A stretch of 64,000 nt of DNA from positions 1 to 64,000 of the forward strand of contig JAAWBS010000016.1 in assembly GCA_022792815.1 (NCBI GenBank), read 5' to 3'. Within the stretch, counting starts at the first letter, position 1, and each line of letters starts with the position of its first letter. Shown piece after piece: positions 1-64,000 of the stretch. The notes beneath the pieces are model-generated. The model was not told the origin of the DNA. It saw nothing but the letters and a program-made list of their open reading frames with translations, and made no database searches. Made by a program: the position numbers and the translations under genes. The stretch comes from Hungatella sp. Its GTDB lineage: Bacteria > Bacillota > Clostridia > Lachnospirales > Lachnospiraceae.

Positions 1-1
1 G

Positions 2-151
2 CTGGCGGAGTCGGGACTGGAGCCGAAGGTTTTGCAATATATTATGGGCCACGCAAACATATCTGTGACCATGGACATCTACACACACCTGGACTTTTCC
101 CAGATACAGAAAAAAATGGAAGAGGTACAGGGGAATGTGAAAATAGGATAA
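2..151 (+). CDS. Tyrosine recombinase/integrase, C-terminal fragment (cut by window edge)
   Basis: The frame is open from base 2 to a TAA at 149-151, giving the last 49 residues of a protein. It carries the end of a tyrosine-recombinase catalytic domain: a 'IMGHAN' box with the conserved His, then 'MDIYTH' with the nucleophilic Tyr, followed by a short polar tail. Such integrases cut and rejoin DNA for integrative elements or phages. The N-terminus lies outside the window, so it cannot be told whether the gene is intact. A run of AAAAGGTACA-like repeats follows, and chromosomal housekeeping genes begin at hsp20. This may therefore be the right edge of an integrated element, which is inference. 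Confidence 0.85.
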   Translation: MAESGLEPKVLQYIMGHANISVTMDIYTHLDFSQIQKKMEEVQGNVKIG

Positions 152-219
152 AAAGTACCATCGCCAGGTAAAAAGGGCCAGATCATGGTATTTTCCCAAA
201 AAGGTACAGAAAAGGTACA
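121..219. repeat. AAAAGGTACA-type short direct repeats at the integrase 3' end
   Basis: Two perfect copies of AAAAGGTACA lie at 199-208 and 210-219. Related copies are AAAAGTACCA at 151-160, right after the integrase stop, and AGAGGTACAG at 121-130. Repeats of this size beside a tyrosine integrase resemble arm-type recombinase sites. That role is inferred from position only. Confidence 0.45.
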
Positions 220-296
220 AAGTTGAAGTGACCGGGCCATTCGAAAAACCGGAAACGTCTTGTTTTACAGGTAATTCACAAATACTTCACAATTTT

Positions 297-323
297 TTAG
301 CACTCGACTCTTGACAGCGCTAA
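297..323. promoter_or_regulatory. CIRCE operator (HrcA site), imperfect
   Basis: TTAGCACTC, nine bases, then CAGCGCTAA. This matches the CIRCE inverted repeat (TTAGCACTC-N9-GAGTGCTAA) perfectly on the left and at 7 of 9 positions on the right. It overlaps the -35 box of the hsp20 promoter, the expected place for HrcA repression of a heat-shock gene. Confidence 0.75.
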
Positions 324-339
324 CAACATATGATATAGT
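311..339 (+). promoter_or_regulatory. Promoter of hsp20
   Basis: TTGACA at 311-316, a 17-base spacer and TATAGT at 334-339. The -35 box lies inside the CIRCE element. The expected start is near 346, giving a short leader before the ribosome binding site at 377-382. Confidence 0.75.
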
Positions 340-390
340 ACATATATAACAAATAAAACAAAGTTTTTTTATAAAAAAGGAGAGATGATC

Positions 391-825
391 ATGTTGATGC
401 CCAGTATTTTCGGAGAGAACTTATTTGATAACTTTATGGAGGGATTCCCCTTTGGAAACAGCCGGAGTACATCCGCGTTCGGCAGTCTGATGAAGACGGA
501 CATCCGGGACATGGAAGGCAGCTACGAGCTGGATATCGATATGCCCGGCTTTAAGAAGGAGGATATCCGGGCGGAGCTGAAAGACGGATATCTGACCATT
601 GAGGCTCAGAGCAGCAGAGACAGGGATGAGAAGGACGAGAACGGCAGATATATCCGAAGAGAGCGGTACTCTGGTTCCTGCCAGAGGAGCTTCTATGTGG
701 GGAAGGATGTGACCCAAGAGGAGATCAAGGCCAGATTTGAGAACGGCATCCTGAAGCTGACGGTTCCCAAGAAGGAGGCATTGCCGAAGACGGAGGAGAA
801 GCGTTATATTTCCATCGATGGCTGA
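391..825 (+). CDS. Hsp20/alpha-crystallin small heat-shock protein
   Basis: ATP-independent holdase chaperone that binds unfolding proteins in the cytoplasm. The 144-residue product has a short N-terminal arm (MLMPSIFGENLF...), an alpha-crystallin domain from about residue 35 to 130 with 'DIDMPGFKKEDI' and 'FENGILKLTVPK' (the G-x-L motif), and a short C-terminal tail. The start at 391 is chosen because AAGGAG at 377-382 is 8 bases upstream; an in-frame ATG at 385 touches that site. The gene is monocistronic: it has its own CIRCE-controlled promoter and a terminator right after it. Regulation by HrcA is inferred from the operator. Confidence 0.93.
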   Translation: MLMPSIFGENLFDNFMEGFPFGNSRSTSAFGSLMKTDIRDMEGSYELDIDMPGFKKEDIRAELKDGYLTIEAQSSRDRDEKDENGRYIRRERYSGSCQRSFYVGKDVTQEEIKARFENGILKLTVPKKEALPKTEEKRYISIDG

Positions 826-849
826 GGAAGGGGTTGAAAGATAGAGAAG

Positions 850-870
850 GGGCGGCTGCGGCCGCCCTTT
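850..870 (+). terminator. Rho-independent terminator after hsp20
   Basis: GGGCGGC at 850-856, loop TGCG, GCCGCCC at 861-867 and a short T run. A perfect 7-bp GC stem lies between the convergent hsp20 and DUF1846 genes. Confidence 0.7.
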
Positions 871-908
871 CGTTGAGTCTGAAGGGATCCGGTGACAGAA
901 GGCAACGT

Positions 909-2387
909 CTACCGATAGATCTTGTTGTGCTCAAAGATCGGTTCGCTGGTCAGCTCCACCCCTAACCGCTGGAAGGTGTGGATGTCTACGTTGGAGAGCA
1001 TCACTGAGGTGTGGGCCTGACAGCCCTTCAGTTTAGACAGCTGGTCCAAGGCCTTCTGGGCATTCTCGTCGGTGGCGGCGCACATGGACAGGGCGATGAG
1101 AACCTCGTCCGTGTGGAGCCTGGGATTTTTGCTGCCGAAATAGTTGACCTTCAGCTTCTGGATGGGCTCGATGGCGGAGGGGGCGATGAGATGAATCTCG
1201 TCGGGGATCTGTCCCAAAGCCTTGACCGCATTGAGCAGCAGGGCGGCGGAGGACCCCAAAAGATCGCTGGTTTTTCCTGTGAGGATCTGACCGTCCGGCA
1301 GTTCGATGGCAGCGGCGGGAGCCTGACTCTGCTCTGCCTTGTCGTTGGCAGCCACGGCCACTTTCCGGTCCTGGGAAGTGATCCTGGACTGCTTCATCAG
1401 AAGTTCGATCTTATATACCTCCTCCTGGGAGCCGTCCCCCCTGGCCAGCCGATTTAAGGCGTGGTAATAGCGGCGAAGGATCTCCTGTCTGGATGCCTCT
1501 CTGCACGCCTCATCATCGATGATACAGTTGCCCACCATATTGACACCCATGTCAGTGGGAGATTTGTAGGGGCTTGAACCGTAGATTCCCTCGAAGATGG
1601 CGTTGAGTACAGGGAAGATCTCCACGTCCCGGTTGTAGTTGACCGTGGTTTCCCCGTAGGCCTCCAAGTGGAAGGGATCGATCATATTCACATCGTTTAA
1701 ATCTGCAGTGGCGGCCTCGTAGGCTAAGTTGACCGGGTGCTTGAGCGGCAGATTCCAGATAGGGAAGGTCTCAAACTTGGCGTAGCCGGCTTTGATGCCC
1801 CGGCGGTTCTCATGGTAGAGCTGGGACAGGCAGGTGGCCATCTTGCCGCTTCCCGGTCCCGGGGCGGTGACGATGACCAGCGGCTTGGAGGTCTCTATGT
1901 AATCGTTTTTCCCGAATCCGTCCTCACTTACGATGGTGCGGATGTTGTTGGGGTAGCCCTCGATGCGGTAATGGCGGTATACCCGGATCCCCATGCGCTC
2001 CAGTTTTTCCTTAAAGGTATCTGCGGCTGGCTGGCCGGTGTACTGGGTGATGACCACGCTGCCCACATAGAGACCTCTGTCCCGAAAGGACTGGGTAAGC
2101 CTCAGCACATCTACGTCGTAGGTGATCCCCAAATCATAGCGGAGTTTATTTTTCTCAATGTCAGCCGCATTGATGACTACCACGATCTCCGCCTGGTCGG
2201 CCAGCTGCATCAGCATCTGAAGCTTGCTGTCAGGGGTAAAACCCGGCAGAACCCTGGAGGCATGGTAATCGTCAAAGAGCTTGCCCCCGAATTCCAGGTA
2301 CAGCTTGTCCCCGAACTGGCCGATTCTCTCGAGAATATGTTCAGACTGCATGATCTGGTATTTCTGATTGTCAAATCCTGTTTTCAT
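909..2387 (-). CDS. DUF1846 (UPF0371) family protein
   Basis: A 492-residue cytoplasmic protein matching the whole length of the DUF1846 family of Firmicutes and Actinobacteria, recognised by 'KTGFDNQKYQIMQSEHILER' at the start, 'TAPGPGSGKMATCLSQ' near residues 175-190 and the conserved 'GYAKFETFPIWNL' stretch. The glycine-rich segment looks like a nucleotide-binding loop, but the biochemical role is not established. The gene is alone on the minus strand and convergent with hsp20. The start has a purine-rich site (AGGGAAGGAA) upstream on the minus strand. Confidence 0.9.
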   Translation of the reverse strand: MKTGFDNQKYQIMQSEHILERIGQFGDKLYLEFGGKLFDDYHASRVLPGFTPDSKLQMLMQLADQAEIVVVINAADIEKNKLRYDLGITYDVDVLRLTQSFRDRGLYVGSVVITQYTGQPAADTFKEKLERMGIRVYRHYRIEGYPNNIRTIVSEDGFGKNDYIETSKPLVIVTAPGPGSGKMATCLSQLYHENRRGIKAGYAKFETFPIWNLPLKHPVNLAYEAATADLNDVNMIDPFHLEAYGETTVNYNRDVEIFPVLNAIFEGIYGSSPYKSPTDMGVNMVGNCIIDDEACREASRQEILRRYYHALNRLARGDGSQEEVYKIELLMKQSRITSQDRKVAVAANDKAEQSQAPAAAIELPDGQILTGKTSDLLGSSAALLLNAVKALGQIPDEIHLIAPSAIEPIQKLKVNYFGSKNPRLHTDEVLIALSMCAATDENAQKALDQLSKLKGCQAHTSVMLSNVDIHTFQRLGVELTSEPIFEHNKIYR

Positions 2388-2507
2388 AGATAGATTCCTT
2401 CCCTGGTTATCCTTGTGGTTTCAGTAAACACATACAGATAGCATACCACAATTTGTCAGCTGCCGCAAGTTGAGGAGAGCGGATGTCAGAGATGTCCTGA
2501 AAAATAA

Positions 2508-2531
2508 GTTAGCAAAAACTAACAGTATAGT
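2508..2531 (+). promoter_or_regulatory. Inverted repeat over the core promoter of the DUF3793-flavodoxin pair
   Basis: GTTAG-CAAAAA-CTAAC at 2508-2523 is followed at once by a -10-like TATAGT at 2526-2531. The -35 region is poor. GTTAG/CTAAC arms recall operators of DtxR/IdeR-type metal regulators, and flavodoxins are typical iron-starvation genes, so iron-responsive control is a reasonable inference. Confidence 0.4.
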
Positions 2532-2575
2532 TTTCCGTCTTCCGGAGAAGATAGAGCGAAAAGGAGATGGAGAAG

Positions 2576-3166
2576 ATGTCGGCAGAGAGAATGACAGCGT
2601 TTTTGGATGGCTGCAGTCCGGAATCCAGGCTGAAATTTTTGGTGGCAAGCCACTGTGCCCCTGTGCTTAAAGGGATCAAGGTTTCCAATACCATGTCTTC
2701 AGAGAGGGGGACATGGAACAGACTGGTGAAGAGCTTAAAGGGAAGCGGTGTTCTATGCATCCTGCTCTCCAACCAGGGAAAGCGGGAGGTTCTTCTGCTC
2801 TATCGATATGAAGAGCTGAGAGGGCACCTGGAGAGGGAGCCGGTAAAACAGTTTCTCAAGAGCCGTGGATATGAGGATACCGGCGTGGCGGCTGTGATTC
2901 TGCAGATCCGCGGGCAGTATGACCGGTATGTGAGAAGTGGACAGGGATTTCCCCATGAGCTGGGGGTAGTCCTGGAATACCCGGTGGAGGATGTGGATGG
3001 ATTCATCCGGAACAAAGGCAAAAACTGCCTGCTGGAAAAATATTGGAAGGTCTATCACAATCAGGAGCAGGCGGCAGAGGTGTTTGCACGGTATGACCGG
3101 GCCCGAAAACAGGCCATGGAGCAGGTCATAGCGGGATATCCGCTGAAGGAGATCGCCGCAATCTGA
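2576..3166 (+). CDS. DUF3793 family protein
   Basis: A 196-residue soluble protein of the DUF3793 family, seen in Clostridia often beside flavodoxin or ferrous-iron genes. Visible features are 'HCAPVLKGIKVSNT' near the N-terminus, a central 'LLLYRYEELRGHL' and 'FPHELGVVLEYPVEDVDGFI', and a C-terminal helix-rich part. No catalytic motif is recognised and the function is unknown. The ATG at 2576 is preferred over 2567 because AAGGAG at 2561-2566 is 9 bases from the former and abuts the latter. It is followed 64 bases on by a flavodoxin, probably in one transcript. Confidence 0.8.
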   Translation: MSAERMTAFLDGCSPESRLKFLVASHCAPVLKGIKVSNTMSSERGTWNRLVKSLKGSGVLCILLSNQGKREVLLLYRYEELRGHLEREPVKQFLKSRGYEDTGVAAVILQIRGQYDRYVRSGQGFPHELGVVLEYPVEDVDGFIRNKGKNCLLEKYWKVYHNQEQAAEVFARYDRARKQAMEQVIAGYPLKEIAAI

Positions 3167-3230
3167 AATAAAATTGGCAAGGCAGCGGTTCGAGGCCGAA
3201 AAAACAGGACAGAGAGAAGGAGGAACAGGG

Positions 3231-3659
3231 ATGAAGGATATCTATGTGATCTATTGGAGCGGAACCGGGAACACGGAGGCCATGGCAAGAGCCGTGGCAG
3301 AGGGAATCAACGGGGCGGGAGCTCATGGGATAGCGATGGAAGTGGGGGAAGCGGATATTTCTATGCTTCAAAATGCGGACCGATTTGCTTTAGGGTGTCC
3401 GGCCATGGGATCCGAGGAGTTAGAGGAGAGTGAGATGGAGCCCTTTGTCTCGGCCCTGGAGAAACAGGTGTCAGGGAAGACCATTGGGCTGTTCGGCTCC
3501 TACGACTGGGGAGACGGGGAGTGGATGCGGCTGTGGTGCCGGAGGATGGAAGCGGCAGGGGCAGTGCTCCCAGGCGGTGAGGGTGTCATCGCCAACAATA
3601 CGCCGGATGAGGCGGCCCTTGGTGCCTGTAAAAGACTGGGGGCTAAGTTGGCAGGATAA
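3231..3659 (+). CDS. Flavodoxin
   Basis: A 142-residue FMN electron carrier. The phosphate-binding loop 'WSGTGNTEAMA' is at residues 8-18, followed by 'LGCPAMGSEELEESEMEPF' and 'GLFGSYDWGDGEWM', the two regions that flank the isoalloxazine ring. The length is typical of short-chain flavodoxins. The start at 3231 has AAGGAGG about 7 bases upstream; a longer in-frame extension lacks a site. It follows the DUF3793 gene and probably replaces ferredoxin when iron is short. The upstream GTTAG/CTAAC inverted repeat fits that idea. Confidence 0.92.
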   Translation: MKDIYVIYWSGTGNTEAMARAVAEGINGAGAHGIAMEVGEADISMLQNADRFALGCPAMGSEELEESEMEPFVSALEKQVSGKTIGLFGSYDWGDGEWMRLWCRRMEAAGAVLPGGEGVIANNTPDEAALGACKRLGAKLAG

Positions 3660-3714
3660 GAGATGTACGCCGAGGGACGGTAACAGAGCCAGCCGTGAAA
3701 AGACGGTACTCGGG

Positions 3715-3764
3715 GCGTGTGTCTCCCTTGTCCGCGGAGGGTACCGGTCCGGATTCCCACACGC
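3715..3764. other. Possible hairpin between convergent genes
   Basis: GCGTGTG at 3715-3721 is complementary to CACACGC at 3758-3764, with partly paired sequence between. There is no T run on either strand, so a terminator role for flavodoxin or the LacI gene is uncertain. Confidence 0.25.
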
Positions 3765-3775
3765 TCCGGCGGGAA

Positions 3776-4810
3776 TCAGCTCTCACGCCAGGCCCGGCAG
3801 CTGTCCCTCTCCACCAGATGATGGGGGACGATGATCTTGGTGGCCAGCAAATTGGGATTTTCCATGTGATTGATCATCTGGGACGCAGCCTCGATGCCCA
3901 GCTGGCAGGAGTTGACGTCAATGGAGGTCAGCTGAGGCGAAGTCAGTCTGGCCAACAGGGAATTATTGAAGGAGATGATGGATAAGTCCTCCGGGATGGA
4001 CAGACCGATCTCCAGGCAGACCCGTTCCAGGGCCACTGCCAGGATGTCATCGCTGACGACAATGGCCGTAGGGCGGTCCGGGCTTAACAGCAGACTGCGG
4101 ATGGTCTCGGGGGTGTCCTTCGGAATCGTGGGGATCTCCAGACAGTATTCCGGCTTGGGGATCAGCTCGTGGACGGTCAGAGCCAACTGATAGCCGGTCT
4201 TGCGGTCCGCCGAGAACATCAGGCTGCTGTCACTGCCTAAGTAGGCGATCCTCCGGTGCCCCAGCCGGCACAGGTATTCGGTGGCCTCCTGCCCGGCCAG
4301 CACATTGTCGTTGTCAATATAGACGGTCTGGTTGGCGTACTGGTAGGCTTTTCCGATGAGCACGTAGAGCAGGCCCTCGTTGTAGAGGTACTCGGCCACC
4401 GGGTCCTGCTGCCTGGAATACAGCAGGATGAAGCTGTCAACCTGGCCGCCGCGGACCAGGTTGCGGATCACTTGGAGAAGTTCTTCTTCGTCCTGGCCGG
4501 TGATCACCGTGTTGATGTACTGGCGGTCGCTGCAGAACTGGCTGATTCCCCGGATGGTCTCCAGATAGAAGGAATTCTCATAGGCCTCCTTCTGGGACGG
4601 GGGCAGGATGACGCCGATGGTCCTGGGGGCGGAGGGTTGGGGCCCGCTGCCCTGAGAAGAAAAGCCGGGCTCATATCCCAGCTGGGCCATGGCCCGGCGC
4701 ACTTTTTCTTTGGTCTCTTCGCTGATGGAGGGATTGTCTTTGCAGGTTCTGGATACGGTAGAGGGGGACACTCCCGCCAGAGCCGCCACTTCTTTGATGG
4801 TAACTGCCAT
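3776..4810 (-). CDS. LacI/GalR family repressor, probably of the maltose operon
   Basis: A 344-residue transcription factor. The N-terminal helix-turn-helix 'TIKEVAALAGVSPSTVSR' (residues 4-21) is followed by a hinge and a periplasmic-binding-protein-like sensor domain to the end. The closest known role is MalR, the maltose repressor, because the gene is divergent from a glucose/maltose-type PTS, a MapP-like phosphatase and malQ. A strong AGGAGGAGG site precedes the start on the minus strand. The 420-base divergent region holds a cluster of TGCAA-type half-sites that may be its operators. Whether the ligand is maltose or a phosphosugar is not visible. Confidence 0.88.
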   Translation of the reverse strand: MAVTIKEVAALAGVSPSTVSRTCKDNPSISEETKEKVRRAMAQLGYEPGFSSQGSGPQPSAPRTIGVILPPSQKEAYENSFYLETIRGISQFCSDRQYINTVITGQDEEELLQVIRNLVRGGQVDSFILLYSRQQDPVAEYLYNEGLLYVLIGKAYQYANQTVYIDNDNVLAGQEATEYLCRLGHRRIAYLGSDSSLMFSADRKTGYQLALTVHELIPKPEYCLEIPTIPKDTPETIRSLLLSPDRPTAIVVSDDILAVALERVCLEIGLSIPEDLSIISFNNSLLARLTSPQLTSIDVNSCQLGIEAASQMINHMENPNLLATKIIVPHHLVERDSCRAWRES

Positions 4811-4916
4811 AAAATCTGATACCTCCTCCTGTAAATATCTGCTGCTGATTAACCTTATTGTAGGGAATCATAGGAAAAAAGTCAATGCCGTTGCCTATGA
4901 AAATATAATCTGTTTC

Positions 4917-5147
4917 ATGCAAATAAATGCAATGCAGTGCAAATATAAGTATAAAGAAAGCGATGGGCAGGCGATTTGTGTGGGTAATATAAAAGTAAAT
5001 TATAAGATTTAGACAAAAAAATAGAAAAAATATTGTATAAAATAGAGAAAAAGAGTAGGGTAAGAGAAAAGGGATTGCAATTATTATGCAAATGAGATAT
5101 ATTTGTTGCAACAAGTTGCGTGAATATTGCATGCAGAAATAATGCAA
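4917..5147. promoter_or_regulatory. Divergent control region with TTGCA/TGCAA operator-like repeats
   Basis: The 423-base AT-rich gap between the divergent lacI-type gene and the PTS operon contains repeated TGCAA half-sites. TGCAAAT copies lie at 4918 and 4938. TTGCAA-N10-TGCAA spans 5075-5092. A perfect 12-base palindrome TTGTTGCAACAA is at 5103-5114, and TTGCA/TGCAA arms are at 5127-5131 and 5143-5147. These are candidate LacI-family operators. A -10-like TATAAA at 5036-5041 has no good -35 at normal spacing. No gene is seen here. Confidence 0.5.
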
Positions 5148-5233
5148 CAGGACAGACGCAGCGGTGGAAGATGCGCAGCAGGTGCGAATCGTCAACAGGG
5201 AATTGATGAGTGAAGAACAGGAGGTAGGAAAAC

Positions 5234-7471
5234 ATGAGCAGCAAACGAGATGACAGTACCGGTATCAGGATCCTGTCGCCGGAGACAGGAAAAGCGGTAG
5301 CCTTGGATCAGGTTCCGGATCCGGTGTTCTCCCAGAAGATCATCGGCGACGGCATCGCGGTGATTCCCACGGACGGGAGGATTACGAGTCCTGTGGACGG
5401 AGAGGTGGCTTCGGTGGCGGAGACTCTCCACGCCTATGGGTTTAGGACGGAAGACGGATTGGAGCTTCTGATCCATGTGGGATTGGAGACCGTGGGGTTA
5501 AAGGGCGAGTGTTTTGAGGTCTTCGTGAAAGCGGGAGACAAGGTGAAGGCAGGAGATCTGATCGCCAAGGTGGATTTGGCGGCATTGGCGGAGAAGAATA
5601 TCAACCCCATCACGCCTGTCCTGGTCTGCGGCGGCATGGAGGGGAAGACGCTCCGGTATGAGGAGGGAGATGTAGAAGGAGGAAAGAGTCCGGTTCTCCA
5701 GGTGGTTTCGGCGCAGCAGGAAGAGCCCGGAACGGAAAGATCCGGGAAAAAGGCGGCCGAGAGCGGGGACGGACCAAGCCGGTCTGCGGGCGGCAGGGCC
5801 AAGACAGAGGCAAAGAAGTCTGCAAAGGCAGGTATTAACTTTGATTTTCTCCAGAAACTGGGCAAGGTTCTCATGGTGGTCATCGCCGTCATGCCGGCGG
5901 CCGGACTGATGATCAGCCTGGGCAAGCTGGTACAGATGGCAGGGGCGGACCTCCACATGATTCTGATGATCGGAAGCACCATGGAGAACATCGGCTGGGC
6001 GGTCATCAACAACCTTCACATCCTCTTTGCCGTGGCCATCGGCGGCTCCTGGGCCAAAGAGCGGGCAGGAGGCGCATTTGCAGCGGTGATCGCATTTATT
6101 CTGATCAACTGTATCACCGGAGCCATGTTTGGAGTGACGGCAGACATGTTAAACGATCCCGAGGCCGTGACCCGTACCCTCTTTGGCCAGGAGATCCTGG
6201 TAAACGGCTATTTCACCTCCGTTCTCGGGGCGCCTGCACTGAATATGGGCGTGTTTGTGGGAATTATTTCCGGATTTGTGGGTGGAATTATTTATAATAA
6301 GTATTATAATTATAGAAAGCTTCCGGATGCCCTTGCATTTTTCAACGGAAAGCGGTTCGTGCCCATGGTGGTGATCCTGTGGTCTGTTATCGTCTCCATG
6401 GTGCTGGCGGTGGTATGGCCGGTGGTTCAGACGGGAATCAACAATTTCGGCGTGTGGATCGCCAACTCTTCCTCCACCTCACCGGTGCTGGCTCCGTTTA
6501 TCTACGGAACTCTGGAGAGACTTCTGCTTCCCTTTGGTCTCCACCACATGCTGACCATCCCGATGAACTACACATCCTTCGGCGGAACCTACACGATCCA
6601 GACAGGAATCAATGCGGGCTCCCAGGTGTTCGGGCAGGATCCGCTGTGGCTGGCCTGGGTTACGGATCTGATCAACTTTAAGGATGGGGGCAATACGGCG
6701 GCCTACACGGAGCTGATGACCAATGTGATCCCCGCCAGATTCAAGGTGGGACAGATGATCGGCGCCACCGGTCTTCTGCTGGGAATCGCTCTTGCCATGT
6801 ACCGCAGAGTCGACAAGGAGAAACAGCCCCGATACCGCTCCATGTTCTTCTCCACCGTGCTGGCAGTGTTTCTGACCGGTGTGACGGAGCCGCTGGAATT
6901 TATGTTTATGTTCTGCGCGCTTCCGCTGTATGTGGTCTACGCCGTGCTTCAGGGCTGCGCCTTTGCCATGGCGGGAATCATCGACCTGAGGCTTCACTCC
7001 TTCGGAAATCTGGAGTTTGTCACCAGAGTTCCCATGTCCTTGAAGGCAGGGCTGGCAGGGGATCTGATCAACTTTGTCATCTGCGTGGCGGTATTCTTTG
7101 CCATCGGCTATGTGGTGGCCTACATGATGATCGGCAAGATGAAATTTGCGACTCCGGGACGCCTCGGCAACTATACCGATGAGGGTTCTGACGAGGAAGC
7201 CGGCGGGAACCAAGGCCGGGCTTCGGAAAACGGCGGCAGCAGCCAGGCGGAGAGGATCATCGGACTTCTGGGCGGCAGAGACAATATCACCCTGGTGGAT
7301 GCCTGTATGACCAGGCTCCGCGTCACCGTAAAAGATCCGGCCAAGGTGGCAGACCTTCCCCAGTGGAAAGCCGAGGGAGCGCTGGGACTTCTGAAAAAAG
7401 ACAACGGCATCCAAGCCGTATATGGCCCCAAAGCCGACGTCCTGAAATCAGATATTAATGATGTTCTCTAG
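5234..7471 (+). CDS. PTS glucose/maltose-family transporter, fused EIIA-EIIC-EIIB
   Basis: Imports and phosphorylates a sugar using phosphoenolpyruvate via HPr. The 745-residue chain starts with a glucose-type EIIA domain (about 1-150) containing His66 and the phosphorylated His81 in 'LLIHVGLETV'. A charged linker follows, then the membrane EIIC domain from about residue 195 ('GKVLMVVIAVMPAAG') to 640. A C-terminal EIIB domain holds phospho-Cys691 in 'DACMTRLRV'. The A-C-B order is less common than C-B-A. The ATG has AGGAGG upstream. It leads an operon with a MapP-like phosphatase and malQ, so maltose is the likeliest substrate (MalT/MalX-like); glucose or another alpha-glucoside is possible. 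Confidence 0.9.
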   Translation: MSSKRDDSTGIRILSPETGKAVALDQVPDPVFSQKIIGDGIAVIPTDGRITSPVDGEVASVAETLHAYGFRTEDGLELLIHVGLETVGLKGECFEVFVKAGDKVKAGDLIAKVDLAALAEKNINPITPVLVCGGMEGKTLRYEEGDVEGGKSPVLQVVSAQQEEPGTERSGKKAAESGDGPSRSAGGRAKTEAKKSAKAGINFDFLQKLGKVLMVVIAVMPAAGLMISLGKLVQMAGADLHMILMIGSTMENIGWAVINNLHILFAVAIGGSWAKERAGGAFAAVIAFILINCITGAMFGVTADMLNDPEAVTRTLFGQEILVNGYFTSVLGAPALNMGVFVGIISGFVGGIIYNKYYNYRKLPDALAFFNGKRFVPMVVILWSVIVSMVLAVVWPVVQTGINNFGVWIANSSSTSPVLAPFIYGTLERLLLPFGLHHMLTIPMNYTSFGGTYTIQTGINAGSQVFGQDPLWLAWVTDLINFKDGGNTAAYTELMTNVIPARFKVGQMIGATGLLLGIALAMYRRVDKEKQPRYRSMFFSTVLAVFLTGVTEPLEFMFMFCALPLYVVYAVLQGCAFAMAGIIDLRLHSFGNLEFVTRVPMSLKAGLAGDLINFVICVAVFFAIGYVVAYMMIGKMKFATPGRLGNYTDEGSDEEAGGNQGRASENGGSSQAERIIGLLGGRDNITLVDACMTRLRVTVKDPAKVADLPQWKAEGALGLLKKDNGIQAVYGPKADVLKSDINDVL

Positions 7472-7517
7472 CTATGAGCCCCTTCCAACATACCTCAGAA
7501 AGGAAACGAGACATCCC

Positions 7518-8357
7518 ATGAAACTGATCACTCTTAACACCCACAGTCTGGCCGAGCCGGACTATGAAAACAAGCTTCATCTTTTTGCCGACTTAATCCT
7601 CAGGGAGAGGCCTGACGTCCTGGCCCTCCAGGAGGTAAACCAGACCATGGCAGCGGAGGCAGTGTCAGTGCCGAAAGACTTAGGCTTTCACTCCTGTCCA
7701 GGCCTGAATGTTCCCGTACGGTCCGACAACCACGCCTTTCGCCTGGCCAAGCTTTTCAGAGAGGCAGGCCTTGCCTGCCATTGGACCTGGGCTCCGGTTA
7801 AGGTGGGATATGAGATCTATGAGGAGGGGCTGGCCCTGTTTTCCCGCTTGCCCGTCGAAGACACAAGACAGTTTTTCATCAGCAGGAGCCGGTCATTTTC
7901 CAACTGGAAGACCCGGAAGATGGTGGGGATCCTGGCGGGGGGCCAGTGGTTCTACAGCGTCCACATGGGATGGTGGAAAGATGAGGAGGAACCCTTTGCC
8001 CTCCAATGGGACCGGGCTTTGGAAGAACTTGAGACACACAGACAAGACCATATGCCCATGTGGGTCATGGGAGATTTTAACAGCCCCTGCGGCGTGGAAG
8101 GGGAGGGGTATGGGTATGTCAGGCGGTCAGGATGGCAGGACACCTACGACCTGGCAGCCCGAAGAGACAGCGGAATCACCGTGGGCAAGGTCATCGACGG
8201 CTGGAGGGAAGAGGGGGCGCACCAGGCCGGGATGAGGATTGACTATATCTGGTGCGACAGGCCGGTAAAGGTCTGTTCGTCCCAGGTGATCTGCAACGGG
8301 ATTCACAGTCCCGTGGTCTCCGACCACTATGGGATTATGATCACAACAGAATCGTGA
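7518..8357 (+). CDS. mapP: Endonuclease/exonuclease/phosphatase-fold enzyme, probable maltose 6'-phosphate phosphatase
   Basis: A 279-residue cytoplasmic metal-dependent phosphatase. EEP-family motifs are 'LITLNTHS' at the start, 'DVLALQEVNQ' (metal Glu), 'SVHMGWW', 'WVMGDFNSP' (catalytic Asp-Asn) and a C-terminal 'IDYIW...SDHYG' with the catalytic His. Its place between a maltose-type PTS and malQ matches MapP of lactic acid bacteria and enterococci, which frees maltose from the maltose-6'-phosphate made by the PTS. The substrate is inferred from context. The ATG at 7518 is preferred because MKLITLNTHS is the usual family start; an upstream in-frame ATG at 7458 overlaps the PTS gene end. Confidence 0.78.
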   Translation: MKLITLNTHSLAEPDYENKLHLFADLILRERPDVLALQEVNQTMAAEAVSVPKDLGFHSCPGLNVPVRSDNHAFRLAKLFREAGLACHWTWAPVKVGYEIYEEGLALFSRLPVEDTRQFFISRSRSFSNWKTRKMVGILAGGQWFYSVHMGWWKDEEEPFALQWDRALEELETHRQDHMPMWVMGDFNSPCGVEGEGYGYVRRSGWQDTYDLAARRDSGITVGKVIDGWREEGAHQAGMRIDYIWCDRPVKVCSSQVICNGIHSPVVSDHYGIMITTES

Positions 8358-8375
8358 GAAGGGAAGGAAGAGAAT

Positions 8376-9905
8376 ATGAATCGAGCAGCAGGGATTTTAT
8401 TGCCTATCACCAGTCTGCCGTCCAGATACGGCGTCGGATGTTTCTCTCAAAGTGCTTATGACTTTGTGGACTGGCTGAAAAAGGCGGGACAGTGTTACTG
8501 GCAGATTCTGCCGCTGGTGCCTACCAGCTTTGGGGACTCGCCATACCAGTCATTTTCCACTTATGCGGGCAATCCCTATTTCATCAGCCTGGAAGAGCTG
8601 ATCCACGAGGGTGTCCTGACGGAGGAGGAGTGCGGGGAAGCGGATTTTGGAGACGACCCGCGGGATATTGACTACGAGAAACTGTATCTGGGCCGCTATC
8701 CGCTCCTGAGAAAAGCCTATGAGCGCAGCCGTGTCAGCGAGAATCAGGATTATCTGCGGTTTGTGGAGGACAATGGGTGGTGGTTAAAGGACTATGCCCT
8801 GTTTATGGCGGTGAAAGAGCGGTTTGAGGGGAAACCATGGACAGAGTGGGCCGAGGACATCCGCTTAAGATGGGCCAATGCCATGGATTACTACCAAAAG
8901 GAGCTGTACTTTGACATCGAGTTCCACCAGTATCTCCAGTACCTGTTTCACAGACAGTGGACCAGGCTGAAAGCCTATGCCAATGACAACGGGGTGAAGA
9001 TCATCGGTGATATCCCCATCTATGTGGCCATGGACAGCGCAGATGCCTGGGCGCGGCCGGAGCTGTTCTGGTTGGACGAGAACAATATGCCCATAGCGGT
9101 GGCAGGGTGTCCGCCGGACGGATTTGCCGCCGAAGGTCAGCTGTGGGGCAACCCTCTGTACCGGTGGGAGTACCACGAGAGCACCGGATACCAGTGGTGG
9201 ATGGAGCGGTTGAGATACTGCTTTAAGATGTACGATGTGGTGCGCATCGATCATTTCCGGGGCTTTGACGAGTACTATTCCATCCCGTACGGGGAGAAGA
9301 CCGCCGTGGGCGGAGCATGGAAGAAGGGGCCTGGAATCGGCCTGTTTCGCCGGATGAAGGAGGTGCTGGGGGAACGGGAGGTCATCGCCGAGGACCTGGG
9401 CTATGTGACGGACACGGTGAGAAAGCTGGTGGAGGACAGCGGATTTCCGGGGATGAAGGTGTTGGAGTTTGCCTTTGACTCCAGGGACACCGGCAGCGCC
9501 GGGGACTACCTTCCCCACAATTACACGGAGAACTGTGTGGCTTACACGGGTACTCATGACAATGAGACACTGGTCGGGTGGTTTGAGAGCATCAGCCGGG
9601 AGGAGATGGCCATGGTAAGAGAGTACCTCTGTGACCAGTATACCCCGAGAAAGTACTTATATAAGCCATTGATCAGCCTGATCATGAGGAGCAGGGCAAA
9701 GCTGTGCGTGATCCCCATGCAGGATTATCTGGGGTATGACAATTCCTGCCGCATGAACCGCCCATCCACTGTGGGGATCAACTGGAAATGGAGGATCACA
9801 GACAGGGAGCTGACGGGGGAGCTTCAGAGAGAAATCTACGACACGGCCAGGCGGTATGGAAGGCTGGCATGGCAGTGGCACGACGAGACAGGGGACAACG
9901 AGTAG
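8376..9905 (+). CDS. malQ: 4-alpha-glucanotransferase (amylomaltase, GH77)
   Basis: Transfers glucan chains between maltodextrins and releases glucose; with maltose it makes longer dextrins. The 509-residue GH77 protein begins 'RAAGILLPITSLPSRYGVG'. The catalytic set is visible: nucleophile Asp292 in 'VVRIDHFRGF', acid/base Glu339 in 'VIAEDLGYVT', and Asp395 in 'GTHDNET'. The length is that of the compact bacterial type. It is third in the operon, 18 bases after the phosphatase, and is closed by a bidirectional terminator. It would consume the maltose released by the MapP-like enzyme. Confidence 0.95.
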   Translation: MNRAAGILLPITSLPSRYGVGCFSQSAYDFVDWLKKAGQCYWQILPLVPTSFGDSPYQSFSTYAGNPYFISLEELIHEGVLTEEECGEADFGDDPRDIDYEKLYLGRYPLLRKAYERSRVSENQDYLRFVEDNGWWLKDYALFMAVKERFEGKPWTEWAEDIRLRWANAMDYYQKELYFDIEFHQYLQYLFHRQWTRLKAYANDNGVKIIGDIPIYVAMDSADAWARPELFWLDENNMPIAVAGCPPDGFAAEGQLWGNPLYRWEYHESTGYQWWMERLRYCFKMYDVVRIDHFRGFDEYYSIPYGEKTAVGGAWKKGPGIGLFRRMKEVLGEREVIAEDLGYVTDTVRKLVEDSGFPGMKVLEFAFDSRDTGSAGDYLPHNYTENCVAYTGTHDNETLVGWFESISREEMAMVREYLCDQYTPRKYLYKPLISLIMRSRAKLCVIPMQDYLGYDNSCRMNRPSTVGINWKWRITDRELTGELQREIYDTARRYGRLAWQWHDETGDNE

Positions 9906-9941
9906 AAAAAGCAGCGGAAATTCTTATAGAGAAAGAAAAAA

Positions 9942-9970
9942 GGCAGGCGTCTGCGGGACGCCTGTCTTTG
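9942..9970. terminator. Bidirectional terminator between malQ and rubrerythrin
   Basis: GGCAGGCGTC at 9942-9951, loop TGCGG, GACGCCTGTC at 9957-9966. An A-rich run precedes it and a T-rich run follows, so it can serve malQ on the plus strand and the rubrerythrin on the minus strand. Confidence 0.8.
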
Positions 9971-9979
9971 TCTCTTCTC

Positions 9980-10522
9980 TTAGCCGAAGTATCTCTTCAG
10001 CAGTCCGGCAAATGCCTTGCCGTGTCTGGCCTCATCTCTTGCCATCTCGTGAACGGTGTCATGGATCGCATCCAGATTAGCGGCTTTTGCCCTCTTAGCC
10101 AGGTCGAACTTGCCTGCGGTAGCGCCGTTCTCGGCGGCAACTCTCTTCTCCAGGTTCTCCTTGGTGGAGGAGCTTACGCACTCGCCCAGAAGCTCTGCGA
10201 ACTTGGCAGCATGCTCAGCCTCTTCGTAGGCAGCCTTCTCCCAGTACAGACCGATCTCAGGATAACCTTCTCTGTGGGCAACTCTCGCCATAGCCAAGTA
10301 CATACCGACCTCAGAGCACTCACCCTCAAAGTTGGCTCTTAAGTCAGCCAGAATATCCTCGGAAACACCCTGAGCAACGCCGACTACGTGCTCGGCAGCC
10401 CATGCCATCTCGCCCTTCTGCTCCTCAAACTTGGAAGCCGGAACGTGGCACTGTGGGCACTCTGTGGGAGGAGTGTCTCCCTCATGAACATAACCGCATA
10501 CTGTACAAACCCATTTCTTCAT
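9980..10522 (-). CDS. Reverse rubrerythrin (peroxide-reducing di-iron protein)
   Basis: A 180-residue cytoplasmic enzyme that reduces hydrogen peroxide with electrons from NADH through redox partners. The rubredoxin domain is at the N-terminus (Cys6, Cys9, Cys22, Cys25; CxxC pairs) and the ferritin-like di-iron domain follows with '[17 protein letters not shown]', '[16 protein letters not shown]' and '[14 protein letters not shown]'. This is the domain order of reverse rubrerythrin, opposite to classical rubrerythrin. The perR gene lies just upstream, and a symmetric AGTAA/TTACT element precedes the gene, in line with the PerR control known in clostridia. Confidence 0.93.
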
Positions 10523-10584
10523 AATGATGTCTCCTTTTCTTTCTATAAAATTATTTTGTTGCTGTTCCTGGCTAAATCAATAAT

Positions 10585-10597
10585 AGTAATTGTTACT
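10585..10597. promoter_or_regulatory. Candidate PerR box upstream of the rubrerythrin gene
   Basis: AGTAA-TTG-TTACT is a perfect 5-bp inverted repeat, preceded by AATAAT. A related AATAATAGTTACTG stretch is at 11056-11069, just upstream of perR. The shared AATAATAG...TTACTG pattern ahead of both genes suggests one regulator, most likely PerR itself. Confidence 0.45.
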
Positions 10598-10635
10598 GAT
10601 ATGACTTTATCACAGCCTTGTCTTTTTGTCAAGAG

Positions 10636-11031
10636 TTATTGAGAAAAATTTTTAAGACATTCCTGGCAGAGGCCGTAAAAGTAGGTGAAGTGGCTGTCGA
10701 TGCGGCCGCAGCAGCAGCGCTGGGCTTCCTCGTCCAATCGGGAGGAAGGCTCTAAGGGCAGGTCCGTGACGCTGCCGCACTCCCTGCACACGAAATGATA
10801 GTGAGGGCTTAAGTCTGCATCGAACCGGTCCGGCCCGTATCCGCAGCTCAGCTTTCGAACCTCTCCCAATTCCACCAGGAGATTCAGATTCCGATACACA
10901 GTGCCCAGGCTGATATTCGGGTATTCTTCGCGGATGCTCAGATACACATGGTCAGCAGTGGGGTGATCTCTCCGCCCCATTAGACAGGACTTGATCGACT
11001 CCCTCTGTCTGCTGTACTTTAATACTTTCAT
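10636..11031 (-). CDS. perR: Fur-family regulator, PerR type
   Basis: A 131-residue metal-dependent repressor. The winged helix includes 'ISLGTVYRNLNLLVELGEV'. The dimer domain has 'FDADLSPHYHFVCRECG' and the structural zinc site Cys82, Cys85, Cys122 and Cys125. The gene context, immediately upstream of a reverse rubrerythrin and in the same direction, points to PerR rather than Fur or Zur. In the PerR group metal-catalysed His oxidation relieves repression. A possible operator also precedes this gene, suggesting autoregulation. The assignment to PerR is by context and overall likeness, as regulatory-site residues alone do not decide it. Confidence 0.82.
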   Translation of the reverse strand: MKVLKYSRQRESIKSCLMGRRDHPTADHVYLSIREEYPNISLGTVYRNLNLLVELGEVRKLSCGYGPDRFDADLSPHYHFVCRECGSVTDLPLEPSSRLDEEAQRCCCGRIDSHFTYFYGLCQECLKNFSQ

Positions 11032-11099
11032 TGCAGACTCCTGTTAAAATAAAAATAATAATAGTTACTGTTTTATTTTATCAGAATCTTTTTTTCCTG

Positions 11100-12041
11100 T
11101 CAAGAACAAGTAGCTTTGGCAATTTGTATGAATTCTCTGGTGGCCTGTGACATATAATGGCCTTTGTGGTAGCCGATTCCCAGGACGCCGTGGGCCTTTG
11201 GGGAGTCCAGGTGGTAGAATCCGGCATGGCAGAAGCTGCCGGTCTGACCCTTCCAGTCTCCCTGCCCGGACATGAACATCTTGGGGTAAAAAGTGATGCC
11301 CATACCTTTCAGAGACAGCGCCAGGACCGTCTCGATGTTTTCGGTCTCCAGAGTGATCTTGGGGGTGATGCCAGCCTCGGCGAACATCTCGTCGGCCAGA
11401 GTGCGGATCCGGTTGCCGGGTTTGATCAGGAGGAAGGGACACTCTTTTACCAGGGACAGATCCGCGCTCTGGGCCAGCTGTCTCCTCAGCCGTTCGGATT
11501 CACCGGGATAGGATCGTTCCAGAACCGAGTCGGGGACCACCAGAAGGATCTCCTCTTCACAGATGGGGACCGTCTCCACATCCTCTACCCGAAAGGGCAG
11601 CAGTCCGATGATCAGATCTACATCCCCGTGGAGCAGGTCTGCATCCAGCTCGGTGGAGTTGCCTTCTTTTAAGTGGAGTTCGATGCCGGGAAAGCGTTCT
11701 TTGTAAAGGGGAAGGATCTCGGGCAGGATCCTGCGGCCTCTGGTGTGAGACATCCCGATAGTCAGCTGTCCTTTGGTGAAATCCTTGATGTCCGCGATCT
11801 CGTGGTAGGTCTCCTCCCTCAGAGCCAGCATCTGACGGGCCCGCTCTTTCAAGATCTGTCCGGCATAGGTCAGAGTCAGGGGCATGGACCGGTTGAAGAG
11901 GGCGATGCCGAATTCTTTCTCCATGTTGGAGATGTGGTTGCTTAGGGACTGCTGGGAGATATACAGCCGTTTGGCGGCTTTGGTAAAATTAAGCTCTTCC
12001 GCGGCCACCAGAAAGTACTCCAGGTTTAAAAAGTTGATCAT
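11100..12041 (-). CDS. LysR-family transcriptional regulator
   Basis: A 313-residue DNA-binding regulator. The N-terminal winged helix-turn-helix 'EELNFTKAAKRLYISQQSLSNHISNMEKEFG' region covers about residues 15-45, followed by a linker helix and the two-lobed effector domain ('LTIGMSHTRGRRILPEILP' onwards). The start ATG overlaps the stop of the upstream PHP hydrolase gene by four bases (ATGA), so the two are co-transcribed and translationally coupled. The effector and target are not visible; the coupled hydrolase is a candidate target product. Confidence 0.9.
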   Translation of the reverse strand: MINFLNLEYFLVAAEELNFTKAAKRLYISQQSLSNHISNMEKEFGIALFNRSMPLTLTYAGQILKERARQMLALREETYHEIADIKDFTKGQLTIGMSHTRGRRILPEILPLYKERFPGIELHLKEGNSTELDADLLHGDVDLIIGLLPFRVEDVETVPICEEEILLVVPDSVLERSYPGESERLRRQLAQSADLSLVKECPFLLIKPGNRIRTLADEMFAEAGITPKITLETENIETVLALSLKGMGITFYPKMFMSGQGDWKGQTGSFCHAGFYHLDSPKAHGVLGIGYHKGHYMSQATREFIQIAKATCS

Positions 12042-12781
12042 GACAGGTCCTCAGCCTCCCCTGTTTCACCAAGGATGGGAAGATACCGTGCCAGTTTCTC
12101 CTCGGATGTGTTGACCACCAGCTCCTGGGGGAAACGGATCTCATCCAGGAGGGCGAGGGCCCTCTTGTGGTTGCCCGCATCCGCGGCGCTGTGGGCGTCG
12201 CTTCCTATAATAATGGAAACCTGATAGCGGACGCACAGATCCAGCATGGTCAGGTAGCAGTCTTTAGCGCCTTTCCGGGCCGACAGAGGGTGGAAGGAGC
12301 TGTTGTTGACTTCCAAAAGTTTGTGGTGGCAGGCCGCCGCAGCCACTAAGGTGTCATAGTCCACCGGGTATCGGCCGTCGTCCGGATGCCCGATGATATG
12401 GATGAAGGGGTTTTCTATAGCTCCCAGGAGAGCGGAGGTGTTCTGGGCAGCGGTTCCGGGAGTCAGGCAGGGGGGATGGAGGCTGGCAATGGCATAGTCC
12501 AGACGGCCTAAGAGGGACTCTCTTAAGTCCACATGGCCCTCAAAGTCCACGATGTTCAGCTCGCAGCCCATGAGAAGCCGGATGCCGTACAGGTGTCTCG
12601 GAATCGCCTTGAAGTTGGAGAAATAGAATTCGTGGCAGGTACCGGGCATGGAAGGGGCGTGATCGCTGGATCCGAACACCTTCATGCCGGCTTTGGCGCC
12701 GGCCTGGACCATCTCGTAGAGTGTGTTGTAGGCATGGCCGCTGGCGCTGGTGTGAGTGTGAAGATCGATGATATCATTCAT
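12038..12781 (-). CDS. PHP-domain metal-dependent phosphoesterase (YcdX-like)
   Basis: A 247-residue hydrolase of the polymerase-and-histidinol-phosphatase fold. Metal-ligand motifs are 'DLHTHTSASGHA' at the N-terminus, 'GSSDHAPSM', 'MGCELNI', 'IIGHPDDG' and 'IIGSDAHSA' near the end. Family members remove phosphate from small phosphoesters; the natural substrate here is unknown. The start at 12781 gives the family's usual 'MNDIIDLHTH' beginning; a longer in-frame start at 12832 lacks a good ribosome site. It is the first gene of a two-gene unit with the LysR gene. Confidence 0.87.
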   Translation of the reverse strand: MNDIIDLHTHTSASGHAYNTLYEMVQAGAKAGMKVFGSSDHAPSMPGTCHEFYFSNFKAIPRHLYGIRLLMGCELNIVDFEGHVDLRESLLGRLDYAIASLHPPCLTPGTAAQNTSALLGAIENPFIHIIGHPDDGRYPVDYDTLVAAAACHHKLLEVNNSSFHPLSARKGAKDCYLTMLDLCVRYQVSIIIGSDAHSAADAGNHKRALALLDEIRFPQELVVNTSEEKLARYLPILGETGEAEDLS

Positions 12782-12883
12782 AATCGGCTCTCTTTTCTGT
12801 GTATACTTTGTGTTTTCTTCAATATAACACATTTTTTTCGAGAAAACTATAAAAATTATTATGTAGAATAGGAAAAAATATAG

Positions 12884-12889
12884 TATAAT
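12884..12889 (+). promoter_or_regulatory. -10 element upstream of the S1-domain gene
   Basis: TATAAT at 12884-12889 lies 36 bases before the start codon in a very AT-rich stretch. The -35 region (ATGTAG at 12861-12866) is weak. Position and composition still make this the likely promoter. Confidence 0.4.
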
Positions 12890-12922
12890 AGAAAGGATAG
12901 AATTAATTTACAGGAGGATTAC

Positions 12923-13711
12923 ATGATGAGTGAAGAATTAAAGAGAGAAGAAATCCAGGAAACTGTCGCAGAGACCGCCGAGGAGACGAAGGCTTCCCAG
13001 CCCGCAGAATCCATGGACGATTATGCCAACGAGCTGGAGGAGTCTTACAAGGCTTTTGACGAGCGCCGCAATCAGACCTATGTGCCGGAGGGCTCCCCGG
13101 ATGCGGAGAAGTGGGAGGAGGTCCGTCAGATGCAGGCCGACAAGGCTGTGGTGAAGGTAAAGGTGAAGGAGATCGTCAAAGGCGGAGCCATCGCCTATTT
13201 CAATGAGCTGCAGGCATTTATCCCGGCTTCTCAGCTGGCATTGGGGTATGTGGAGAATCTGGAGGAGTGGGTCGGAAAGTACATCGAGGCCTACATCATC
13301 ACCGCGGACCCGGAGAAGAAACGCCTGGTTCTGTCTGCCAAGGAGCTTTTGAAGGAGCGCAGGGACGCAGAGCGTCAGGCGAAGGCGGCTTCCTACAAAG
13401 CCGGGGATATCGTGGAGGGCACCGTCGACAGCTTGAAAGACTACGGCGCATTTGTCAACTTGGAGGGAGGCGTGTCCGGCCTGCTCCATGTGTCCCAGAT
13501 CAGCAGTCAGAGGATCAAACATCCGGGTGTGGTGCTGAAAGAGGGTCAGAAGGTAAAAGTGAAGATCCGCTCCGTGGACAACGGCAAGATCAGCCTGACC
13601 ATGAAGGAGTTGGAGAGTACAGAGGCGAAGGAGGCGGAGCATTTCGAGTATAAGAGTTCCGGTGAAGTGTACACAGGGCTGGGGGATCTGCTGAAAGGAC
13701 TGAAATTATAG
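12923..13711 (+). CDS. S1 RNA-binding domain protein (short RpsA-like)
   Basis: A 262-residue protein with an acidic N-terminal 50 residues and then two S1/OB-fold domains, about 70-135 ('VVKVKVKEIVKGGAIAYF...FIPASQL') and 150-220 ('GDIVEGTVDSLKDYGAFVNL...GLLHVSQIS'). Gram-positive two-domain forms are called ribosomal protein S1 homologues, though they probably act as general RNA or ribosome-associated factors. The short C-terminal tail ends 'GDLLKGLKL'. AGGAGG at 12912-12917 suits ATG 12923 (5 bases) or 12926 (8 bases). A small alarmone synthetase gene follows 23 bases on, so growth-rate or stress-linked co-expression is likely. Confidence 0.88.
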   Translation: MMSEELKREEIQETVAETAEETKASQPAESMDDYANELEESYKAFDERRNQTYVPEGSPDAEKWEEVRQMQADKAVVKVKVKEIVKGGAIAYFNELQAFIPASQLALGYVENLEEWVGKYIEAYIITADPEKKRLVLSAKELLKERRDAERQAKAASYKAGDIVEGTVDSLKDYGAFVNLEGGVSGLLHVSQISSQRIKHPGVVLKEGQKVKVKIRSVDNGKISLTMKELESTEAKEAEHFEYKSSGEVYTGLGDLLKGLKL

Positions 13712-13734
13712 GTATCTCGAGGAGGAGGGATAAG

Positions 13735-14388
13735 ATGGACCATATCCCCAAGAAATATGATCAGTTGGAGCAGTGGAACTCCTTGATGTTTTTGTACAGC
13801 TCGGCATTAAAGGAGATCAATGTTAAGATCGAGATTCTGAATAATGAGTTTGTCCATATCCACAACTATACGCCCATCGAACACGTGAAGAGCCGGTTAA
13901 AGAGTGCGGAGAGCATCGTAAAGAAACTGAAAAGGCATAATTATGAAGTAAATATCTCCAACATGGCGGAGAGAGTCAGCGACATCGCCGGAATCCGCAT
14001 CATCTGTTCCTTCACATCGGACATCTATCTGATCGCGGATATGATATCCAAACAGAGCGATGTGACGGTTCTCTACGTGAAGGATTATATCAGAAGCCCG
14101 AAACCTAACGGATACAAAAGCTATCACATGGTGGTCACCATACCGGTCTATCTCTCGGACGGACCGGTGGAGACCAAGGTGGAGATTCAGATCCGGACTG
14201 TGGCTATGGATTTCTGGGCCAGCTTGGAACATAAGATCTACTATAAGTTCGAGGGAGAGGGTCCGGCTTACCTTCAGGAGGAGCTGAAAGCATGTGCAGA
14301 TATGGTGGATATGCTGGATGCCAAGATGTATCTGCTCAACAAGGCGATTTTGGCCTGGAACAGTCAGAGAGAGCAGAGAGACGCGTAG
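13735..14388 (+). CDS. Small alarmone synthetase (RelA/SpoT-domain GTP pyrophosphokinase, RelQ/YjbM-like)
   Basis: Makes (p)ppGpp by moving pyrophosphate from ATP to GTP or GDP. The 217-residue chain holds one RelA/SpoT synthetase domain: 'HVKSRLKSAESIVKKLKR', 'RVSDIAGIRIICSF', 'KDYIRSPKPNGYKSYHMVV' (the GTP-binding Tyr loop) and 'VEIQIRTVAMDFWASLEHKI' with the catalytic Glu. There is no HD hydrolase, TGS or ACT domain, so it is a stand-alone synthetase. AGGAGGAGGG is upstream. It sits between the S1 gene and a membrane GDPD gene in one tight run. Confidence 0.93.
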   Translation: MDHIPKKYDQLEQWNSLMFLYSSALKEINVKIEILNNEFVHIHNYTPIEHVKSRLKSAESIVKKLKRHNYEVNISNMAERVSDIAGIRIICSFTSDIYLIADMISKQSDVTVLYVKDYIRSPKPNGYKSYHMVVTIPVYLSDGPVETKVEIQIRTVAMDFWASLEHKIYYKFEGEGPAYLQEELKACADMVDMLDAKMYLLNKAILAWNSQREQRDA

Positions 14389-14391
14389 GGT

Positions 14392-16188
14392 ATGAGAAGG
14401 ATACTGGGTGATACCGGACAGATGCTCCGGTTTAATTGGAAAAATCTCATGTTATTCCATGTGGGATATCGGCTGGCAGCTGCAGCAGTCTATGTGCAGC
14501 TGCTGGGCTTTTCTATGGAATTTTCCCTGAGAAGGGCGGGTTACAGCTATCTGACTCTGGAAAATGCAGCCAGGTATTTCTTAAGCCCCTGGACTCTCCC
14601 TCTGCTGGCCCTGCTGGCTGCGGTCGGACTTGTGCTTCTGATGGTGGAGGCGGGAGGTCTGACCGCAGCTTTCTCGTCCAGCATTTATTCTCTTAAGATG
14701 ACGCCTCTTGAGATCTTGACCCAGGGGATCCGCAGCAGTGCCCAGCAGATTGAACGGAAAAACTTCGGCCTGTTCGCGGTGGTGGCAGCGGATTTTTTTG
14801 TGTTGAATCTGGTGTGTATCTACCGGACGCTGACCCACGTAAAGCCGGTCAATTTCGTGATCCGGGAGCTGTCAGGCCGCCCGTTTCTGTACCCTGCGGT
14901 GATTTTTTTTACGTTCCTCTGCATCGCCGCGGTGATTCCTGTGTATTATGTGTTCCATGAATGCATGATCGAGCAGAAATGTTACCGGGACGGGAAGATA
15001 AGGAGCAGAGAGCTTCTTAAGGGCAGGTATGTACAGACGGTGATGAGAGTGGTGTGTCCCCAGATTTTCCTCATCGGCGCGGCGGCAGCGGTCTATGGGG
15101 CGCTGGTGGTGGTGATGGCCGTGTTCGCCGTGGTTTTTGTGCAGAGGGATCTGCAGACTGCGTTTCTTCTGCGGGCCGCGGACTGGGGAGAGTGGGTGGT
15201 GATGGCGGGTGTAAGCCTGATATCCGCCCCGGTGTATTTTGCAGGCCTGACGGTTCAGTATTATCGGTACGGGCATAACCAGATTGGAAGAGAACAGTTT
15301 TTTGCTGTGAGAAGCGGCGGACTTTCCAGGAGACACGGCCTGCTGATCCTGGCTTTTGCCGGGCTTGCAGGAGGCTTAGGGCTTTTAGACGGAGCCCTCA
15401 ACGGCAGCTTCCTGGCCAGCTCCCTGGCGGTGCAGACGGAGATTACGGCTCACAGAGGAAGTTCTAAGACCGCTCCGGAGAACACACTGGCCGCCCTGGA
15501 GGCGGCGGTGGAGGAGATGGCGGACTGGGCGGAGATCGATGTGCAGGAGACTCTGGACGGGGTGGTGGTGGTGTGCCATGACTGGGATTTAAAAAGGGTC
15601 TGCGGTGTGGACAGACGCGTGTCTCAGCTGACATGGGAAGAATTGAAAAACCTGGACGCGGGAGCTTGGTTTTCCGTGGAGTACGCGGGGGAGGGAATCC
15701 CCTGTCTTCGAGATGCCATGGAGTATGCCAAGGGAAAGATCAAGCTGAATATTGAGATGAAGTACTCCGGTGCAGACAGTGAGCTTCCCGAGAAGGTACA
15801 GAGGCTGGTGGAAGAGTATGAGATGGAGGAACAGTGTATCCTCACCAGCACCAGTTTGGACTATTTAAAAAGGGTGAAGGAAAAGAATCCCCAGATCCGC
15901 ACCGGACATATCGTCCCTGCGGCCTATGGGAATTATGATATGGATGAGTGGGTGGATGTGATCAGCATCCGCTCCGGGTTCGTCTCCGAGAGTTTTATAA
16001 GAAGAGCCCATGAAAACGGAAAAACCGTCCACTCCTGGACGGTCAACGACAAAAAGGAGCTGGAGCGCATGCGGGTGCTGGGGGTGGACAATGTGATCAC
16101 CGACGTGCCCCTGCTGGCCCGGGAGATCCTGTATCGGGAGGAGGCTGCGGAGAGCCTTCTGGAATATCTGCGGATGATGTTCAGTTAG
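14392..16188 (+). CDS. Membrane glycerophosphodiester phosphodiesterase
   Basis: Hydrolyses glycerophosphodiesters to glycerol-3-phosphate and an alcohol. The 598-residue protein starts with about 340 residues containing several hydrophobic membrane segments. A C-terminal GDPD TIM barrel follows, with His354 in '[14 protein letters not shown]', Glu381/Asp383 in 'AEIDVQ' and His396 in 'VCHDWDL'. Two Gly/Trp-rich ends ('[11 protein letters not shown]') are typical of the family. Placing an N-terminal membrane domain before GDPD is a known Firmicutes arrangement. It starts 3 bases after the alarmone synthetase stop, so the two are translationally close. The phospholipid or teichoic acid substrate is not known. 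Confidence 0.9.
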
Positions 16189-16213
16189 TGCAGAGAGACG
16201 AAAGGAGAACAGC

Positions 16214-16669
16214 ATGAGAGTCGTACTTCAAAGGGTGAGTCAGGCACAGGTGTCTGTGGACGGAGAGCAGACAGGAGCCATCGGACAGGGGGTTCTCCTG
16301 CTTTTGGGCGTGTCGGGGGAGGATACGGAGCAGACGGCGGACCGGATGGTGGACAAGATCTGCAGGCTTCGGATCTTTCCCGATGAGAACGGAAAGACCA
16401 ACCTGTCATTGGGGGATGTGGGAGGCGAGATTCTGGTGGTGAGTCAGTTTACCCTGTATGCGGATTGTAAAAAAGGGAACCGCCCCGGCTTCGTCAAGGC
16501 AGGGCCGCCTGATATGGCAGAGAGATTATATGAGTATGTGGTGGAGCGGTGCCGGCTCTATGCAGACAAGGTGGAGCACGGGATTTTCGGGGCGGACATG
16601 AAGGTATCCCTGGTCAACGACGGTCCTTTCACCCTGACTCTCGACAGCGAAGAGCTGCTGGGGAAGTGA
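16214..16669 (+). CDS. dtd: D-aminoacyl-tRNA deacylase
   Basis: Removes D-amino acids wrongly attached to tRNA. The 151-residue protein has both family signatures: '[17 protein letters not shown]' (about residues 77-93) and 'NDGPFT' (about 136-141), plus the typical '[17 protein letters not shown]' start. The length is normal. AAAGGAG lies upstream of the ATG. It follows the GDPD gene by 25 bases and probably ends this operon. Confidence 0.95.
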
Positions 16670-16746
16670 TTCTTTGGCCCGGGATAGGGGAATCTGAATT
16701 TTTTGTGAATTTGTCAGAATCTCTTTTTTTTCGGGAGAAGATGTGG

Positions 16747-16752
16747 TATACT
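16747..16752 (+). promoter_or_regulatory. Extended -10 promoter element before the FKBP lipoprotein gene
   Basis: TGG followed by TATACT (16744-16752) fits an extended -10. The T-rich stretch 17 bases upstream is a poor -35. It lies 61 bases before the ATG at 16814. Confidence 0.4.
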
Positions 16753-16813
16753 CACTCCTAGGCCTTTGGGCCCGGGAGAGAAAATCAATTTGAAGAAAGA
16801 AAAGGGATGTAAG

Positions 16814-17931
16814 ATGAAGAAAAATTTGAACATATGTATCTGGGGCCTTGCGACCGTGATGATGCAGGCTGCAGCAAGAAGGCCGATTCTGCCCAGGACA
16901 CCACCGCGGTGGAGACCACTGCCCAGGCCGGGAGCACGGAGACTTCCGCGGCAGAGCCCCCTGTGGTGAGTGAGGAGCTGAAATCAGCTCTTGAGGAAGG
17001 CCAATGGGTGGAAAAGCTGGGAACTTACGTGGGAGTCACCTACACTCCTCTTGCCATAGACATCTCCGATGAGGATATCGAGGCGCAGCTTGAGTCTCTG
17101 GTGTCAGCCAATGTCACATATGAGGAGGTGGACAGAGCGGCTCAGAAGGAGGACACGGTCAACATCGACTATGTAGGCAAGAAGGACGGTGTGGCCTTTG
17201 AAGGCGGAACTGCCAGCGGTACCGATTTAACCCTGGGCTCCGGACAGTTTATCGACGGATTTGAGGACGGCTTAATCGGGGCGGAGAAGGGGGAGAAGAG
17301 GACTCTGAATCTGACATTTCCCGAGGCTTATCCCAGCGAGGAACTGGCGGGCGCGGCCGTGGTGTTCGAGGTGACAGTGAATGCGGTGAAGGAGCCTGTG
17401 AAACCGGAGGTGAACGATGAGTTCATCGCAGCCAAAACGGAATATGCCACGGTAGACGAGTTTCGTGATAAGACCAGAGAGCAGATGGAGGAGTCTGCCA
17501 GGAATAATGCCCTGCAGCAGAAAAAGTCTGATGTATTCCTGAAGGTGGTGGGGGACAGCACGGTGAATGCCCCTGAGGAGTATGTCCGGGTAATGTATGA
17601 GAATCAGAAGCTGGCTGCCAATCAGCAGGCTCAGATGTACGGGATGGACCTGGAGACCATGTTGAGCTTTTACGGTATGGACATGGAAAGCTTTGAGGCC
17701 AGCTTGAGGGATGCCGCCGAGGAGGGAAGCAGGCAGAACGCTGTGGTCCATGCCATCGCGAAGGCTGAGCGGATCACGGTGACAGAGGAGGATCTGGTGC
17801 AGCTGGCAGAGGACTTCGGGTACGAGAGTAAGGAGGCTATGATCGAGCAGGCCGGCGAGGACACGGTGGACAACTATGTCCTGACGGAAAAAGTGGTGGA
17901 TTTCATCGCAGAGAATGCGGTGGAAGAATAG
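16814..17931 (+). pseudogene. Trigger-factor-like FKBP peptidyl-prolyl isomerase lipoprotein, frameshifted at the lipobox
   Basis: The ATG at 16814, with a purine-rich site 8 bases upstream, encodes a signal peptide MKKNLNICIWGLATVMM. The next bases then run out of frame. From 16867 a different frame continues with GCSKKADSAQ and stays open to 17931. Restoring one base after ATGATG (16859-16864) joins them as a lipoprotein with an ...AGC lipobox. The main frame has a Thr/Glu-rich linker, an FKBP domain ('EDTVNIDYVGKKDGVAFEGG' to about residue 190) and a trigger-factor C-terminal helical domain, without the ribosome-binding domain. It would be an extracytoplasmic foldase. It could be a true mutation or a sequence error; alternatively translation starts inside at 16834 and yields an unexported protein. 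Confidence 0.8.
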
Positions 17932-17952
17932 CACAAGACAGAATATGGAATG

Positions 17953-17986
17953 AAAAACCTGGGCCTTCTTTAGGTTCCGGGTTTTT
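17953..17986 (+). terminator. Rho-independent terminator after the FKBP lipoprotein gene
   Basis: AAAAACCTGG at 17953-17962 pairs with CCGGGTTTTT at 17977-17986, with one G-T pair and a 14-base loop. It ends in five Ts just before the CcdA-TlpA gene. Confidence 0.7.
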
Positions 17987-18007
17987 CCAGTAAAGGAGAT
18001 ACGGTGT

Positions 18008-19366
18008 ATGGGATTTTCTTTTGAGGTCAGCGTGCCGGTTTTAACGGTTTTTTTGCAGGGAATTCTCAGTTTTTTTTCACCCTGTGTTCTCCCGATTCTG
18101 CCACTGTACATCGGTTACCTGTCAGGCGGGGCCGGTGTCAAGGGGGAGGACGGGGAGATCTGCTATAAAAGGAAAAAGGTGATGCTTCACACCGTCTGCT
18201 TCGTGGCGGGAGTCAGTTTTGCCTTTTTTGTGCTGGGGCTGGGAGTCTCGGCTGTGGGCGTGTTTTTCCGGTCTAACCAGACCATGTTTGCCCGGATCGG
18301 CGGGGTGTTGGTGCTGCTGTTTGGACTGTATCAGCTGGGGGTCTTGGGGCAGCCGGAGGTTTTGGGCAGGGAGAGAAGGCTTCCGTTTCACCTGGACCGC
18401 CTGGCCATGTCCCCCTGGACCGCTTTCTTGATGGGATTTACCTTCAGCTTTGCCTGGACGCCCTGTGTGGGACCGGCCTTGGCAAGCGTGCTCTTGATGG
18501 CAGCTTCGTCTTCTTCCAGGATGGTGGGATTTCTCTTTATCGGCGTGTATACCATAGGATTTATCCTGCCGTTTCTTGCGGCAGGGCTGTTTACCACGTC
18601 TCTGCTGAAGCTGTTTAAGAGGCATATGGGAGTGGTGCGGTATACGGTGAAGCTGGGCGGCCTGCTCCTGGTGGTGCTGGGGCTTTTGATGGTGTCCGGG
18701 AAGATGAACGAGGTCACCGGTTACCTGTCCCAGCTGCCGTCCACAGGCGGGGAAGCCCAGACGAAAGGACATGACGAGAGCGTGGGAGAGCCAGAGGGCG
18801 GCGAGACGGGAGAGGACGGGAGTCAGACTCCAAAACAAAAGCAGCAGGAGGCATCCACCCAGACAGATGGCCCGGGAGACAGTGACAGCCCTGCGGCCGG
18901 GGAGGAGCAGGAGACGAAGATTCCTGCCCCGGATTTTGAGTTAAAGGACCAGTTCGGAGAGGTACACAGGCTGTCGGACTACAAGGGAAAGACGGTGTTT
19001 CTGAACTTCTGGGCCACCTGGTGTCCGCCATGCCGGGCGGAGATGCCGGATATCCAGAAGCTGTATGAGGAGTATGAGACCGAGGGGGATCAGGCTCTGA
19101 TCGTCCTGGGAGTGGCAGGCCCGAATATGGGCAACGAGAAATCCGAGGAGGAGATCGCCGGGTTTCTGGAAGAGAACGGATACACCTATCCGGTGGTGAT
19201 GGACACGGAGGGAAGCCTATTTGCCGAGTATGCCGTCTATGCATTTCCCACCACCTTTATGATCGACCGGGAAGGCAATGTGTTCGGGTATGTGTCAGGG
19301 CAGATTTCCTATGACATGATGAAGGATATCATCTCCCAGACCATGGAGGGAAAGAGACGGCAGTGA
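18008..19366 (+). CDS. CcdA-type thiol-disulfide transporter fused to a TlpA/ResA-like thioredoxin
   Basis: A 452-residue membrane protein that carries reducing power across the membrane and uses it outside. The N-terminal CcdA/DsbD-like part (about 1-235) has the paired cysteine motifs 'SFFSPCVLPILPLYIGY' and 'FAWTPCVGPALASV' and six or so membrane helices. A Gly/Glu/Gln-rich linker (about 240-300) leads to a TlpA-type thioredoxin domain with 'FWATWCPPCRAEMP' (CPPC active site) and 'YAFPTTFMIDREG'. The fusion is common in Firmicutes. AAGGAG precedes the ATG. The zinc-binding protein gene begins at its stop codon, so the redox relay and the zinc importer share a transcript. Confidence 0.92.
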   Translation: MGFSFEVSVPVLTVFLQGILSFFSPCVLPILPLYIGYLSGGAGVKGEDGEICYKRKKVMLHTVCFVAGVSFAFFVLGLGVSAVGVFFRSNQTMFARIGGVLVLLFGLYQLGVLGQPEVLGRERRLPFHLDRLAMSPWTAFLMGFTFSFAWTPCVGPALASVLLMAASSSSRMVGFLFIGVYTIGFILPFLAAGLFTTSLLKLFKRHMGVVRYTVKLGGLLLVVLGLLMVSGKMNEVTGYLSQLPSTGGEAQTKGHDESVGEPEGGETGEDGSQTPKQKQQEASTQTDGPGDSDSPAAGEEQETKIPAPDFELKDQFGEVHRLSDYKGKTVFLNFWATWCPPCRAEMPDIQKLYEEYETEGDQALIVLGVAGPNMGNEKSEEEIAGFLEENGYTYPVVMDTEGSLFAEYAVYAFPTTFMIDREGNVFGYVSGQISYDMMKDIISQTMEGKRRQ

Positions 19367-19389
19367 GGGTTCGACCGGAGAGGCAGGCG

Positions 19390-20448
19390 ATGGAGAGCAT
19401 GAGACGGAAAGCCGGTATATGGCAGAGAGGAGATACGGGCCCCAGGATCCTGATTGCCCTGTGTCTGGCCGCTGCGGTTTTGATCGGCGGGGGCTGTGGA
19501 TCAGAGGCTTTGGAGGATGGGGAGATAAACTCCGGGGAAAGGCGGCTTAAGGTGGCTGCTACGCTGTTTCCGTACTACGATTTTACGAGACAGGTTGGAG
19601 GAGATCTGGTAGACCTGGAGCTGATCGTTCCGGCCGGGATGGACAGCCATTCTTTTGAACCCACTCCCGCAGACATGAGGAAGATCCAGGAAGCCGACAT
19701 ACTAATCTGCAATGGAGGAGCTATGGAACACTGGGTCAGCCAGGTACTGGAGGCCATAGACCAAAGGGAGCTCCGTGTGGTCACCATGACGGACTATGTG
19801 GATCTGGCAGAGGAAGAGCTGGTGGAGGGCATGGAGGGAGACGACCATGACCATCACGATTTTCGGGAGGGATGGAAGCACGATCACGGGGAAGAGACGG
19901 GCCATGTTCAGGATCCGGAGTATGACGAGCACATCTGGACCTCTCCCCGCAACGCCGTGATCTTCTCCCGGGTGATCAGGGATACCCTGGCCGAGGAGGA
20001 TCCGGATCATGAGGACGAGTACAGGGCCGGGTGTGAGAGCTATGAGAGGCAGCTGACAGAGCTTCACCGAGGATTTTCGGAGGTGGCAGAGAAGAGGAAG
20101 CGGAACACGGTCATCGTGGGAGGAAAGTTTCCCTTCCGGTACCTGGCCGAGGAGTACGGATTCGACTACAGAGCCGCTTTTTCCGGATGCAGCACAGACA
20201 CGGAGCCAAGCGCAAGGACCATCGCCTATCTGATCGACAAGGTGAGGGAGGAGGAGACCCCTGCCGTGTATTACCTGGAGCTGACCAGCAGCCGGGTGGC
20301 AGAGATCATCGGGGAGGAGACCGGGGCTGTCCCGCTGCTTCTCCACTCCTGCCACAATGTGACCAGAAGGGAGCTGGAGAGCGGCGTCACCTATGTGGAT
20401 CTGATGAGACAGAATATAGAAAATTTGAGAAAAGGATTGGATGAATGA
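19390..20448 (+). CDS. znuA: Zinc/manganese ABC transporter substrate-binding lipoprotein (ZnuA/AdcA-like)
   Basis: Captures metal, most likely Zn2+, outside the cell. About 352 residues with a signal peptide and lipobox ('AAVLIGGGC'), then a cluster A-I binding protein: 'ATLFPYYDFTRQVGGD', 'AGMDSHSFEPTPADM' (first ligand His) and a His/Asp-rich loop 'GDDHDHHDF...KHDHGEE' near the middle. 'DEHIWTSPRNA' (second His) follows. The His-rich loop favours zinc over manganese. The start is uncertain: GTG at 19363 overlaps the upstream stop, and ATGs lie at 19390 and 19399. The permease and ATPase genes follow with 4-base overlaps. A Zur site was not recognised. Confidence 0.87.
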   Translation: MESMRRKAGIWQRGDTGPRILIALCLAAAVLIGGGCGSEALEDGEINSGERRLKVAATLFPYYDFTRQVGGDLVDLELIVPAGMDSHSFEPTPADMRKIQEADILICNGGAMEHWVSQVLEAIDQRELRVVTMTDYVDLAEEELVEGMEGDDHDHHDFREGWKHDHGEETGHVQDPEYDEHIWTSPRNAVIFSRVIRDTLAEEDPDHEDEYRAGCESYERQLTELHRGFSEVAEKRKRNTVIVGGKFPFRYLAEEYGFDYRAAFSGCSTDTEPSARTIAYLIDKVREEETPAVYYLELTSSRVAEIIGEETGAVPLLLHSCHNVTRRELESGVTYVDLMRQNIENLRKGLDE

Positions 20449-21152
20449 GTTCACTGATTACATGCAGCCATGTGGATTTTGGGTACGAGAACCATGATGC
20501 GGTGATCGATCTGACCATGGAGGTGGAGGAAGGAGATTACCTCTGTGTGGTGGGTGCCAACGGTTCGGGAAAGAGCACTCTGGTAAAAGGACTTCTGGGT
20601 CTTCTAAAGCCTACGGCGGGGACCCTTGTGGTGTCGGAGGAGTTAAAGAGGACGGGCATCGGGTATCTGCCCCAGCAGACGGCGGCGCAGAGGGACTTTC
20701 CGGCCACGGTCTGCGAGGTGGTGATCTCGGGAGCCCTGAGCAGAAGGGGAAATCGGCCGTTTTATTCGGCGAAGGAGAAGAACATGGCCGCAGCGGCCAT
20801 GGAGAAGCTGGGAATCCTGGACTTAAAGAGGCGCTGCTACCGGGAACTGTCGGGAGGACAGCAGCAGAGGGTTCTGATCGCCAGGGCCCTGTGCGCAGCC
20901 AAAAAGCTCCTCATCCTGGATGAACCTGTCACAGGCCTTGACCCGTCTGCCATCCAGGAGTTTTACGGTCTGGTGAAGCGGCTCAACTCAGAGGAAGGGA
21001 TGGCGGTCCTCATGGTCACCCATGATGTGGCCAACATCATGGGGCAGGCCAGCCGGATCCTCCATCTGCAGCAGCGGGCCCTATTTTTCGGCACGCCTGC
21101 GGAGTATGGAGAGACCCAGGTGGGGCGAAGATTTTTAGGAGGTGGGCTATGA
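20445..21152 (+). CDS. znuC: Zinc/manganese ABC transporter ATP-binding protein
   Basis: A 235-residue ATPase that powers metal uptake. Walker A 'VGANGSGKSTLVKG' is near residue 36, Q-loop 'GYLPQQTAAQRDFP', signature 'LSGGQQQRVLIARAL', Walker B 'LLILDEP' and H-loop 'MVTHD'. The family-typical 'DFPATVCEVV' is present. The ATG overlaps the znuA stop (ATGA), and its own stop overlaps the permease start in the same way, indicating translational coupling. Confidence 0.93.
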   Translation: MSSLITCSHVDFGYENHDAVIDLTMEVEEGDYLCVVGANGSGKSTLVKGLLGLLKPTAGTLVVSEELKRTGIGYLPQQTAAQRDFPATVCEVVISGALSRRGNRPFYSAKEKNMAAAAMEKLGILDLKRRCYRELSGGQQQRVLIARALCAAKKLLILDEPVTGLDPSAIQEFYGLVKRLNSEEGMAVLMVTHDVANIMGQASRILHLQQRALFFGTPAEYGETQVGRRFLGGGL

Positions 21153-21991
21153 GACTGTTGGCGGAGATGTTGTCCTACCCCTTTCTGGTGAGAGCCTTTG
21201 TGGGGGGAGTCTTGGTCTGTGTGTGTGCGGCGCTTCTGGGGGTCAGCCTGGTGCTGAAACGATATTCCATGATCGGGGACGGACTGTCCCATGTGTCCTT
21301 CGGTGCACTGTCCATCGCTCTGGCGGCAGGATGGGCACCTTTGGCAGTATCCGTCCCTGTGGTGGTGACAGCGGCCTTCTTCCTTCTGAGGATGACGGAG
21401 CAGAGCCGGGTGAAAAGTGATGCGGCTATCGCCATGATCTCTGCCAGCGCTCTGGCGGCGGGAATCGTGGCCACCTCCCTGACCACAGGCCTGACCACGG
21501 ATGTGAGCAGCTACATGTTCGGCAGCATCCTGGCCATGAGCCCTTCGGATGTAAAGCTGTCCGTGGTGTTGTCGGCCGTGGTCCTCGGGCTGTTTGTGTT
21601 CTGCTACAACAAGATCTTTGCGGTGACATTTGACGAGAGCTTTGCCAGGGCCACAGGGGTCAGAGTGTCCCTGTACAATGTGCTGATCGCGGTGCTGACG
21701 GCAGTGACCATCGTCCTGGGGATGCAGATGATGGGAGCTATGCTGATCTCCAGCCTGATTATCTTTCCGGCGCTGACCTCCATGAGAGTGTTTCGAAGTT
21801 TCCGGGCGGTAGTGTGGTCGTCGGCTTTGGTCTCCGCAGTCTGCTTTTGCCTGGGGATGACGGCATCCTACTATTTCTCCACCCCGGCGGGAGCCAGTGT
21901 GGTGTTGGTCAATCTAGGGGCTTTCCTCTGTTTCTGGGCAGCGGAGAAGGTCAGAGGCAGGCTGAGAGCAGGAAAAGGGAGGGACAGGTGA
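21149..21991 (+). CDS. znuB: Zinc/manganese ABC transporter permease
   Basis: A 280-residue ABC-3 family membrane protein with about eight hydrophobic segments. Typical stretches are 'GVSLVLKRYSMIGDGLSHVSFGALS' near residues 30-55 and 'MMGAMLISSLIIFPALTSMRVFRSFR' near 190-215. It completes the ZnuABC importer. A 4-base overlap joins it to znuC; the TrkH gene starts 2 bases after its stop, so transcription probably runs on. Confidence 0.93.
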   Translation: MRLLAEMLSYPFLVRAFVGGVLVCVCAALLGVSLVLKRYSMIGDGLSHVSFGALSIALAAGWAPLAVSVPVVVTAAFFLLRMTEQSRVKSDAAIAMISASALAAGIVATSLTTGLTTDVSSYMFGSILAMSPSDVKLSVVLSAVVLGLFVFCYNKIFAVTFDESFARATGVRVSLYNVLIAVLTAVTIVLGMQMMGAMLISSLIIFPALTSMRVFRSFRAVVWSSALVSAVCFCLGMTASYYFSTPAGASVVLVNLGAFLCFWAAEKVRGRLRAGKGRDR

Positions 21992-21992
21992 G

Positions 21993-23357
21993 ATGAAACA
22001 AAAGATTATCCGGGAATGGTTCCGGAGAAAGCGGTCTTTGACTCAGACCCAGTATATTGCCTACGGATTTTTTGTGCTGATTATGACGGGAACCTTGCTC
22101 CTTATGCTGCCTGTCTCCAGCAGGGACGGGCAGAGTATGGATTTTCTGGGAGCCATGTTCACGGCCACCAGCGCCTCCTGTGTAACCGGGCTGGTGGCGG
22201 CGGACACCTGGACTCAGTGGAGTCTGTTCGGTCAGATGGTGATCATCACGATGATTCAGATCGGCGGCCTGGGATTTATCACCATCGGTGTCTTTGTGTC
22301 CATCGTTTTAAGAAGGCGCATCGGCCTGAAGGAGAGAGGTCTCATGCAGGAGAGCACCAGCGCCTTACAGATCGGCGGGATCGTAAGGCTGACCAAGAAG
22401 ATCATCCTGGGAACCGCCTTTTTTGAGGGCATAGGGGCTTTGCTCCTGTCCATTCGCTTCATCCCTCAGTACGGATTTTTCAGGGGAATCTATTACGGTA
22501 TTTTTCACGCGGTGTCTGCCTTCTGCAACGCCGGATTTGACCTTATGGGCCATCAGACGCCCTACAATTCTCTGTCCGCCTACTATGACGACTGGCTGGT
22601 CAATCTGGTGATCATGTCCCTGATTATCATCGGAGGTATCGGGTTTATCGTGTGGGACGATATCAGCAAAAAGGGGATTCACATGAGGAAATACCTTCTC
22701 CAGACCAAGATCGTGCTGCTTACCACGGTAATTTTGGTCTTCGGCGGGGCCGCCATGTTCTACTGGCTGGAGAGGGATCTTCTCATGGCGGATATGAGTC
22801 TTGGCGGAAAGATTCTCTCCTCCCTGTTCAGCTCCGTGACGGCAAGGACAGCCGGATTTAACACCATCGATACGGGGGCTCTGTCCGACGGCAGCAAACT
22901 GCTGACCATCATTCTGATGTTTATCGGCGGAAGCCCCGGCTCCACTGCAGGCGGGGTCAAGACCACCACCATTGTGGTGCTGCTACTGTATGTCCGCTCC
23001 AGCATCCGGAGGACCTACGGGGTCAATGTGCTGGGAAGGCGGCTGGAGGAGGAGGCTATCAAACAGGCCAGCTCTGTGTTCACCATCAACCTGTTTTTGG
23101 CGCTTTCAGTCTCCCTGGCCATTATGGCCATTCAGCCTATGTCCATGTCGGACACCCTGTTTGAGACCTTTTCCGCCATCGGCACCGCAGGGATGACCAC
23201 GGGGATTACCAGGGATCTGCTGCCTGCGTCCAAGGCCCTGATTATTCTTCTGATGTACTGCGGCAGGATCGGCAGCATGTCTTTCGCACTGGCATTTACC
23301 CAGCAGAAACGGATTACCCGGGTGCAGAATCCGGCGGAGCGGATCAATGTGGGATAA
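21993..23357 (+). CDS. TrkH/KtrB-family potassium uptake protein
   Basis: The 454-residue membrane subunit of a K+ (or K+/Na+) transporter. Four pore-loop repeats are visible, such as 'FTATSASCVTGL', 'FHAVSAFCNAGFDLM', 'SVTARTAGFNT' and 'FSAIGTAGMTTGIT', with many membrane helices between. The size fits the Gram-positive KtrB type. Its usual cytosolic partner (TrkA/KtrA, with a nucleotide-binding RCK domain) is not in the next genes; rex follows under its own promoter. The partner may be elsewhere. The gene directly follows znuB. Confidence 0.9.
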   Translation: MKQKIIREWFRRKRSLTQTQYIAYGFFVLIMTGTLLLMLPVSSRDGQSMDFLGAMFTATSASCVTGLVAADTWTQWSLFGQMVIITMIQIGGLGFITIGVFVSIVLRRRIGLKERGLMQESTSALQIGGIVRLTKKIILGTAFFEGIGALLLSIRFIPQYGFFRGIYYGIFHAVSAFCNAGFDLMGHQTPYNSLSAYYDDWLVNLVIMSLIIIGGIGFIVWDDISKKGIHMRKYLLQTKIVLLTTVILVFGGAAMFYWLERDLLMADMSLGGKILSSLFSSVTARTAGFNTIDTGALSDGSKLLTIILMFIGGSPGSTAGGVKTTTIVVLLLYVRSSIRRTYGVNVLGRRLEEEAIKQASSVFTINLFLALSVSLAIMAIQPMSMSDTLFETFSAIGTAGMTTGITRDLLPASKALIILLMYCGRIGSMSFALAFTQQKRITRVQNPAERINVG

Positions 23358-23396
23358 GAGGCTGTGTTCTTTGCTTGTTCTTTCTGGGGAAATGAT

Positions 23397-23425
23397 TTGA
23401 CATTAATTTTACAACTGGGTATAAT
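23397..23425 (+). promoter_or_regulatory. Promoter of rex
   Basis: TTGACA at 23397-23402, a 17-base spacer and TATAAT at 23420-23425: a full-consensus promoter 38 bases ahead of the rex start codon. Confidence 0.85.
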
Positions 23426-23463
23426 ATCTCTTAGTAATCAGGATAGAAAAGAGGAATACAGGC

Positions 23464-24171
23464 GTGGAATATAAGCCAATCTCAAGGGCAGTGATTGCCA
23501 GACTGCCACGGTACTACAGGCACTTAGGAGAATTGATGGAGGAGGGTGTGGAACGGATCTCATCTAATGATCTGAGCAAGAGGATGAAGGTGACTGCCTC
23601 TCAGATTCGTCAGGATCTCAATAATTTCGGCGGGTTCGGCCAGCAGGGATACGGATATAACGTGAAATATTTGTATACGGAGATCGCCAAGATTATGGGG
23701 GTCGACCGCCAGCACAACCTGATCATCATCGGTGCGGGAAACTTAGGGCAGGCCATCGCCAATTATGCTAACTTCGAGAGGAGAGGCTTTCTGATCAAGG
23801 GCATGTTCGACATCAATCCCCGTCTCATCGGCAGAGTGGTGAGGGGAGTGGAGATCCGGGGCGTGGAGGAACTTGAGAAATTCATCGTGGACAACAACGT
23901 GCAGATCGCGGCCCTTACCATCCCCAAGACCAAAGCACCGGAGATCGCGGACCGGCTGGTAACGGCGGGGATCAAGGCCATCTGGAATTTTGCCCACACG
24001 GATCTGGTGGTGCCGGACGATGTGGTGGTGGAGAATGTCCACCTGTCAGAGAGTCTGATGCGTCTTTCCTATCGGGTGTGCAGCATGCAGGATCAGATCG
24101 CCAAGGAGGAGAAGCAGAGGGCGGAACAGGCTTCGAAAAAAGAAAAGCCGGAAAGAAAAGCGTTGTCATGA
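23464..24171 (+). CDS. rex: Redox-sensing transcriptional repressor Rex
   Basis: Senses the NADH/NAD+ ratio and represses fermentation and redox genes. The 235-residue protein has the N-terminal winged helix ('ISRAVIARLPRYYRHLGEL', 'VTASQIRQDLNNFGGFGQQGYGY' region) and a Rossmann domain with 'LIIIGAGNLGQAIANY' (dinucleotide loop) and 'NFAHTDLVVPDDVVVENVHL'. The C-terminus has a charged Lys/Glu tail beyond the domain-swapped helix. GTG at 23464 is used, with a GAGGAA site upstream. It heads a run with acpS, nnr and alr; the acpS ATG overlaps its stop. Confidence 0.95.
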   Translation: MEYKPISRAVIARLPRYYRHLGELMEEGVERISSNDLSKRMKVTASQIRQDLNNFGGFGQQGYGYNVKYLYTEIAKIMGVDRQHNLIIIGAGNLGQAIANYANFERRGFLIKGMFDINPRLIGRVVRGVEIRGVEELEKFIVDNNVQIAALTIPKTKAPEIADRLVTAGIKAIWNFAHTDLVVPDDVVVENVHLSESLMRLSYRVCSMQDQIAKEEKQRAEQASKKEKPERKALS

Positions 24172-24635
24172 TAATCGGGATCGGAACGGATATGATCGAG
24201 ATGGAGCGGATGAGGAAAGCCTGTGAGAAGCAGGCTTTCCTCGCGCGGATTTATACGGCAGAGGAGTGCCGGCAGGCCAGGGGCAGTATTTCCAGGCTTG
24301 CTGGCAATTTTGCTGTCAAGGAGGCGGTGGCCAAGGCTCTTGGGACAGGATTTCAGGGCTTTGGACCGAAGGAGATCGAGGTGCTGCGGGACGAGAAAGG
24401 GAAACCTTATGTCAGAGTCTTTGGCGGCGCGGGAAAGAGGGCCAGGGAGTTGGGAATCCACACCGTCCATGTCTCCATCACCAACTTAAGGGAGTATGCC
24501 TCGGCTTTTGCCGTGGCGGAGGGTGAAGGACCGGGCCGGGGCTGCGGCGACCGGCAGGACCCGGCAGCACACGAAAGGGAAGGAGGGACGCTGTATGAGA
24601 TATCTGGTGACAGGGCAGCAGATGAAGGAGATTGA
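24168..24635 (+). CDS. acpS: Holo-[acyl-carrier-protein] synthase
   Basis: Transfers phosphopantetheine from coenzyme A to acyl carrier protein. The 155-residue frame shows 'IGIGTDMIEMERM' (metal Asp8), 'SRLAGNFAVKEAVAKALGTG' (metal Glu) and 'HVSITNLREYASAFAVAEG'. AcpS is normally near 120-125 residues; here the frame continues about 30 residues (Gly/Arg-rich, low complexity) and overlaps the next gene by 41 bases. The overlap suggests loss of an earlier stop codon. The ATG overlaps the rex stop (ATGA). Confidence 0.92.
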   Translation: MIIGIGTDMIEMERMRKACEKQAFLARIYTAEECRQARGSISRLAGNFAVKEAVAKALGTGFQGFGPKEIEVLRDEKGKPYVRVFGGAGKRARELGIHTVHVSITNLREYASAFAVAEGEGPGRGCGDRQDPAAHEREGGTLYEISGDRAADEGD

Positions 24636-26142
24636 CCGTTATACCATAGAGACTGTCGGGATTCCCTCTCTGGTCCTCATGGAGAGAGCAGCCATGGGGG
24701 TGGCCAGGGAGGTGAGAGGGCTGGCGAAAAAGACGGACCGGATCTGGGCGGTGTGCGGAGCGGGCAACAACGGGGCGGACGGGATCGCGGCCGCCAGGAT
24801 GCTGGCCCTGGAAGGCTATGATGTGACCCTCCTTCTGGTGGGAGGCGGAGACCGGAGCACCTCGGAGTTTCGGGTTCAGAAAGCGATCGCCGTCAACCTA
24901 GGGCTGTCCGTGGCAGAGTGGAAGGACTTGATCCCCGGCCGATGTGACGTGGTCATCGACGGGATGTTCGGTGTGGGGCTGTCCAGAGAGGTGGAGGGAG
25001 AATACCTTCATGTCATAGAGGCCATAAACGCCATGGAGGGAGTCCGGGTGGCGGCAGTGGACCTGCCTTCGGGTATCCACAGCACCACGGGGGAAGTCAT
25101 GGGAGCGGCCCTGCGGGCAGATGTGACCATCACTTTCGGATGGGAGAAGCTGGGAAGTGTGCTGTACCCGGGCAGAGAGTACTGCGGCAGAGTGGTGGTG
25201 GAGGATATCGGGTTTCCAGAGGTCAGCTTAATGAGGGCAGAACCCTTTTCCCGGACCTATGGGATGGAGGATCTGTCGGGCCTTCCGGCAAGACCGGCTT
25301 ACAGCAACAAGGGGACATTCGGGAAGGTGCTCCTCATTGCCGGCTCTAAGGGCATGAGCGGTGCCGCCCTCCTGGCTGCCCTGGCCGCTTACCGCATGGG
25401 AGCAGGCCTGGTGAAGGTGATGACCGTGGAAGAGAACCGGGCCGTCTTACAGCAGCAGCTTCCCGAGGCCATCGTGACCGTCTATGACCCGGAGGAGCTG
25501 ACGGCGGCAGGTCAGGGAGAGGATCAAGGTCAGGGGAGGACCTGGGGGGAGATGCTGGAGAGAGAATGTGCCTGGGCGGACGTGATCGCCATGGGGCCCG
25601 GCCTGGGAGGGGAACCCTATGTGAAGGTCCTGGTGCAGGCGGTTCTTATGAGCGCCTATGTGCCCATTGTGCTGGACGCGGACGGGCTCAACGCCATCGC
25701 CCGGCATCCTGACTTGGAGCAGTATTACACGGAGAACATCATTGTCACTCCTCACTTAGGTGAGATGGCCAGGCTTACGGGAAAGACCGTCGGGCAGATC
25801 CAAAAGGACGTTCTGGGGACGGCCAGGGAGTACGCGGCCGCCTGCGGAGTGGTCTGTGTGCTGAAGGATGCGGCCACCGTGGCAGCCACCCGGGAGGGGC
25901 AGTGCTATGTCAATAAAAGCGGAAACAGCTGTATGGCCAAGGCCGGTTCCGGGGATGTGCTCACCGGCATCATCGCGGCACTTTTGGCCCAGGGCATGGA
26001 GCCTTTTGAGGGAGCGGCTCTGGGGGTCTACGTTCACGGCCTGGCGGGAGACCGGTACCTGGAAAGCCATGCCCCCCGGTCGCTTCTGGCAAGGGAGCTG
26101 GCGGAGGAAGCAGGAAAAATCATAGGAGAGAAGGAATACTAG
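24595..26142 (+). CDS. nnr: Bifunctional NAD(P)H-hydrate epimerase/dehydratase
   Basis: Repairs damaged NAD(P)HX. The 515-residue fusion has an N-terminal YjeF epimerase domain (about 1-215, with 'AVCGAGNNGADGIAAARML' and 'VAAVDLPSGIHSTTG') and a C-terminal ADP-dependent dehydratase of the ribokinase fold ('VLLIAGSKGMSGAALLAA', 'AMGPGLGG', 'KAGSGDVLTGIIAALLAQG'). AAGGAGG lies 8 bases before ATG 24595, which starts the usual 'MRYLVTGQQMKEID'. The gene sits between acpS and alr, a cluster common in Firmicutes. Confidence 0.95.
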   Translation: MRYLVTGQQMKEIDRYTIETVGIPSLVLMERAAMGVAREVRGLAKKTDRIWAVCGAGNNGADGIAAARMLALEGYDVTLLLVGGGDRSTSEFRVQKAIAVNLGLSVAEWKDLIPGRCDVVIDGMFGVGLSREVEGEYLHVIEAINAMEGVRVAAVDLPSGIHSTTGEVMGAALRADVTITFGWEKLGSVLYPGREYCGRVVVEDIGFPEVSLMRAEPFSRTYGMEDLSGLPARPAYSNKGTFGKVLLIAGSKGMSGAALLAALAAYRMGAGLVKVMTVEENRAVLQQQLPEAIVTVYDPEELTAAGQGEDQGQGRTWGEMLERECAWADVIAMGPGLGGEPYVKVLVQAVLMSAYVPIVLDADGLNAIARHPDLEQYYTENIIVTPHLGEMARLTGKTVGQIQKDVLGTAREYAAACGVVCVLKDAATVAATREGQCYVNKSGNSCMAKAGSGDVLTGIIAALLAQGMEPFEGAALGVYVHGLAGDRYLESHAPRSLLARELAEEAGKIIGEKEY

Positions 26143-27360
26143 ATGATACCATACACGAGAGTTTACGCGGCGGTGAATCTGGATGTGGTGGAGCATAACA
26201 TGAAGGCTATGGTCGCCAATTTGACGGAGGGTACCGGCATCATGGGGGTGGTGAAGGCCGACGGCTACGGCCATGGGGCGGTTTGGGTGGCAGGGGCCAT
26301 TGACCCTTATGTGAGAGGATATGCAGTGGCCACGGCAGAGGAGGCCTTTTTGCTCAGGCGTCACGGGATCTCAAAACCGATTCTGATTCTGGGAGTGACT
26401 CATGAGAGCTGCATACGACAGCTGATCGAACAGGAGATTCGCCCCACCGTATTTCAGAGAAAGCAGGCCCTGGCGCTGTCTCGGACCGCTGTGGATATGG
26501 GAAAGATCGTCCGCATCCATCTGGCCCTGGACACGGGCATGAGCCGTATCGGCATGAGAGCGTGCCCGGAGTCGGCGGATCTGGCGGAGGAGATCGCCTC
26601 CATGCCGGGGATCTGTGTGGAGGGGCTGTTCACCCATTTTGCCAGAGCCGACGAGACGGACAAGACCTCTGCCAGGCAGCAGCTGAGAGCGTATCTGGAT
26701 TTCGTAAAGCTGCTGGAAGAGCGGGGCGTGAAAATCCTGGTCAGACATATCTCCAACAGCGCAGGGCTTATGGAGATGAGGGAGGCTGACTGTGATCTGG
26801 TTCGGGCAGGCATCTCCATCTATGGCCTGTATCCGTCGGATGAGGTGGACAGAGACCGGGTGGCGCTTCGCCCGGCCATGGAGCTAAAGAGCCGCCTCAC
26901 CTACGTAAAGACTATCGGGGCAGGAGTCCGGGTCAGCTATGGCGGGACCTTTGTGGCGGACAGGCCAATGATTGTCGCCACGGTGCCCATAGGATACGGC
27001 GACGGTTATCCGAGGAGCCTGTCCGGAAAGGGGCGGGTGCTGATCCGCGGAAAGAGCGCTCCCATTCTGGGCCGGGTGTGCATGGATCAGATGATGGTGG
27101 ATGTGACGGACATCCGCGGGGCCGCGGAGGACGACGAGGTGACCCTGATCGGAAGGGACGGGACAGAGGAGATCACGGTGGAGGAGCTGGCTCGTTTAGG
27201 GGGAGGCTTCCACTATGAGATCATCTGCGGCATCGGCAAGCGGGTGCCCAGGGTCTACATAAGAGACGGGAAGGTCGTCGGGAAAAAAGACTATTTTGAT
27301 GATGTCTGCCGGGATTTTTCAGTAGGACAGTCACAGGGAGCAGAGCTGGGAATACAATGA
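26143..27360 (+). CDS. alr: Alanine racemase
   Basis: PLP enzyme that makes D-alanine for peptidoglycan. The 405-residue protein has the PLP lysine Lys38 in 'VVKADGYGHGA', the opposite catalytic base Tyr266 in 'VSYGGTFV', and 'VPIGYGDGYPR' plus 'CMDQMMVDVT' in the C-terminal beta domain. The tail of about 25 residues beyond the barrel is slightly long. It begins directly after the nnr stop codon. A MazF toxin gene follows after about 100 bases, as in the alr-ndoAI-ndoA order of Bacillus, but without an antitoxin gene between. Confidence 0.96.
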   Translation: MIPYTRVYAAVNLDVVEHNMKAMVANLTEGTGIMGVVKADGYGHGAVWVAGAIDPYVRGYAVATAEEAFLLRRHGISKPILILGVTHESCIRQLIEQEIRPTVFQRKQALALSRTAVDMGKIVRIHLALDTGMSRIGMRACPESADLAEEIASMPGICVEGLFTHFARADETDKTSARQQLRAYLDFVKLLEERGVKILVRHISNSAGLMEMREADCDLVRAGISIYGLYPSDEVDRDRVALRPAMELKSRLTYVKTIGAGVRVSYGGTFVADRPMIVATVPIGYGDGYPRSLSGKGRVLIRGKSAPILGRVCMDQMMVDVTDIRGAAEDDEVTLIGRDGTEEITVEELARLGGGFHYEIICGIGKRVPRVYIRDGKVVGKKDYFDDVCRDFSVGQSQGAELGIQ

Positions 27361-27457
27361 TATCAGGGTTAAAAGATGAATCCGAAAGCAGCATGAATAT
27401 GCCGCCGCAAACAGGTTAATACTATAGGTAAGAACTTGATTGACGGAGTGTGACGAT

Positions 27458-27805
27458 GTGATTATCAGACGAGGAGACATTTACTATGCAGACTTAAGAC
27501 CAGTGGTGGGATCGGAGCAGGGAGGCGTGCGGCCGGTGCTGATCATCCAGAACGATGTGGGCAATCGGCACAGCCCCACGGTGATCTGTGCCGCCATCAC
27601 CTCAAAGATGAACAAAGCCAAGCTTCCGACCCATGTGGAGCTGGACACGAGACGATGCGATATGGTCAAGGATTCGGTGATTTTGCTGGAGCAGCTGAGG
27701 ACCATCGACAAGCAGAGGCTGAGAGAGAAGATCTGCCATATCGATGAGGAGCTGCAGCAGAAGGTGGATTATGCCCTGATGGTCAGTCTGGAACTGCCTA
27801 CATAG
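27458..27805 (+). CDS. mazF: MazF/PemK-type mRNA interferase (EndoA-like)
   Basis: Cuts RNA at short specific sequences and can stop growth. The 115-residue protein has '[20 protein letters not shown]' at the N-terminus (catalytic loop), '[12 protein letters not shown]', the Thr-rich 'KLPTHVEL' strand and '[17 protein letters not shown]' at the dimer face. GTG at 27458 is chosen because it gives the family start (V/M-I-I-R-R-G-D), with GGAG 9 bases upstream; a TTG further up is unlikely. No MazE-type antitoxin is found in the 97 bases before it. The last genes of this run are alr and mazF. Confidence 0.93.
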
Positions 27806-27812
27806 TCTGCCA

Positions 27813-27841
27813 TTGACGAAACACCTGGAATCTGATATAGT
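27813..27841 (+). promoter_or_regulatory. Promoter of the CNNM/CorC gene
   Basis: TTGACG at 27813-27818, a 17-base spacer and TATAGT at 27836-27841, placed directly after the mazF stop and about 48 bases before the next start. Confidence 0.75.
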
Positions 27842-27888
27842 TAAACAGATTGAAAAAATTACCAAAGAAGGAGAGTTTTGACGGATTC

Positions 27889-29262
27889 ATGGATGATGGA
27901 GATTGGCCTTTTAGTTTCCTGTTGTTTTTTGTATTTATTCTTTTGGAGGCAGCTTTTTACGGATTTGGAGAAGCGGTGAGATGTGTCAATGAGAGCAGTT
28001 TGGAGCGTGAGACGGAACAGGGCAGCAAGAGGGCAAAAAAGCTTCTGCGGATCATCAACCGACCGGCCAAATTTGTAAATACCATACAGATTATCACCAA
28101 CGTAACCGGTATGGTCATGGGCGCCTGTATTTTGAGACGATGGAGCAGAAGGCTGGAGGCTGCCGCCTGGCAGCCCAATATTTCGGAAGGTCCCATGTTC
28201 GGGATCATCAATATGGCGATTGTGGGAATTGTGATTCTGGTATGCCTTGTCAGTTTCGGGATCATCATCCCCAAGCGGTGCGCCGCCAAAGAGCCGGAGA
28301 AGTGGGCTTATGCCCTTCTTCCTGTGGTCACGGCGGTGGAGGTGCCCCTTCTCCCCTTTACCTGGATCGTGACCTGGGTTTCCTTTGGGGTTCTGAGGCT
28401 TTTCGGAGTCGATTGGAGCACAGAGGATGACAATGTGACGGAAGAAGATATCATGACCATGGTCAATGAAGGTCATGAACAGGGAGTGCTGGAGGCTAAA
28501 GAGGCGGAGATGATCACCAACATTTTTGAGCTCAATGACAAGGATGCGGGAGACATCATGGTCCACAGGACCAATGTGGTGGGCATCGACGGTTCCCAGA
28601 CCCTTCATGAGGCCATTGATTTTATCCTGAAAGAGGGGAAGAATTCCCGATACCCGGTTTATGAGAAGGATATCGACGACATTATCGGTCTCTTACATAT
28701 GAAAGATGCGGTGATCTACGGGGAGGAGGAGAAGTGGAAGGATACGCCTATCCGGCAGATCCCGGGACTTCTCAGAGAGGCTCATTTTATCCCGGAGACC
28801 CGAAACATCGATTCCCTGTTTCGTGAGATGCAGTCTCAGAAGATTCACATGGAGATCGTGGTGGACGAGTACGGACAGACCGCCGGGATCGTCACCATGG
28901 AGGATATTCTGGAAGAGATCGTGGGCAATATATTAGATGAGTACGATTCGGAGGAAGAGTTTATCGAGACACTGGAGGACGGCTTTGTGATCAACGGGTC
29001 CACCCCCCTCAGTGAGGCAGCCCAGGCGCTGGGGATCGAGTTTGCCCAGGAGGATCAGGATGCCTATGACACGGTCAACGGGCTGCTCATCTCCAGGCTG
29101 GATCGGATCCCCGAGGAGGACGAGGACGAGGAAGTGGAGTATCAGGGCTATCTCTTTCAGATCCTGAATGTGGAGAATAAGATGATACGTTCCGTGAAGG
29201 TGACCCCCATCGCCGCTTCGGAGGCGGAGGGAGAGCCCCAGGAGGAAGAGACGCGCCAGTGA
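27889..29262 (+). CDS. CNNM/CorC-family membrane transporter with CBS pair (HlyC/CorC)
   Basis: A 457-residue protein of the DUF21-CBS-CorC family linked to magnesium export or sodium-driven transport. An N-terminal hydrophobic DUF21 domain (about 1-190) has several membrane helices. A CBS pair (about 200-330) includes 'DIMVHRTNVVGIDG' and 'RYPVYEKDIDDIIGLLHMKD' plus 'HMEIVVDEYGQTAGIVTMEDILEEIVGNI'. The C-terminal CorC_HlyC domain is acidic. The ATG at 27889 begins the usual hydrophobic start; AAGGAG at 27868-27873 is rather far (15 bases), so an upstream TTG at 27850 is an alternative. It has its own promoter. Confidence 0.9.
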   Translation: MDDGDWPFSFLLFFVFILLEAAFYGFGEAVRCVNESSLERETEQGSKRAKKLLRIINRPAKFVNTIQIITNVTGMVMGACILRRWSRRLEAAAWQPNISEGPMFGIINMAIVGIVILVCLVSFGIIIPKRCAAKEPEKWAYALLPVVTAVEVPLLPFTWIVTWVSFGVLRLFGVDWSTEDDNVTEEDIMTMVNEGHEQGVLEAKEAEMITNIFELNDKDAGDIMVHRTNVVGIDGSQTLHEAIDFILKEGKNSRYPVYEKDIDDIIGLLHMKDAVIYGEEEKWKDTPIRQIPGLLREAHFIPETRNIDSLFREMQSQKIHMEIVVDEYGQTAGIVTMEDILEEIVGNILDEYDSEEEFIETLEDGFVINGSTPLSEAAQALGIEFAQEDQDAYDTVNGLLISRLDRIPEEDEDEEVEYQGYLFQILNVENKMIRSVKVTPIAASEAEGEPQEEETRQ

Positions 29263-29322
29263 CGCGTTTTTTCTTATCTCACAGAGGACTCCTTGTTATC
29301 TGCCAAAAAGAGAGGATTGGAT

Positions 29323-30702
29323 ATGACAGGATTATTACATGACACAAAAGCAATGTTCCGGGACACCGGATTTTTGAAGAAGACTTTGATGATCGCCTTT
29401 CCGGTGGCCATGCAGGGGATGTTAAACACCGTGGTCAACCTGGTGGACAACCTGATGATCGGAAGCCTTGGCTCCACCGCCATCGCCTCTGTGGGTCTGG
29501 CCAACAAGGTGTTTTTCGTGTTTACCCTCCTGGTCTTCGGGGTCAACAGCGGTTCCGGCATCCTGGCAGCCCAGTACTGGGGAAGCGGGGATGTAAAGAG
29601 CATCCGCAAGACTCTGGGAGTGGCGCTGACGTTGGCTGTTTCGGCTTCTTTTCTTTTTATGGTTCCGGCCTTCCTAAAGCCGGAGCTGATGATGAGGATC
29701 TTTACCACCAGCCGGGACAGCATCCAGATGGGGGCGGCGTATCTGGCGGTGGTGGCGTTTTCCTACCCGTGTACGGCCGTCACCAACACCTATGTGGCCA
29801 TGCTGAGGGCGGTAAACCGGGTGAAGGAGCCGGTGGTCATCAGCTGTGTGGCTATCCTGGTGAATATCTGCTTTAACTATATCCTGATCTTCGGAAGGTT
29901 GGGGGCCCCGGCCATGGGAGTGGCGGGTGCGGCCCTGGCCACTCTCATCGCCAGAGTGGTGGAGGTGACTGCCATCCTGGGGGTGGTGTATCTGGGAAAG
30001 ACTCCCCTGGCCTGCCGCTTAGGCCAGATGTTTCGGTGGTCCGGAGGGTTTCTCAGAAAATTTTTTGTCACAGCCCTTCCGGTGATCTGTAATGAATTTA
30101 TCTGGGGACTGGGAACCACCATCTACTCCATGGCTTACGGGCGGATGGGCGACGAGGCGGTGGCAGCCATCACCATCGCCACCACCATACAGGACATCGT
30201 GGTGGTGCTGTTCCAGGGACTTTCCGCCGCCACGGCGGTGATCCTGGGCAATGAGATGGGGGCCGGCAAGCTGAAGAGGGCGGAGACCTATGCCAGGAAT
30301 TTCTTTCTTCTCCAGTTTCTGGTGACCGTGGCTACAGCCCTGTTCTGCGTGGGGATGCGCTGGAACTTTATCGCCCTGTACCAGCCCGGGATCAGCGATG
30401 AGGTGGCTGTGGCGGTCAGCAGGTGTCTCATCGTGTTCGGACTGTTTATGCCGTTTAAGATGTTTAACTACGTCAATGTGGTAGGGGTGCTTCGAAGCGG
30501 CGGAGACACGGCCATGTGTCTGTTCATCGACACCAGCGGCGTGTGGTTCATCGGGATCCCGCTGGCATTTATCGGAGGACTGGTTCTTAAGCAGCCCATC
30601 CACATCGTGTACGCGATGGTGATGCTGGAGGAAGTGTACAAGGCAGTCATCGGGTATATCCGGTATCGTCAGAAGAAATGGCTGAAAAATCTGACTGTGT
30701 GA
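29323..30702 (+). CDS. MATE-family multidrug/sodium antiporter
   Basis: A 459-residue membrane exporter with twelve hydrophobic segments in two halves. Family stretches include 'MIAFPVAMQGMLNTVVNLVD', 'GSGILAAQYWGSGD', 'SAATAVILGNEMGAGKLKRAE' and 'VLRSGGDTAMCLFIDTSGVW'. It expels cationic compounds using a Na+ or H+ gradient; the substrate cannot be read from sequence. The ATG at 29323 gives the usual start and has a GAGAGG site. It follows the CNNM gene by 60 bases. Confidence 0.93.
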   Translation: MTGLLHDTKAMFRDTGFLKKTLMIAFPVAMQGMLNTVVNLVDNLMIGSLGSTAIASVGLANKVFFVFTLLVFGVNSGSGILAAQYWGSGDVKSIRKTLGVALTLAVSASFLFMVPAFLKPELMMRIFTTSRDSIQMGAAYLAVVAFSYPCTAVTNTYVAMLRAVNRVKEPVVISCVAILVNICFNYILIFGRLGAPAMGVAGAALATLIARVVEVTAILGVVYLGKTPLACRLGQMFRWSGGFLRKFFVTALPVICNEFIWGLGTTIYSMAYGRMGDEAVAAITIATTIQDIVVVLFQGLSAATAVILGNEMGAGKLKRAETYARNFFLLQFLVTVATALFCVGMRWNFIALYQPGISDEVAVAVSRCLIVFGLFMPFKMFNYVNVVGVLRSGGDTAMCLFIDTSGVWFIGIPLAFIGGLVLKQPIHIVYAMVMLEEVYKAVIGYIRYRQKKWLKNLTV

Positions 30703-30874
30703 GAGAAAAACTTGTGATATTTACCGTCAGGAGACGGAGATCAGGATAGTTGATTTGGACAGGAATGAATAAAAGGTGTACCGGAAATTCCATGGACACG
30801 GACAGGCGGAACTGGTAAAATGGGGGTGCCTCCGAAAGGAGCGTCGGGGGACAAAAAAAGAGAGGGAAATCATT

Positions 30875-32644
30875 ATGAAAAAGACAGTATTGGCATTGTG
30901 TGCCGTGACGGCAGCGGCTATGACAGCCTGCGCCTCCGGACAGGACACGGCGCCGACCACTACGGCGGCCACCCAGGCGGAACAGACCACCGCAGCACAG
31001 GAGACCACCACGGCGGCACAGACGGAAGCGCCGGCCACGGAGAGTGCATCCGGCAGTTTCGAGGGAACCGGCAGCGGATACGGCGGAGAGCTGAAGCTGG
31101 AGGTTACGGTTACGGACGGAAAGATGGAGAAGATCGATGTGCTTTCCCACCACGAGAGCTCGGTGGTATATAACCGTTCCGTTCCCATGATCACAGAGCG
31201 GATCCTGGAGGCTCAGAGTCCGGAGGTTGACAGTGTAAGCGGCGCGACCTTTACCTCCTATGCGGTGAAGGCGGCAGTGGCACAGGCCATGAAGGAGGCG
31301 GGAGTCGATTTCGGCGACATTACATTTGCCACCCAGGGGCCGGCAGCAGAACAGGTCCAGGGGGAGGACGTCCATACCCAGCTGGTGATCGTAGGCGGTG
31401 GTCCGGCAGGCCTGGCAGCAGCCATCACGGCCAAGGAGAACGGTCTTACAGATGTGCTGGTGGTGGAGAAGCTGGACATTTTAAGCGGTAACGGAAAGTT
31501 TGACTTGAACTTTTACGACGTGTTCAACTCCGAGGCCCAGAAGGCCAACGGTGTGGAGGACTCGGTGGAGAAGTTTATCGAGGATATGAAGGATGCGGGC
31601 AACACTCCGGAGCGGCTTCAGGTGTGGGCTGAGGGAGAGTCTGTCATCGATGCCTGGCTGAGAAGCTTCGGCGTGGAGTTAAATCACAACTATGGCGGAA
31701 GAAACCATATGAAGGATAAGGATCACTACGCAGGCGAGGCCATTCAGGACGGCATGGAGGCCCAGGCGGCAAAGCTTGGGGTGGAGATCCGCACCGGCAC
31801 CAAGGGAACAGATCTGATCTTCGAGGGGGACAAGGTCGTAGGTGTGACCGTGGAGTCCAAGACGGAGAAGTACAATATTACAGCGGATGCGGTGATATTG
31901 GCAACCGGCGGATTTTCTTACAACAAGGAGCTTTTGACCAAGTATGCGCCCGGATACGAGGTGCTGAACACGTCCAACCAGATGGGAGCGACAGGAGATT
32001 TTGTTCCCGTATTTGAGAAATATGGCTTTAAACTGGAGCGCATGGATACCATCCGCGTGATTCCCACCATCCTGATTCCGTCCCGGGATTTGACCAACAG
32101 CGGCGCGGGCAGCGTCTATGTCAACGGGGACGGGCAGCGTTTCGTCAATGAGCGTCTCGGCGGGCTGGATATGGGGACTGCCATCCTGGATCAGGATGTG
32201 ACCTGGATGGTGGTGGACACCAAGAAGGTGGAGGACAACGCCAACGTGCGCAAGCAGGTGAAGGGCGGAAAGTTCCTGGAAGCTGCCACATGGGAGGAGC
32301 TGGCCGACCTGATGGGAGTGAACAAGGAAAACTTCCTAAAGACCATCGAGGCCTATAACAAGAACGCCGAGGAAGGCAAGGAAGACGAATTGGGCCACAC
32401 CCCGGAGCGGGCTCTTCTCCCGGAAGGCCCCTACTATGCCTCAAAGATCGAGTCGGCGGTCCACATGACCAAGGGCGGCGTATCTGCCAACGAGCATGCT
32501 CAGATCCTCTATGAGGACGGCAGCGTGGTGGACGGCCTCTACGGAGCAGGGGAAGTGACCTGGCAGAGCGGCGGGTATTCTCAGTCTGTCGTCTTCGGAA
32601 GGATCTCCGGACAGGAAGCGGCGGCTTATATTCAGGGACAGTAA
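30875..32644 (+). CDS. FMN-binding/FAD-dependent reductase lipoprotein (fumarate-reductase-like flavoprotein)
   Basis: A 589-residue extracytoplasmic flavoenzyme. A signal peptide with a lipobox-like 'MTAC' (Cys19) is followed by a Thr/Ala/Gln-rich linker (20-60). The FMN-binding domain has 'DSVSGATFTSYAV' (SGAT at 122-125, the usual site where ApbE attaches FMN to Thr). The FAD-binding/fumarate-reductase domain has 'VIVGGGPAGLAAA' (174-182) and 'GLYGAGEVTWQSGGYSQSVVFGRISG' near the end. Such proteins take electrons across the membrane to reduce fumarate, urocanate or other enoates. The acceptor is unknown. It appears single, with a terminator after it. GAGGGA precedes the ATG. Confidence 0.92.
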   Translation: MKKTVLALCAVTAAAMTACASGQDTAPTTTAATQAEQTTAAQETTTAAQTEAPATESASGSFEGTGSGYGGELKLEVTVTDGKMEKIDVLSHHESSVVYNRSVPMITERILEAQSPEVDSVSGATFTSYAVKAAVAQAMKEAGVDFGDITFATQGPAAEQVQGEDVHTQLVIVGGGPAGLAAAITAKENGLTDVLVVEKLDILSGNGKFDLNFYDVFNSEAQKANGVEDSVEKFIEDMKDAGNTPERLQVWAEGESVIDAWLRSFGVELNHNYGGRNHMKDKDHYAGEAIQDGMEAQAAKLGVEIRTGTKGTDLIFEGDKVVGVTVESKTEKYNITADAVILATGGFSYNKELLTKYAPGYEVLNTSNQMGATGDFVPVFEKYGFKLERMDTIRVIPTILIPSRDLTNSGAGSVYVNGDGQRFVNERLGGLDMGTAILDQDVTWMVVDTKKVEDNANVRKQVKGGKFLEAATWEELADLMGVNKENFLKTIEAYNKNAEEGKEDELGHTPERALLPEGPYYASKIESAVHMTKGGVSANEHAQILYEDGSVVDGLYGAGEVTWQSGGYSQSVVFGRISGQEAAAYIQGQ

Positions 32645-32654
32645 TCCGATGACG

Positions 32655-32700
32655 GAAGCAGCGTCAGAGGGAGTAAAATCTCCTTCGGCGCTGCTTCTTC
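32655..32700 (+). terminator. Terminator after the flavoprotein reductase gene
   Basis: GAAGCAGCG at 32655-32663 pairs with CGCTGCTTC at 32689-32697, and an inner GGGAG/CTCC pairing adds to the stem. T-rich sequence follows. Confidence 0.6.
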
Positions 32701-32770
32701 ACTTTACGGGAAACTGGGTCCTATAGGACAAAGCGAGAAGAAAATGGGGGCAAAATGGGTAAAAATTCTC

Positions 32771-32799
32771 TTGTCAGACCGAGAAAATGGTGCTAAGAT
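32771..32799 (+). promoter_or_regulatory. Promoter of the YebC-family gene
   Basis: TTGTCA at 32771-32776, a 17-base spacer and TAAGAT at 32794-32799, about 64 bases ahead of the start codon. Confidence 0.65.
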
Positions 32800-32862
32800 A
32801 GTTTCGATACGCACGTCGAGTGCAAAAGGACGAGACAGAGAAAGAAAAGGAGTGTTATTTAT

Positions 32863-33591
32863 ATGTCAGGACATTCAAAGTTTGCCAATATCAAGCACAA
32901 GAAGGAGAGGAACGATGCGGCCAAGGGAAAGGTCTTTACGGTCATCGGCCGTGAGATTGCGGTGGCGGTGAAGGAGGGAGGACCGGACCCGGCCAACAAC
33001 AGCAAGCTTCGGGACGTGATCGCCAAGGCCAAGGCCAACAACATGCCAAACGACACCATCGATCGGGGCATCAAGAAGGCGGCAGGAGATGCCAATTCCG
33101 TGAATTATGAGGTGCTCACCTATGAGGGATATGGCCCAAGCGGTGTGGCTATCATCGTGGATACCCTGACGGATAACAAGAACCGCACTGCCGCCAACGT
33201 CAGAAGCGCCTTTACCAAGGGCGGCGGCAACGTGGGAACTCCGGGCAGTGTGTCCTATATGTTTGACAAGAAGGGACAGATCATCATCGACAAGGAAGAG
33301 TGCGAGATGGATGCGGATGAGCTGATGATGATGGCTCTGGATGCGGGAGCAGAGGATTTCGCCGAGGAGGAGGACTCCTTTGAGGTCTACACGGACCCGG
33401 ATGATTTCAGCGCCGTGAGAGAGGCTTTGGAGAAGGAGGGGATCCCCATGCTGGAGGCGGAAGTGACCATGATTCCTCAGACCTGGACCCAGCTGACCGA
33501 CGAGGATGCCGTGAAGAAGATGAACCGGATTTTGGATTTGCTGGACGAGGATGATGATGTGCAGGCTGTGTACCACAACTGGGATGAGTGA
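32863..33591 (+). CDS. YebC/PmpR-family protein
   Basis: A 242-residue DNA-binding or translation-associated protein. The family start '[23 protein letters not shown]' is complete, followed by '[30 protein letters not shown]', '[23 protein letters not shown]' and the acidic C-terminal domain. Members are reported as transcription regulators, and some as factors that relieve ribosome stalling at proline runs; which applies here is open. It is a single gene with its own promoter and a strong terminator. Confidence 0.94.
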
Positions 33592-33651
33592 GACGGGGCA
33601 GGCCCGGAGCCTGTGACGGCGGACCATATCCGCGGACACCCAGGAAGAGAA

Positions 33652-33688
33652 CGGGCAGAGACAGGATAGAGTCTCTGCCCGTGTTTTT
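33652..33688 (+). terminator. Rho-independent terminator after the YebC-family gene
   Basis: CGGGCAGAGAC at 33652-33662, loop of 8 bases, GTCTCTGCCCG at 33671-33681, then TGTTTTT. A perfect 11-bp stem. Confidence 0.9.
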
Positions 33689-33771
33689 GATCATGTTAGA
33701 AAAGAGATGCCATATATGTCTTTGTTTGCATTTCTACATTGTTTCGATGTCCTGCCGTCCGGCAGGCGATA

Positions 33772-34380
33772 TCACTTGGGTATCTTTTTGTAAATGTTTT
33801 TGATCTGGGGTTTCAGCAGACGGTACACCTCCATGCCCGCCTCTGCCCCCAGTTCTTTCTGTAAAGCAAAATACAGTCCCTGCAGCTGCTTTACACTGTA
33901 ATTACATATCATCTGATGAATCTTTTCTAAATAATCTTCAGTGCGGTATGTTTCCGGCAATGCCTGTTTCAGCATATTCTTGACATCCTCATCTTCTGAT
34001 TCCTGTTTCTTTTGAGCTGTCAGCTCCGATTTGCTCTTGCGGCACACCTCGACCTCTCTGTCGGTCCAGAACTTTACAACCGAGTCAAACCCGGTGTCAT
34101 TGGACACGATGATGTATTCGGACTTAGGCGCTGTCTTGATCAGATAGCCCAGATAGGAAACCATCTGAAAGTCCAGCCCGTTTTTGCCCGGATAACATAA
34201 GATCATGTCAAATGACATGGGATACTGCCGGATGATGTTTAGGTCCGGATAGGAGATGCCGGGAGAATGTTCCGTATAGAAGAGAATGATCAGATCCTTG
34301 ACGCTCTTCTCAGGCAGTAATTCCTTCCATGCGGTGCCCACATTCTCGGTGTCAACAAGAAAAACTTTTCTGCTGGCCAT
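33772..34380 (-). CDS. NYN/PIN-like domain protein (putative RNA nuclease)
   Basis: A 202-residue soluble protein. The first 120 residues look like a PIN/NYN nuclease fold with acidic positions in 'VFLVDTENVG', 'SFDMILCYPGKNGLDFQMVSYLG' and 'YIIVSNDTGFDSVVKF', the order of Asp residues that binds metal in this fold. The C-terminal 80 residues are charged and helical with no known domain. A function in RNA processing or defence is possible but not shown. The start at 34380 begins the domain cleanly, with GAAAGGA upstream; a longer start is unlikely. It is alone on the minus strand between two plus-strand genes. Confidence 0.7.
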   Translation of the reverse strand: MASRKVFLVDTENVGTAWKELLPEKSVKDLIILFYTEHSPGISYPDLNIIRQYPMSFDMILCYPGKNGLDFQMVSYLGYLIKTAPKSEYIIVSNDTGFDSVVKFWTDREVEVCRKSKSELTAQKKQESEDEDVKNMLKQALPETYRTEDYLEKIHQMICNYSVKQLQGLYFALQKELGAEAGMEVYRLLKPQIKNIYKKIPK

Positions 34381-34556
34381 GTTCGTCCTTTCACCATATA
34401 TGGCATCGGGATTATCATAACACAGTTTTTGGTCCTCCGCAAGGCGTTGCCCCGGCTCTTTTTTTGTATTCGCCCGGCACATAGGAGATCAGGTCTTTCA
34501 GAGGACAGAAAAAGGGCTCCCCTGGAAAAGGCACAGGAGAAAAAAGTCACAGACAG

Positions 34557-34585
34557 TTTACAAGAAAACAGATCGGTGATAGAAT
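34557..34585 (+). promoter_or_regulatory. Promoter of the aldo-keto reductase gene
   Basis: TTTACA at 34557-34562, a 17-base spacer and TAGAAT at 34580-34585, about 50 bases before the start codon. Confidence 0.65.
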
Positions 34586-34638
34586 AGAACAGATTATACA
34601 TAGACAAAGATGAGAGCGCAGGATCAGGAGGAAAAATG

Positions 34639-35748
34639 ATGCAGTATCGCAAATTTGGCAACACGGGACTGGAAGTATCGGCACTGGGTTTTGGCTGTAT
34701 GAGGCTGCCTGTTTTGGAGGACGGCAGTGTAGACGAGAAGGAGACCGTCCGCATCATCCGCCATGCCATTGACGAGGGAGTCAACTATGTGGACACGGCC
34801 TACCCTTACCACAAAGGAGTCAGTGAGCTGGTGGTGGGGAAGGCTCTGAGAGACGGATATCGGGAAAAGATCTTTCTGGCGGACAAATGCCCGGTCTGGC
34901 TTTTGAAGGAAGAGGGAGATTTCGACAAATACTTAGACGAACAGCTGGAGAAGCTTCAGACGGACCACATTGACTTCTATCTGCTCCATGCCCTCAATCG
35001 GGACAGATTTGAGAATCAGGTCAAAGCCTTTGGCCTGGTGGACAAGATGAAAGCAGCCAGGGAGGCGGGAAAGATCCGGTATCTGGGCTTTTCCTTCCAC
35101 GATGATCTGAACATGTTCAAAGAGATTGTGGATTACACGGAGGACTGGGATTTCTGCCAGATTCAGTATAATTACATCAATCTGGAGGAACAGGCGGGCA
35201 CAGAGGGGCTCCGCTATGCCGCTCATAAGGGACTGGCCGTGGTGATCATGGAGCCTCTCTTAGGCGGACGTCTGGCCAACCTTTCCGATCATGTGGCCGC
35301 CAAATTTCCGGATAACAAGACCGTGGTGGAGCACGCCCTGGACTTTCTGTGGGACAAAGAGGAGGTGTCTCTGCTTCTAAGCGGCATGAGCGCCGCCAGG
35401 CAGGTGGAGGATAATCTGGCATATGCAGGGAGAAGCCATGTGGGCATGCTCACCGACGAGGAGCGGGCGGCCTACGGGGCGGCCAAGAAGATCTATGACA
35501 GCATGTCCATGGTAAGCTGTACGGCCTGCGCCTACTGTATGCCCTGTCCCTTTGGCCTGGACATCCCGGAGATCTTTAAGGCTTACAATGTGTTCGGACT
35601 TCGTGGGAAGAACGGAGCCAAGGCAGAGTATGAGAAATTGGAAGTGAAGGCGGACCAGTGCCAAAGCTGCCGTCACTGTGAGAAGGAATGCCCTCAGCAC
35701 ATCAAAATCAGCCAGGTGATGAGAGATGTGGTGAAGATTATGGAGTGA
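34639..35748 (+). CDS. Aldo/keto reductase with C-terminal 4Fe-4S domain
   Basis: A 369-residue oxidoreductase. The AKR barrel (about 1-270) has the catalytic set in 'YVDTAYPYHKG' (Asp, Tyr), 'FLADKCP' (Lys) and 'DFYLLHALN' (His). The C-terminal part carries Cys clusters 'CTACAYCMPCPFG' and 'CQSCRHCEKECPQH', the latter a CxxCxxCxxxCP ferredoxin motif. This fused type is frequent in anaerobes and probably couples aldehyde or ketone reduction to an Fe-S electron donor; the substrate is unknown. AGGAGG at 34626-34631 suits ATG 34639 better than 34636. It is a single gene with a strong terminator. Confidence 0.92.
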   Translation: MQYRKFGNTGLEVSALGFGCMRLPVLEDGSVDEKETVRIIRHAIDEGVNYVDTAYPYHKGVSELVVGKALRDGYREKIFLADKCPVWLLKEEGDFDKYLDEQLEKLQTDHIDFYLLHALNRDRFENQVKAFGLVDKMKAAREAGKIRYLGFSFHDDLNMFKEIVDYTEDWDFCQIQYNYINLEEQAGTEGLRYAAHKGLAVVIMEPLLGGRLANLSDHVAAKFPDNKTVVEHALDFLWDKEEVSLLLSGMSAARQVEDNLAYAGRSHVGMLTDEERAAYGAAKKIYDSMSMVSCTACAYCMPCPFGLDIPEIFKAYNVFGLRGKNGAKAEYEKLEVKADQCQSCRHCEKECPQHIKISQVMRDVVKIME

Positions 35749-35792
35749 CGGCTGTCTGGCGGACAGACGGTAAGTGCAAGTCTGAGAAATCG

Positions 35793-35842
35793 AAAAAGAC
35801 CGGAGCAATCGCGGATTCATGGGATTGCTCCGGTCTTTTTTT
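35793..35842 (+). terminator. Strong rho-independent terminator after the aldo-keto reductase gene
   Basis: AAAAAGACCGGAGCAATC at 35793-35810 is the perfect reverse complement of 35823-35840, with a 12-base loop and a run of seven Ts. Confidence 0.95.
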
Positions 35843-35872
35843 GATGAAAAAACGAAAGCCTTTTACCTTAAG

Positions 35873-35905
35873 AGGATTCGAGTGTCAAAGACCCTGAGGA
35901 AAGTG
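35873..35905 (+). repeat. Dispersed 33-bp repeat, copy A
   Basis: The stretch beginning AGGATTCGAGTGTCAAAG matches, at 29 of 33 bases, the reverse strand of 57076-57108 (copy B). It lies in the gap after the aldo-keto reductase terminator. Such short dispersed repeats in intergenic DNA suggest a family present elsewhere in the genome. Confidence 0.6.
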
Positions 35906-35929
35906 GGCGGCAGATTCAGGAGTTTGTCA

Positions 35930-35958
35930 TTGACAAAAGATATTATGTATGATATTAT
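35930..35958 (+). promoter_or_regulatory. Promoter of the phosphoesterase/ABC cluster
   Basis: TTGACA at 35930-35935, a 17-base spacer and TATTAT at 35953-35958. It lies 168 bases before the PHP gene start; the leader in between is AT-rich at first, with the Fur-like box directly downstream. Confidence 0.8.
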
Positions 35959-35967
35959 CAAAATAAA

Positions 35968-35982
35968 TGATAATAATAATCA
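35968..35982. promoter_or_regulatory. Near-consensus Fur box
   Basis: TGATAATAATAATCA matches the 7-1-7 Fur consensus TGATAATNATTATCA at all but one defined position. It starts 9 bases after the -10 element, where a bound repressor would block the polymerase. The regulator could be Fur or another family member. Confidence 0.6.
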
Positions 35983-36126
35983 TATTTTGATAGTATTAAA
36001 CAATATATGCGGAAAAGAAAGGGAGAGAAAGACTATTTCGATCAATAAAAGATCGGAATGGGAACAGGAATCGTATCACGGCTGTCGTCAGAGGGAAGGC
36101 TGCGGCGGCGGAGAGAGGAGGAAGAG

Positions 36127-36921
36127 ATGTTTGATTTCCATATGCACTCGCAAGTTTCGGCGGACAGCAAAGCCAGACCGGAAGATATGGTGGCGGCAGC
36201 CGAGGCGTGGGGATTGAGGGAGATCTGTTTTACCGATCATCTGGACTGTAAAGTGGGACGGCCGGAGACCAATGTGTTCACCCAGGAGGCCTACGAGGAG
36301 GCCTACAGAGACCTTTCCTCAGACAAGCTTAGAATTCGCTTCGGCATGGAATTTGGGATGCAGCCGGACAACAGGCAGCGTTTTTTGGAGGAGACGGGAA
36401 AGCGGAAGTACGATTTCATCATCGGTTCTGTACATACCATCGAGAATAAGGGCGTGTACCGTGAGGAGTACTGGAGGGGAAAGACCCGGAGAGAGGCCTA
36501 CACCAGGTATCTGGAGGAGATTCTCTCCTGTCTGGAGGTACATGAGGATTTTCACGTGCTGGGTCACCTGACCCATCCCACGAAATCGCCAAGCAACACA
36601 GGGAATGTCCCGTATACCTTGAGCGAGTACGGGGAACTGACCGAAGAGATTTTTCGGCGCCTGATCCATAAGGGCATCGGCCTGGAGGTAAATACCAGCG
36701 GAATTCGCTCCAGCGGTCAGCCCCTGCCGCCTCTGGAGTTTGTCAGGCAGTATGTGGAGATGGGCGGAGAGATCATCACCGTCGGTTCCGATGCCCACAA
36801 GCCGGCCCATGTGGGAAACCATATCCGGGAGACCTTAAAGGCTCTGGGAGATCTCACGCCGTGGATCGTCGTATTTGAAGAAGGAAGGCCGATGTACTAC
36901 AAGATCGATTCGCTGTGGTGA
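36127..36921 (+). CDS. PHP-domain phosphoesterase (HisJ/histidinol-phosphatase family)
   Basis: A 264-residue metal hydrolase. Ligand motifs are 'FDFHMHSQVSADS' at the N-terminus, 'ICFTDHLDC', 'RFGMEFGMQ', 'FIIGSVHTI', 'HVLGHLTHP' and 'ITVGSDAHKPAHVG'. The family includes HisJ histidinol phosphatase and cyclic-phosphate phosphodiesterases. No other his gene is near; instead it heads a cluster with a phosphodiesterase, a TIM barrel and a sugar ABC importer. A role in phosphoester breakdown in that pathway is therefore more likely than histidine synthesis, which is inference. AGGAGG lies upstream of ATG 36127. It may be iron-regulated through the Fur-like box. Confidence 0.85.
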   Translation: MFDFHMHSQVSADSKARPEDMVAAAEAWGLREICFTDHLDCKVGRPETNVFTQEAYEEAYRDLSSDKLRIRFGMEFGMQPDNRQRFLEETGKRKYDFIIGSVHTIENKGVYREEYWRGKTRREAYTRYLEEILSCLEVHEDFHVLGHLTHPTKSPSNTGNVPYTLSEYGELTEEIFRRLIHKGIGLEVNTSGIRSSGQPLPPLEFVRQYVEMGGEIITVGSDAHKPAHVGNHIRETLKALGDLTPWIVVFEEGRPMYYKIDSLW

Positions 36922-36947
36922 AGGGGTTAATGAAAAGGAAGGGGAAC

Positions 36948-38495
36948 ATGATGAAGAGAGCAGCCGATGAACAGGGAAGGCCGCCTCTGTCGGTGGCCTC
37001 CTGGACCCGCGAGCGGGGGGGGATGTGCGGCAGAGACGTAAGGTGGCGGTTGGAGCCGGAGCGGGGGATTTTCACCGTATCGGGATTGGGCCCCATGGAG
37101 GACTATGAAGAGGAACGGGCAGTGCCATGGCACAGGGGCAGGCAGAAGATCAGGACGGTCATCATCGAGGATGGGGTCACCGAGGTGGGAGATCAGTGTT
37201 TTCGGAACTGCCGGGAACTGACTGTACTGCGCATGGCCCCTTCTGTGGAGATCATCGGGGCGGACAGCTTTCGGGGGTGTGAGAAGATCACAAGGCTGGT
37301 TCTGCCCGGCAGGCTGAAGGCCGTGAGTCCGGGGGCATTTGCAGGGTGTGTAGGACTTAAGACCGTGTATATGCCAAAGAGCATAGAGTCCGTGGAGGAA
37401 AGCGCCTTCGGCGGGGATGAGAATCTGACGGAGGTGTTCTATGAAGGGACCGAGCGCCAGTGGAGAGAGGTGCTCATCAGCTGTTCCTGTATGAACAATG
37501 AGAGCCTTATCAGGGCTATCCTCCGTCCCTCCGGCCACCGGGAGGAGGCCAAAGGGGAGAGCGGGGGAAAGAGGCGGGATGGGGAAAGACCCGGACAAGG
37601 TCTAAGAGACGTGATCTGTCAGGTGAGAGAGGCCTTTCAAAAGGGCGGGGACGGAAGACTCCATATCCTGCTTCTTGCCCTGAGGGCCACAGGTGTGACC
37701 AGCAAGACCGGAGACTGTACCTTTCTTCTCTTCCCCGGGGGAACTACCATGATGATCGATGCCGGGATTCCTGAGTGCGGAGGCCAGGTCACCGGTTTTC
37801 TGGAAGCAGTGGGTGTGAAAAATCTGGACTATTTTGTTCTGACCCACGCCCACAGCGACCACATCGGAGGAGGAATGTCCCTTCTGGGCTATTTATCCGA
37901 GTGGGGCGGCAGGATCGGCAGGTATTATCACATCGGCTATTACAATAAAGTGACCGAGGTGGCTTTTGGGCAGTCTCTGACAACGTGGGGGACTGAAGTC
38001 TGCAGCGATGTGGCGGAGGGAGACCGGTGGGAGATCGACGGTGTGGACGTGGACGTCCTGAACCCGGATGAGGACAGGCGGGTTTTCTCCGACAATCCCA
38101 TGGAGGGAGTCAACAACCTGTCGATCGCTCTGCGGTTTACCTATGGACAGTGCAGATATCTGACTGCCGGGGATCTGTATGTGTCTCAGGAGCGGTGGCT
38201 GGCGAAGAGATACGGGGAAGGGCTGAGAGCCGACGTGGTCAAAGCCAGCCATCACGGACTGCCCACCTCCAGCTGTGAGGAGTGGCTGAAGGCTGTCTCT
38301 CCAAGGGTGCTGGTGGCATGTACCGATGACCTGGGCTGTACCAAGGTGATCCGACGTGCCCGCAGTGTGGGAGCGGACTATTACTGTACCGGAATGGACG
38401 GCATCATCGCTGTGGCCATGGAGCGGGACGGGAAGTGGGAGATCGCCAGTGAGTATGACGACGTGAGGATGAGAAAGTGGAGGGGAGAATCATGA
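36948..38495 (+). CDS. Leucine-rich-repeat (LRR_5) / metallo-beta-lactamase fold fusion protein
   Basis: A 515-residue protein of unusual make-up. Residues about 65-175 hold BspA-like repeats of about 23 residues ('VTEVGDQCFRNCRELTVLRM', 'VEIIGADSFRGCEKITRLVL', 'LKAVSPGAFAGCVGLKTVYM', 'IESVEESAFGGDENLTEVFY'). After a charged linker a ComEC-like metallo-beta-lactamase domain follows (about 240-505) with 'VLTHAHSDHIGGG', 'TAGDL' and 'KASHHGLPTSS'. There is no signal peptide or membrane helix, so it is probably cytoplasmic. The MBL domain is likely a hydrolase of phosphodiesters; the repeats may bind a partner. ATG 36948/36951 follows an AAGGAAGGGG site. The next gene overlaps its stop. Confidence 0.8.
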   Translation: MMKRAADEQGRPPLSVASWTRERGGMCGRDVRWRLEPERGIFTVSGLGPMEDYEEERAVPWHRGRQKIRTVIIEDGVTEVGDQCFRNCRELTVLRMAPSVEIIGADSFRGCEKITRLVLPGRLKAVSPGAFAGCVGLKTVYMPKSIESVEESAFGGDENLTEVFYEGTERQWREVLISCSCMNNESLIRAILRPSGHREEAKGESGGKRRDGERPGQGLRDVICQVREAFQKGGDGRLHILLLALRATGVTSKTGDCTFLLFPGGTTMMIDAGIPECGGQVTGFLEAVGVKNLDYFVLTHAHSDHIGGGMSLLGYLSEWGGRIGRYYHIGYYNKVTEVAFGQSLTTWGTEVCSDVAEGDRWEIDGVDVDVLNPDEDRRVFSDNPMEGVNNLSIALRFTYGQCRYLTAGDLYVSQERWLAKRYGEGLRADVVKASHHGLPTSSCEEWLKAVSPRVLVACTDDLGCTKVIRRARSVGADYYCTGMDGIIAVAMERDGKWEIASEYDDVRMRKWRGES

Positions 38496-39808
38496 GCAAG
38501 AGAAAAATCATCGTGTTTTCCTGCGATGCCATGGTCTATGAGGATATCCGGTACCTGCTCACAAAGCCGTCCTTCTGCGCTCTGTACAAGAAGGGGGCCA
38601 TGGTGAAGAGGATACGGACGGTCTATCCATCGGTCACCTACACCTGCCATACCTCCATGTCATCCGGCTGCTATCCCGACAAACACGGCGTGACAGGCAA
38701 CATGAAGTTCATGCCGGGCCGGCTGAAACCGATGCCGTGGCAGTGGTTTGCCGATGCCATCAAGTGTCCGGATATCTTTACCGCAGCCAAGAGAGCCGGA
38801 CTTTCCACGGCGGCGGTCTTCTGGCCGGTTACCGGCAATCATCCGGATATCGATTATCTGGTGGATGAGTACTGGCCCCAGTCCAAGGAGGACACCAAGG
38901 AAGCCTGTTTCCTTCGGTCCGGCACCACAAGGGAAGTGTATGATACCTGCGTGGCACCTCACATCGGTCCCGTGACGGTGAGGACCCACCCGGACACAGA
39001 CCAGTTTCTGGTGGACTGTGCCTGCGAGATGATCCGCCATTACCGGCCGGATCTGCTGATGCTGCACACGGCGGACGTGGACTCCTACCGGCATCACACC
39101 GGCCTGTTTACCGAGCAGGTGAAGCGGGGCCTGGATGATACCGAGAGGTGGTTTACTCAGATCATCCGGACCACGAAGGAGGCGGGGGTGTTTGAGGAGA
39201 CCAACTTTTTTCTGGTGTCGGACCACGGACAGATGGAGATCGTCCGAAGCTTAAAACCCAATGTGATGCTGGCCAGAAACGGGCTGATCCGGGTGGACCG
39301 GGCGGGGGAGGTGGCGGACTGGCAGGCCTACTGCCAATCCAACGGGCTTTCGGCGCTGATCCGTCTGAGGGACCCGGGAGACCGGGAACTGTGGAAAAAG
39401 ACCTATGAGCTGCTCTTAGCTCTTCAGAGGGAAGGCGTCTACGGCATCAGCCGGGTGTACACCAGGGAAGAGATCCGGGAAAAAGAACACTTGGACGGGG
39501 ATTTCTCTTTTGTCATCGAGACAGACGGATACACCTCGTTTTCCGAGGATTGGAGGGAACCTCTGATCAAGGAGTTGGATTTGTCCGACTACCGTCTGGG
39601 GCGGGCGACCCCCGGACATCACCCGGACAAAGGACCTCAGCCGATCCTGTTTGCCTTCGGACCGGATATCAGGGAAGGTGTGGAGGTGGAGGAAAAGCCT
39701 GTGGTAGACGAGGTGCCTACTTATGGGAAGATTCTGGGGCTTTCCCTGCCCTCGGCGGACGGGCAGCCTATAGACGAGATCATAAGAGACAGGGGGAAAG
39801 AAGGATGA
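38492..39808 (+). CDS. Alkaline-phosphatase-superfamily phosphodiesterase (nucleotide pyrophosphatase/NPP type)
   Basis: A 438-residue two-metal hydrolase. Asp12 in 'VFSCDAM' and the nucleophile Thr51 in 'YPSVTYTCHTSM' are followed by 'GCYPDKHGVTGN', 'HTADVDSYRHHTG' (metal Asp and His), 'LVSDHGQ' and 'GHHPDKGPQP'. This is the NPP/phosphoglycerate-mutase-like set and acts on phosphodiesters or phosphonates. No signal peptide is seen, so the substrate is probably imported first, perhaps by the ABC system encoded downstream. The ATG overlaps the stop of the LRR-MBL gene, and the next gene overlaps in the same way. Confidence 0.88.
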   Translation: MSKRKIIVFSCDAMVYEDIRYLLTKPSFCALYKKGAMVKRIRTVYPSVTYTCHTSMSSGCYPDKHGVTGNMKFMPGRLKPMPWQWFADAIKCPDIFTAAKRAGLSTAAVFWPVTGNHPDIDYLVDEYWPQSKEDTKEACFLRSGTTREVYDTCVAPHIGPVTVRTHPDTDQFLVDCACEMIRHYRPDLLMLHTADVDSYRHHTGLFTEQVKRGLDDTERWFTQIIRTTKEAGVFEETNFFLVSDHGQMEIVRSLKPNVMLARNGLIRVDRAGEVADWQAYCQSNGLSALIRLRDPGDRELWKKTYELLLALQREGVYGISRVYTREEIREKEHLDGDFSFVIETDGYTSFSEDWREPLIKELDLSDYRLGRATPGHHPDKGPQPILFAFGPDIREGVEVEEKPVVDEVPTYGKILGLSLPSADGQPIDEIIRDRGKEG

Positions 39809-40665
39809 ACCACTTGGGATTTGCCACGTTTGGTGTGGACTATCGAGAATATGACAGGCTGAGGGAGATCCTGGAGGAGTGCCGCTTTGCCGGGCTGGGG
39901 CCGGAGCTGTCCATCTATACGAAGACATCCCGGTATCCTGATTTTATGGAGGAGCTGGCCCGGAAGCGGGAGATGTTTGCACCCTACTATGTGACCTTTC
40001 ACGGACCTTACAGCGAGGTGGAGGCCACCAGCCCTCCGGGCAGTCAGGCCCGTCAGGTGATGGTGGAGGCGTACCGCCAGGCCTTCCGGTGCTGCAGAGA
40101 TTTCTCTGCACACACCATCGTCATGCACACCAACCAGAAGGTTCACCTGACAGGTGATGACGGAGGACTTCGGGAGAACTGTATATCTGTCATCCGTGAG
40201 CTGGGGGAGATGGCAGGGGAGCTTGGAGGAGGAGTGAGGCTTCTGGTGGAAAATGTGGGGATCCCTAAAAAGGACAATGTGCTGTTTCCCATGGAGGAGT
40301 TTATCCGCATGTTCGATGAGCTGCCGGAGGACATCGGCTGTCTCATCGATGTGGGACACGCATTTATCAATCGATGGGATATGGAGGAAGTGATCAGAAG
40401 GCTTAAGGGCCGGATCGCCTCCTACCACCTCCACAACAACGACGGGGACAGAGACTCCCATCGCATGCTGTTTGAGGATCACCTGTATTACGGCCGGGAG
40501 GACTGGAGGAGGCTGTTTGCCGTCATGGAGGAATATACGCCTGGGGCAGACTGGATTCTGGAATATTCGCCTAAAAATCCCATCACACCTAAAGCGATAG
40601 CTGGTGAGATCCGGGAGATTTTAAGACTTGCAGAGATGAGGCCGGGCCAACATGCCGTGGGGTAG
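39805..40665 (+). CDS. Sugar phosphate isomerase/epimerase-type TIM barrel
   Basis: A 286-residue protein of the xylose-isomerase-like/AP-endonuclease-2 superfamily. Metal-ligand patterns are visible as 'YYVTFHGPYSEVEA', 'TIVMHTNQ', 'RLLVENVG', 'GCLIDVGHAF', 'ASYHLHNNDGDRDSH' and 'WILEYSPK'. Members are isomerases, epimerases or endonucleases; the sugar-type ABC genes next door favour a sugar or polyol. The exact reaction is unknown. The ATG overlaps the phosphodiesterase stop (ATGA) and the binding-protein gene follows after 44 bases. Confidence 0.82.
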   Translation: MNHLGFATFGVDYREYDRLREILEECRFAGLGPELSIYTKTSRYPDFMEELARKREMFAPYYVTFHGPYSEVEATSPPGSQARQVMVEAYRQAFRCCRDFSAHTIVMHTNQKVHLTGDDGGLRENCISVIRELGEMAGELGGGVRLLVENVGIPKKDNVLFPMEEFIRMFDELPEDIGCLIDVGHAFINRWDMEEVIRRLKGRIASYHLHNNDGDRDSHRMLFEDHLYYGREDWRRLFAVMEEYTPGADWILEYSPKNPITPKAIAGEIREILRLAEMRPGQHAVG

Positions 40666-40709
40666 AGGGACGGCTTGGATAAAATTTATTTCAAACGAGG
40701 AGGAGAAAC

Positions 40710-42104
40710 ATGAGAAGATCAATGTGGAAGAAGAGTCTGGCGGCGATATTAGGTCTGTCTATGGTGTTTGTATCTGCCTGCGGACAGTCCCGGGAAAGCA
40801 GCGCGGGGGAGACGAAAGCCCAGGCCGTCCAGACGGCCGCTGCCCAAGCCTCTGAGACCAAAGGGGAAGCGGAGAAGGAGGTGGCCCAGTCACAGTCCCA
40901 GTACCCGGAGCAGGTGACGGAACCTATCACCATCGAGTTCTGGCACACCCGGGGATCCGGAGCCAACGGAGACAATATGACCGCCATGATCGAGGAGTTC
41001 AATGCCTCCAACGGGTTGGGAATTACGGTGGAAGGGGTCTATCAGGGCTCTTATGCAGAGACCCTGTCCAAGATCACGGCGGCTGTGGGGGCAGGCGATA
41101 ACCCGGCAGTGGCCATCGTGGCTTCCGGCGGAATCGAGGCGCTGGCCGACGCGGGAGTGCTGGCTGACATGATGCCCTACATGGAGAGAGACGGCTTTGA
41201 CTTAGACAATATCCCGGAAGGTCTTCAGTACTATATGACATGGGAGGAGGGAAAAGCCCTGGTGGTTCCCTATCTGGTGTCTTCTCCGATCCTGTATTAC
41301 AACAAGGCCCTGTGGCCGGAGGCTCCGGGGACGATCCAGGAACTTTATGCCGGCGCTAAGAAGATTTATGCGGAAAAGGGAGTTCCGGGCTGGGGTCTGA
41401 TTATGGATGTGGGATATTTACAGAGGCCTGTCATCATCACCCTGGGCGCCAACGGCCTTTTGACCGCAGACGGATTGACGGCCGACGGGCTGGAGAACGG
41501 GGAGATGCGGACCTATCTGACAGACTGGCAGAACGGAGTCAAGGAAGGCTATATCGTGCCTCCCGAGGTGACGGATGCCTCCAATGCCATGCAGCAGCTG
41601 TTCTACCAGGGACAGGTAGGCATGTTCGGCGCCACTTCGGGAAACCTGAAAAATGTGATGAAGCTGAGCGCGGAAAACAATGTCGATCTGGGAATAGGCA
41701 CCTATGTGGGTTATGACGGACCCTGTGCCTCCATCGGCGGCGGCAGCCTGGCCATCTTAGAGTCCAATAACAGTCAGCAGGAGAAAGCAGCGGCCTGGGA
41801 ATTTATCAAATTCCTGTATTCTGATGAGAATATCGTGAGACTCCACTCGGAAACCGGATACCTGCCCATGACCTACAGTGCCGCCGAGAGCCAGGAGTGT
41901 CAGGAATTCTGGGGACAATACCCGGGATTCAAGACCGCCTTTGACCAGTTAAGCTTTGGAAAGTACAACGAGTGGTCCGTCTACGGGGCAGAGTGGAAAG
42001 CCAAGGTCTTGGAGGCTATGCAGTACGTGATCGTGACCCAGGAGATGACGCCCGACGAGGCGGTAGAGTTCTTAAAAACCCAGGTAAGTGTTGTGTTCCC
42101 CTAA
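40710..42104 (+). CDS. Carbohydrate-type ABC transporter substrate-binding lipoprotein
   Basis: A 464-residue family-1 binding protein (UgpB/MalE group). A signal peptide ends in a lipobox ('FVSAC', Cys about residue 22), then a Glu/Ala/Gln-rich linker, then the two-lobed domain ('EPITIEFWHTRGSGANGDNM', 'WEEGKALVVPYLVSSPILYYNK', 'GYLPMTYSAAES'). The overall form resembles glycerol-3-phosphate and glycerophosphodiester binders, which would fit the phosphodiesterase upstream, though ligand residues cannot be judged by eye. GAGGAGGAG lies upstream of the ATG. Confidence 0.9.
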   Translation: MRRSMWKKSLAAILGLSMVFVSACGQSRESSAGETKAQAVQTAAAQASETKGEAEKEVAQSQSQYPEQVTEPITIEFWHTRGSGANGDNMTAMIEEFNASNGLGITVEGVYQGSYAETLSKITAAVGAGDNPAVAIVASGGIEALADAGVLADMMPYMERDGFDLDNIPEGLQYYMTWEEGKALVVPYLVSSPILYYNKALWPEAPGTIQELYAGAKKIYAEKGVPGWGLIMDVGYLQRPVIITLGANGLLTADGLTADGLENGEMRTYLTDWQNGVKEGYIVPPEVTDASNAMQQLFYQGQVGMFGATSGNLKNVMKLSAENNVDLGIGTYVGYDGPCASIGGGSLAILESNNSQQEKAAAWEFIKFLYSDENIVRLHSETGYLPMTYSAAESQECQEFWGQYPGFKTAFDQLSFGKYNEWSVYGAEWKAKVLEAMQYVIVTQEMTPDEAVEFLKTQVSVVFP

Positions 42105-42135
42105 GCGGCGGGGACCAGGAAGAAGGGATGTAGCG

Positions 42136-43194
42136 ATGGGAGAAATCGTATTTAAAAACATAGGGAAATCATTTGGTGACGTAAAGGTCATCGAGAACCT
42201 GAATCTGACCATCAGGGACGGAGAGTTTACGGTTCTGGTAGGGGCTTCCGGCTGCGGCAAGACCACTCTTTTGAGGATGATCGCCGGCATTGGGTCTGCT
42301 ACCTCCGGGGAGCTTTTCATCGACGGAGAGGAGATCTCCGATGTTCCTCCGGGGAAGAGAGGGATTGCCATGGTATTCCAGAACTATGCGATCTACCCCA
42401 CTATGACCGTGAGGGGAAACATTGAGTACGGGCTGAAAAATGCCAGAGTGCCGAAGGCAGAGAGGGACAGGCTGATCCGGGAGGTGGCCGAGACCGTGGG
42501 ACTTACCCCTTATCTGACCAGAAAGCCCAGTGAGTTGTCAGGAGGACAGCGGCAGAGGGTAGCCCTAGCCAGAGCCATGGTGAAAAAACCGAAGATCTTT
42601 TTGCTGGACGAGCCTTTGTCCAATCTGGATGCCAAGCTGAGGGTGGCTATGCGCACGGAGCTGATCGAGCTGCATCACCGATTAAAGACCACCTTTGTGT
42701 ATGTGACCCATGACCAGACCGAGGCCATGAGCATGGCGGACACCATCATCCTGATGGAGAGCGGAGAGATCCGGCAGCAGGGGTCGCCGGAGGAGATCTA
42801 CGAGAATCCGGACAATGTGTTTACGGCCCGCTTCATCGGTGCGCCTCCCATGAATGTCTACCGTATGAGGGGAAGGCAGGAGTTTGTCGGTTATCGCCCG
42901 GAGAGCATCCTGCTCTCCCGGGAGGAGACCCGGATGCTGTATCAGAGAGAGGCCAGGATTTTGACCAGGGAGATGTTGGGGTCGGAGATTCACTATAAAC
43001 TTGTGCTGAAACAGGATGGGGAAGAACCGATTACCATCATGGGAAAGAGCAGCCAGAAGCAGTTTGAAGTGGATGAGACGGTGTATGTCAATGTGGACCG
43101 GGAGCATCTGTATTTCTTTGACGGTCAGGAGAATCGGATTCGGGACGAGGCCGGGCTGAAGGAGTGCTGTGCCATGATCCAGGGAGGGCTGTGA
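42136..43194 (+). CDS. Carbohydrate-type ABC transporter ATP-binding protein (UgpC/MsmK group)
   Basis: A 352-residue ATPase. Walker A 'GASGCGKTTLL', Q-loop 'VFQNYAIYPTMTV', signature 'LSGGQRQRVALARAM', Walker B 'FLLDEPLSNLDAK', H-loop 'VTHDQTEAM', and a C-terminal TOBE/OB regulatory domain ('GYRPESILLS' onwards). ATG 42136 begins 'MGEIVFKNIGKSFG', the normal family start. The permease ATG overlaps its stop (TGATG). The presence of a dedicated ATPase inside the operon suggests a self-contained importer. Confidence 0.94.
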   Translation: MGEIVFKNIGKSFGDVKVIENLNLTIRDGEFTVLVGASGCGKTTLLRMIAGIGSATSGELFIDGEEISDVPPGKRGIAMVFQNYAIYPTMTVRGNIEYGLKNARVPKAERDRLIREVAETVGLTPYLTRKPSELSGGQRQRVALARAMVKKPKIFLLDEPLSNLDAKLRVAMRTELIELHHRLKTTFVYVTHDQTEAMSMADTIILMESGEIRQQGSPEEIYENPDNVFTARFIGAPPMNVYRMRGRQEFVGYRPESILLSREETRMLYQREARILTREMLGSEIHYKLVLKQDGEEPITIMGKSSQKQFEVDETVYVNVDREHLYFFDGQENRIRDEAGLKECCAMIQGGL

Positions 43195-44069
43195 TGAAGG
43201 AGAATACAAAGAGAAAGCTGTTTCCCTACCTGCTGATTCTGCCGTCTGCCCTGTTTTTGCTGGTTTTCACGATGTATCCCTGTATTTATCTGGTGCGGCT
43301 GAGCTTTTATGAGTACAATCTGCTGAAACCGCCCAAATGGATCGGATGGAAAAACTATGTGGATCTGTTTACCAGAAACGTGGACTTTGTCGTGGCCTTG
43401 AAGAATACGGCCATCTATACCGCAGCTATTGTGACGATCCTGATTCTGTTCGGACTGATTCTGGCGGTGTGCCTCCAGCGGGAGTCCAGGATCAACTCTT
43501 TTGTGCAGAGAGCCATGTTTATCCCCCATATCGTCGGTATGCTGTCGGTGGCTATGATTTTTCAGTGGATGTTCAACGAGAAAGGGCTGTTCAATGCAGT
43601 TCTTGCCATCTTTCGTCTGCCGGGTCTCAAGTGGCTCAATAGTTCGGACACGGCCCTGATCTGTATCATCATCGTGGCTGTGTGGAAGAGCATCGGCTAT
43701 TACGCCCTGATTCTTCTTTCGTCCTTAAAGGCCATTCCTGCGGAGATCAATGAGGCTGCTCTGCTGGATGACGCGGGGCCTGTGAACCGGTTCTTTCATA
43801 TATTTATGCCTATGCTGTCCCCTCAGATCTTCTTTCTTCTGGTCACCATCACCATCAACTCCTTCAAGGTGTTTGAGTCCGTGAGACAGATGACCAAGGG
43901 CGGCCCCGGCAACTCCACCAATGTGTTGGTGTACTATATCTACAATTATGCGTTTAACTACAACAAATACGGGTACGCGGCAGCGGCCGGAGTGGTGCTG
44001 CTTCTCATTATGATCGTTATGACGATCCTGTATTTCAAGGCTATGGGGAAACGGGTCCACTATCAGTAG
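43194..44069 (+). CDS. Carbohydrate-type ABC transporter permease, UgpA-like
   Basis: A 291-residue membrane protein with six hydrophobic segments and the EAA coupling motif 'EINEAALLDDAGPVNRFFHIFMP' near residue 185. The start 'KLFPYLLILPSALFLLVFTMYPCIYLVRLSF' is typical of the MalF/UgpA group. It overlaps the ATPase stop by one base and the second permease follows in the same strand. Confidence 0.92.
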   Translation: MKENTKRKLFPYLLILPSALFLLVFTMYPCIYLVRLSFYEYNLLKPPKWIGWKNYVDLFTRNVDFVVALKNTAIYTAAIVTILILFGLILAVCLQRESRINSFVQRAMFIPHIVGMLSVAMIFQWMFNEKGLFNAVLAIFRLPGLKWLNSSDTALICIIIVAVWKSIGYYALILLSSLKAIPAEINEAALLDDAGPVNRFFHIFMPMLSPQIFFLLVTITINSFKVFESVRQMTKGGPGNSTNVLVYYIYNYAFNYNKYGYAAAAGVVLLLIMIVMTILYFKAMGKRVHYQ

Positions 44070-44085
44070 GAAGGAGGAGGAAGAG

Positions 44086-44934
44086 ATGAGCAATCCGAAC
44101 ATGATCCGAAAAGCCGGGCAGATGACAGGGCGGGCGGCGGGCATAGCCTTGAAGCTGTTTTTGGCCCTGATATTTATCTTCCCGTTTTACTGGATGATCT
44201 CCACGTCGTTTAAGACTTATGCAGAGTCGGAACAGTTTCCCCCCTCTCTGTATCCCCATACCTGGACGCTGGAGGGGTATCAGACCGTGTTTGAGGGGCT
44301 GGAACTGGGGATGTATCTGAGAAACTCTCTGATCGTCATCGTGGCCATCATCATTTTGCAGATGGCGGTGTCGGTTCCCGCGGCCTACGCCTATGCGGTA
44401 TATGAGTTTAAGGGGGCCGGGATTTTGTTTGCCATGGTGCTGGTGGCGTTTATGATTCCCTCCCAGGTTACCTTTATCGCCACTTACATCATGTTTTCCA
44501 AAATGAAGCTCCTAAAGACCTTCTGGCCTCAGATTCTGCCCTTCGGAGCCAACGCCTTCGGAATCTTCATGATGAGGCAGCATTTTAAACAGATTCCGGC
44601 GGAGCTTATTGAGTCTGCCAGGCTGGACCAGGCCGGCGAGTTCAACATCATGATCCATATCATGCTTCCCACGGCCAAGTCCACGGTGGTGACCACCTGT
44701 CTCTTGAGCTTTATCAGTCACTGGAATGCCTATTTCTGGCCGCTGGTCATGACCAACTCGGAGGAGGTGCGGCCCTTGACCATCGCCATCTCCAAGCTGA
44801 AAGACCTGGATTTAGGGGTGGTGTGGCCGACGATTATGGCGGGAAACGCTTTGCTGGTGGTGCCTATGCTCCTGCTGTTTTTGGCTGCCAGCAGGAAGAT
44901 CATCCAGTCTATGGCCTACCGGGGGATGAAATAA
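44086..44934 (+). CDS. Carbohydrate-type ABC transporter permease, UgpE-like
   Basis: A 282-residue partner permease with six membrane segments. It shows 'FIFPFYWMISTSFKTYAE' near the N-terminus and the EAA motif 'ELIESARLDQAGEFNIMIHIMLP' near residue 170. It has AGGAGG upstream and is the last gene of the transporter, followed 129 bases on by the DeoR gene with its own promoter. Confidence 0.92.
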   Translation: MSNPNMIRKAGQMTGRAAGIALKLFLALIFIFPFYWMISTSFKTYAESEQFPPSLYPHTWTLEGYQTVFEGLELGMYLRNSLIVIVAIIILQMAVSVPAAYAYAVYEFKGAGILFAMVLVAFMIPSQVTFIATYIMFSKMKLLKTFWPQILPFGANAFGIFMMRQHFKQIPAELIESARLDQAGEFNIMIHIMLPTAKSTVVTTCLLSFISHWNAYFWPLVMTNSEEVRPLTIAISKLKDLDLGVVWPTIMAGNALLVVPMLLLFLAASRKIIQSMAYRGMK

Positions 44935-44950
44935 GGCGTGGGAGCATGTC

Positions 44951-44979
44951 TTGACAGCAAATTTTAAATTTGATATGAT
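44951..44979 (+). promoter_or_regulatory. Promoter of the DeoR-family gene
   Basis: TTGACA at 44951-44956, a 17-base spacer and TATGAT at 44974-44979. It separates control of the regulator from the transporter operon. Confidence 0.8.
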
Positions 44980-45062
44980 AAAGACCGAGGTTTTTCAGAA
45001 TCTGGAAAAAAGTGGAAGACAGGCAGGGTTACGGCAAAATTTTGAGACAGAGAGACAGAACG

Positions 45063-45842
45063 ATGAAAATTGCAGAGAGACAGAGTGGGATTGTACAGCT
45101 TGTAAATGAGAGAGGCTCCATATCTTTTGCGGAGATCCAGAGCAGCTTTCCGGATGTGTCGGCGATCACTCTGCGGAGAGATATGGAGGCGCTGGATAAG
45201 CGGAACGAGATTATCCGCATCCACGGCGGCGCGAAATCTATCAATTATATTATACATACAGACGAGGGCTACTGTAACAGGATTATCCAAAATGCGGAGC
45301 AGAAGCAGGGCATCGCCCGGGCGGCCGTGTCCCTTCTGAATCCGCCCATGTCCGTGTATGTGGATTCCGGGACCACGGCTCTGGAATTCAGCAAGGCATT
45401 TCCGGATGACAATTTTTTAGTCTACACCCACGGACTTCACTGCGCAGTGGAACTGAGCAGGCTTTCCAGGCCGGAGATCCATCTGGTGGGCGGAAAGGTC
45501 AGCAGGCTCAGTCTGTCCATCGTAGGTTCCAATGCGATCTACTGCCTGGACAACACCAATTTTGACCTTGTGTTTCTCAGCGCAGGAGGTTATTCCGCCA
45601 ACCGGGGATTTACCTGTCTGGGCGAGGAGGAGTGTTATCTGAGAAAGGCTGTGGTGAAGCGGGCGGAGAAGGTGGTGATGCTGCTGGACTCCAGCAAGTT
45701 CGGGAAGGTGGCCACCTATACCCTGGCGACTCCGGAGGAGATCGATGTGCTGATCACAGACAGAGGGATCGACCAGATGTGGCTGGAGGAGTTTCGTTCT
45801 CATGATATCCGTGTGATGTTCTGTGAGGATTTTGACAGGTAA
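45063..45842 (+). CDS. DeoR-family transcriptional regulator
   Basis: A 259-residue repressor. The N-terminal helix-turn-helix 'ISFAEIQSSFPDVSAITLRRDMEALDKR' region is at about 20-46, followed by the effector domain with 'MSVYVDSGTTALEFSKAF' and 'NFDLVFLSAGGYSANRGFTC'. Members usually respond to a phosphorylated sugar. Position right after the importer makes this the likely pathway regulator. ATG 45063 gives the normal start; a longer in-frame start at 45012 is less likely. A perfect terminator follows at once. Confidence 0.91.
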   Translation: MKIAERQSGIVQLVNERGSISFAEIQSSFPDVSAITLRRDMEALDKRNEIIRIHGGAKSINYIIHTDEGYCNRIIQNAEQKQGIARAAVSLLNPPMSVYVDSGTTALEFSKAFPDDNFLVYTHGLHCAVELSRLSRPEIHLVGGKVSRLSLSIVGSNAIYCLDNTNFDLVFLSAGGYSANRGFTCLGEEECYLRKAVVKRAEKVVMLLDSSKFGKVATYTLATPEEIDVLITDRGIDQMWLEEFRSHDIRVMFCEDFDR

Positions 45843-45846
45843 CAAG

Positions 45847-45871
45847 AGGAGACCATGAAGGTCTCCTTTTT
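45847..45871 (+). terminator. Rho-independent terminator after the DeoR gene
   Basis: GGAGACC at 45848-45854, loop ATGAA, GGTCTCC at 45860-45866, then five Ts. It reaches the stop codon of the convergent ABC ATPase gene. Confidence 0.9.
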
Positions 45872-46643
45872 AGTTCCCGCATTCGATGCTGATCGTGTTG
45901 AAACGCTCCAGCAGATCTTCGATTTTCATGGAGGCTTTCTCTTCTCCGGACTTGTCGATGACAGCCTGCCCCTGGTGCATCATCAGCAGGCGGTCGCCGT
46001 AGTCCACGGCATAGCGCAGGTTGTGGGTCACCATGATGGTGGTCAGCCGCTTGGATTTCACGATCTGGTCCGTCAGTTCCATGATAATCTCGGCGGTCTT
46101 GGGGTCTAGGGCTGCGGTGTGCTCATCCAGGATCAGAAATTCGATGGGAGTCATGGTGGACATGAGAAGGGCCATGGCCTGCCGCTGCCCGCCGGAGAGG
46201 ACCCCGACCTTCACATGGAGTTTGTCCTCCAGGCCCAGGCCCAGAGTTTTCAGGGCCTCCCGGTAACCGTCGACTTTCCTTTTGTCGGTGCCGCGGCGGA
46301 GGTTGAAGGGCTTGCCCTTGTTGTCGGCCAGTGCCATATTTTCCAAGATGGTCATGTGGGGGCAGGTGCCCATGGCGGGATTCTGATAGACACGGCCGAT
46401 GCGCCTTAACCGCTTGAATTCCGGCATGTGGGTGATATTTTCGCTTCCTATATAAATGGTGCCGGAATCCAGAGGGATGCTGCCGCAGATGATGTTGAGC
46501 ATGGAGGTCTTTCCGGAACCGTTGCTTCCTACCACGGAGACAAACTGACCGTTCTCGATGGACAGGTTAAAATCCTCAAACAGGCACATCTCGTTGACCG
46601 TTCCTGCGTTGTAGTATTTGTTGATATCATTCAGTCTAAGCAA
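45870..46643 (-). CDS. ABC transporter ATP-binding protein, probable tryptophan importer
   Basis: A 257-residue ATPase. Walker A 'VGSNGSGKTSML', signature 'LSGGQRQAMALLMSTM', Walker B 'FLILDEHTAALDPKTAE' and H-loop 'MVTHNLRYAV' are visible. The family (with PF04392-type binding proteins) moves amino acids such as tryptophan or tyrosine. It overlaps the permease gene by 8 bases and is the last gene of a T-box-controlled operon whose specifier codon is UGG, so tryptophan or a precursor is the probable cargo. Confidence 0.9.
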   Translation of the reverse strand: MLRLNDINKYYNAGTVNEMCLFEDFNLSIENGQFVSVVGSNGSGKTSMLNIICGSIPLDSGTIYIGSENITHMPEFKRLRRIGRVYQNPAMGTCPHMTILENMALADNKGKPFNLRRGTDKRKVDGYREALKTLGLGLEDKLHVKVGVLSGGQRQAMALLMSTMTPIEFLILDEHTAALDPKTAEIIMELTDQIVKSKRLTTIMVTHNLRYAVDYGDRLLMMHQGQAVIDKSGEEKASMKIEDLLERFNTISIECGN

Positions 46644-47556
46644 GGCCCTTCACCTTCTTTCTGCGCTCGGTGCTGACTACCAGGATGATCAGGAACAGGA
46701 TCGAGGTGATCAGTTTTAAGTCATTGGCCTCCATCCCCATGGAGATAGCCAGGGAAATACAGGCTTTGTACACGACAGAGCCTGCGATGACAGCCGTGGT
46801 AGGGCGGACTTGGGGAAGCCCTAAGCGGCTCGGGAGAGAGACTCCGTTTTCCGGGCACAGAAGCTGAATCCCGATGATCACGCTGGCAAGGCCGATGACG
46901 ATGGTTCCGGTTCCCACGGAGATCTCAAAAAATCCTTTGTGCTGGCAGTAGATGGACCCGGCTAAGGCGGAAAAGCCGTTGGCGATGGCCAGTCCCAGGA
47001 TCTTCACCATGCCCTTGTCCTTGGCCAGTGAGGTGACCAAGGCCTCATTGTCCCCCACGGCCCGCAGCAGGTATCCGGATCTGGTGTTCAGATACAGGTC
47101 CAGGAGTACCTTACAGATGAGGATGATGAGAAACAGGATCAGTACCATCAGGTAAGGGGACAGGAGGGCCGGTATCACATCCGCCAGGAAGGGGTTTTCA
47201 AAGATCGTGTCCTGATTGAACACGGGCACATTGGCCCTGCCGCCTGCCAGGCGCAGGTTCACGGAGTACAGGCCGGTCATGACGATGATGCCGCTTAACA
47301 GGTCCCGGACCTTTAATTTCACATGGATGAGTCCGGTGACGCAGCCGGCCGCGGCCCCTGCCGCGAAGGATAAAATCAGAGTCAGTACCGGGTCCATGCC
47401 TGCCAGGAGAGCGGAGGCGGTCAGTGCCGCCCCCATGGGGAATGTGCTGTCCACAGACAGGTCGGGAAAATCCAGGATCTTGTAGGTGATGTAGACTCCC
47501 AGCGCCATGACGGCATAGATGAGTCCTTCTTCCAAAACGCCTAAAATCAGTGTCAT
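46636..47556 (-). CDS. ABC transporter permease, probable tryptophan importer
   Basis: A 306-residue membrane protein of the branched-chain-type permease superfamily. It has about eight hydrophobic segments, with 'MALGVYITYKILDFPDLSVDSTFPMGAAL' near the N-terminus, a sequence characteristic of TrpY-like permeases. It is in the middle of the three-gene minus-strand operon, 18 bases after the binding-protein stop. Confidence 0.9.
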   Translation of the reverse strand: MTLILGVLEEGLIYAVMALGVYITYKILDFPDLSVDSTFPMGAALTASALLAGMDPVLTLILSFAAGAAAGCVTGLIHVKLKVRDLLSGIIVMTGLYSVNLRLAGGRANVPVFNQDTIFENPFLADVIPALLSPYLMVLILFLIILICKVLLDLYLNTRSGYLLRAVGDNEALVTSLAKDKGMVKILGLAIANGFSALAGSIYCQHKGFFEISVGTGTIVIGLASVIIGIQLLCPENGVSLPSRLGLPQVRPTTAVIAGSVVYKACISLAISMGMEANDLKLITSILFLIILVVSTERRKKVKGLA

Positions 47557-47574
47557 AGTAATCGTAAGCCTCCG

Positions 47575-48585
47575 CTATTGTGTGATTTCCGCAAACATTT
47601 CCTTGGCAGAAGAAGTCAGGTCTTTTGGGAATGTGAGCCCTAAGTTCTCGGCCACCTTTGTGTTGCCGTAGAAGGCGGCTTCCTCGATCACTTCAAAATT
47701 CATCTCACTCGCTTTCTTTTCTCCCCTTAATACGGCGGCAGCCATCCTGCCGGTCTGTTTCCCCAGCTCGATATAGTCCAAGCCCATGGCGGCCAGACAG
47801 CCGATCTTCACCTGCTCGATCTCGCTTCCGAAGACGGGGATGTTTTTCTTCGCCGCCTTGTCTAAGATCACAGGAAGGGAGGCCACCACCGTGTTGTCCG
47901 TCAGGTTGGTTAGACAATCCACCTTTTCTAAGAGGGAATCCGCGGCGAGGGGCACGTCTGCCGTGGCAGAGATGCCGGTGTCCACAATCTCAAATCCGTA
48001 ATCCGGGGCTGCTGCCTTGTACTCCTCGATGGTGGACAGGGAATTGACCTCACTGGTGGTGAACAGGATCCCGATAGTCCTGGCCTCAGGAAGGATGGCC
48101 CGGATCATCTCCAGCTGCTGTCTGACAGGCAGCTTGTCGCTGGTTCCGGTGATCTCGCCTACAGGAGCGCCGTCAGAGCCTGCCAGCTCCGCTGCCACAG
48201 GGTCTGTGACTGCGGTGTAGATCACAGGGATATTCTGCTTTTTGCCGACCCCGTAAGCGGTCTGCGCCATGGGAGTGGCGATGCCGCAGATCAGGTCCAC
48301 CTTCTGGGCTGCGAAGTTGGTGACGATCTGACTGGCCATCCCCCCGTCAGCCTGGGAATTCTCATAGAGAACCGTTAAGTTTTCTCCCTCCACGAATCCC
48401 TCCTCGGCCAGTCCTAAGAGGAATCCCTCCCGACAGTTGTCGAGGGAGCCGTGGGCGGCAAACTGTCCGATGCCGATGGTGTAGGTCTTGTCCTTGGAAT
48501 CTGAGGAGCCGGAGCAGCCGGCCAACAGGGCCGCGGCTGCGGCTGCAAGGAATAAAGTTTTCGCTTTCATAGATTTTTTCATCAT
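47575..48585 (-). CDS. ABC transporter substrate-binding lipoprotein (TrpX-like, PF04392 type)
   Basis: A 336-residue extracellular binding protein. The signal peptide ends 'AAAAALLAGC' (lipobox) and the domain starts 'YTIGIGQFAAHGSLDNCREGFLLGLAEEGF', followed by 'TPMAQTAYG', 'YTAVTDPVAAEL' and 'AAMGLDYIELGKQTG'. GGAGG lies 5 or 8 bases before ATG 48585 or 48582; an earlier ATG at 48597 overlaps that site. The preceding T-box leader makes expression depend on uncharged tRNA-Trp. Confidence 0.92.
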   Translation of the reverse strand: MMKKSMKAKTLFLAAAAAALLAGCSGSSDSKDKTYTIGIGQFAAHGSLDNCREGFLLGLAEEGFVEGENLTVLYENSQADGGMASQIVTNFAAQKVDLICGIATPMAQTAYGVGKKQNIPVIYTAVTDPVAAELAGSDGAPVGEITGTSDKLPVRQQLEMIRAILPEARTIGILFTTSEVNSLSTIEEYKAAAPDYGFEIVDTGISATADVPLAADSLLEKVDCLTNLTDNTVVASLPVILDKAAKKNIPVFGSEIEQVKIGCLAAMGLDYIELGKQTGRMAAAVLRGEKKASEMNFEVIEEAAFYGNTKVAENLGLTFPKDLTSSAKEMFAEITQ

Positions 48586-48678
48586 AGTGACCTCCATTAG
48601 TTTAGATTTACCCGTTTGGGGTGACCGTATGCGAAATCAAGGGGCTGGACCGTTCTGTCCGTGACTTTCCCGGAAAGC

Positions 48679-48953
48679 AAAAAAGTCTCAAGTATGCAGA
48701 TGCTGCATGCTTGAGACGAATATAATCCGCGGTGCCACTCAAATTGACCATAGGTCCTCTTTTCATATACCAACATATATGCCGCACTGGTAACGGCTGC
48801 GGAGACCGTCAGTCCCTACTGGGCAAAAAGCTGTTGGGGACCGCCCTCAAAAGTCCATTCGGCAATTCCACTCATATCGCATTCACACCCGCAGCGACTC
48901 TCTGAGATGAGAAAGAAAGGCTTACTCCTCTTTTTCAACGGTTTGTTTTATTG
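48679..48953 (-). promoter_or_regulatory. T-box riboswitch with Trp (UGG) specifier and terminator
   Basis: On the minus strand the leader contains the T-box core TGAGTGGCACCGCGG (48727-48741), which pairs with the tRNA acceptor end. Upstream, a specifier-loop pattern GAATGGAC puts TGG at 48855-48857, the Trp codon. A 15-bp terminator stem (48685-48717, arms GTCTCAAGCATGCAG and CTGCATACTTGAGAC) with six Us follows. Uncharged tRNA-Trp would favour the antiterminator and switch on the ABC operon. The TGG choice rests on loop context, as stem I was folded by eye. Confidence 0.87.
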
Positions 48954-48959
48954 GTATGT

Positions 48960-48988
48960 ATCTTAATACAGAACCATTTGTTTGTCAA
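48960..48988 (-). promoter_or_regulatory. Promoter of the T-box/ABC operon
   Basis: On the minus strand, TTGACA (48983-48988), a 17-base spacer and TAAGAT (48960-48965), just upstream of the T-box leader. Confidence 0.8.
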
Positions 48989-49023
48989 CAGGAAATTTTT
49001 AAAGCCTGCTCTTGTTTTTCTGG

Positions 49024-49194
49024 TCAGCCCTGAAACGATCGGTTATTGTCAGAGAACGTGGACTTCATAAGGTTAATAAACGCCCGTTCCGTCCGGTCCA
49101 GATAAGAGTCTGTCTTGCAGACCACATTCACATCCCATATATCAGGGGGATCAGAATGCTTGTAGGTAAGCTTGGACACCTCATCGAGAGAGAA
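49024..49194 (-). pseudogene. LysR-family regulator remnant, C-terminal end only
   Basis: About 57 codons ending in a stop at 49024-49026. The sequence 'FSLDEVSKLTYKHSDPPDIW' and then 'YLDRTERAFINLMKSTF' has the pattern of the last strand and helix of a LysR effector domain (strand with 'VV.KTDSYL', then 'AFINLM'). Nothing upstream continues the domain: that DNA carries the promoter and start of the next gene. It is probably a degraded gene end left by deletion. A chance open frame is the alternative. Confidence 0.45.
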
Positions 49195-49199
49195 AACAA

Positions 49200-49228
49200 T
49201 TGAAATTTCGGGGAGGAGCGTGTATACT
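49200..49228 (+). promoter_or_regulatory. Promoter of the nicotinamidase-like gene
   Basis: TTGAAA at 49200-49205, a 17-base spacer and TATACT at 49223-49228, 39 bases before the start codon. Confidence 0.8.
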
Positions 49229-49267
49229 ACAGAATATCCGGAAAGGCATGGAAGGAGGTCGACAGAC

Positions 49268-49783
49268 ATGAAAAAATTGCTGATCGTGGTAGATATGCAG
49301 AAAGATTTTATCGACGGAAGTCTGGGGACAAAAGAGGCGGAGGCCGTCGTGGCGGAGGTGAGGAGAAAGATCGAGGCCTATGAGAAGGCGGGAGATGAGG
49401 TGGTCTTTACCATGGACACCCATTTTGACGACTACTTAGACACCCAGGAGGGAAGGAATCTGCCGGTTAAGCACTGTATCAAGGGGACAGACGGATGGCG
49501 GCTGTGCGAGGAGTTGGAAGGATTTGCAGGGAGGCGGTTCGAGAAATCCGCTTTTGGCTCCGTGGAGTGCGGAGAGTATGCGGCCCGGGGCGAGTATGAG
49601 TCCGTGGAGTTGGTGGGCCTGTGCACGGATATCTGTGTGATCTCCAACGCCATGGTGATTAAGGCCCTGTCTCCGGAGCTCGCGGTGAAGGTGGACGGCA
49701 GATGCTGCGCGGGGGTGACGCCAGAGAGTCATGACAATGCCCTGTCTGCCATGAAAATGTGCCAGATTCAGGTGACGGAGTGA
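49268..49783 (+). CDS. Isochorismatase-family cysteine hydrolase, nicotinamidase-like
   Basis: A 171-residue amidase that probably converts nicotinamide to nicotinic acid for NAD salvage. The catalytic triad is Asp9 ('VVDMQKDF'), Lys93 ('FEKSAFGS') and Cys123 ('LCTDICV'). Metal ligands Asp50, His52 ('MDTHFD') and His69 ('VKHC') match the pyrazinamidase/nicotinamidase set. Other isochorismatase-like amide substrates cannot be excluded. ATG 49268 has GGAAGGAGG upstream and the gene has its own promoter. Confidence 0.87.
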   Translation: MKKLLIVVDMQKDFIDGSLGTKEAEAVVAEVRRKIEAYEKAGDEVVFTMDTHFDDYLDTQEGRNLPVKHCIKGTDGWRLCEELEGFAGRRFEKSAFGSVECGEYAARGEYESVELVGLCTDICVISNAMVIKALSPELAVKVDGRCCAGVTPESHDNALSAMKMCQIQVTE

Positions 49784-49829
49784 CCAAAAACAAAACTTAA
49801 TAAAAAATAATAGATTTTTGAAAGAAGTG

Positions 49830-49838
49830 TGCTATACT
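49830..49838 (+). promoter_or_regulatory. Extended -10 promoter before the lipoprotein gene
   Basis: TGC-TATACT at 49830-49838, an extended -10 without a clear -35, 49 bases before the ATG at 49887. Confidence 0.5.
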
Positions 49839-49886
49839 TTAAGAGTATCATTTCCATCAATTTCATTTTCAGGGAGGAACAGAATT

Positions 49887-50696
49887 ATGAGAAAGCAATT
49901 GTTGTGTATCATGCTGGCAGCAGGGTTGGCAGTGGGGATGACAGCGTGCGGAGGCGATTCTTCCGCCGGCGCCAAAGATGCTGCGGCTCAGGAGGAGACG
50001 ACAGCGGGGGAGAAGGACAACAAGGAAGAGAAAGAAGAAAAGGAAAAGAAAGAAGAAAAAGAAGAGAAAGAGACCACAGAGAAGGAAACTGCCAAGGAGA
50101 CGACACCGGAGGAGATCGAGACCGAGGAGGAGACCGAGGTCGAGGAGGAGTTTCAGACCGGGACATGGGACGGACTGACGTTCTCAAATCCGTGGCTGGG
50201 CATGACGATCACCTTTCCTGAGGATTCCCATGTGCTGTCCGAGTCGGAGATGCAGGAGATTTTGGGAGCGGGACAGGATATTCTGGTGAACAACGGCAAC
50301 TTTACGGAAGCACAGTTGAAGATAGCAGATGTCACCACGGTTTATGACTTTATGGTGGCCCTGCCCGACGGCCAGAGCAATATCCAGCTGGCTTATGAGA
50401 ACATCAACATCACTACCATGGGCAGAGGGATCTCTGAGGCAGACTATCTGGACGTTCTCTCCGACCAGCTGACTCAGATCGCGGATATGCAGTATGAACT
50501 GGGTGAGAAGGAAGAAGCGGAGATCGCGGGACAGACCTTTACCAAGATCCACGCAAGTGTGATGGGCGGAGTGATGTATCAGGACTACTACTGTATCCGC
50601 AAGGGCGGTCACATGGCGACCATGACTATCAGCTATCTGCCGGACTGCCAGGAATCGGTGGATGAGATTATAGCAGGCATCGCTGCGGTACAGTGA
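49887..50696 (+). CDS. Lipoprotein of unknown function with Lys/Glu-rich linker
   Basis: A 269-residue exported protein. A signal peptide ends 'LAVGMTACGGDS' (lipobox Cys). About 60 residues of almost pure Lys/Glu/Thr follow, then a domain of about 170 residues beginning 'TWDGLTFSNPWLGMTITFPE' and ending 'MATMTISYLPDCQESVDEIIAGI'. The C-terminal domain resembles small extracellular domains of Clostridia with no assigned role. The charged linker probably spans the wall. AGGGAGGAAC precedes the ATG. It is close to a GNAT gene (22 bases on), so they may share a transcript. Confidence 0.78.
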   Translation: MRKQLLCIMLAAGLAVGMTACGGDSSAGAKDAAAQEETTAGEKDNKEEKEEKEKKEEKEEKETTEKETAKETTPEEIETEEETEVEEEFQTGTWDGLTFSNPWLGMTITFPEDSHVLSESEMQEILGAGQDILVNNGNFTEAQLKIADVTTVYDFMVALPDGQSNIQLAYENINITTMGRGISEADYLDVLSDQLTQIADMQYELGEKEEAEIAGQTFTKIHASVMGGVMYQDYYCIRKGGHMATMTISYLPDCQESVDEIIAGIAAVQ

Positions 50697-50718
50697 CATA
50701 AGGACAAGAGAGGGAACT

Positions 50719-51246
50719 ATGGAACAGACACAGGAGAATCCGGTCTTCCGGGTCGAGCCGGCCAGGTCAGGCCAGCTTGACAGGATCATGGACCTTTACC
50801 GGAAAGCCGGCCAGTTTATGGCAGACCACGGCAATCCCACCCAGTGGCCCCCCGGCTATCCGCCCAGGGATATGATCGAGGAGGATATCAAAGGCGGCTG
50901 GCTGTTTGTCTGCATGGCGGGGGAGGAAGTGACAGGAGTTTTCTACTACCGCTTAGGAGAGGAACCTGACTATGAAAAGATCAGAGAGGGCAGATGGCTG
51001 AATGAGGAGCCCTACGGTGTAGTTCACCGGATTACCACCGGAGGGAGCCATAAGGGAGCGGGCTCCTTCTGTTTAAACTGGGCTTTTGACCGGTGCGGCA
51101 ACTTAAAGATCGATACCCACCGAGACAATGTGGTCATGCAGAATCTGCTGAAAAAGAACGGATTTTGCTGCTGCGGACTGATCCGGGGGAGAGACGGAGG
51201 GGAGCGGTTGGCCTACCAGAAAACACAAAAAGTAGTTGCAATATGA
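50719..51246 (+). CDS. GNAT-family N-acetyltransferase
   Basis: A 175-residue enzyme that moves acetyl from acetyl-CoA to an amine. Visible motifs are the N-terminal 'VEPARSGQLDRIMDLYRKAGQFM', the central 'WLFVCMAGEEVTGVFYYRLG', 'GVVHRITTGGSHKGAGSFCLNW' (the acetyl-CoA loop region) and 'LKIDTHRDNVVMQNLLKKNGFCCCG'. The last is typical of a GNAT subgroup in Firmicutes. The substrate is unknown. The ATG is preceded by AGAGGG, 22 bases after the lipoprotein gene. Confidence 0.87.
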   Translation: MEQTQENPVFRVEPARSGQLDRIMDLYRKAGQFMADHGNPTQWPPGYPPRDMIEEDIKGGWLFVCMAGEEVTGVFYYRLGEEPDYEKIREGRWLNEEPYGVVHRITTGGSHKGAGSFCLNWAFDRCGNLKIDTHRDNVVMQNLLKKNGFCCCGLIRGRDGGERLAYQKTQKVVAI

Positions 51247-51264
51247 AAAAAACCATTTTATAAT
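51237..51264 (+). promoter_or_regulatory. Possible promoter of the oligopeptide importer, overlapping the GNAT gene end
   Basis: TTGCAT at 51237-51242, a 16-base spacer and TATAAT at 51259-51264. If used, the transcript would pass through the hairpin at 51286-51310 before the first importer gene. Confidence 0.45.
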
Positions 51265-51285
51265 AAAAGCTGATTAATTGCAAAG

Positions 51286-51315
51286 GAGCATTAGCCTGTT
51301 ACTAATGCTCTTTTT
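51286..51315 (+). terminator. Terminator or leader attenuator before the oligopeptide importer
   Basis: GAGCATTAG at 51286-51294, a 7-base loop, CTAATGCTC at 51302-51310, then five Ts: a perfect 9-bp stem. It may end the GNAT transcript or act as an attenuator, because a promoter-like sequence lies just upstream of it. Confidence 0.85.
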
Positions 51316-51358
51316 GTCTCACTTTTTCCACTCACAAAGAAAGACGGGAGGATCGATT

Positions 51359-53053
51359 ATGAGAAAATATATATCTTTGCTGCTGGCGGGAGCCATGGCC
51401 GTCGGTATGCTGGGCGGATGTGGCTCGGCTTTTGAAGACGGGGCTTCTTCTTCTGCGTCTTCTGGCGGCAGTTCGGCCGGGGCAGAGTCGGGGAGCGTGC
51501 AGGAGAGTGGAGGCGCTGCCGCGAAGGAGACCGGGACCGCAGGAGAGAACATGATCCGTATTCCTGCGAAGAACGAGTTTCCTACCGTGGACTGTCAGAT
51601 GAACACGGAATTCTATGTAGTTCCCCTAAATATCTACGACCGCCTGGTGGAGTGTGAGGTGGTGGACGGGGTGGCCATGATTGTGCCAAGCCTGGCAGAG
51701 AGCTGGGATATCAGCGATGACGGCCTGGTGTACACCTTCCACTTGAGAGACGATGTGACCTTCCACGACGGCGGCAAATTTACGGCAGACGATGTGGTAT
51801 ACACCGTAGAGCGGATGATGAACCCGGATACCAGGGCTTTAAATACAGACTTTTTCAGTATGATCAAAGGTGCCAATGCCATGCTGGATGGCGGCGCGGA
51901 TCATGTGGAAGGGGTGAAGGCAGTGGACGACAACACGGTCGAGTTTACCCTGGAGGTTCCCTTCGCCCCGTTTTTGGCCAATTTGGCCACTCCCTCCTGC
52001 TCCATCTACAGCAGAACAGCCACGGAGGCAGCAGGCGACCAGTTCGGCATCGACCCGGCCGTGACCGTGGGAAGCGGTCCTTTCCGGATCGTGGACTGGG
52101 TGTTAAACGACAAGATTACCCTGGTGCGCAACGACGATTATTTTAAAGGTCCGGCCAAGGCCGATGGTGTGGAGATCATTCAGGTTCCCGACGAGAACAC
52201 GCAGAAGCTGATGTATGAGAACGGAGAGCTGGACGTGGTAGACTTAAGCAGTTCCACCTCTCAGCTGGCATATTTTATGAACAATGACACCTATAAGGAC
52301 AATCTTGTCACAGGCCCGGAGGCGGGAAGCTATTTCTATGCCTTCAACCTGGATATGAAGCCTACGGATGACGTGAGAGTCCGCAGGGCCATCTCTATGG
52401 CCATCGACCGGGAGACCATCCTGGAACAGATGTACAGCGGGGCTGGCCATGTGGTCAACTCCATGCTTCCGGACGGAGTCCTGGGCACTTATGAGGCTCA
52501 GGAGATCCCCTATGACCCGGATGGCGCCAAGGCGCTTCTGGCGGAGGCCGGATACGCAGACGGCTGTGAGTTGGAGATCTATCAGACTACGGACAACCCG
52601 GATGCCCTGGCCATCAACCAGGTGGTTCAGTCCATGCTGAGTCAGGTGGGCATCAAGGTGACCATCAAGCAGGTGGACGAGGCGGCCTATTACGCGGAGA
52701 GAAAAGAGGGAAAAATCGGCATGACCAGGTCCGTGTGGTGGGCAGACTTCAACGATCCGGACAACTTCCTGTACACATTCTTCACGGAGAAGAACACAAA
52801 AGCTCGTTCCATGAATTACAAGAATACCGATGTGTACCAGTGGCTGGAGGATGCCCGGGCTATGGTAGATGAAGAAGAGCGTATGGCGCTGTATCAGAAG
52901 ATTGATACGACAGTGGTTCAGGAGGATGTAGTGGTGTTTCCGCTGTTCCAGATGGATCACATCGTGGTGGTTCAGGACTGGGTAAAAGGTTTCCAGATCC
53001 CGTGGAACGGATGGACCGACACTTCCTATTATACGGTCTCCATCGAGAGATAA
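51359..53053 (+). CDS. Oligo/dipeptide ABC transporter substrate-binding lipoprotein
   Basis: A 564-residue family-5 binding protein. A signal peptide ends in lipobox 'AVGMLGGC', then a Ser/Gly/Ala linker, then the domain with 'YDRLVECEVVDGVAMIVPSLAESWDISDDGLVYTFHLRDDVTFHDG' features (split motifs) and 'VRRAISMAIDRETILEQ'. It gathers peptides, nickel chelates or similar; peptides are most usual. A strong terminator follows at 53064-53095, so this gene, coding for the most abundant component, is probably expressed above the permease genes downstream. GGGAGGA precedes the ATG. Confidence 0.92.
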   Translation: MRKYISLLLAGAMAVGMLGGCGSAFEDGASSSASSGGSSAGAESGSVQESGGAAAKETGTAGENMIRIPAKNEFPTVDCQMNTEFYVVPLNIYDRLVECEVVDGVAMIVPSLAESWDISDDGLVYTFHLRDDVTFHDGGKFTADDVVYTVERMMNPDTRALNTDFFSMIKGANAMLDGGADHVEGVKAVDDNTVEFTLEVPFAPFLANLATPSCSIYSRTATEAAGDQFGIDPAVTVGSGPFRIVDWVLNDKITLVRNDDYFKGPAKADGVEIIQVPDENTQKLMYENGELDVVDLSSSTSQLAYFMNNDTYKDNLVTGPEAGSYFYAFNLDMKPTDDVRVRRAISMAIDRETILEQMYSGAGHVVNSMLPDGVLGTYEAQEIPYDPDGAKALLAEAGYADGCELEIYQTTDNPDALAINQVVQSMLSQVGIKVTIKQVDEAAYYAERKEGKIGMTRSVWWADFNDPDNFLYTFFTEKNTKARSMNYKNTDVYQWLEDARAMVDEEERMALYQKIDTTVVQEDVVVFPLFQMDHIVVVQDWVKGFQIPWNGWTDTSYYTVSIER

Positions 53054-53063
53054 CAGACTGTCA

Positions 53064-53095
53064 GGCGGCTTGGTTACCATCCAAGCCGTCTTTTT
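53064..53095 (+). terminator. Terminator within the oligopeptide importer cluster
   Basis: GGCGGCTTGG at 53064-53073, loop of 7, CCAAGCCGTC at 53081-53090, five Ts. It probably lowers readthrough into the permease and ATPase genes. Confidence 0.85.
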
Positions 53096-53228
53096 GCTTT
53101 ATGAGAAAGTATGTCCTATAGAACAAAAAGTCCTTCGGGCAGGATCGCACTGCGGCGGAGAGGAATTGTGTGGCTGAAGCGATTTTTTATCTCATAGGAA
53201 AGTTATCAAAAAGAGAAGGGGAATGCAG

Positions 53229-54149
53229 ATGTTAAAATACATAACGAAACGGATTCTGATCACCATTCCGGTGCTGATCGGCGTTGTTTTTCTGATATTT
53301 GTCATGCTCAGCGTGATTCCGGGAGATCCTCTGACAGTCATGATGGGCGAGAAGGTCAAGGTGGACGTGATCGAGCGCCTCAGCGGGACCATGCATCTCA
53401 ATGATCCGTGGTATGTCCGGTTTGCGTGGTATCTCTGGGATGCCCTTCACGGAGATTTCGGCACGTCCTACAAGCTGTCCAGGAGCGTGTCTTCCCTCAT
53501 CGCCAATGCATTTCCAAAGACGCTTTTGCTGGCAGTCAGCGCGGCGGTGCTGTCCTGGCTTATCGGAATCCCGGTTGGGATCTTTTCGGCGGTAAAAAAG
53601 AATTCCCTGGTAGACCATCTGTTTATGGGCTTTGCCCTCTGCGGCGTGTCCATACCCGCCTTCTCCGTGGGGATGCTCCTTCAGAATCTGTTTAACGGCA
53701 CCCTCCCGGTGTCGGGTTTTGCCTCCCCAAGGCATCTGATTCTTCCCGCGGCAGTCCTGGGATGGAATGCGGCGGGAACCATCGCCAGGCTTACCAGGTC
53801 CAGTCTCCTGGAGGTACTGGAGGATGACTATATCAGGACTGCCAGAGCCAAGGGAGTGGCACCGGTGTGGGTGATCGCAGGCCACGCCCTGAAAAATTCA
53901 CTTCTTCCGGTGATCACCATGATGGCGATTCAGATATCCAGCCTTCTGTCAGGCGCAGTGATCACAGAGACATTGTTCAGCATCCCGGGCATCGGGCGTC
54001 TGACCGTGGATGCCATCAACAACCGGGATATGCCTCTTCTGCAGGGGACTGTGATCTTCACCACAGTCGTGATCATTGCGGGAAATCTGGTGGCGGATAT
54101 CCTGTACTGCGTGGTGGATCCGAGAATTCGAGTGGAGGGAGGAAAGTAA
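53229..54149 (+). CDS. Oligo/dipeptide ABC transporter permease (DppB/OppB type)
   Basis: A 306-residue membrane protein with six hydrophobic segments. The family start 'YITKRILITIPVLIGVVFLIFVMLSVIPGDP' is present, as is the EAA-like 'DDYIRTARAKGVAPVWVIAGHALKNSLLPV'. AAGGGG lies about 8 bases upstream of ATG 53229; ATG 53223 is too close. The second permease starts 1 base after its stop codon. Confidence 0.92.
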   Translation: MLKYITKRILITIPVLIGVVFLIFVMLSVIPGDPLTVMMGEKVKVDVIERLSGTMHLNDPWYVRFAWYLWDALHGDFGTSYKLSRSVSSLIANAFPKTLLLAVSAAVLSWLIGIPVGIFSAVKKNSLVDHLFMGFALCGVSIPAFSVGMLLQNLFNGTLPVSGFASPRHLILPAAVLGWNAAGTIARLTRSSLLEVLEDDYIRTARAKGVAPVWVIAGHALKNSLLPVITMMAIQISSLLSGAVITETLFSIPGIGRLTVDAINNRDMPLLQGTVIFTTVVIIAGNLVADILYCVVDPRIRVEGGK

Positions 54150-54150
54150 T

Positions 54151-55125
54151 ATGGCGACATTTGAACAAGCAGCCTCTCTGGCAGCCAGGCTGGCCGTAGA
54201 TTCTGTGAAGGAACGGTTTTCTCCCGAAGAACGGCTGGAGGCCATCAGAAAAGTGGAGGAAGAAGAACTGGACTACATGCCTCAGCCGGACACCCTCAAG
54301 GTCAAGCTGCTGAACATGTGCCGGGAGAACAAGGTGGCAGCGGCAAGCGCCGTGATTCTGATTATCATGGCTCTGGCTATCATCTTTGCCCATAAGCTGA
54401 CAGCCTATGATCCCAATGCCATCAATCTGATGGAGCGGCTTCTCCCTCCCAGCAGGACCCACTGGTGCGGCACCGACGAGTTGGGGAGAGACATCTTTAC
54501 CAGGATCCTCTACGGTGGGAGAGTGTCCCTTCTGGTGGGAGTGATCCCCACCTCCATCTCCATGTTCATCGGGATCATCATGGGCATGATCTCCGGATAT
54601 ATCCGCAGGCTGGATGGGGTGATCATGCGTCTGGCCGATATCGTCCTGGCATTTCCCTCCATCGTTCTGGCCATGGTGGTCATGTACACGCTGGGGGCTA
54701 CCACCAGCAATATCTTTATCGCCCTGTCCATGGTCGGCTGGGCGGGGACAGCCAGGATCGTCCGGTCTCAGACTCTGTCCCTGAGAGAGAAGGAGTTCGT
54801 GGAGGCGGCCAGAGGCATGGGAGTCAAGAAATGGACCATCATGTTTCGCCATATTCTGCCCAATTGCCTGCCGTCCCTGATCGTATTGTTTACCCTGAAT
54901 ATTCCTGATGCCATTCTCTCGGAGGCCAATCTAAGCTTCCTTGGAGTGGGCACTCAGCCTCCGGATTCCAGCTGGGGACTGATGGTGTCACAGGCAAAGC
55001 TGTTTGCGGAGTCCAGCCCGTGGATGCTGATCTTCCCCAGCCTGGCTATCCTGATCATGGTGCTGGCCTTAAACTTTCTGGGAGACGGGCTGCGGGACGC
55101 GGTGGATCCGCATATGAAGAAGTAG
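54151..55125 (+). CDS. Oligo/dipeptide ABC transporter permease (DppC/OppC type)
   Basis: A 324-residue membrane protein. It has an N-terminal tail of about 50 residues, six hydrophobic segments, 'HWCGTDELGRDIFTRILYGGRVSLLVG' and 'FVEAARGMGVKKWTIMFRHILPNCL' (EAA coupling loop). The tail before the first helix is rather long for the family. The ATG directly follows the DppB stop, and the ATPase gene follows after 10 bases. Confidence 0.92.
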   Translation: MATFEQAASLAARLAVDSVKERFSPEERLEAIRKVEEEELDYMPQPDTLKVKLLNMCRENKVAAASAVILIIMALAIIFAHKLTAYDPNAINLMERLLPPSRTHWCGTDELGRDIFTRILYGGRVSLLVGVIPTSISMFIGIIMGMISGYIRRLDGVIMRLADIVLAFPSIVLAMVVMYTLGATTSNIFIALSMVGWAGTARIVRSQTLSLREKEFVEAARGMGVKKWTIMFRHILPNCLPSLIVLFTLNIPDAILSEANLSFLGVGTQPPDSSWGLMVSQAKLFAESSPWMLIFPSLAILIMVLALNFLGDGLRDAVDPHMKK

Positions 55126-55135
55126 GGGGGAAGAG

Positions 55136-56116
55136 ATGGAAGAAAAAATGTTGGATATTGAGAACCTTAAGACCACCTTCTACACCAGGGAGGGACAGGT
55201 GCACGCAGTGGACGGAGTCAGCCTTCACATCCGGGGCGGGGAGAGTGTGGGGATCGTGGGAGAGTCGGGCTGCGGCAAGAGCATGACCGCTATGTCGGTC
55301 ATGGGGCTGTTAAAGAAACCGGGAAAGGTGGACGGGGGACAGATCCTGTTTGAGGGGCGGGATCTAAGGGCCATGACTCCCGTGGAGAGAAGGAAAATCC
55401 TGGGCAATCAGATCTCCATGATCTTCCAGGAACCGATGACCTCCTTGAATCCCGTGACCACGGTGGGAAAGCAGGTGCGGGAAGCCCTTCTTCTTCACAA
55501 CCGGGAGATGACCAGGGCAGAGGCCAAGAGACAGGTGATCCAGGCATTTGAGCTGGTGGGAATTCCGGATGCATCCAAGCGATATGGAGAGTACCCCCAT
55601 CAGCTGTCAGGCGGCCTGCGCCAAAGGGTCATGATCGCCATGGCCATGGCCTGCGGCCCCAGGCTTCTCATCGCGGACGAGCCCACCACGGCTCTGGATG
55701 TGACTATCGAGGCCCAGATCCTCCATCTGATGAAACAGCTTCAGGAGGAGAAGGGGACAGCGGTGATGATGATTACCCACAATTTAGGGGTGGTGGCCCA
55801 GTTTTGTACCAGGCTGTATGTCATGTATGCGGGGAAGGTGATGGAGAGCGGCACAGTGAAGGAGATCTTCGGGCATGTGTGCCACCCCTACACCGACGGG
55901 CTTATGCGGTCCGTGCCGGACATGGAGTCCAGGGAGCGGCTCTACAACATCCGTGGCATGGTGCCCAACATGCTTCATCTGCCGAAAGGCTGCCGATTCT
56001 GCCCCAGGTGCCAGTATTCCGGTCCCAGATGCTTTGAGGAGGAGCCAGAGCTCTATGAGGCTGCGCCGGGACACTTTGTGAGATGCTTTTTATTTGAAAG
56101 CGAGGGCAGGAGATGA
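55136..56116 (+). CDS. Oligo/dipeptide ABC transporter ATPase (DppD/OppD type)
   Basis: A 326-residue ATPase. Walker A '[12 protein letters not shown]', Q-loop '[11 protein letters not shown]', signature '[16 protein letters not shown]', Walker B '[13 protein letters not shown]', H-loop 'MITHNLGVV', and the C-terminal oligopeptide-transporter extension with a Cys pattern '[20 protein letters not shown]'. The Cys-rich end in this subfamily can hold an Fe-S cluster. Its stop overlaps the next ATG. Confidence 0.94.
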
Positions 56117-57096
56117 GTGAGAGAGAAGTGCTTTTATCGACCCGAAACCTGACAAAAGAATATCAGCTGAAGAACAGCTTCGGCGTCCGAAAAAAACAGG
56201 TGGTTCACGCGGTCAGCGGCGTATCCCTTGAGATCTATAAAGGGGAGACCCTAAGCCTGGTGGGAGAGTCCGGATGCGGAAAGAGCACTCTGGGCAGGAT
56301 GATGATGAGGCTTATCGAGCCCACCGACGGTCACATCCTGTTTGAGGGGAAGGATATCACCGCTTTCTCGGAGAAGCAGATGAACGAGATGTACAAAAAG
56401 ATTCAGATGATCTTTCAGGACCCTTACGCCAGCCTGGATCCCCGGATGAAGGTCCGAAATCTTATCGGGGAGCCGTTGGTGACCCACAGGCTTTACCCCA
56501 CCAGGGAGGCGACGACAGAGAGAGTGAAGGAACTGATGCATATGGTGGGAATCAGGCCCGAGTTTCTCGACCGCTATCCCCATCAGTTTTCAGGCGGACA
56601 GAGACAGAGGATCGGCATCGCCAGGGCCCTTGCACTGAACCCGAAGCTGATTGTCTGCGACGAGCCGGTGTCTGCTCTGGACGTGTCTATCCAGTCCCAG
56701 ATTCTCAATCTCTTAAAGGATCTGCAGCAGGAGTTTGACCTGACCTATCTGTTTATCTCCCATGACTTGGGAGTGGTCCATTATATCTCTGACCGGATCT
56801 GCGTCATGTTTCTGGGCAAGGTCTGTGAGATCGGGGAGACGGAGGAGATATACAGAAGTCCCATGCATCCCTATACCAGGTTTCTCCTTCAGGCAGTTCC
56901 CAGCATGGATCCAAAGAAGCGGCAGAAGCGGGAGCAGATTCTGACGGGAGAGATCCCAAGCGCGGTCAACCCGCCTTCCGGCTGTCGGTTCCGTACCAGA
57001 TGTCCTTACGGGAGGGAAGTCTGCGGGGAGAGAGAGCCTGAGATGAGGGAGATCGAGGGGAGAAAGGTGGCGTGTCATTTTCCGCTGGGTCTTTGA
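56113..57096 (+). CDS. Oligo/dipeptide ABC transporter ATPase (DppF/OppF type)
   Basis: A 327-residue ATPase paired with DppD. Walker A '[13 protein letters not shown]', Q-loop 'IFQDPYASLDPRM', signature 'FSGGQRQRIGIARALAL', Walker B 'LIVCDEPVSALDV', H-loop 'FISHDLGVVH', C-terminal 'GCRFRTRCPYGREVCGEREPEM'. It overlaps the DppD stop by four bases. The last few codons and the stop lie inside copy B of a dispersed repeat (57076-57108). Confidence 0.94.
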   Translation: MSEREVLLSTRNLTKEYQLKNSFGVRKKQVVHAVSGVSLEIYKGETLSLVGESGCGKSTLGRMMMRLIEPTDGHILFEGKDITAFSEKQMNEMYKKIQMIFQDPYASLDPRMKVRNLIGEPLVTHRLYPTREATTERVKELMHMVGIRPEFLDRYPHQFSGGQRQRIGIARALALNPKLIVCDEPVSALDVSIQSQILNLLKDLQQEFDLTYLFISHDLGVVHYISDRICVMFLGKVCEIGETEEIYRSPMHPYTRFLLQAVPSMDPKKRQKREQILTGEIPSAVNPPSGCRFRTRCPYGREVCGEREPEMREIEGRKVACHFPLGL

Positions 57097-57108
57097 CACC
57101 CGAATCCT
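57076..57108 (-). repeat. Dispersed 33-bp repeat, copy B, over the end of the DppF-type gene
   Basis: Read on the minus strand it begins AGGATTCGGGTGTCAAAG and matches copy A (35873-35905) at 29 of 33 bases. It overlaps the last codons and stop of the ATPase gene. Confidence 0.6.
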
Positions 57109-57243
57109 ATAGAGATAAAAAGAGGACCGACTGGTCAAAAAAGCGGCCGGATATGGATGCCTTGTCAGGAATTGACGAGGAGGGAGGGGACCACCGGGCT
57201 TCCGGTCAGGGTGTGGGCGATCACGGAATAGGACGTTATGGCG

Positions 57244-57269
57244 CAGACGGACAAGAGGCCGTCCGTCTG
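57244..57269. other. Perfect 9-bp hairpin without T run
   Basis: CAGACGGAC at 57244-57252 and GTCCGTCTG at 57261-57269 with an 8-base loop. No T tract follows, so its role is unclear; it may still slow transcription leaving the importer operon. The rest of the 57109-57317 gap shows no gene. Confidence 0.4.
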
Positions 57270-57317
57270 AACAGCAGCCACAGGACCGGCAACAGAGAGA
57301 AAAATGGCAAGAATTGG

Positions 57318-57346
57318 TTGTATAGTTTCTGAAAATTTAGTATAAT
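57318..57346 (+). promoter_or_regulatory. Promoter of the PRTase-like gene
   Basis: TTGTAT at 57318-57323, a 17-base spacer and a consensus TATAAT at 57341-57346, about 58 bases ahead of the start codon. Confidence 0.7.
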
Positions 57347-57404
57347 ACAATCATGCGGACAAAGAAGTGCGGGACGCAGAATAATAAAGGGGGATTTGCT
57401 TACT

Positions 57405-58043
57405 ATGAAAACCAGAATGAAGAAGATCGGCACCGCGGGAACCACGGCGCAGATGAGAGTGATACCGGGACATTTTGCCACGAATCACGCCCACATCAAC
57501 TACTATCTGGATTTGACCATGCTCAAGAGCAGAGCCAGCGAGGCCAGGGCAGTCGCCAAGGCTATGGCTCATTTATACCTCTTTGACACCATTGTGGATA
57601 CGATCGTGTGTATGGAAGGCATGGAAGTAATCGGAGCATTTTTGTCAGATGAGCTCTCCAAGGGCGGTTTTATGTCCATGAATCAGCACAAGAGTATCTA
57701 TGTGGTGCGGCCGGAGTTCAACAATAACAGCCAGATTATCTTCCGCGACAATTTGGTTCACATGATCGAGGATAAGCATGTGCTGGTGCTGGTATCTTCT
57801 GCCACCACAGGCCTTACGGTCAACAAGGTCATCGAGAGCATCCTGTACTATAACGGGATTATGACCGGTGTCTCAGCGATATTCGGAGCTGTGGATGAGG
57901 TGGATGGAATCCCCATTAAGGCGGTGTTCGGAAAGAAGGATATTCCGGATTATGCGTCCTATGACTATCGGAACTGCCCCCTGTGCCAGCAGAAGCAGAA
58001 ATTGGATGCGCTGGTGAACGCGTTTGGGTATTCGGCGCTTTAA
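57405..58043 (+). CDS. Orotate-phosphoribosyltransferase-like protein
   Basis: A 212-residue soluble protein with the phosphoribosyltransferase pattern. The PRPP-loop position reads 'VLVLVSSATTGLTVNKVIESILYYNG': the usual paired acidic residues before the Thr-Thr/Gly loop are replaced by Ser-Ser-Ala. An N-terminal 'TNHAHINYYLDLTMLKSRASEARAVAKAMAHLY' and a C-terminal Cys pair 'NCPLCQQKQ' are visible. Similar clostridial proteins are annotated as orotate PRTases, but the altered loop makes pyrimidine synthesis doubtful. ATG 57405 follows an AAAGGGGG site. No other pyr genes are near. Confidence 0.65.
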   Translation: MKTRMKKIGTAGTTAQMRVIPGHFATNHAHINYYLDLTMLKSRASEARAVAKAMAHLYLFDTIVDTIVCMEGMEVIGAFLSDELSKGGFMSMNQHKSIYVVRPEFNNNSQIIFRDNLVHMIEDKHVLVLVSSATTGLTVNKVIESILYYNGIMTGVSAIFGAVDEVDGIPIKAVFGKKDIPDYASYDYRNCPLCQQKQKLDALVNAFGYSAL

Positions 58044-58088
58044 TTTAGAAATACGGGCTGAGATAGTGATATTGGCAGGAAGTTGACG

Positions 58089-58138
58089 AGCGTACCTGTG
58101 TGCAGTTTGGGAGAAAGCTGTGTGCAGGTACGCTTTTT
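58089..58138 (+). terminator. Rho-independent terminator after the PRTase-like gene
   Basis: AGCGTACCTG at 58089-58098 pairs with CAGGTACGCT at 58125-58134, with further partial pairing inside and a T run at 58134-58138. Confidence 0.85.
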
Positions 58139-58165
58139 CAACAAAAACTGCCTTGGAGGTGTCAT

Positions 58166-58207
58166 ATGTATTTTATGATGGACAAGAATATTGGGGCGGA
58201 TCTCTAA
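58166..58207 (+). other. Possible 13-codon small ORF
   Basis: ATG at 58166 with GGAGGTG just upstream encodes MYFMMDKNIGADL and then stops. No promoter is clear and the PRTase terminator lies before it, so it may be chance. The rest of the gap up to aroA shows no gene. Confidence 0.15.
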
Positions 58208-58258
58208 ACTGACTTTTGAGGAGATTGGGTTCTATAGAATCAGGCTCAGTCATAAAGG

Positions 58259-58286
58259 TTCCCCGCAGCCTAATGGCCGCGGAGAA
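58259..58286 (-). terminator. Possible weak terminator after aroA
   Basis: TTCCCCGCAGCC and GGCCGCGGAGAA pair at 10 of 12 positions around a TAAT loop. The T run on the minus strand is short. Confidence 0.35.
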
Positions 58287-58294
58287 TCAGTCTG

Positions 58295-59572
58295 TCACCT
58301 ATTCAGATTCTCCAAATCCCTATAAAACCCGGGATAGGAGATATTCACACACTCTGCCCCGCCAATCTCAGTTTCCCCGTCAGCGCACAGGCCGGTGACG
58401 GCGAAGGTCATGGCGATGCGGTGGTCTAAGCGGCTGTCGATGAAGGCTCCGCACAACGGTGCCCCTCCGCGGATAATCATGCCGTCCTCGGTCTCGGTCA
58501 CGTCGGCGCCCATGGAGGTAAGACAGCGGACCATCACTTCCAGACGGTTGGATTCCTTCACCTTTAGCTCAGCGGCATCCTTTATGACCGTCTCCCCCTC
58601 AGCCATACATGCCATGGCAGCGATCATGGGAAGTTCGTCGATGAGAGTGGGGATGACGGCGCCCTCGATGGTGGTCCCGTGAAGGCATGAGGAGCGAACC
58701 AGGAGATCTGCTGTCGGCTCCCCGGAGCCGGACTGCCGGTTGAGAAGAGTTATATCGCCTCCCATGTCCCGGCAGACTCTCAAGATGCCGTCCCTGGTGG
58801 GATTAACTCCTACTTTTCGGATCAGGATCTCGGAGTTTGGGACCATGAGACCGGCACAGATGAAGTAGGCAGCAGAGGAGATATCCCCAGGCACCTGGAT
58901 GTCCCGGCCTTCCAGCTCCCCGGCAGGCCGGATGACGGCAGTGGTGCCCTCGGAGGAAACATGAGCTCCGAAGTGGGAGAGCATGATCTCGCTGTGGTTT
59001 CTGGACAGATAAGGCTCTGTCACGCTGGTCTCCCCGTCGGCGTAGAGTCCGGCCAGGAGAACGGCGGATTTCACCTGGGCAGAGGCCACCTTTGAGGTGT
59101 AATGGATGCCCTGCAGAGGGCCGCCCATGATCTCTAAAGGTGCACACCCGTTGCCCGTTAAACTGCGGATGTGGGCCCCCATCAGAGTCAGGGGGACGAT
59201 GATGCGGTTCATGGGGCGCCTTTTGATGGAGTCGTCCCCGGTCAGGACCGCGTCAAAATTCTGGGCGGCCAGGATGCCGGAGATGAGGCGGGTGGTAGTG
59301 CCGCTGTTGCCGCAGTCTAAGACCCCGTCAGGGGCCTTCAGGCCCTTAAGCCCTCTGCCGCGGACCAGAACCGTGTCTCCCTCCTGCCGGATAGAGATGC
59401 CCATCTTCCGGAAACAGGAGATGGTGGACAGACAGTCGGCGCCCTGAAGATAATGGCGGATTCGGGTGTCTCCTCTCGCGATGGAGCCCAGCATAACGCT
59501 CCGGTGAGAAATGGACTTATCCCCCGGCACACAGACCTCTCCCCGAAGTCCTTTTGATCTTGTAAATTTCAT
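58295..59572 (-). CDS. aroA: 3-phosphoshikimate 1-carboxyvinyltransferase (EPSP synthase)
   Basis: Makes EPSP from shikimate-3-phosphate and phosphoenolpyruvate in the shikimate pathway. The 425-residue protein has 'GDKSISHRSVMLGSIA' at the N-terminus, 'LDCGNSGTTTRLISGIL' (PEP-binding loop), 'DDSIKRRPMNR', and 'DHRIAMTFAVTGLCADG' near the end. The GNSGTT/RPM pattern is that of the class II type found in Gram-positives. ATG 59572 is chosen, with AAAGGAGAG upstream; longer in-frame starts fall in the palindromic element. It lies downstream of tyrA across that 350-base gap. Confidence 0.95.
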   Translation of the reverse strand: MKFTRSKGLRGEVCVPGDKSISHRSVMLGSIARGDTRIRHYLQGADCLSTISCFRKMGISIRQEGDTVLVRGRGLKGLKAPDGVLDCGNSGTTTRLISGILAAQNFDAVLTGDDSIKRRPMNRIIVPLTLMGAHIRSLTGNGCAPLEIMGGPLQGIHYTSKVASAQVKSAVLLAGLYADGETSVTEPYLSRNHSEIMLSHFGAHVSSEGTTAVIRPAGELEGRDIQVPGDISSAAYFICAGLMVPNSEILIRKVGVNPTRDGILRVCRDMGGDITLLNRQSGSGEPTADLLVRSSCLHGTTIEGAVIPTLIDELPMIAAMACMAEGETVIKDAAELKVKESNRLEVMVRCLTSMGADVTETEDGMIIRGGAPLCGAFIDSRLDHRIAMTFAVTGLCADGETEIGGAECVNISYPGFYRDLENLNR

Positions 59573-59594
59573 AGTCAGGATCTCTCCTTTCGTG

Positions 59595-59832
59595 ATGAAA
59601 TGCCTATAGGTAATTGCGAAAGTCAAAGCCAGGAGAATATTCTGACAATATATTCCATACAAAGCCTTCCTACACCGAGCATCCCGCTGAGCCCAGTAGG
59701 ATAAAAAACACTCGGGCAGAGGGCCCTCCTGTTTTTTATGGTCTCAGCTCCATGGTGTAATGGCTTTTCCTGGAATATATGGTCAGAATATTCAGCCAAG
59801 TTTTGAGTTTCGCAAATGCCTATGAAATGCCT
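59595..59832. mobile_element. MITE-like palindromic element between tyrA and aroA
   Basis: Bases 59606-59823 form one large imperfect inverted repeat. Arms 59606-59657 and 59771-59823 match at most positions (shared AGAATATTCTGAC and ATATATTCCA blocks), the match continues inward (ACACC, GCTGAG) and the centre has ATAAAAAACA (59701-59710) facing TGTTTTTTAT (59730-59739). ATGAAATGCCT occurs directly on both flanks, at 59595-59605 and 59822-59832, like a target-site duplication. No protein is encoded. A large RNA hairpin would form in the operon transcript. MITE origin is inference. Confidence 0.6.
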
Positions 59833-59922
59833 GTAAAAAGCCTTGTCATGATACCTGAGAAACATGGGAAAGCTTCCGGATATCGTGAGCTGACATGTCG
59901 TAATGGAATGTTTTGACGCGCG

Positions 59923-61020
59923 CTATCCGATCAGGTCATAATGATACTTTTCAAGGCGCTTCCACGCCTGGTCCATGGCCTCCTTCTCATAAAAGGAGAT
60001 GCGCAGGGCTCCCTCCCCGTGTTCCCGGTTGTGGTTGATGCCGATATTTCGGATGCTGATTCCCCCGGCAGCCAGGATCACGGATATGGTGGAGATGGAG
60101 CCCACCTCATCTGCGATATCCACTGTGAAGCTGTAGTCGGGAGTGATGGCCCCCTTGGCCTTCTCCGCAAAGGTGTTGCGGTAATCCCTGGAGGTCTCAA
60201 AGAGGCGGTACAGGGCGTCGGAATCGTCGGCCTGAAGCCTTTCCAGTATGGCCTGGAGGGACTGGATGTACTGATGGAGCATGTGGGCCAGATTATCCCG
60301 GTTGGTCATGCAGATCTGCTCCCACATCTTGGGGGAGGCTGAGGCGATTCTGGTGATATCTTTAAAGCCTCCTGCTGCCAGCAGCTTCATCATGCCTTCT
60401 TCCCCGTCACTGTCCCTCACCAGGTTCACCAGGCTGGAGGCCACGATGTGGGGGAGATGGCTGATGGCGGCGGTGAGCTGATCATGGTGTTCATAGTCCA
60501 GGACGATGGGGATGGAGCGGATGGCCCGGGCCACTTCCACCAGACGGTCCACCTGATCGGGGAGGGACCTGGATGTGGGGGTGATGATGTAGTAGGCGTT
60601 TTCCAGAAGATGGTCGGAAGAATGTTCGTAGCCGGTCTTTTCCGAACCGGCCATGGGATGGCCTCCGACAAACACCTCCTCCATGTCGAGCCTGGTTACC
60701 TGCCTGTGGATGTCCGTCTTGGTGCTGCCCACATCCGTGACGAGAGCCCCCGGTTTCAGATGAGGGCGGATCTGGGACAGGTAGGCCGCGTTATACTCCA
60801 CCGGGGTGCACAGAAAGATGAGATCACATTCTCCGAGACGGGGGTCGTCTGCCCCGTCCAACAGGATATCTACGATTCCGTCCCGGCGGGCCTGCTCCAG
60901 CTTGGAGCGGGTCCGCATGTAGGCCATGACGGTGATCCGGGGGTCAGAGCGCTTAAGGCCTCTGGCGATGGAGCCGCCGATGAGTCCAAACCCGATAAAA
61001 GCCACATGGGTGTCTGTCAT
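59923..61020 (-). CDS. tyrA: Prephenate dehydrogenase with ACT domain
   Basis: Converts prephenate to 4-hydroxyphenylpyruvate for tyrosine. The 365-residue enzyme has a Rossmann loop 'VAFIGFGLIGGSIARGLKR', the catalytic-His region 'VGGHPMAGSEKTGYEHS', 'HDQLTAAISHLPHIVASSL', and a C-terminal ACT domain ('FTVDIADEVGSISTISVIL') expected to bind tyrosine for feedback control. ATG at 61020 shares one base with the aroF stop and has GGGGAGGAA upstream; a GTG three bases earlier is possible. It lies between aroF and the palindromic element. Confidence 0.94.
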   Translation of the reverse strand: MTDTHVAFIGFGLIGGSIARGLKRSDPRITVMAYMRTRSKLEQARRDGIVDILLDGADDPRLGECDLIFLCTPVEYNAAYLSQIRPHLKPGALVTDVGSTKTDIHRQVTRLDMEEVFVGGHPMAGSEKTGYEHSSDHLLENAYYIITPTSRSLPDQVDRLVEVARAIRSIPIVLDYEHHDQLTAAISHLPHIVASSLVNLVRDSDGEEGMMKLLAAGGFKDITRIASASPKMWEQICMTNRDNLAHMLHQYIQSLQAILERLQADDSDALYRLFETSRDYRNTFAEKAKGAITPDYSFTVDIADEVGSISTISVILAAGGISIRNIGINHNREHGEGALRISFYEKEAMDQAWKRLEKYHYDLIG

Positions 61021-62033
61021 CACAGCTTCCTCCCCGCCAGTTCGGCAAATGGCCGGAGATCATTCATCAGAGTTTCGAACTGGTCAAAGGTGAGAGACTG
61101 CGGACCGTCTGACAGGGCACAGGAGGGACAGGGGTGAACCTCGATCATGAGGCCGTCGGCGCCTGCTGCTACGGCGGCCTTGGCCAGAGGTTCCACATAG
61201 GCCCGGACTCCTGTGGCGTGACTGGGGTCCACGATCACCGGCAGATGGCTCTTGGTTCGGATCACCGGCACGGCGCTGATGTCCAAGGTGTTGCGGGTGC
61301 TTGTCTCGTAGGTGCGGATCCCCCTCTCGCACAGCACAATGTTGGAGTTACCTTCGGAGATGATGTACTCCGCCGCGTTGAGCCACTCGTCGACGGTGGC
61401 CGACAGGCCTCTCTTTAAGAGAACCGGGACGCCGGATTTGCCGGCTTCCTTTAGCAGCTCGAAATTCTGCATATTGCGGGCGCCGATCTGGAGCATGTCC
61501 ACGTATCGGACTGCCGCCTCGATGGCGTGAGCGCTGGTGACCTCGCAGATCACATTGAGGCCTGTGGCCTCCCTGGCCTCTTTCATATACTTTAACCCTT
61601 CCTCCTCAAGTCCCTGGAAGGAGTAGGGGGAGGTTCTGGGTTTGTAGGCTCCGCCCCTGAGGAAGGTAGCCCCGGCCTTTTTGACTGCCTTTGCAGTCTG
61701 CAGAAGCTGCTCTTTGCTCTCGATGGCGCAGGGACCGGCCATGACCGTGATGCTGCCGGGTCCGATGGAGGTGTTTCCCACCAAAATTACCGAATCCTCG
61801 GGATGGAATTTTTTGTTCACCAGCTTGTAGGACTCGGTTACATTGACGATCTTGTCCACACCCTCGGAGATCTCGATGTTGGAGCCGTGAAGCTTTGTCT
61901 TGTCTCCCACCACTCCCACGATGGTGACCTGAGCGCCTTTGGACAGATGGACCTGGAGGCCTTTGGACTCCACCAGCCCTGTGACTTTGCGAACTGCCTC
62001 ATCGGAGGCATTGGGTTTCATAATAATAATCAT
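61020..62033 (-). CDS. aroF: 3-deoxy-7-phosphoheptulonate (DAHP) synthase, type I-beta
   Basis: First enzyme of the shikimate pathway, joining phosphoenolpyruvate and erythrose-4-phosphate. The 337-residue protein has an N-terminal ferredoxin-like regulatory domain of about 70 residues ('MIIIMKPNASDEAVRKVTGLV') and then the KDOPS-like barrel: 'VMAGPCAIESKEQLL', 'FLRGGAYKPRTSPYSFQG', 'GARNMQNFELLKE', 'LLKRGLSAT', 'VDPSHATGVR' and 'IEVHPCPSCALSDGPQSL'. This matches the regulated Gram-positive I-beta type. It leads the aroF-tyrA-aroA operon behind a clear promoter. Confidence 0.95.
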   Translation of the reverse strand: MIIIMKPNASDEAVRKVTGLVESKGLQVHLSKGAQVTIVGVVGDKTKLHGSNIEISEGVDKIVNVTESYKLVNKKFHPEDSVILVGNTSIGPGSITVMAGPCAIESKEQLLQTAKAVKKAGATFLRGGAYKPRTSPYSFQGLEEEGLKYMKEAREATGLNVICEVTSAHAIEAAVRYVDMLQIGARNMQNFELLKEAGKSGVPVLLKRGLSATVDEWLNAAEYIISEGNSNIVLCERGIRTYETSTRNTLDISAVPVIRTKSHLPVIVDPSHATGVRAYVEPLAKAAVAAGADGLMIEVHPCPSCALSDGPQSLTFDQFETLMNDLRPFAELAGRKL

Positions 62034-62086
62034 AGTCGTATCCTCTCATGAAAAACGATTTTCTGCCCTGGAGCAGATACGTCCTT

Positions 62087-62115
62087 ATTGTAAGACAGAG
62101 CCATGAATTTGTCAA
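62087..62115 (-). promoter_or_regulatory. Promoter of the aroF-tyrA-aroA operon
   Basis: On the minus strand, TTGACA (62110-62115), a 17-base spacer and TACAAT (62087-62092), about 53 bases before the aroF start. Confidence 0.8.
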
Positions 62116-62122
62116 CGCTTTT

Positions 62123-62151
62123 TCACGTTGAACTTTTGCACTTTAACGTGA
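62123..62151. promoter_or_regulatory. Inverted repeat between the aroF and EF-G-like promoters
   Basis: TCACGTT at 62123-62129 and AACGTGA at 62145-62151 form a perfect 7-bp inverted repeat with a 15-base spacer. It lies just upstream of the aroF -35 box and 65 bases upstream of the EF-G-like promoter, a candidate operator for either gene. Confidence 0.4.
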
Positions 62152-62215
62152 GATTTAAAGAGGCGGAGAACAGTAAGGTTTTTTGTGACAGCAGCAGATA
62201 TTTTTCTAATATTAC

Positions 62216-62244
62216 TTGTAAAATTCTGAATTTTTTAGTAAAAT
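62216..62244 (+). promoter_or_regulatory. Promoter of the EF-G-like gene
   Basis: TTGTAA at 62216-62221, a 17-base spacer and TAAAAT at 62239-62244, followed by AGGAGGAA before the ATG at 62282. Confidence 0.65.
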
Positions 62245-62281
62245 GTACCCATAGGCAAAAATATGTACAGGAGGAATGTTT

Positions 62282-64000
62282 ATGAACGTATATGGAACCA
62301 AACAAATCCGCAACGTCGTATTAATGGGTCACGGCGGTGCGGGCAAGACGACTCTGGCAGAATCCATGGCGCTGGTGACCGGTGTTACCAAGAGAATGGG
62401 TAATGTGGTGGACGGCTCTACCATCAGCGATTACGATAAGGAAGAGATCAAGAGACAGTTTTCCATCTCCACCTCCCTGATCCCGCTGGAATTTCAGGGC
62501 GAGGAGGGGATGATTAAGGTCAATCTCCTGGACACCCCCGGTTATTTCGATTTTGTAGGCGAGGTAGAAGAGGCCGTCAGCGTAGCCGATGCCGCGGTGA
62601 TCGTGGTGAACTGTAAGGCAGGCATCGAGGTGGGAACCGAGAAGGCGTGGGAGCTGTGCGAGAAATTCAACCTTCCCCGCATCATTTTTGTGACCAACAT
62701 GGACGACGATCACGCCAGCTTCCGTGAGCTGCTCCTGAAACTGGAGACCAGATTCGGCAGGAAGATCGCACCCTTCCATCTGCCGATCCGTGAGAACGAG
62801 AAGTTTGTGGGATTTGTCAACGTGGTAAAGATGGCAGGAAGAAGATTTACCACCAACAGCGATTACGTCGAGTGTGAGATTCCCGAGTACTCCAAGAAGA
62901 ACTTAGGTATCGCCCGGGAAGCTCTGGTGGAGGCGGTTGCGGAGACCAGCGAGGAGTACATGGAGCGGTATTTCTCCGGCGAGGAGTTTACCTATGAGGA
63001 GATCTCCTCCGCTCTCAGGGAACATGTGATAGACGGAAGCATCGTTCCGGTTATGCTGGGTTCCGGGATCAACTGCCAGGGAGCCAGGATGCTTTTGCAG
63101 GGCATCGACCGGTACTTCCCGGCTCCGGACCATTTCGAGTGCATCGGCGTGGACGTATCCACCGGCGAGCGCTTTGTGGCCAAGTACAATGACGGCGTGT
63201 CCCTGTCCATGAGAGTCTTTAAGACCATCGTGGATCCGTTTATCGGCAAATACTCTCTGGTGAAGGTGTGTACCGGAACCTTAAAGCCGGACTCCGCCTC
63301 CTATAATGTAAACAAGGACGCCGAGGAGAAGATCGGCAAGGTCTACACCCTGAGAGGCAAGGAGCAGATGGAACTCAAAGAGCTCCATGCAGGCGACATC
63401 GGCGCCGTGGCCAAGCTGAATGTGACCCAGACCGGAGACACCCTGGCTGTGCGCACGGCTCCCATCGTGTACCACAAGCCCCAGATCTCCACTCCCTATA
63501 CTTATATGCGCTACACCACCAAGACCAAGGGCGACGACGACAAGGTGGCCAGCGCGCTGGCCAAGCTGATGGAGGAGGACCAGACTCTGAAGGCCGTAGG
63601 CGACAAGGAGAACCGTCAGACTCTGCTCTACGGCATCGGCGATCAGCAGCTGGAAGTGGTGGTCAGCAAGCTGTCTTCCCGCTATAAAGTGGAGATCGAG
63701 CTCTCCAGGCCCAAGTTCGCCTTCCGGGAGACCATCCGCAAGAAAGTGGAGGCCCAGGGCAAGTACAAGAAGCAGACCGGCGGACACGGACAGTACGGCG
63801 ATGTGAAGATGTCCTTCGAGCCATCAGGGGATCTGGAGACTCCCTACGTGTTTGAGGAGCAGGTATTCGGCGGCGCCGTTCCCAGAAACTACTTCCCGGC
63901 CGTGGAGAAGGGCATCCAGGAATGTGTTCTCAAAGGGCCTCTGGCTTCCTACCCGGTGGTAGGCTTAAAGGCAGTGCTTCTGGACGGATCCTATCACCCG
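62282..64000 (+). CDS. Elongation factor G-like GTPase (incomplete at window end)
   Basis: The first 573 residues are present; the gene runs past the window. It resembles the FusA2-type EF-G paralogues of Clostridia. P-loop 'GHGGAGKTT' (16-24) replaces the usual AHIDAGKTT. The G3 motif reads 'LLDTPGYFDFVGEV', and the G4 position reads 'FVTNMDDD' instead of NKxD. Domain II starts near 290 and a domain IV start ('GGHGQYGDVKMSFEPSG') is visible near 500. The exact role is unknown: it may be a translation or ribosome-rescue factor. The ATG has AGGAGGAA upstream, and the gene has its own promoter. Confidence 0.9.
   Translation, partial: MNVYGTKQIRNVVLMGHGGAGKTTLAESMALVTGVTKRMGNVVDGSTISDYDKEEIKRQFSISTSLIPLEFQGEEGMIKVNLLDTPGYFDFVGEVEEAVSVADAAVIVVNCKAGIEVGTEKAWELCEKFNLPRIIFVTNMDDDHASFRELLLKLETRFGRKIAPFHLPIRENEKFVGFVNVVKMAGRRFTTNSDYVECEIPEYSKKNLGIAREALVEAVAETSEEYMERYFSGEEFTYEEISSALREHVIDGSIVPVMLGSGINCQGARMLLQGIDRYFPAPDHFECIGVDVSTGERFVAKYNDGVSLSMRVFKTIVDPFIGKYSLVKVCTGTLKPDSASYNVNKDAEEKIGKVYTLRGKEQMELKELHAGDIGAVAKLNVTQTGDTLAVRTAPIVYHKPQISTPYTYMRYTTKTKGDDDKVASALAKLMEEDQTLKAVGDKENRQTLLYGIGDQQLEVVVSKLSSRYKVEIELSRPKFAFRETIRKKVEAQGKYKKQTGGHGQYGDVKMSFEPSGDLETPYVFEEQVFGGAVPRNYFPAVEKGIQECVLKGPLASYPVVGLKAVLLDGSYHP

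Follow-up and report, generated by a model that had tools for sequence, protein, structure and literature searches.

Glycerophosphodiesters are taken up and cleaved in E. coli by the UgpBAEC-UgpQ system, and in the agrocinopine (Acc) system of Agrobacterium an imported phosphodiester is then cleaved inside the cell by a GDPD-type hydrolase. The Acc system relies on ABC import of a sugar phosphodiester (PMC4526662, in excerpt), and the XanT/XanP system for xanthosan in Xanthomonas combines uptake of a sugar phosphodiester with subsequent hydrolysis by a dedicated phosphodiesterase (PMC12807533, in excerpt). A cluster of nine genes in a 64,000-nucleotide stretch of DNA from the gut-type bacterium Hungatella sp. 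(the window, analysed as a whole) is, as judged from its sequence, on balance probably an operon for taking up a small phosphodiester and cleaving it. In the openly licensed literature no account of this cluster, or of TIM-barrel phosphodiesterases beside Ugp importers, was recognised, which is a weak negative. The features, with families assigned by computation, are as follows.

35923..35937, no strand: perfect 7-1-7 palindrome TTTGTCA-T-TGACAAA over the operon -35 box, candidate operator (palindrome search)
35930..35958, +: promoter-like site of the operon, TTGACA-17-TATTAT, 11/12 matches
35968..35982, no strand: Fur-like box TGATAATAATAATCA, directly 3' of the operon -10 box, one mismatch to TGATAATNATTATCA
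36127..36921, +: PHP hydrolase (PHP), HisJ-like phosphatase subfamily (PF02811, 107.7 bits; TIGR01856, 118.8 bits, cut-off 90.2)
36915..38495, +: fusion of LRR_5 and ComEC/CbpE-like metallo-beta-lactamase (MBL) in a single ORF (PF13306, PF00753; HxHxDH motif in the translation)
38492..39808, +: ENPP/NPP-type phosphodiesterase (AP), predicted (PF01663, 131.3 bits, cut-off 23; catalytic Thr and metal ligands complete)
39805..40665, +: TIM-barrel protein (TIM; PF01261; nine of nine endonuclease IV metal ligands)
40710..42104, +: UgpB-like substrate-binding lipoprotein (binder; phosphate-contacting Y, S, T, Y; lipobox VSAC in the translation)
42136..43194, +: UgpC-type ABC ATPase (best NCBIfam model UgpC, 389 bits, below the cut-off of 432)
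43194..44069, +: UgpA-like permease (profile matches)
44086..44934, +: UgpE-like permease (profile matches)
44951..44979, +: promoter-like site of the DeoR gene, TTGACA-17-TATGAT, 11/12 matches
44958..44972, no strand: perfect 7-1-7 palindrome CAAATTT-T-AAATTTG between -35 and -10 of the DeoR promoter, candidate DeoR operator (palindrome search)
45063..45842, +: DeoR-family regulator (PF08220, HTH_DeoR, 44.1 bits; PF00455, DeoRC, 144.6 bits)

Layout and enzymes of the cluster

An earlier note, made from the letters alone, had listed PHP, LRR-MBL, AP, TIM, a complete ABC importer and DeoR; open reading frames and profile matches bear out this gene list and its domains. Its description of overlapping or closely spaced genes also holds, the PHP/MBL, MBL/AP and AP/TIM junctions overlapping in coding sequence by 4-7 bases, and the separate DeoR promoter that it proposed was found as a promoter-like site. 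This site and that of the operon are the two best of the whole stretch, where 10 promoter-like sites stand against 6.1 +/- 2.1 in shuffles, a moderate excess only, and terminator-like sites show no excess over shuffles (6 versus 7.6). Start codons were assigned by reading the sequence, with ATG picked for PHP, the ATPase, the UgpA-like permease and DeoR; the DeoR open reading frame begins at GTG 45012, ahead of the chosen ATG 45063.

AP passes the PF01663 cut-off, and its residues D, T, N, D, H, D and H, presumably catalytic and metal-binding from family knowledge, are invariant in the alignment of all 58 AP sequences, with a further His, H374, nearly invariant. Family and complete residue set together predict an ENPP/NPP-type phosphodiesterase. 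With ENPP6/ENPP7 and bacterial NPP it has the fold, the Thr nucleophile and the metal ligands in common, but it differs from them in sequence (about 15-20% identity in structural alignments) and in that no signal peptide was seen by eye. None was seen by eye in the LRR-MBL fusion either. PHP belongs to the HisJ family by passing the TIGR01856 subfamily cut-off and stays below the best histidinol-phosphatase equivalog cut-off (167 versus 321 bits), while membership of the regulator in the DeoR family is given by the presence of both HTH_DeoR and DeoRC domains. A DeoR operator ahead of the whole operon was considered and set aside: the palindromes at the two promoters are unlike each other, so any control of the operon by the DeoR protein is conjectural.

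The binder and the recurrence of the cluster

At the positions where UgpB contacts phosphate, the binder of the window has Y, S, T and Y, with Thr in place of the second Ser; MalE scores 0/4. All four residues are kept in each of the 12 AP-linked importers that have a UgpC-type ATPase. Among 29 control importers, 10 keep all four and 19 keep 0-1, the aligned columns in the latter being perhaps off because these binders are very distant; a GDPD-family gene adjoins 9/10 of the former and 0/19 of the latter. The ten fall into four sequence groups (L122, L123 and L128-L130, 73-98% identical; L125, L126 and L132, 74-82%; L137; L140). The controls were drawn from 37 low-identity permease loci, 31 serving as controls and L091-L094, L099 and L101, which carry GDPD and/or MBL, remaining uncounted; L142 and L146, which yielded no binder, were then dropped. 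Second binders in L130 (1/4) and L137 (0/4) were left out of the control counts, the importer of L066, where no binder was recognised, was left out of the residue test, and L111, reached via TIM and with a binder scoring 3/4, lies outside the 29. In the tree all 4/4 binders form one weakly supported group (85/87) together with UgpB, so the residue counts are not independent. Control L120 (0/4) has a weak AP-profile match of 24 bits.

The earlier suggestion of an importer for phosphate compounds is thus supported, since the binder keeps the phosphate-contacting residues of UgpB and such importers travel with phosphodiesterases. Its link to UgpB-type ligands holds for the phosphate contacts (4/4 positions) and breaks down at the glycerol contacts, two of the three tested not being kept: Glu89 is replaced by Ser and Arg397 aligns with Lys, while Gly307 is kept (E. 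coli numbering). These two losses make glycerol-3-phosphate itself an improbable substrate. A further test, on the Trp clamp of UgpB, went unused, its columns being shifted between two alignments. Against the NCBIfam UgpB model the binder does not reach the cut-off (100 versus 411 bits), and the importer proteins of the window all score under the cut-offs of the UgpB, UgpA, UgpC and UgpE models.

As for conservation, the earlier note had looked for the gene set as a unit in relatives and had named its absence as refuting; the full set was found in 0/57 other AP loci, whereas the core of AP, TIM, binder, ATPase and permeases is found again in a congener (L065), together with one additional gene. 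PHP lies near AP in 2/58 loci and MBL in 2/58, the window being counted in both. Two binder-like genes with 3/4 and 2/4 phosphate residues lie near AP and TIM in L007. The idea that the presence of AP predicts the phosphate signature was rejected, since it fails at L035, L038, L064, L073 and L076, where the importer near AP keeps 0-1 of the four residues. Since AP lies near these five importers, and since 46/58 AP loci have no UgpC-type ATPase within 8 kb (some stretches being short), AP alone does not mean this pathway. A nine-ligand TIM protein also adjoins an importer with 0/4 phosphate residues (L139).

Alternative readings of TIM, the Fur-like box and the substrate

TIM had been called isomerase-like, a label that the metal-ligand comparison does not support. 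All nine endonuclease IV ligands, at the positions that we take to be those of E. coli Nfo, are kept in 17/17 TIM proteins (window, L111 and 15 family members), as against 5/9 in each of the E. coli isomerases or epimerases Hyi, UlaE and YcjR, so TIM may be another phosphodiesterase and not an isomerase. It has the PF01261 family and the full ligand set in common with endonuclease IV and with CbiR, a phosphodiesterase of the PF01261 superfamily (PMC7733943, in excerpt). The CbiR model matches 15/16 members of the TIM family, the most of any model, but the window protein is far under its NCBIfam cut-off (42 versus 105 bits) and no cobamide gene lies among the nine cluster genes; deoxyribonuclease IV models match at most 3/16 members each, and none of the nfo family models matches the window protein up to E 0.001. 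The ligand test makes a plain isomerase less likely, yet fold searches with Foldseek and VIA-align on the TIM model still rank MJ1311 and sugar epimerases at the top, and epimerase models match several family members (for the window protein a single match, at 22.5 bits where the cut-off is 305). There is a substantial chance, although short of an even one, that TIM works on the freed sugar as a conventional isomerase or epimerase, with the phosphate touched by AP, MBL and PHP only. The Fur-like box, located as the earlier note had it beside the operon promoter, calls for similar weighing. With what we take to be the 7-1-7 Fur consensus, the window holds 3 sites with up to 2 mismatches (0.07 expected), and the whole assembly (about 89% complete) holds 2 with up to 1 mismatch, against 0 for the reversed control pattern. 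The second lies just ahead of feoB and of two ORFs with FeoA domains, and four matches to the FUR family, one partial, were found in the genome. The cluster may on these grounds be tied to iron supply through this putative Fur box. Fur control as a general trait of AP clusters was dropped, as the AP loci scanned yielded just one more site within 1 mismatch, L086:13563, which lies some 3 kb from AP; this scarcity, and the other perfect palindrome spanning the operon -35 box, leave it a minority possibility of some weight that the box arose by chance as an AT-rich palindrome or serves some other regulator as its operator, with iron playing no part.

The nature of the imported molecule invites two more alternatives. 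It may be a phosphodiester of nucleotide type (a dinucleotide, nucleotide sugar or NAD fragment), from which the enzymes would salvage nucleosides and ribose phosphates. The binder matches UgpB among known structures (E 7e-23) and, nearly equally, the 'sugar ABC transporter' binders of the 7c0r series (E 4e-20), which we take to be the U3G-binding protein of T. thermophilus. That protein is close kin of UgpB (PMC12718374, in excerpt). ENPP/NPP enzymes often cleave nucleotides, as in structures with AMP, and in L037 a nucleoside hydrolase, a deoxyribosyltransferase and an importer accompany a 37% relative of AP. However, the domain scan shows no nucleoside enzyme in the window cluster, and the partners of AP in other clusters are sugar and polyol enzymes. 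L063 (representatives scanned) has ribulokinase-like, glycerol-1-phosphate dehydrogenase-like and ribulose-phosphate epimerase genes, and in L013, L015 and L069 profiles pick out relatives of the kinase and/or the dehydrogenase. A nucleotide-type substrate is regarded as unlikely. The L063 AraM-like gene scores 210 bits in NCBIfam against a cut-off of 413; a link to glycerol-1-phosphate dehydrogenase was set aside, as AraM-like genes, near AP in 7/58 loci, are absent from the window cluster. Least of all would the importer carry a plain sugar beside a separate housekeeping group of hydrolases sharing the operon by chance, which we hold to be very unlikely. The five importers without phosphate residues near AP, the frequent occurrence of AP without any importer of this type and the lack of conservation of the full set favour such a view, but the phosphate residues are present in the binder, the enzyme genes overlap in coding sequence, and AP lies near this permease group at 5/9 loci versus 0/37 low-identity permease loci.

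Proposed pathway and comparison with known systems

The earlier proposal of import followed by cleavage inside the cell therefore survives in part: binder residues, phosphodiesterase neighbours and the residue sets of AP and TIM speak for it, while the full gene set as a unit and two of three glycerol contacts did not hold and the isomerase role of TIM is doubtful. As to the phosphodiester substrate, step order, assignment of enzymes to cuts, cytoplasmic location and all regulation, we infer the following scheme. The UgpB-type lipoprotein would bind a molecule bridged by phosphate, which the UgpAE/C-type transporter of the same operon would import uncut. The ENPP-type enzyme, with two metals and a Thr nucleophile, would cut the phosphodiester in the cytoplasm; TIM, with a three-metal site of endonuclease IV type, and LRR-MBL would cut a second or alternative bond, and the HisJ-like PHP phosphatase would release the last phosphate. 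The DeoR protein would sense a product, and the Fur box would add iron control. Leading candidates for the substrate are glycerophosphodiesters with another head group, or sugar or polyol phosphodiesters.

The boldest version, that four structurally unrelated metallo-hydrolases (ENPP, TIM, MBL, PHP) dismantle one imported phosphodiester under iron control, and that TIM barrels of endonuclease IV type, at present catalogued as sugar isomerases, are an unrecognised class of small-molecule phosphodiesterases replacing UgpQ beside UgpB-type importers, is distinctly improbable as a whole. If the pathway proposed above is right, the enzymes that cleave imported phosphodiesters inside Clostridia would be interchangeable and belong to at least two, perhaps three, folds, and some TIM-barrel proteins now assigned by their matches to sugar isomerase families would have to be examined afresh for phosphodiesterase activity. 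The four-residue binder signature would separate phosphodiester importers from the numerous sugar importers that gut bacteria have, and the putative Fur box would tie this nutrient to iron supply, an unexpected link.

Among described systems, Acc resembles the proposed pathway in bringing in a sugar phosphodiester through an ABC importer and cleaving it internally, and differs in its binder and GDPD-type hydrolase. XanT/XanP likewise couples phosphodiester uptake to dedicated hydrolysis, through a TonB-dependent outer-membrane transporter and a 2H phosphoesterase that are unlike the window cluster (PMC12807533, in excerpt). With UgpBAEC-UgpQ the cluster has in common a UgpB-group binder with four phosphate residues, a UgpC-type ATPase, UgpA/E-like permeases and a phosphodiesterase gene in the operon. 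It departs from that system in the two glycerol contacts, in scores below the cut-offs of all Ugp models, and in its enzymes, since 0/9 cluster proteins match PF03009 (GDPD/UgpQ) and an ENPP-type enzyme, an endonuclease IV-like TIM, LRR-MBL and PHP are found instead. The cluster is a variation on a known Ugp-type nutrient system, most likely a Ugp-like phosphodiester uptake system in which UgpQ would be replaced by unrelated enzymes.

Gene cluster and its promoters

The window, part of an assembly of 3.8 Mb in 73 contigs with an estimated completeness of about 89%, was read for ORFs and domain profiles, which bore out the cluster claimed in the earlier note, with nine genes in the same direction and all expected domains present. 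Close packing was also confirmed: coordinates and chosen start codons give few-base overlaps for PHP/metallo-beta-lactamase (MBL), MBL/ENPP-type phosphodiesterase (AP) and AP/TIM-barrel protein (TIM), with larger gaps of about 44, 31 and 16 bases as far as the last permease. The binder starts with a lipoprotein signal (VSAC), and no signal peptide was seen by eye in the window's PHP, MBL, AP and TIM, so these four proteins should work in the cytoplasm.

Sites in the window:
35930-35958, promoter-like site, 11/12 matches
44951-44979, promoter-like site, 11/12 matches
35968-35982, Fur-like box, one mismatch against the 7-1-7 Fur consensus

The box is likened to a Fur site through that 7-1-7 pattern, which we take to be the Fur consensus. 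It is likely a real Fur box, since the only equally good site elsewhere in the assembly immediately precedes two FeoA-domain ORFs and feoB, and the assembly holds four FUR-family matches, one partial. At the loci of relatives scanned for it, no Fur-like box turned up in the neighbourhood of AP. The DeoR promoter carries a perfect palindrome, differing from both palindromes at the operon promoter.

Elsewhere in the window, a FUR-family regulator adjoins a rubrerythrin gene in a PerR-like setting (9980-11031, minus strand). A T-box leader (48709-48947, minus strand) precedes an ABC_sub_bind/BPD_transp_2/ATPase operon (45870-48597, minus strand), whose importer is therefore probably for an amino acid. 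Far from the cluster lies a membrane-bound glycerophosphodiester phosphodiesterase with GPDPase_memb and GDPD domains (14392-16188, plus strand).

Occurrence of the gene set

A broad scan for AP relatives over one genome per species (84,980 species) gave 20 loci; narrower scans (E up to 1e-60), each counting the own genome, found matches in 8/200 family, 11/26 genus and 15/391 class genomes. Named relatives were mostly Clostridia MAGs, and flanks were retrieved for part of the matches. Within 8 kb of AP, as minimum counts among 58 loci including the window (many stretches stop at contig ends), lay a Ugp-type importer ATPase in 12, DeoR in 11, TIM in 9, an AraM-like dehydrogenase in 7, a ribulokinase-like kinase in 6, LacI in 5, GDPD in 3, and MBL and PHP in 2 each. 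The complete set was present in none of the other AP loci, so that the expected co-occurrence as a conserved unit failed. Parts do recur: in L065 of the same genus AP and TIM are followed by a lipoprotein that matches no Pfam family, then by binder, ATPase and a pair of permeases, and lastly by another TIM. TIM directly follows AP in L004-L007 and is one ORF removed in L008. AraM-like glycerol-1-phosphate dehydrogenase with the ribulokinase-like kinase forms a second recurring AP setting (L063, L069, L033, L015), and in L016 and L018 a DeoR gene is followed by a tandem AP pair, a GDPD gene lying on the opposite strand.

A search of the 26 genus genomes with permease A gave 9 matches at >=46% identity and a separate group of 37 at <=38%. 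AP lies within 5 kb in five of the nine close loci and 12 kb away in a sixth, and none of the 37 distant loci shares its contig with an AP match of the genus scan (Fisher p 9e-5, kinship not corrected for). The close loci without AP (L095, L096, L098) all have TIM, and L098 also a sulfatase-family gene.

Phosphate signature of the binder

In UgpB, phosphate is reported to be contacted by two Tyr and two Ser; UgpB and the proteins that bind glycerophosphocholine or U3G keep all four strictly, whereas glucose binders do not. The glycerol hydroxyls are contacted by Gly, Glu and Arg (PMC12718374). By our mapping, the E. coli UgpB positions are Y65, S144, S270 and Y346 for phosphate, and G307, E89 and R397 for glycerol. 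Aligned to this protein, the window's binder reads Y, S, T, Y at the phosphate positions; at the glycerol positions Gly is kept, Ser replaces Glu89, and Lys stands opposite Arg397 in a loosely aligned part.

All four residues (4/4) are kept in 12/12 AP-linked importers with a Ugp-type ATPase and in L097, and none in MalE. Among 29 control importers picked by permease similarity alone, ten scored 4/4 and 19 scored 0-1. A GDPD-family gene occurred in the retrieved stretch of nine of the ten (six strong; three at 42-52 bits on our own profile, all confirmed as PF03009), the tenth, L140, having TIM and a HAD phosphatase; none occurred in the stretches of the 19, one of which (L120) gave a weak AP-profile match. 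Conversely, AP lies near importers whose binders keep 0-1 residues in L035, L038, L064, L073 and L076; the binder-like genes of L007 score 3/4 and 2/4. A phosphodiesterase can be predicted from the signature more reliably than the signature from AP. Kinship accounts for part of these counts, because all 4/4 binders in the tree fall with E. coli UgpB within one group of 34 (support 85/87), the window pairing with L065 (100/98).

Mixed hydrolases accompany importers at other loci too. L125 (own genome) combines GDPD, binder and two permeases with a PHP protein and a CxPxR-bearing AP-superfamily enzyme of the sulfatase type; L126 (congener) adds TIM to a similar set; and in L103 (own genome) a three-domain ORF adjoins TIM, a 4/4 importer and DeoR:

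L103:8444-11902, contig C18, minus strand, sulfatase/LRR_5/metallo-beta-lactamase single-ORF fusion

By these three loci, unrelated hydrolases beside a phosphate-signature importer are recurrent in the genus, more than a one-off. LRR-MBL domains are also fused to a weak choline-binding repeat (L106:5856-10898) and to a GDSL lipase domain (L102:8204-10849, minus strand; L108:7357-10035). GDPD-DUF4996 fusions open UgpB-type importer operons in L125, L126 and L132, and a second PHP-domain protein of the window (12038-12832, minus strand) looks similar to the L126 PHP gene when the two are compared by eye.

Reading and comparison with UgpBAEC-UgpQ

The best reading, towards which we lean somewhat, is that a phosphodiester would be imported and then cut by the ENPP-type enzyme plus helpers; confidence is slightly reduced because the ten positive controls collapse to four sequence groups. 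Its main rival for the substrate, a nucleotide-type compound, is improbable. A distant AP relative does lie with an importer, a nucleoside deoxyribosyltransferase and a nucleoside hydrolase (L037:9916-14489, minus strand), hinting that this AP branch acts on nucleotide substrates. For TIM, the main rival is an ordinary isomerase, which has an appreciable chance, short of even.

The window cluster is proposed to work in the same way as UgpBAEC-UgpQ. It differs in two glycerol contacts, in scores below the family cut-offs and in lacking UgpQ, and because these were tested and did not match, it is not classed as a member of that system.
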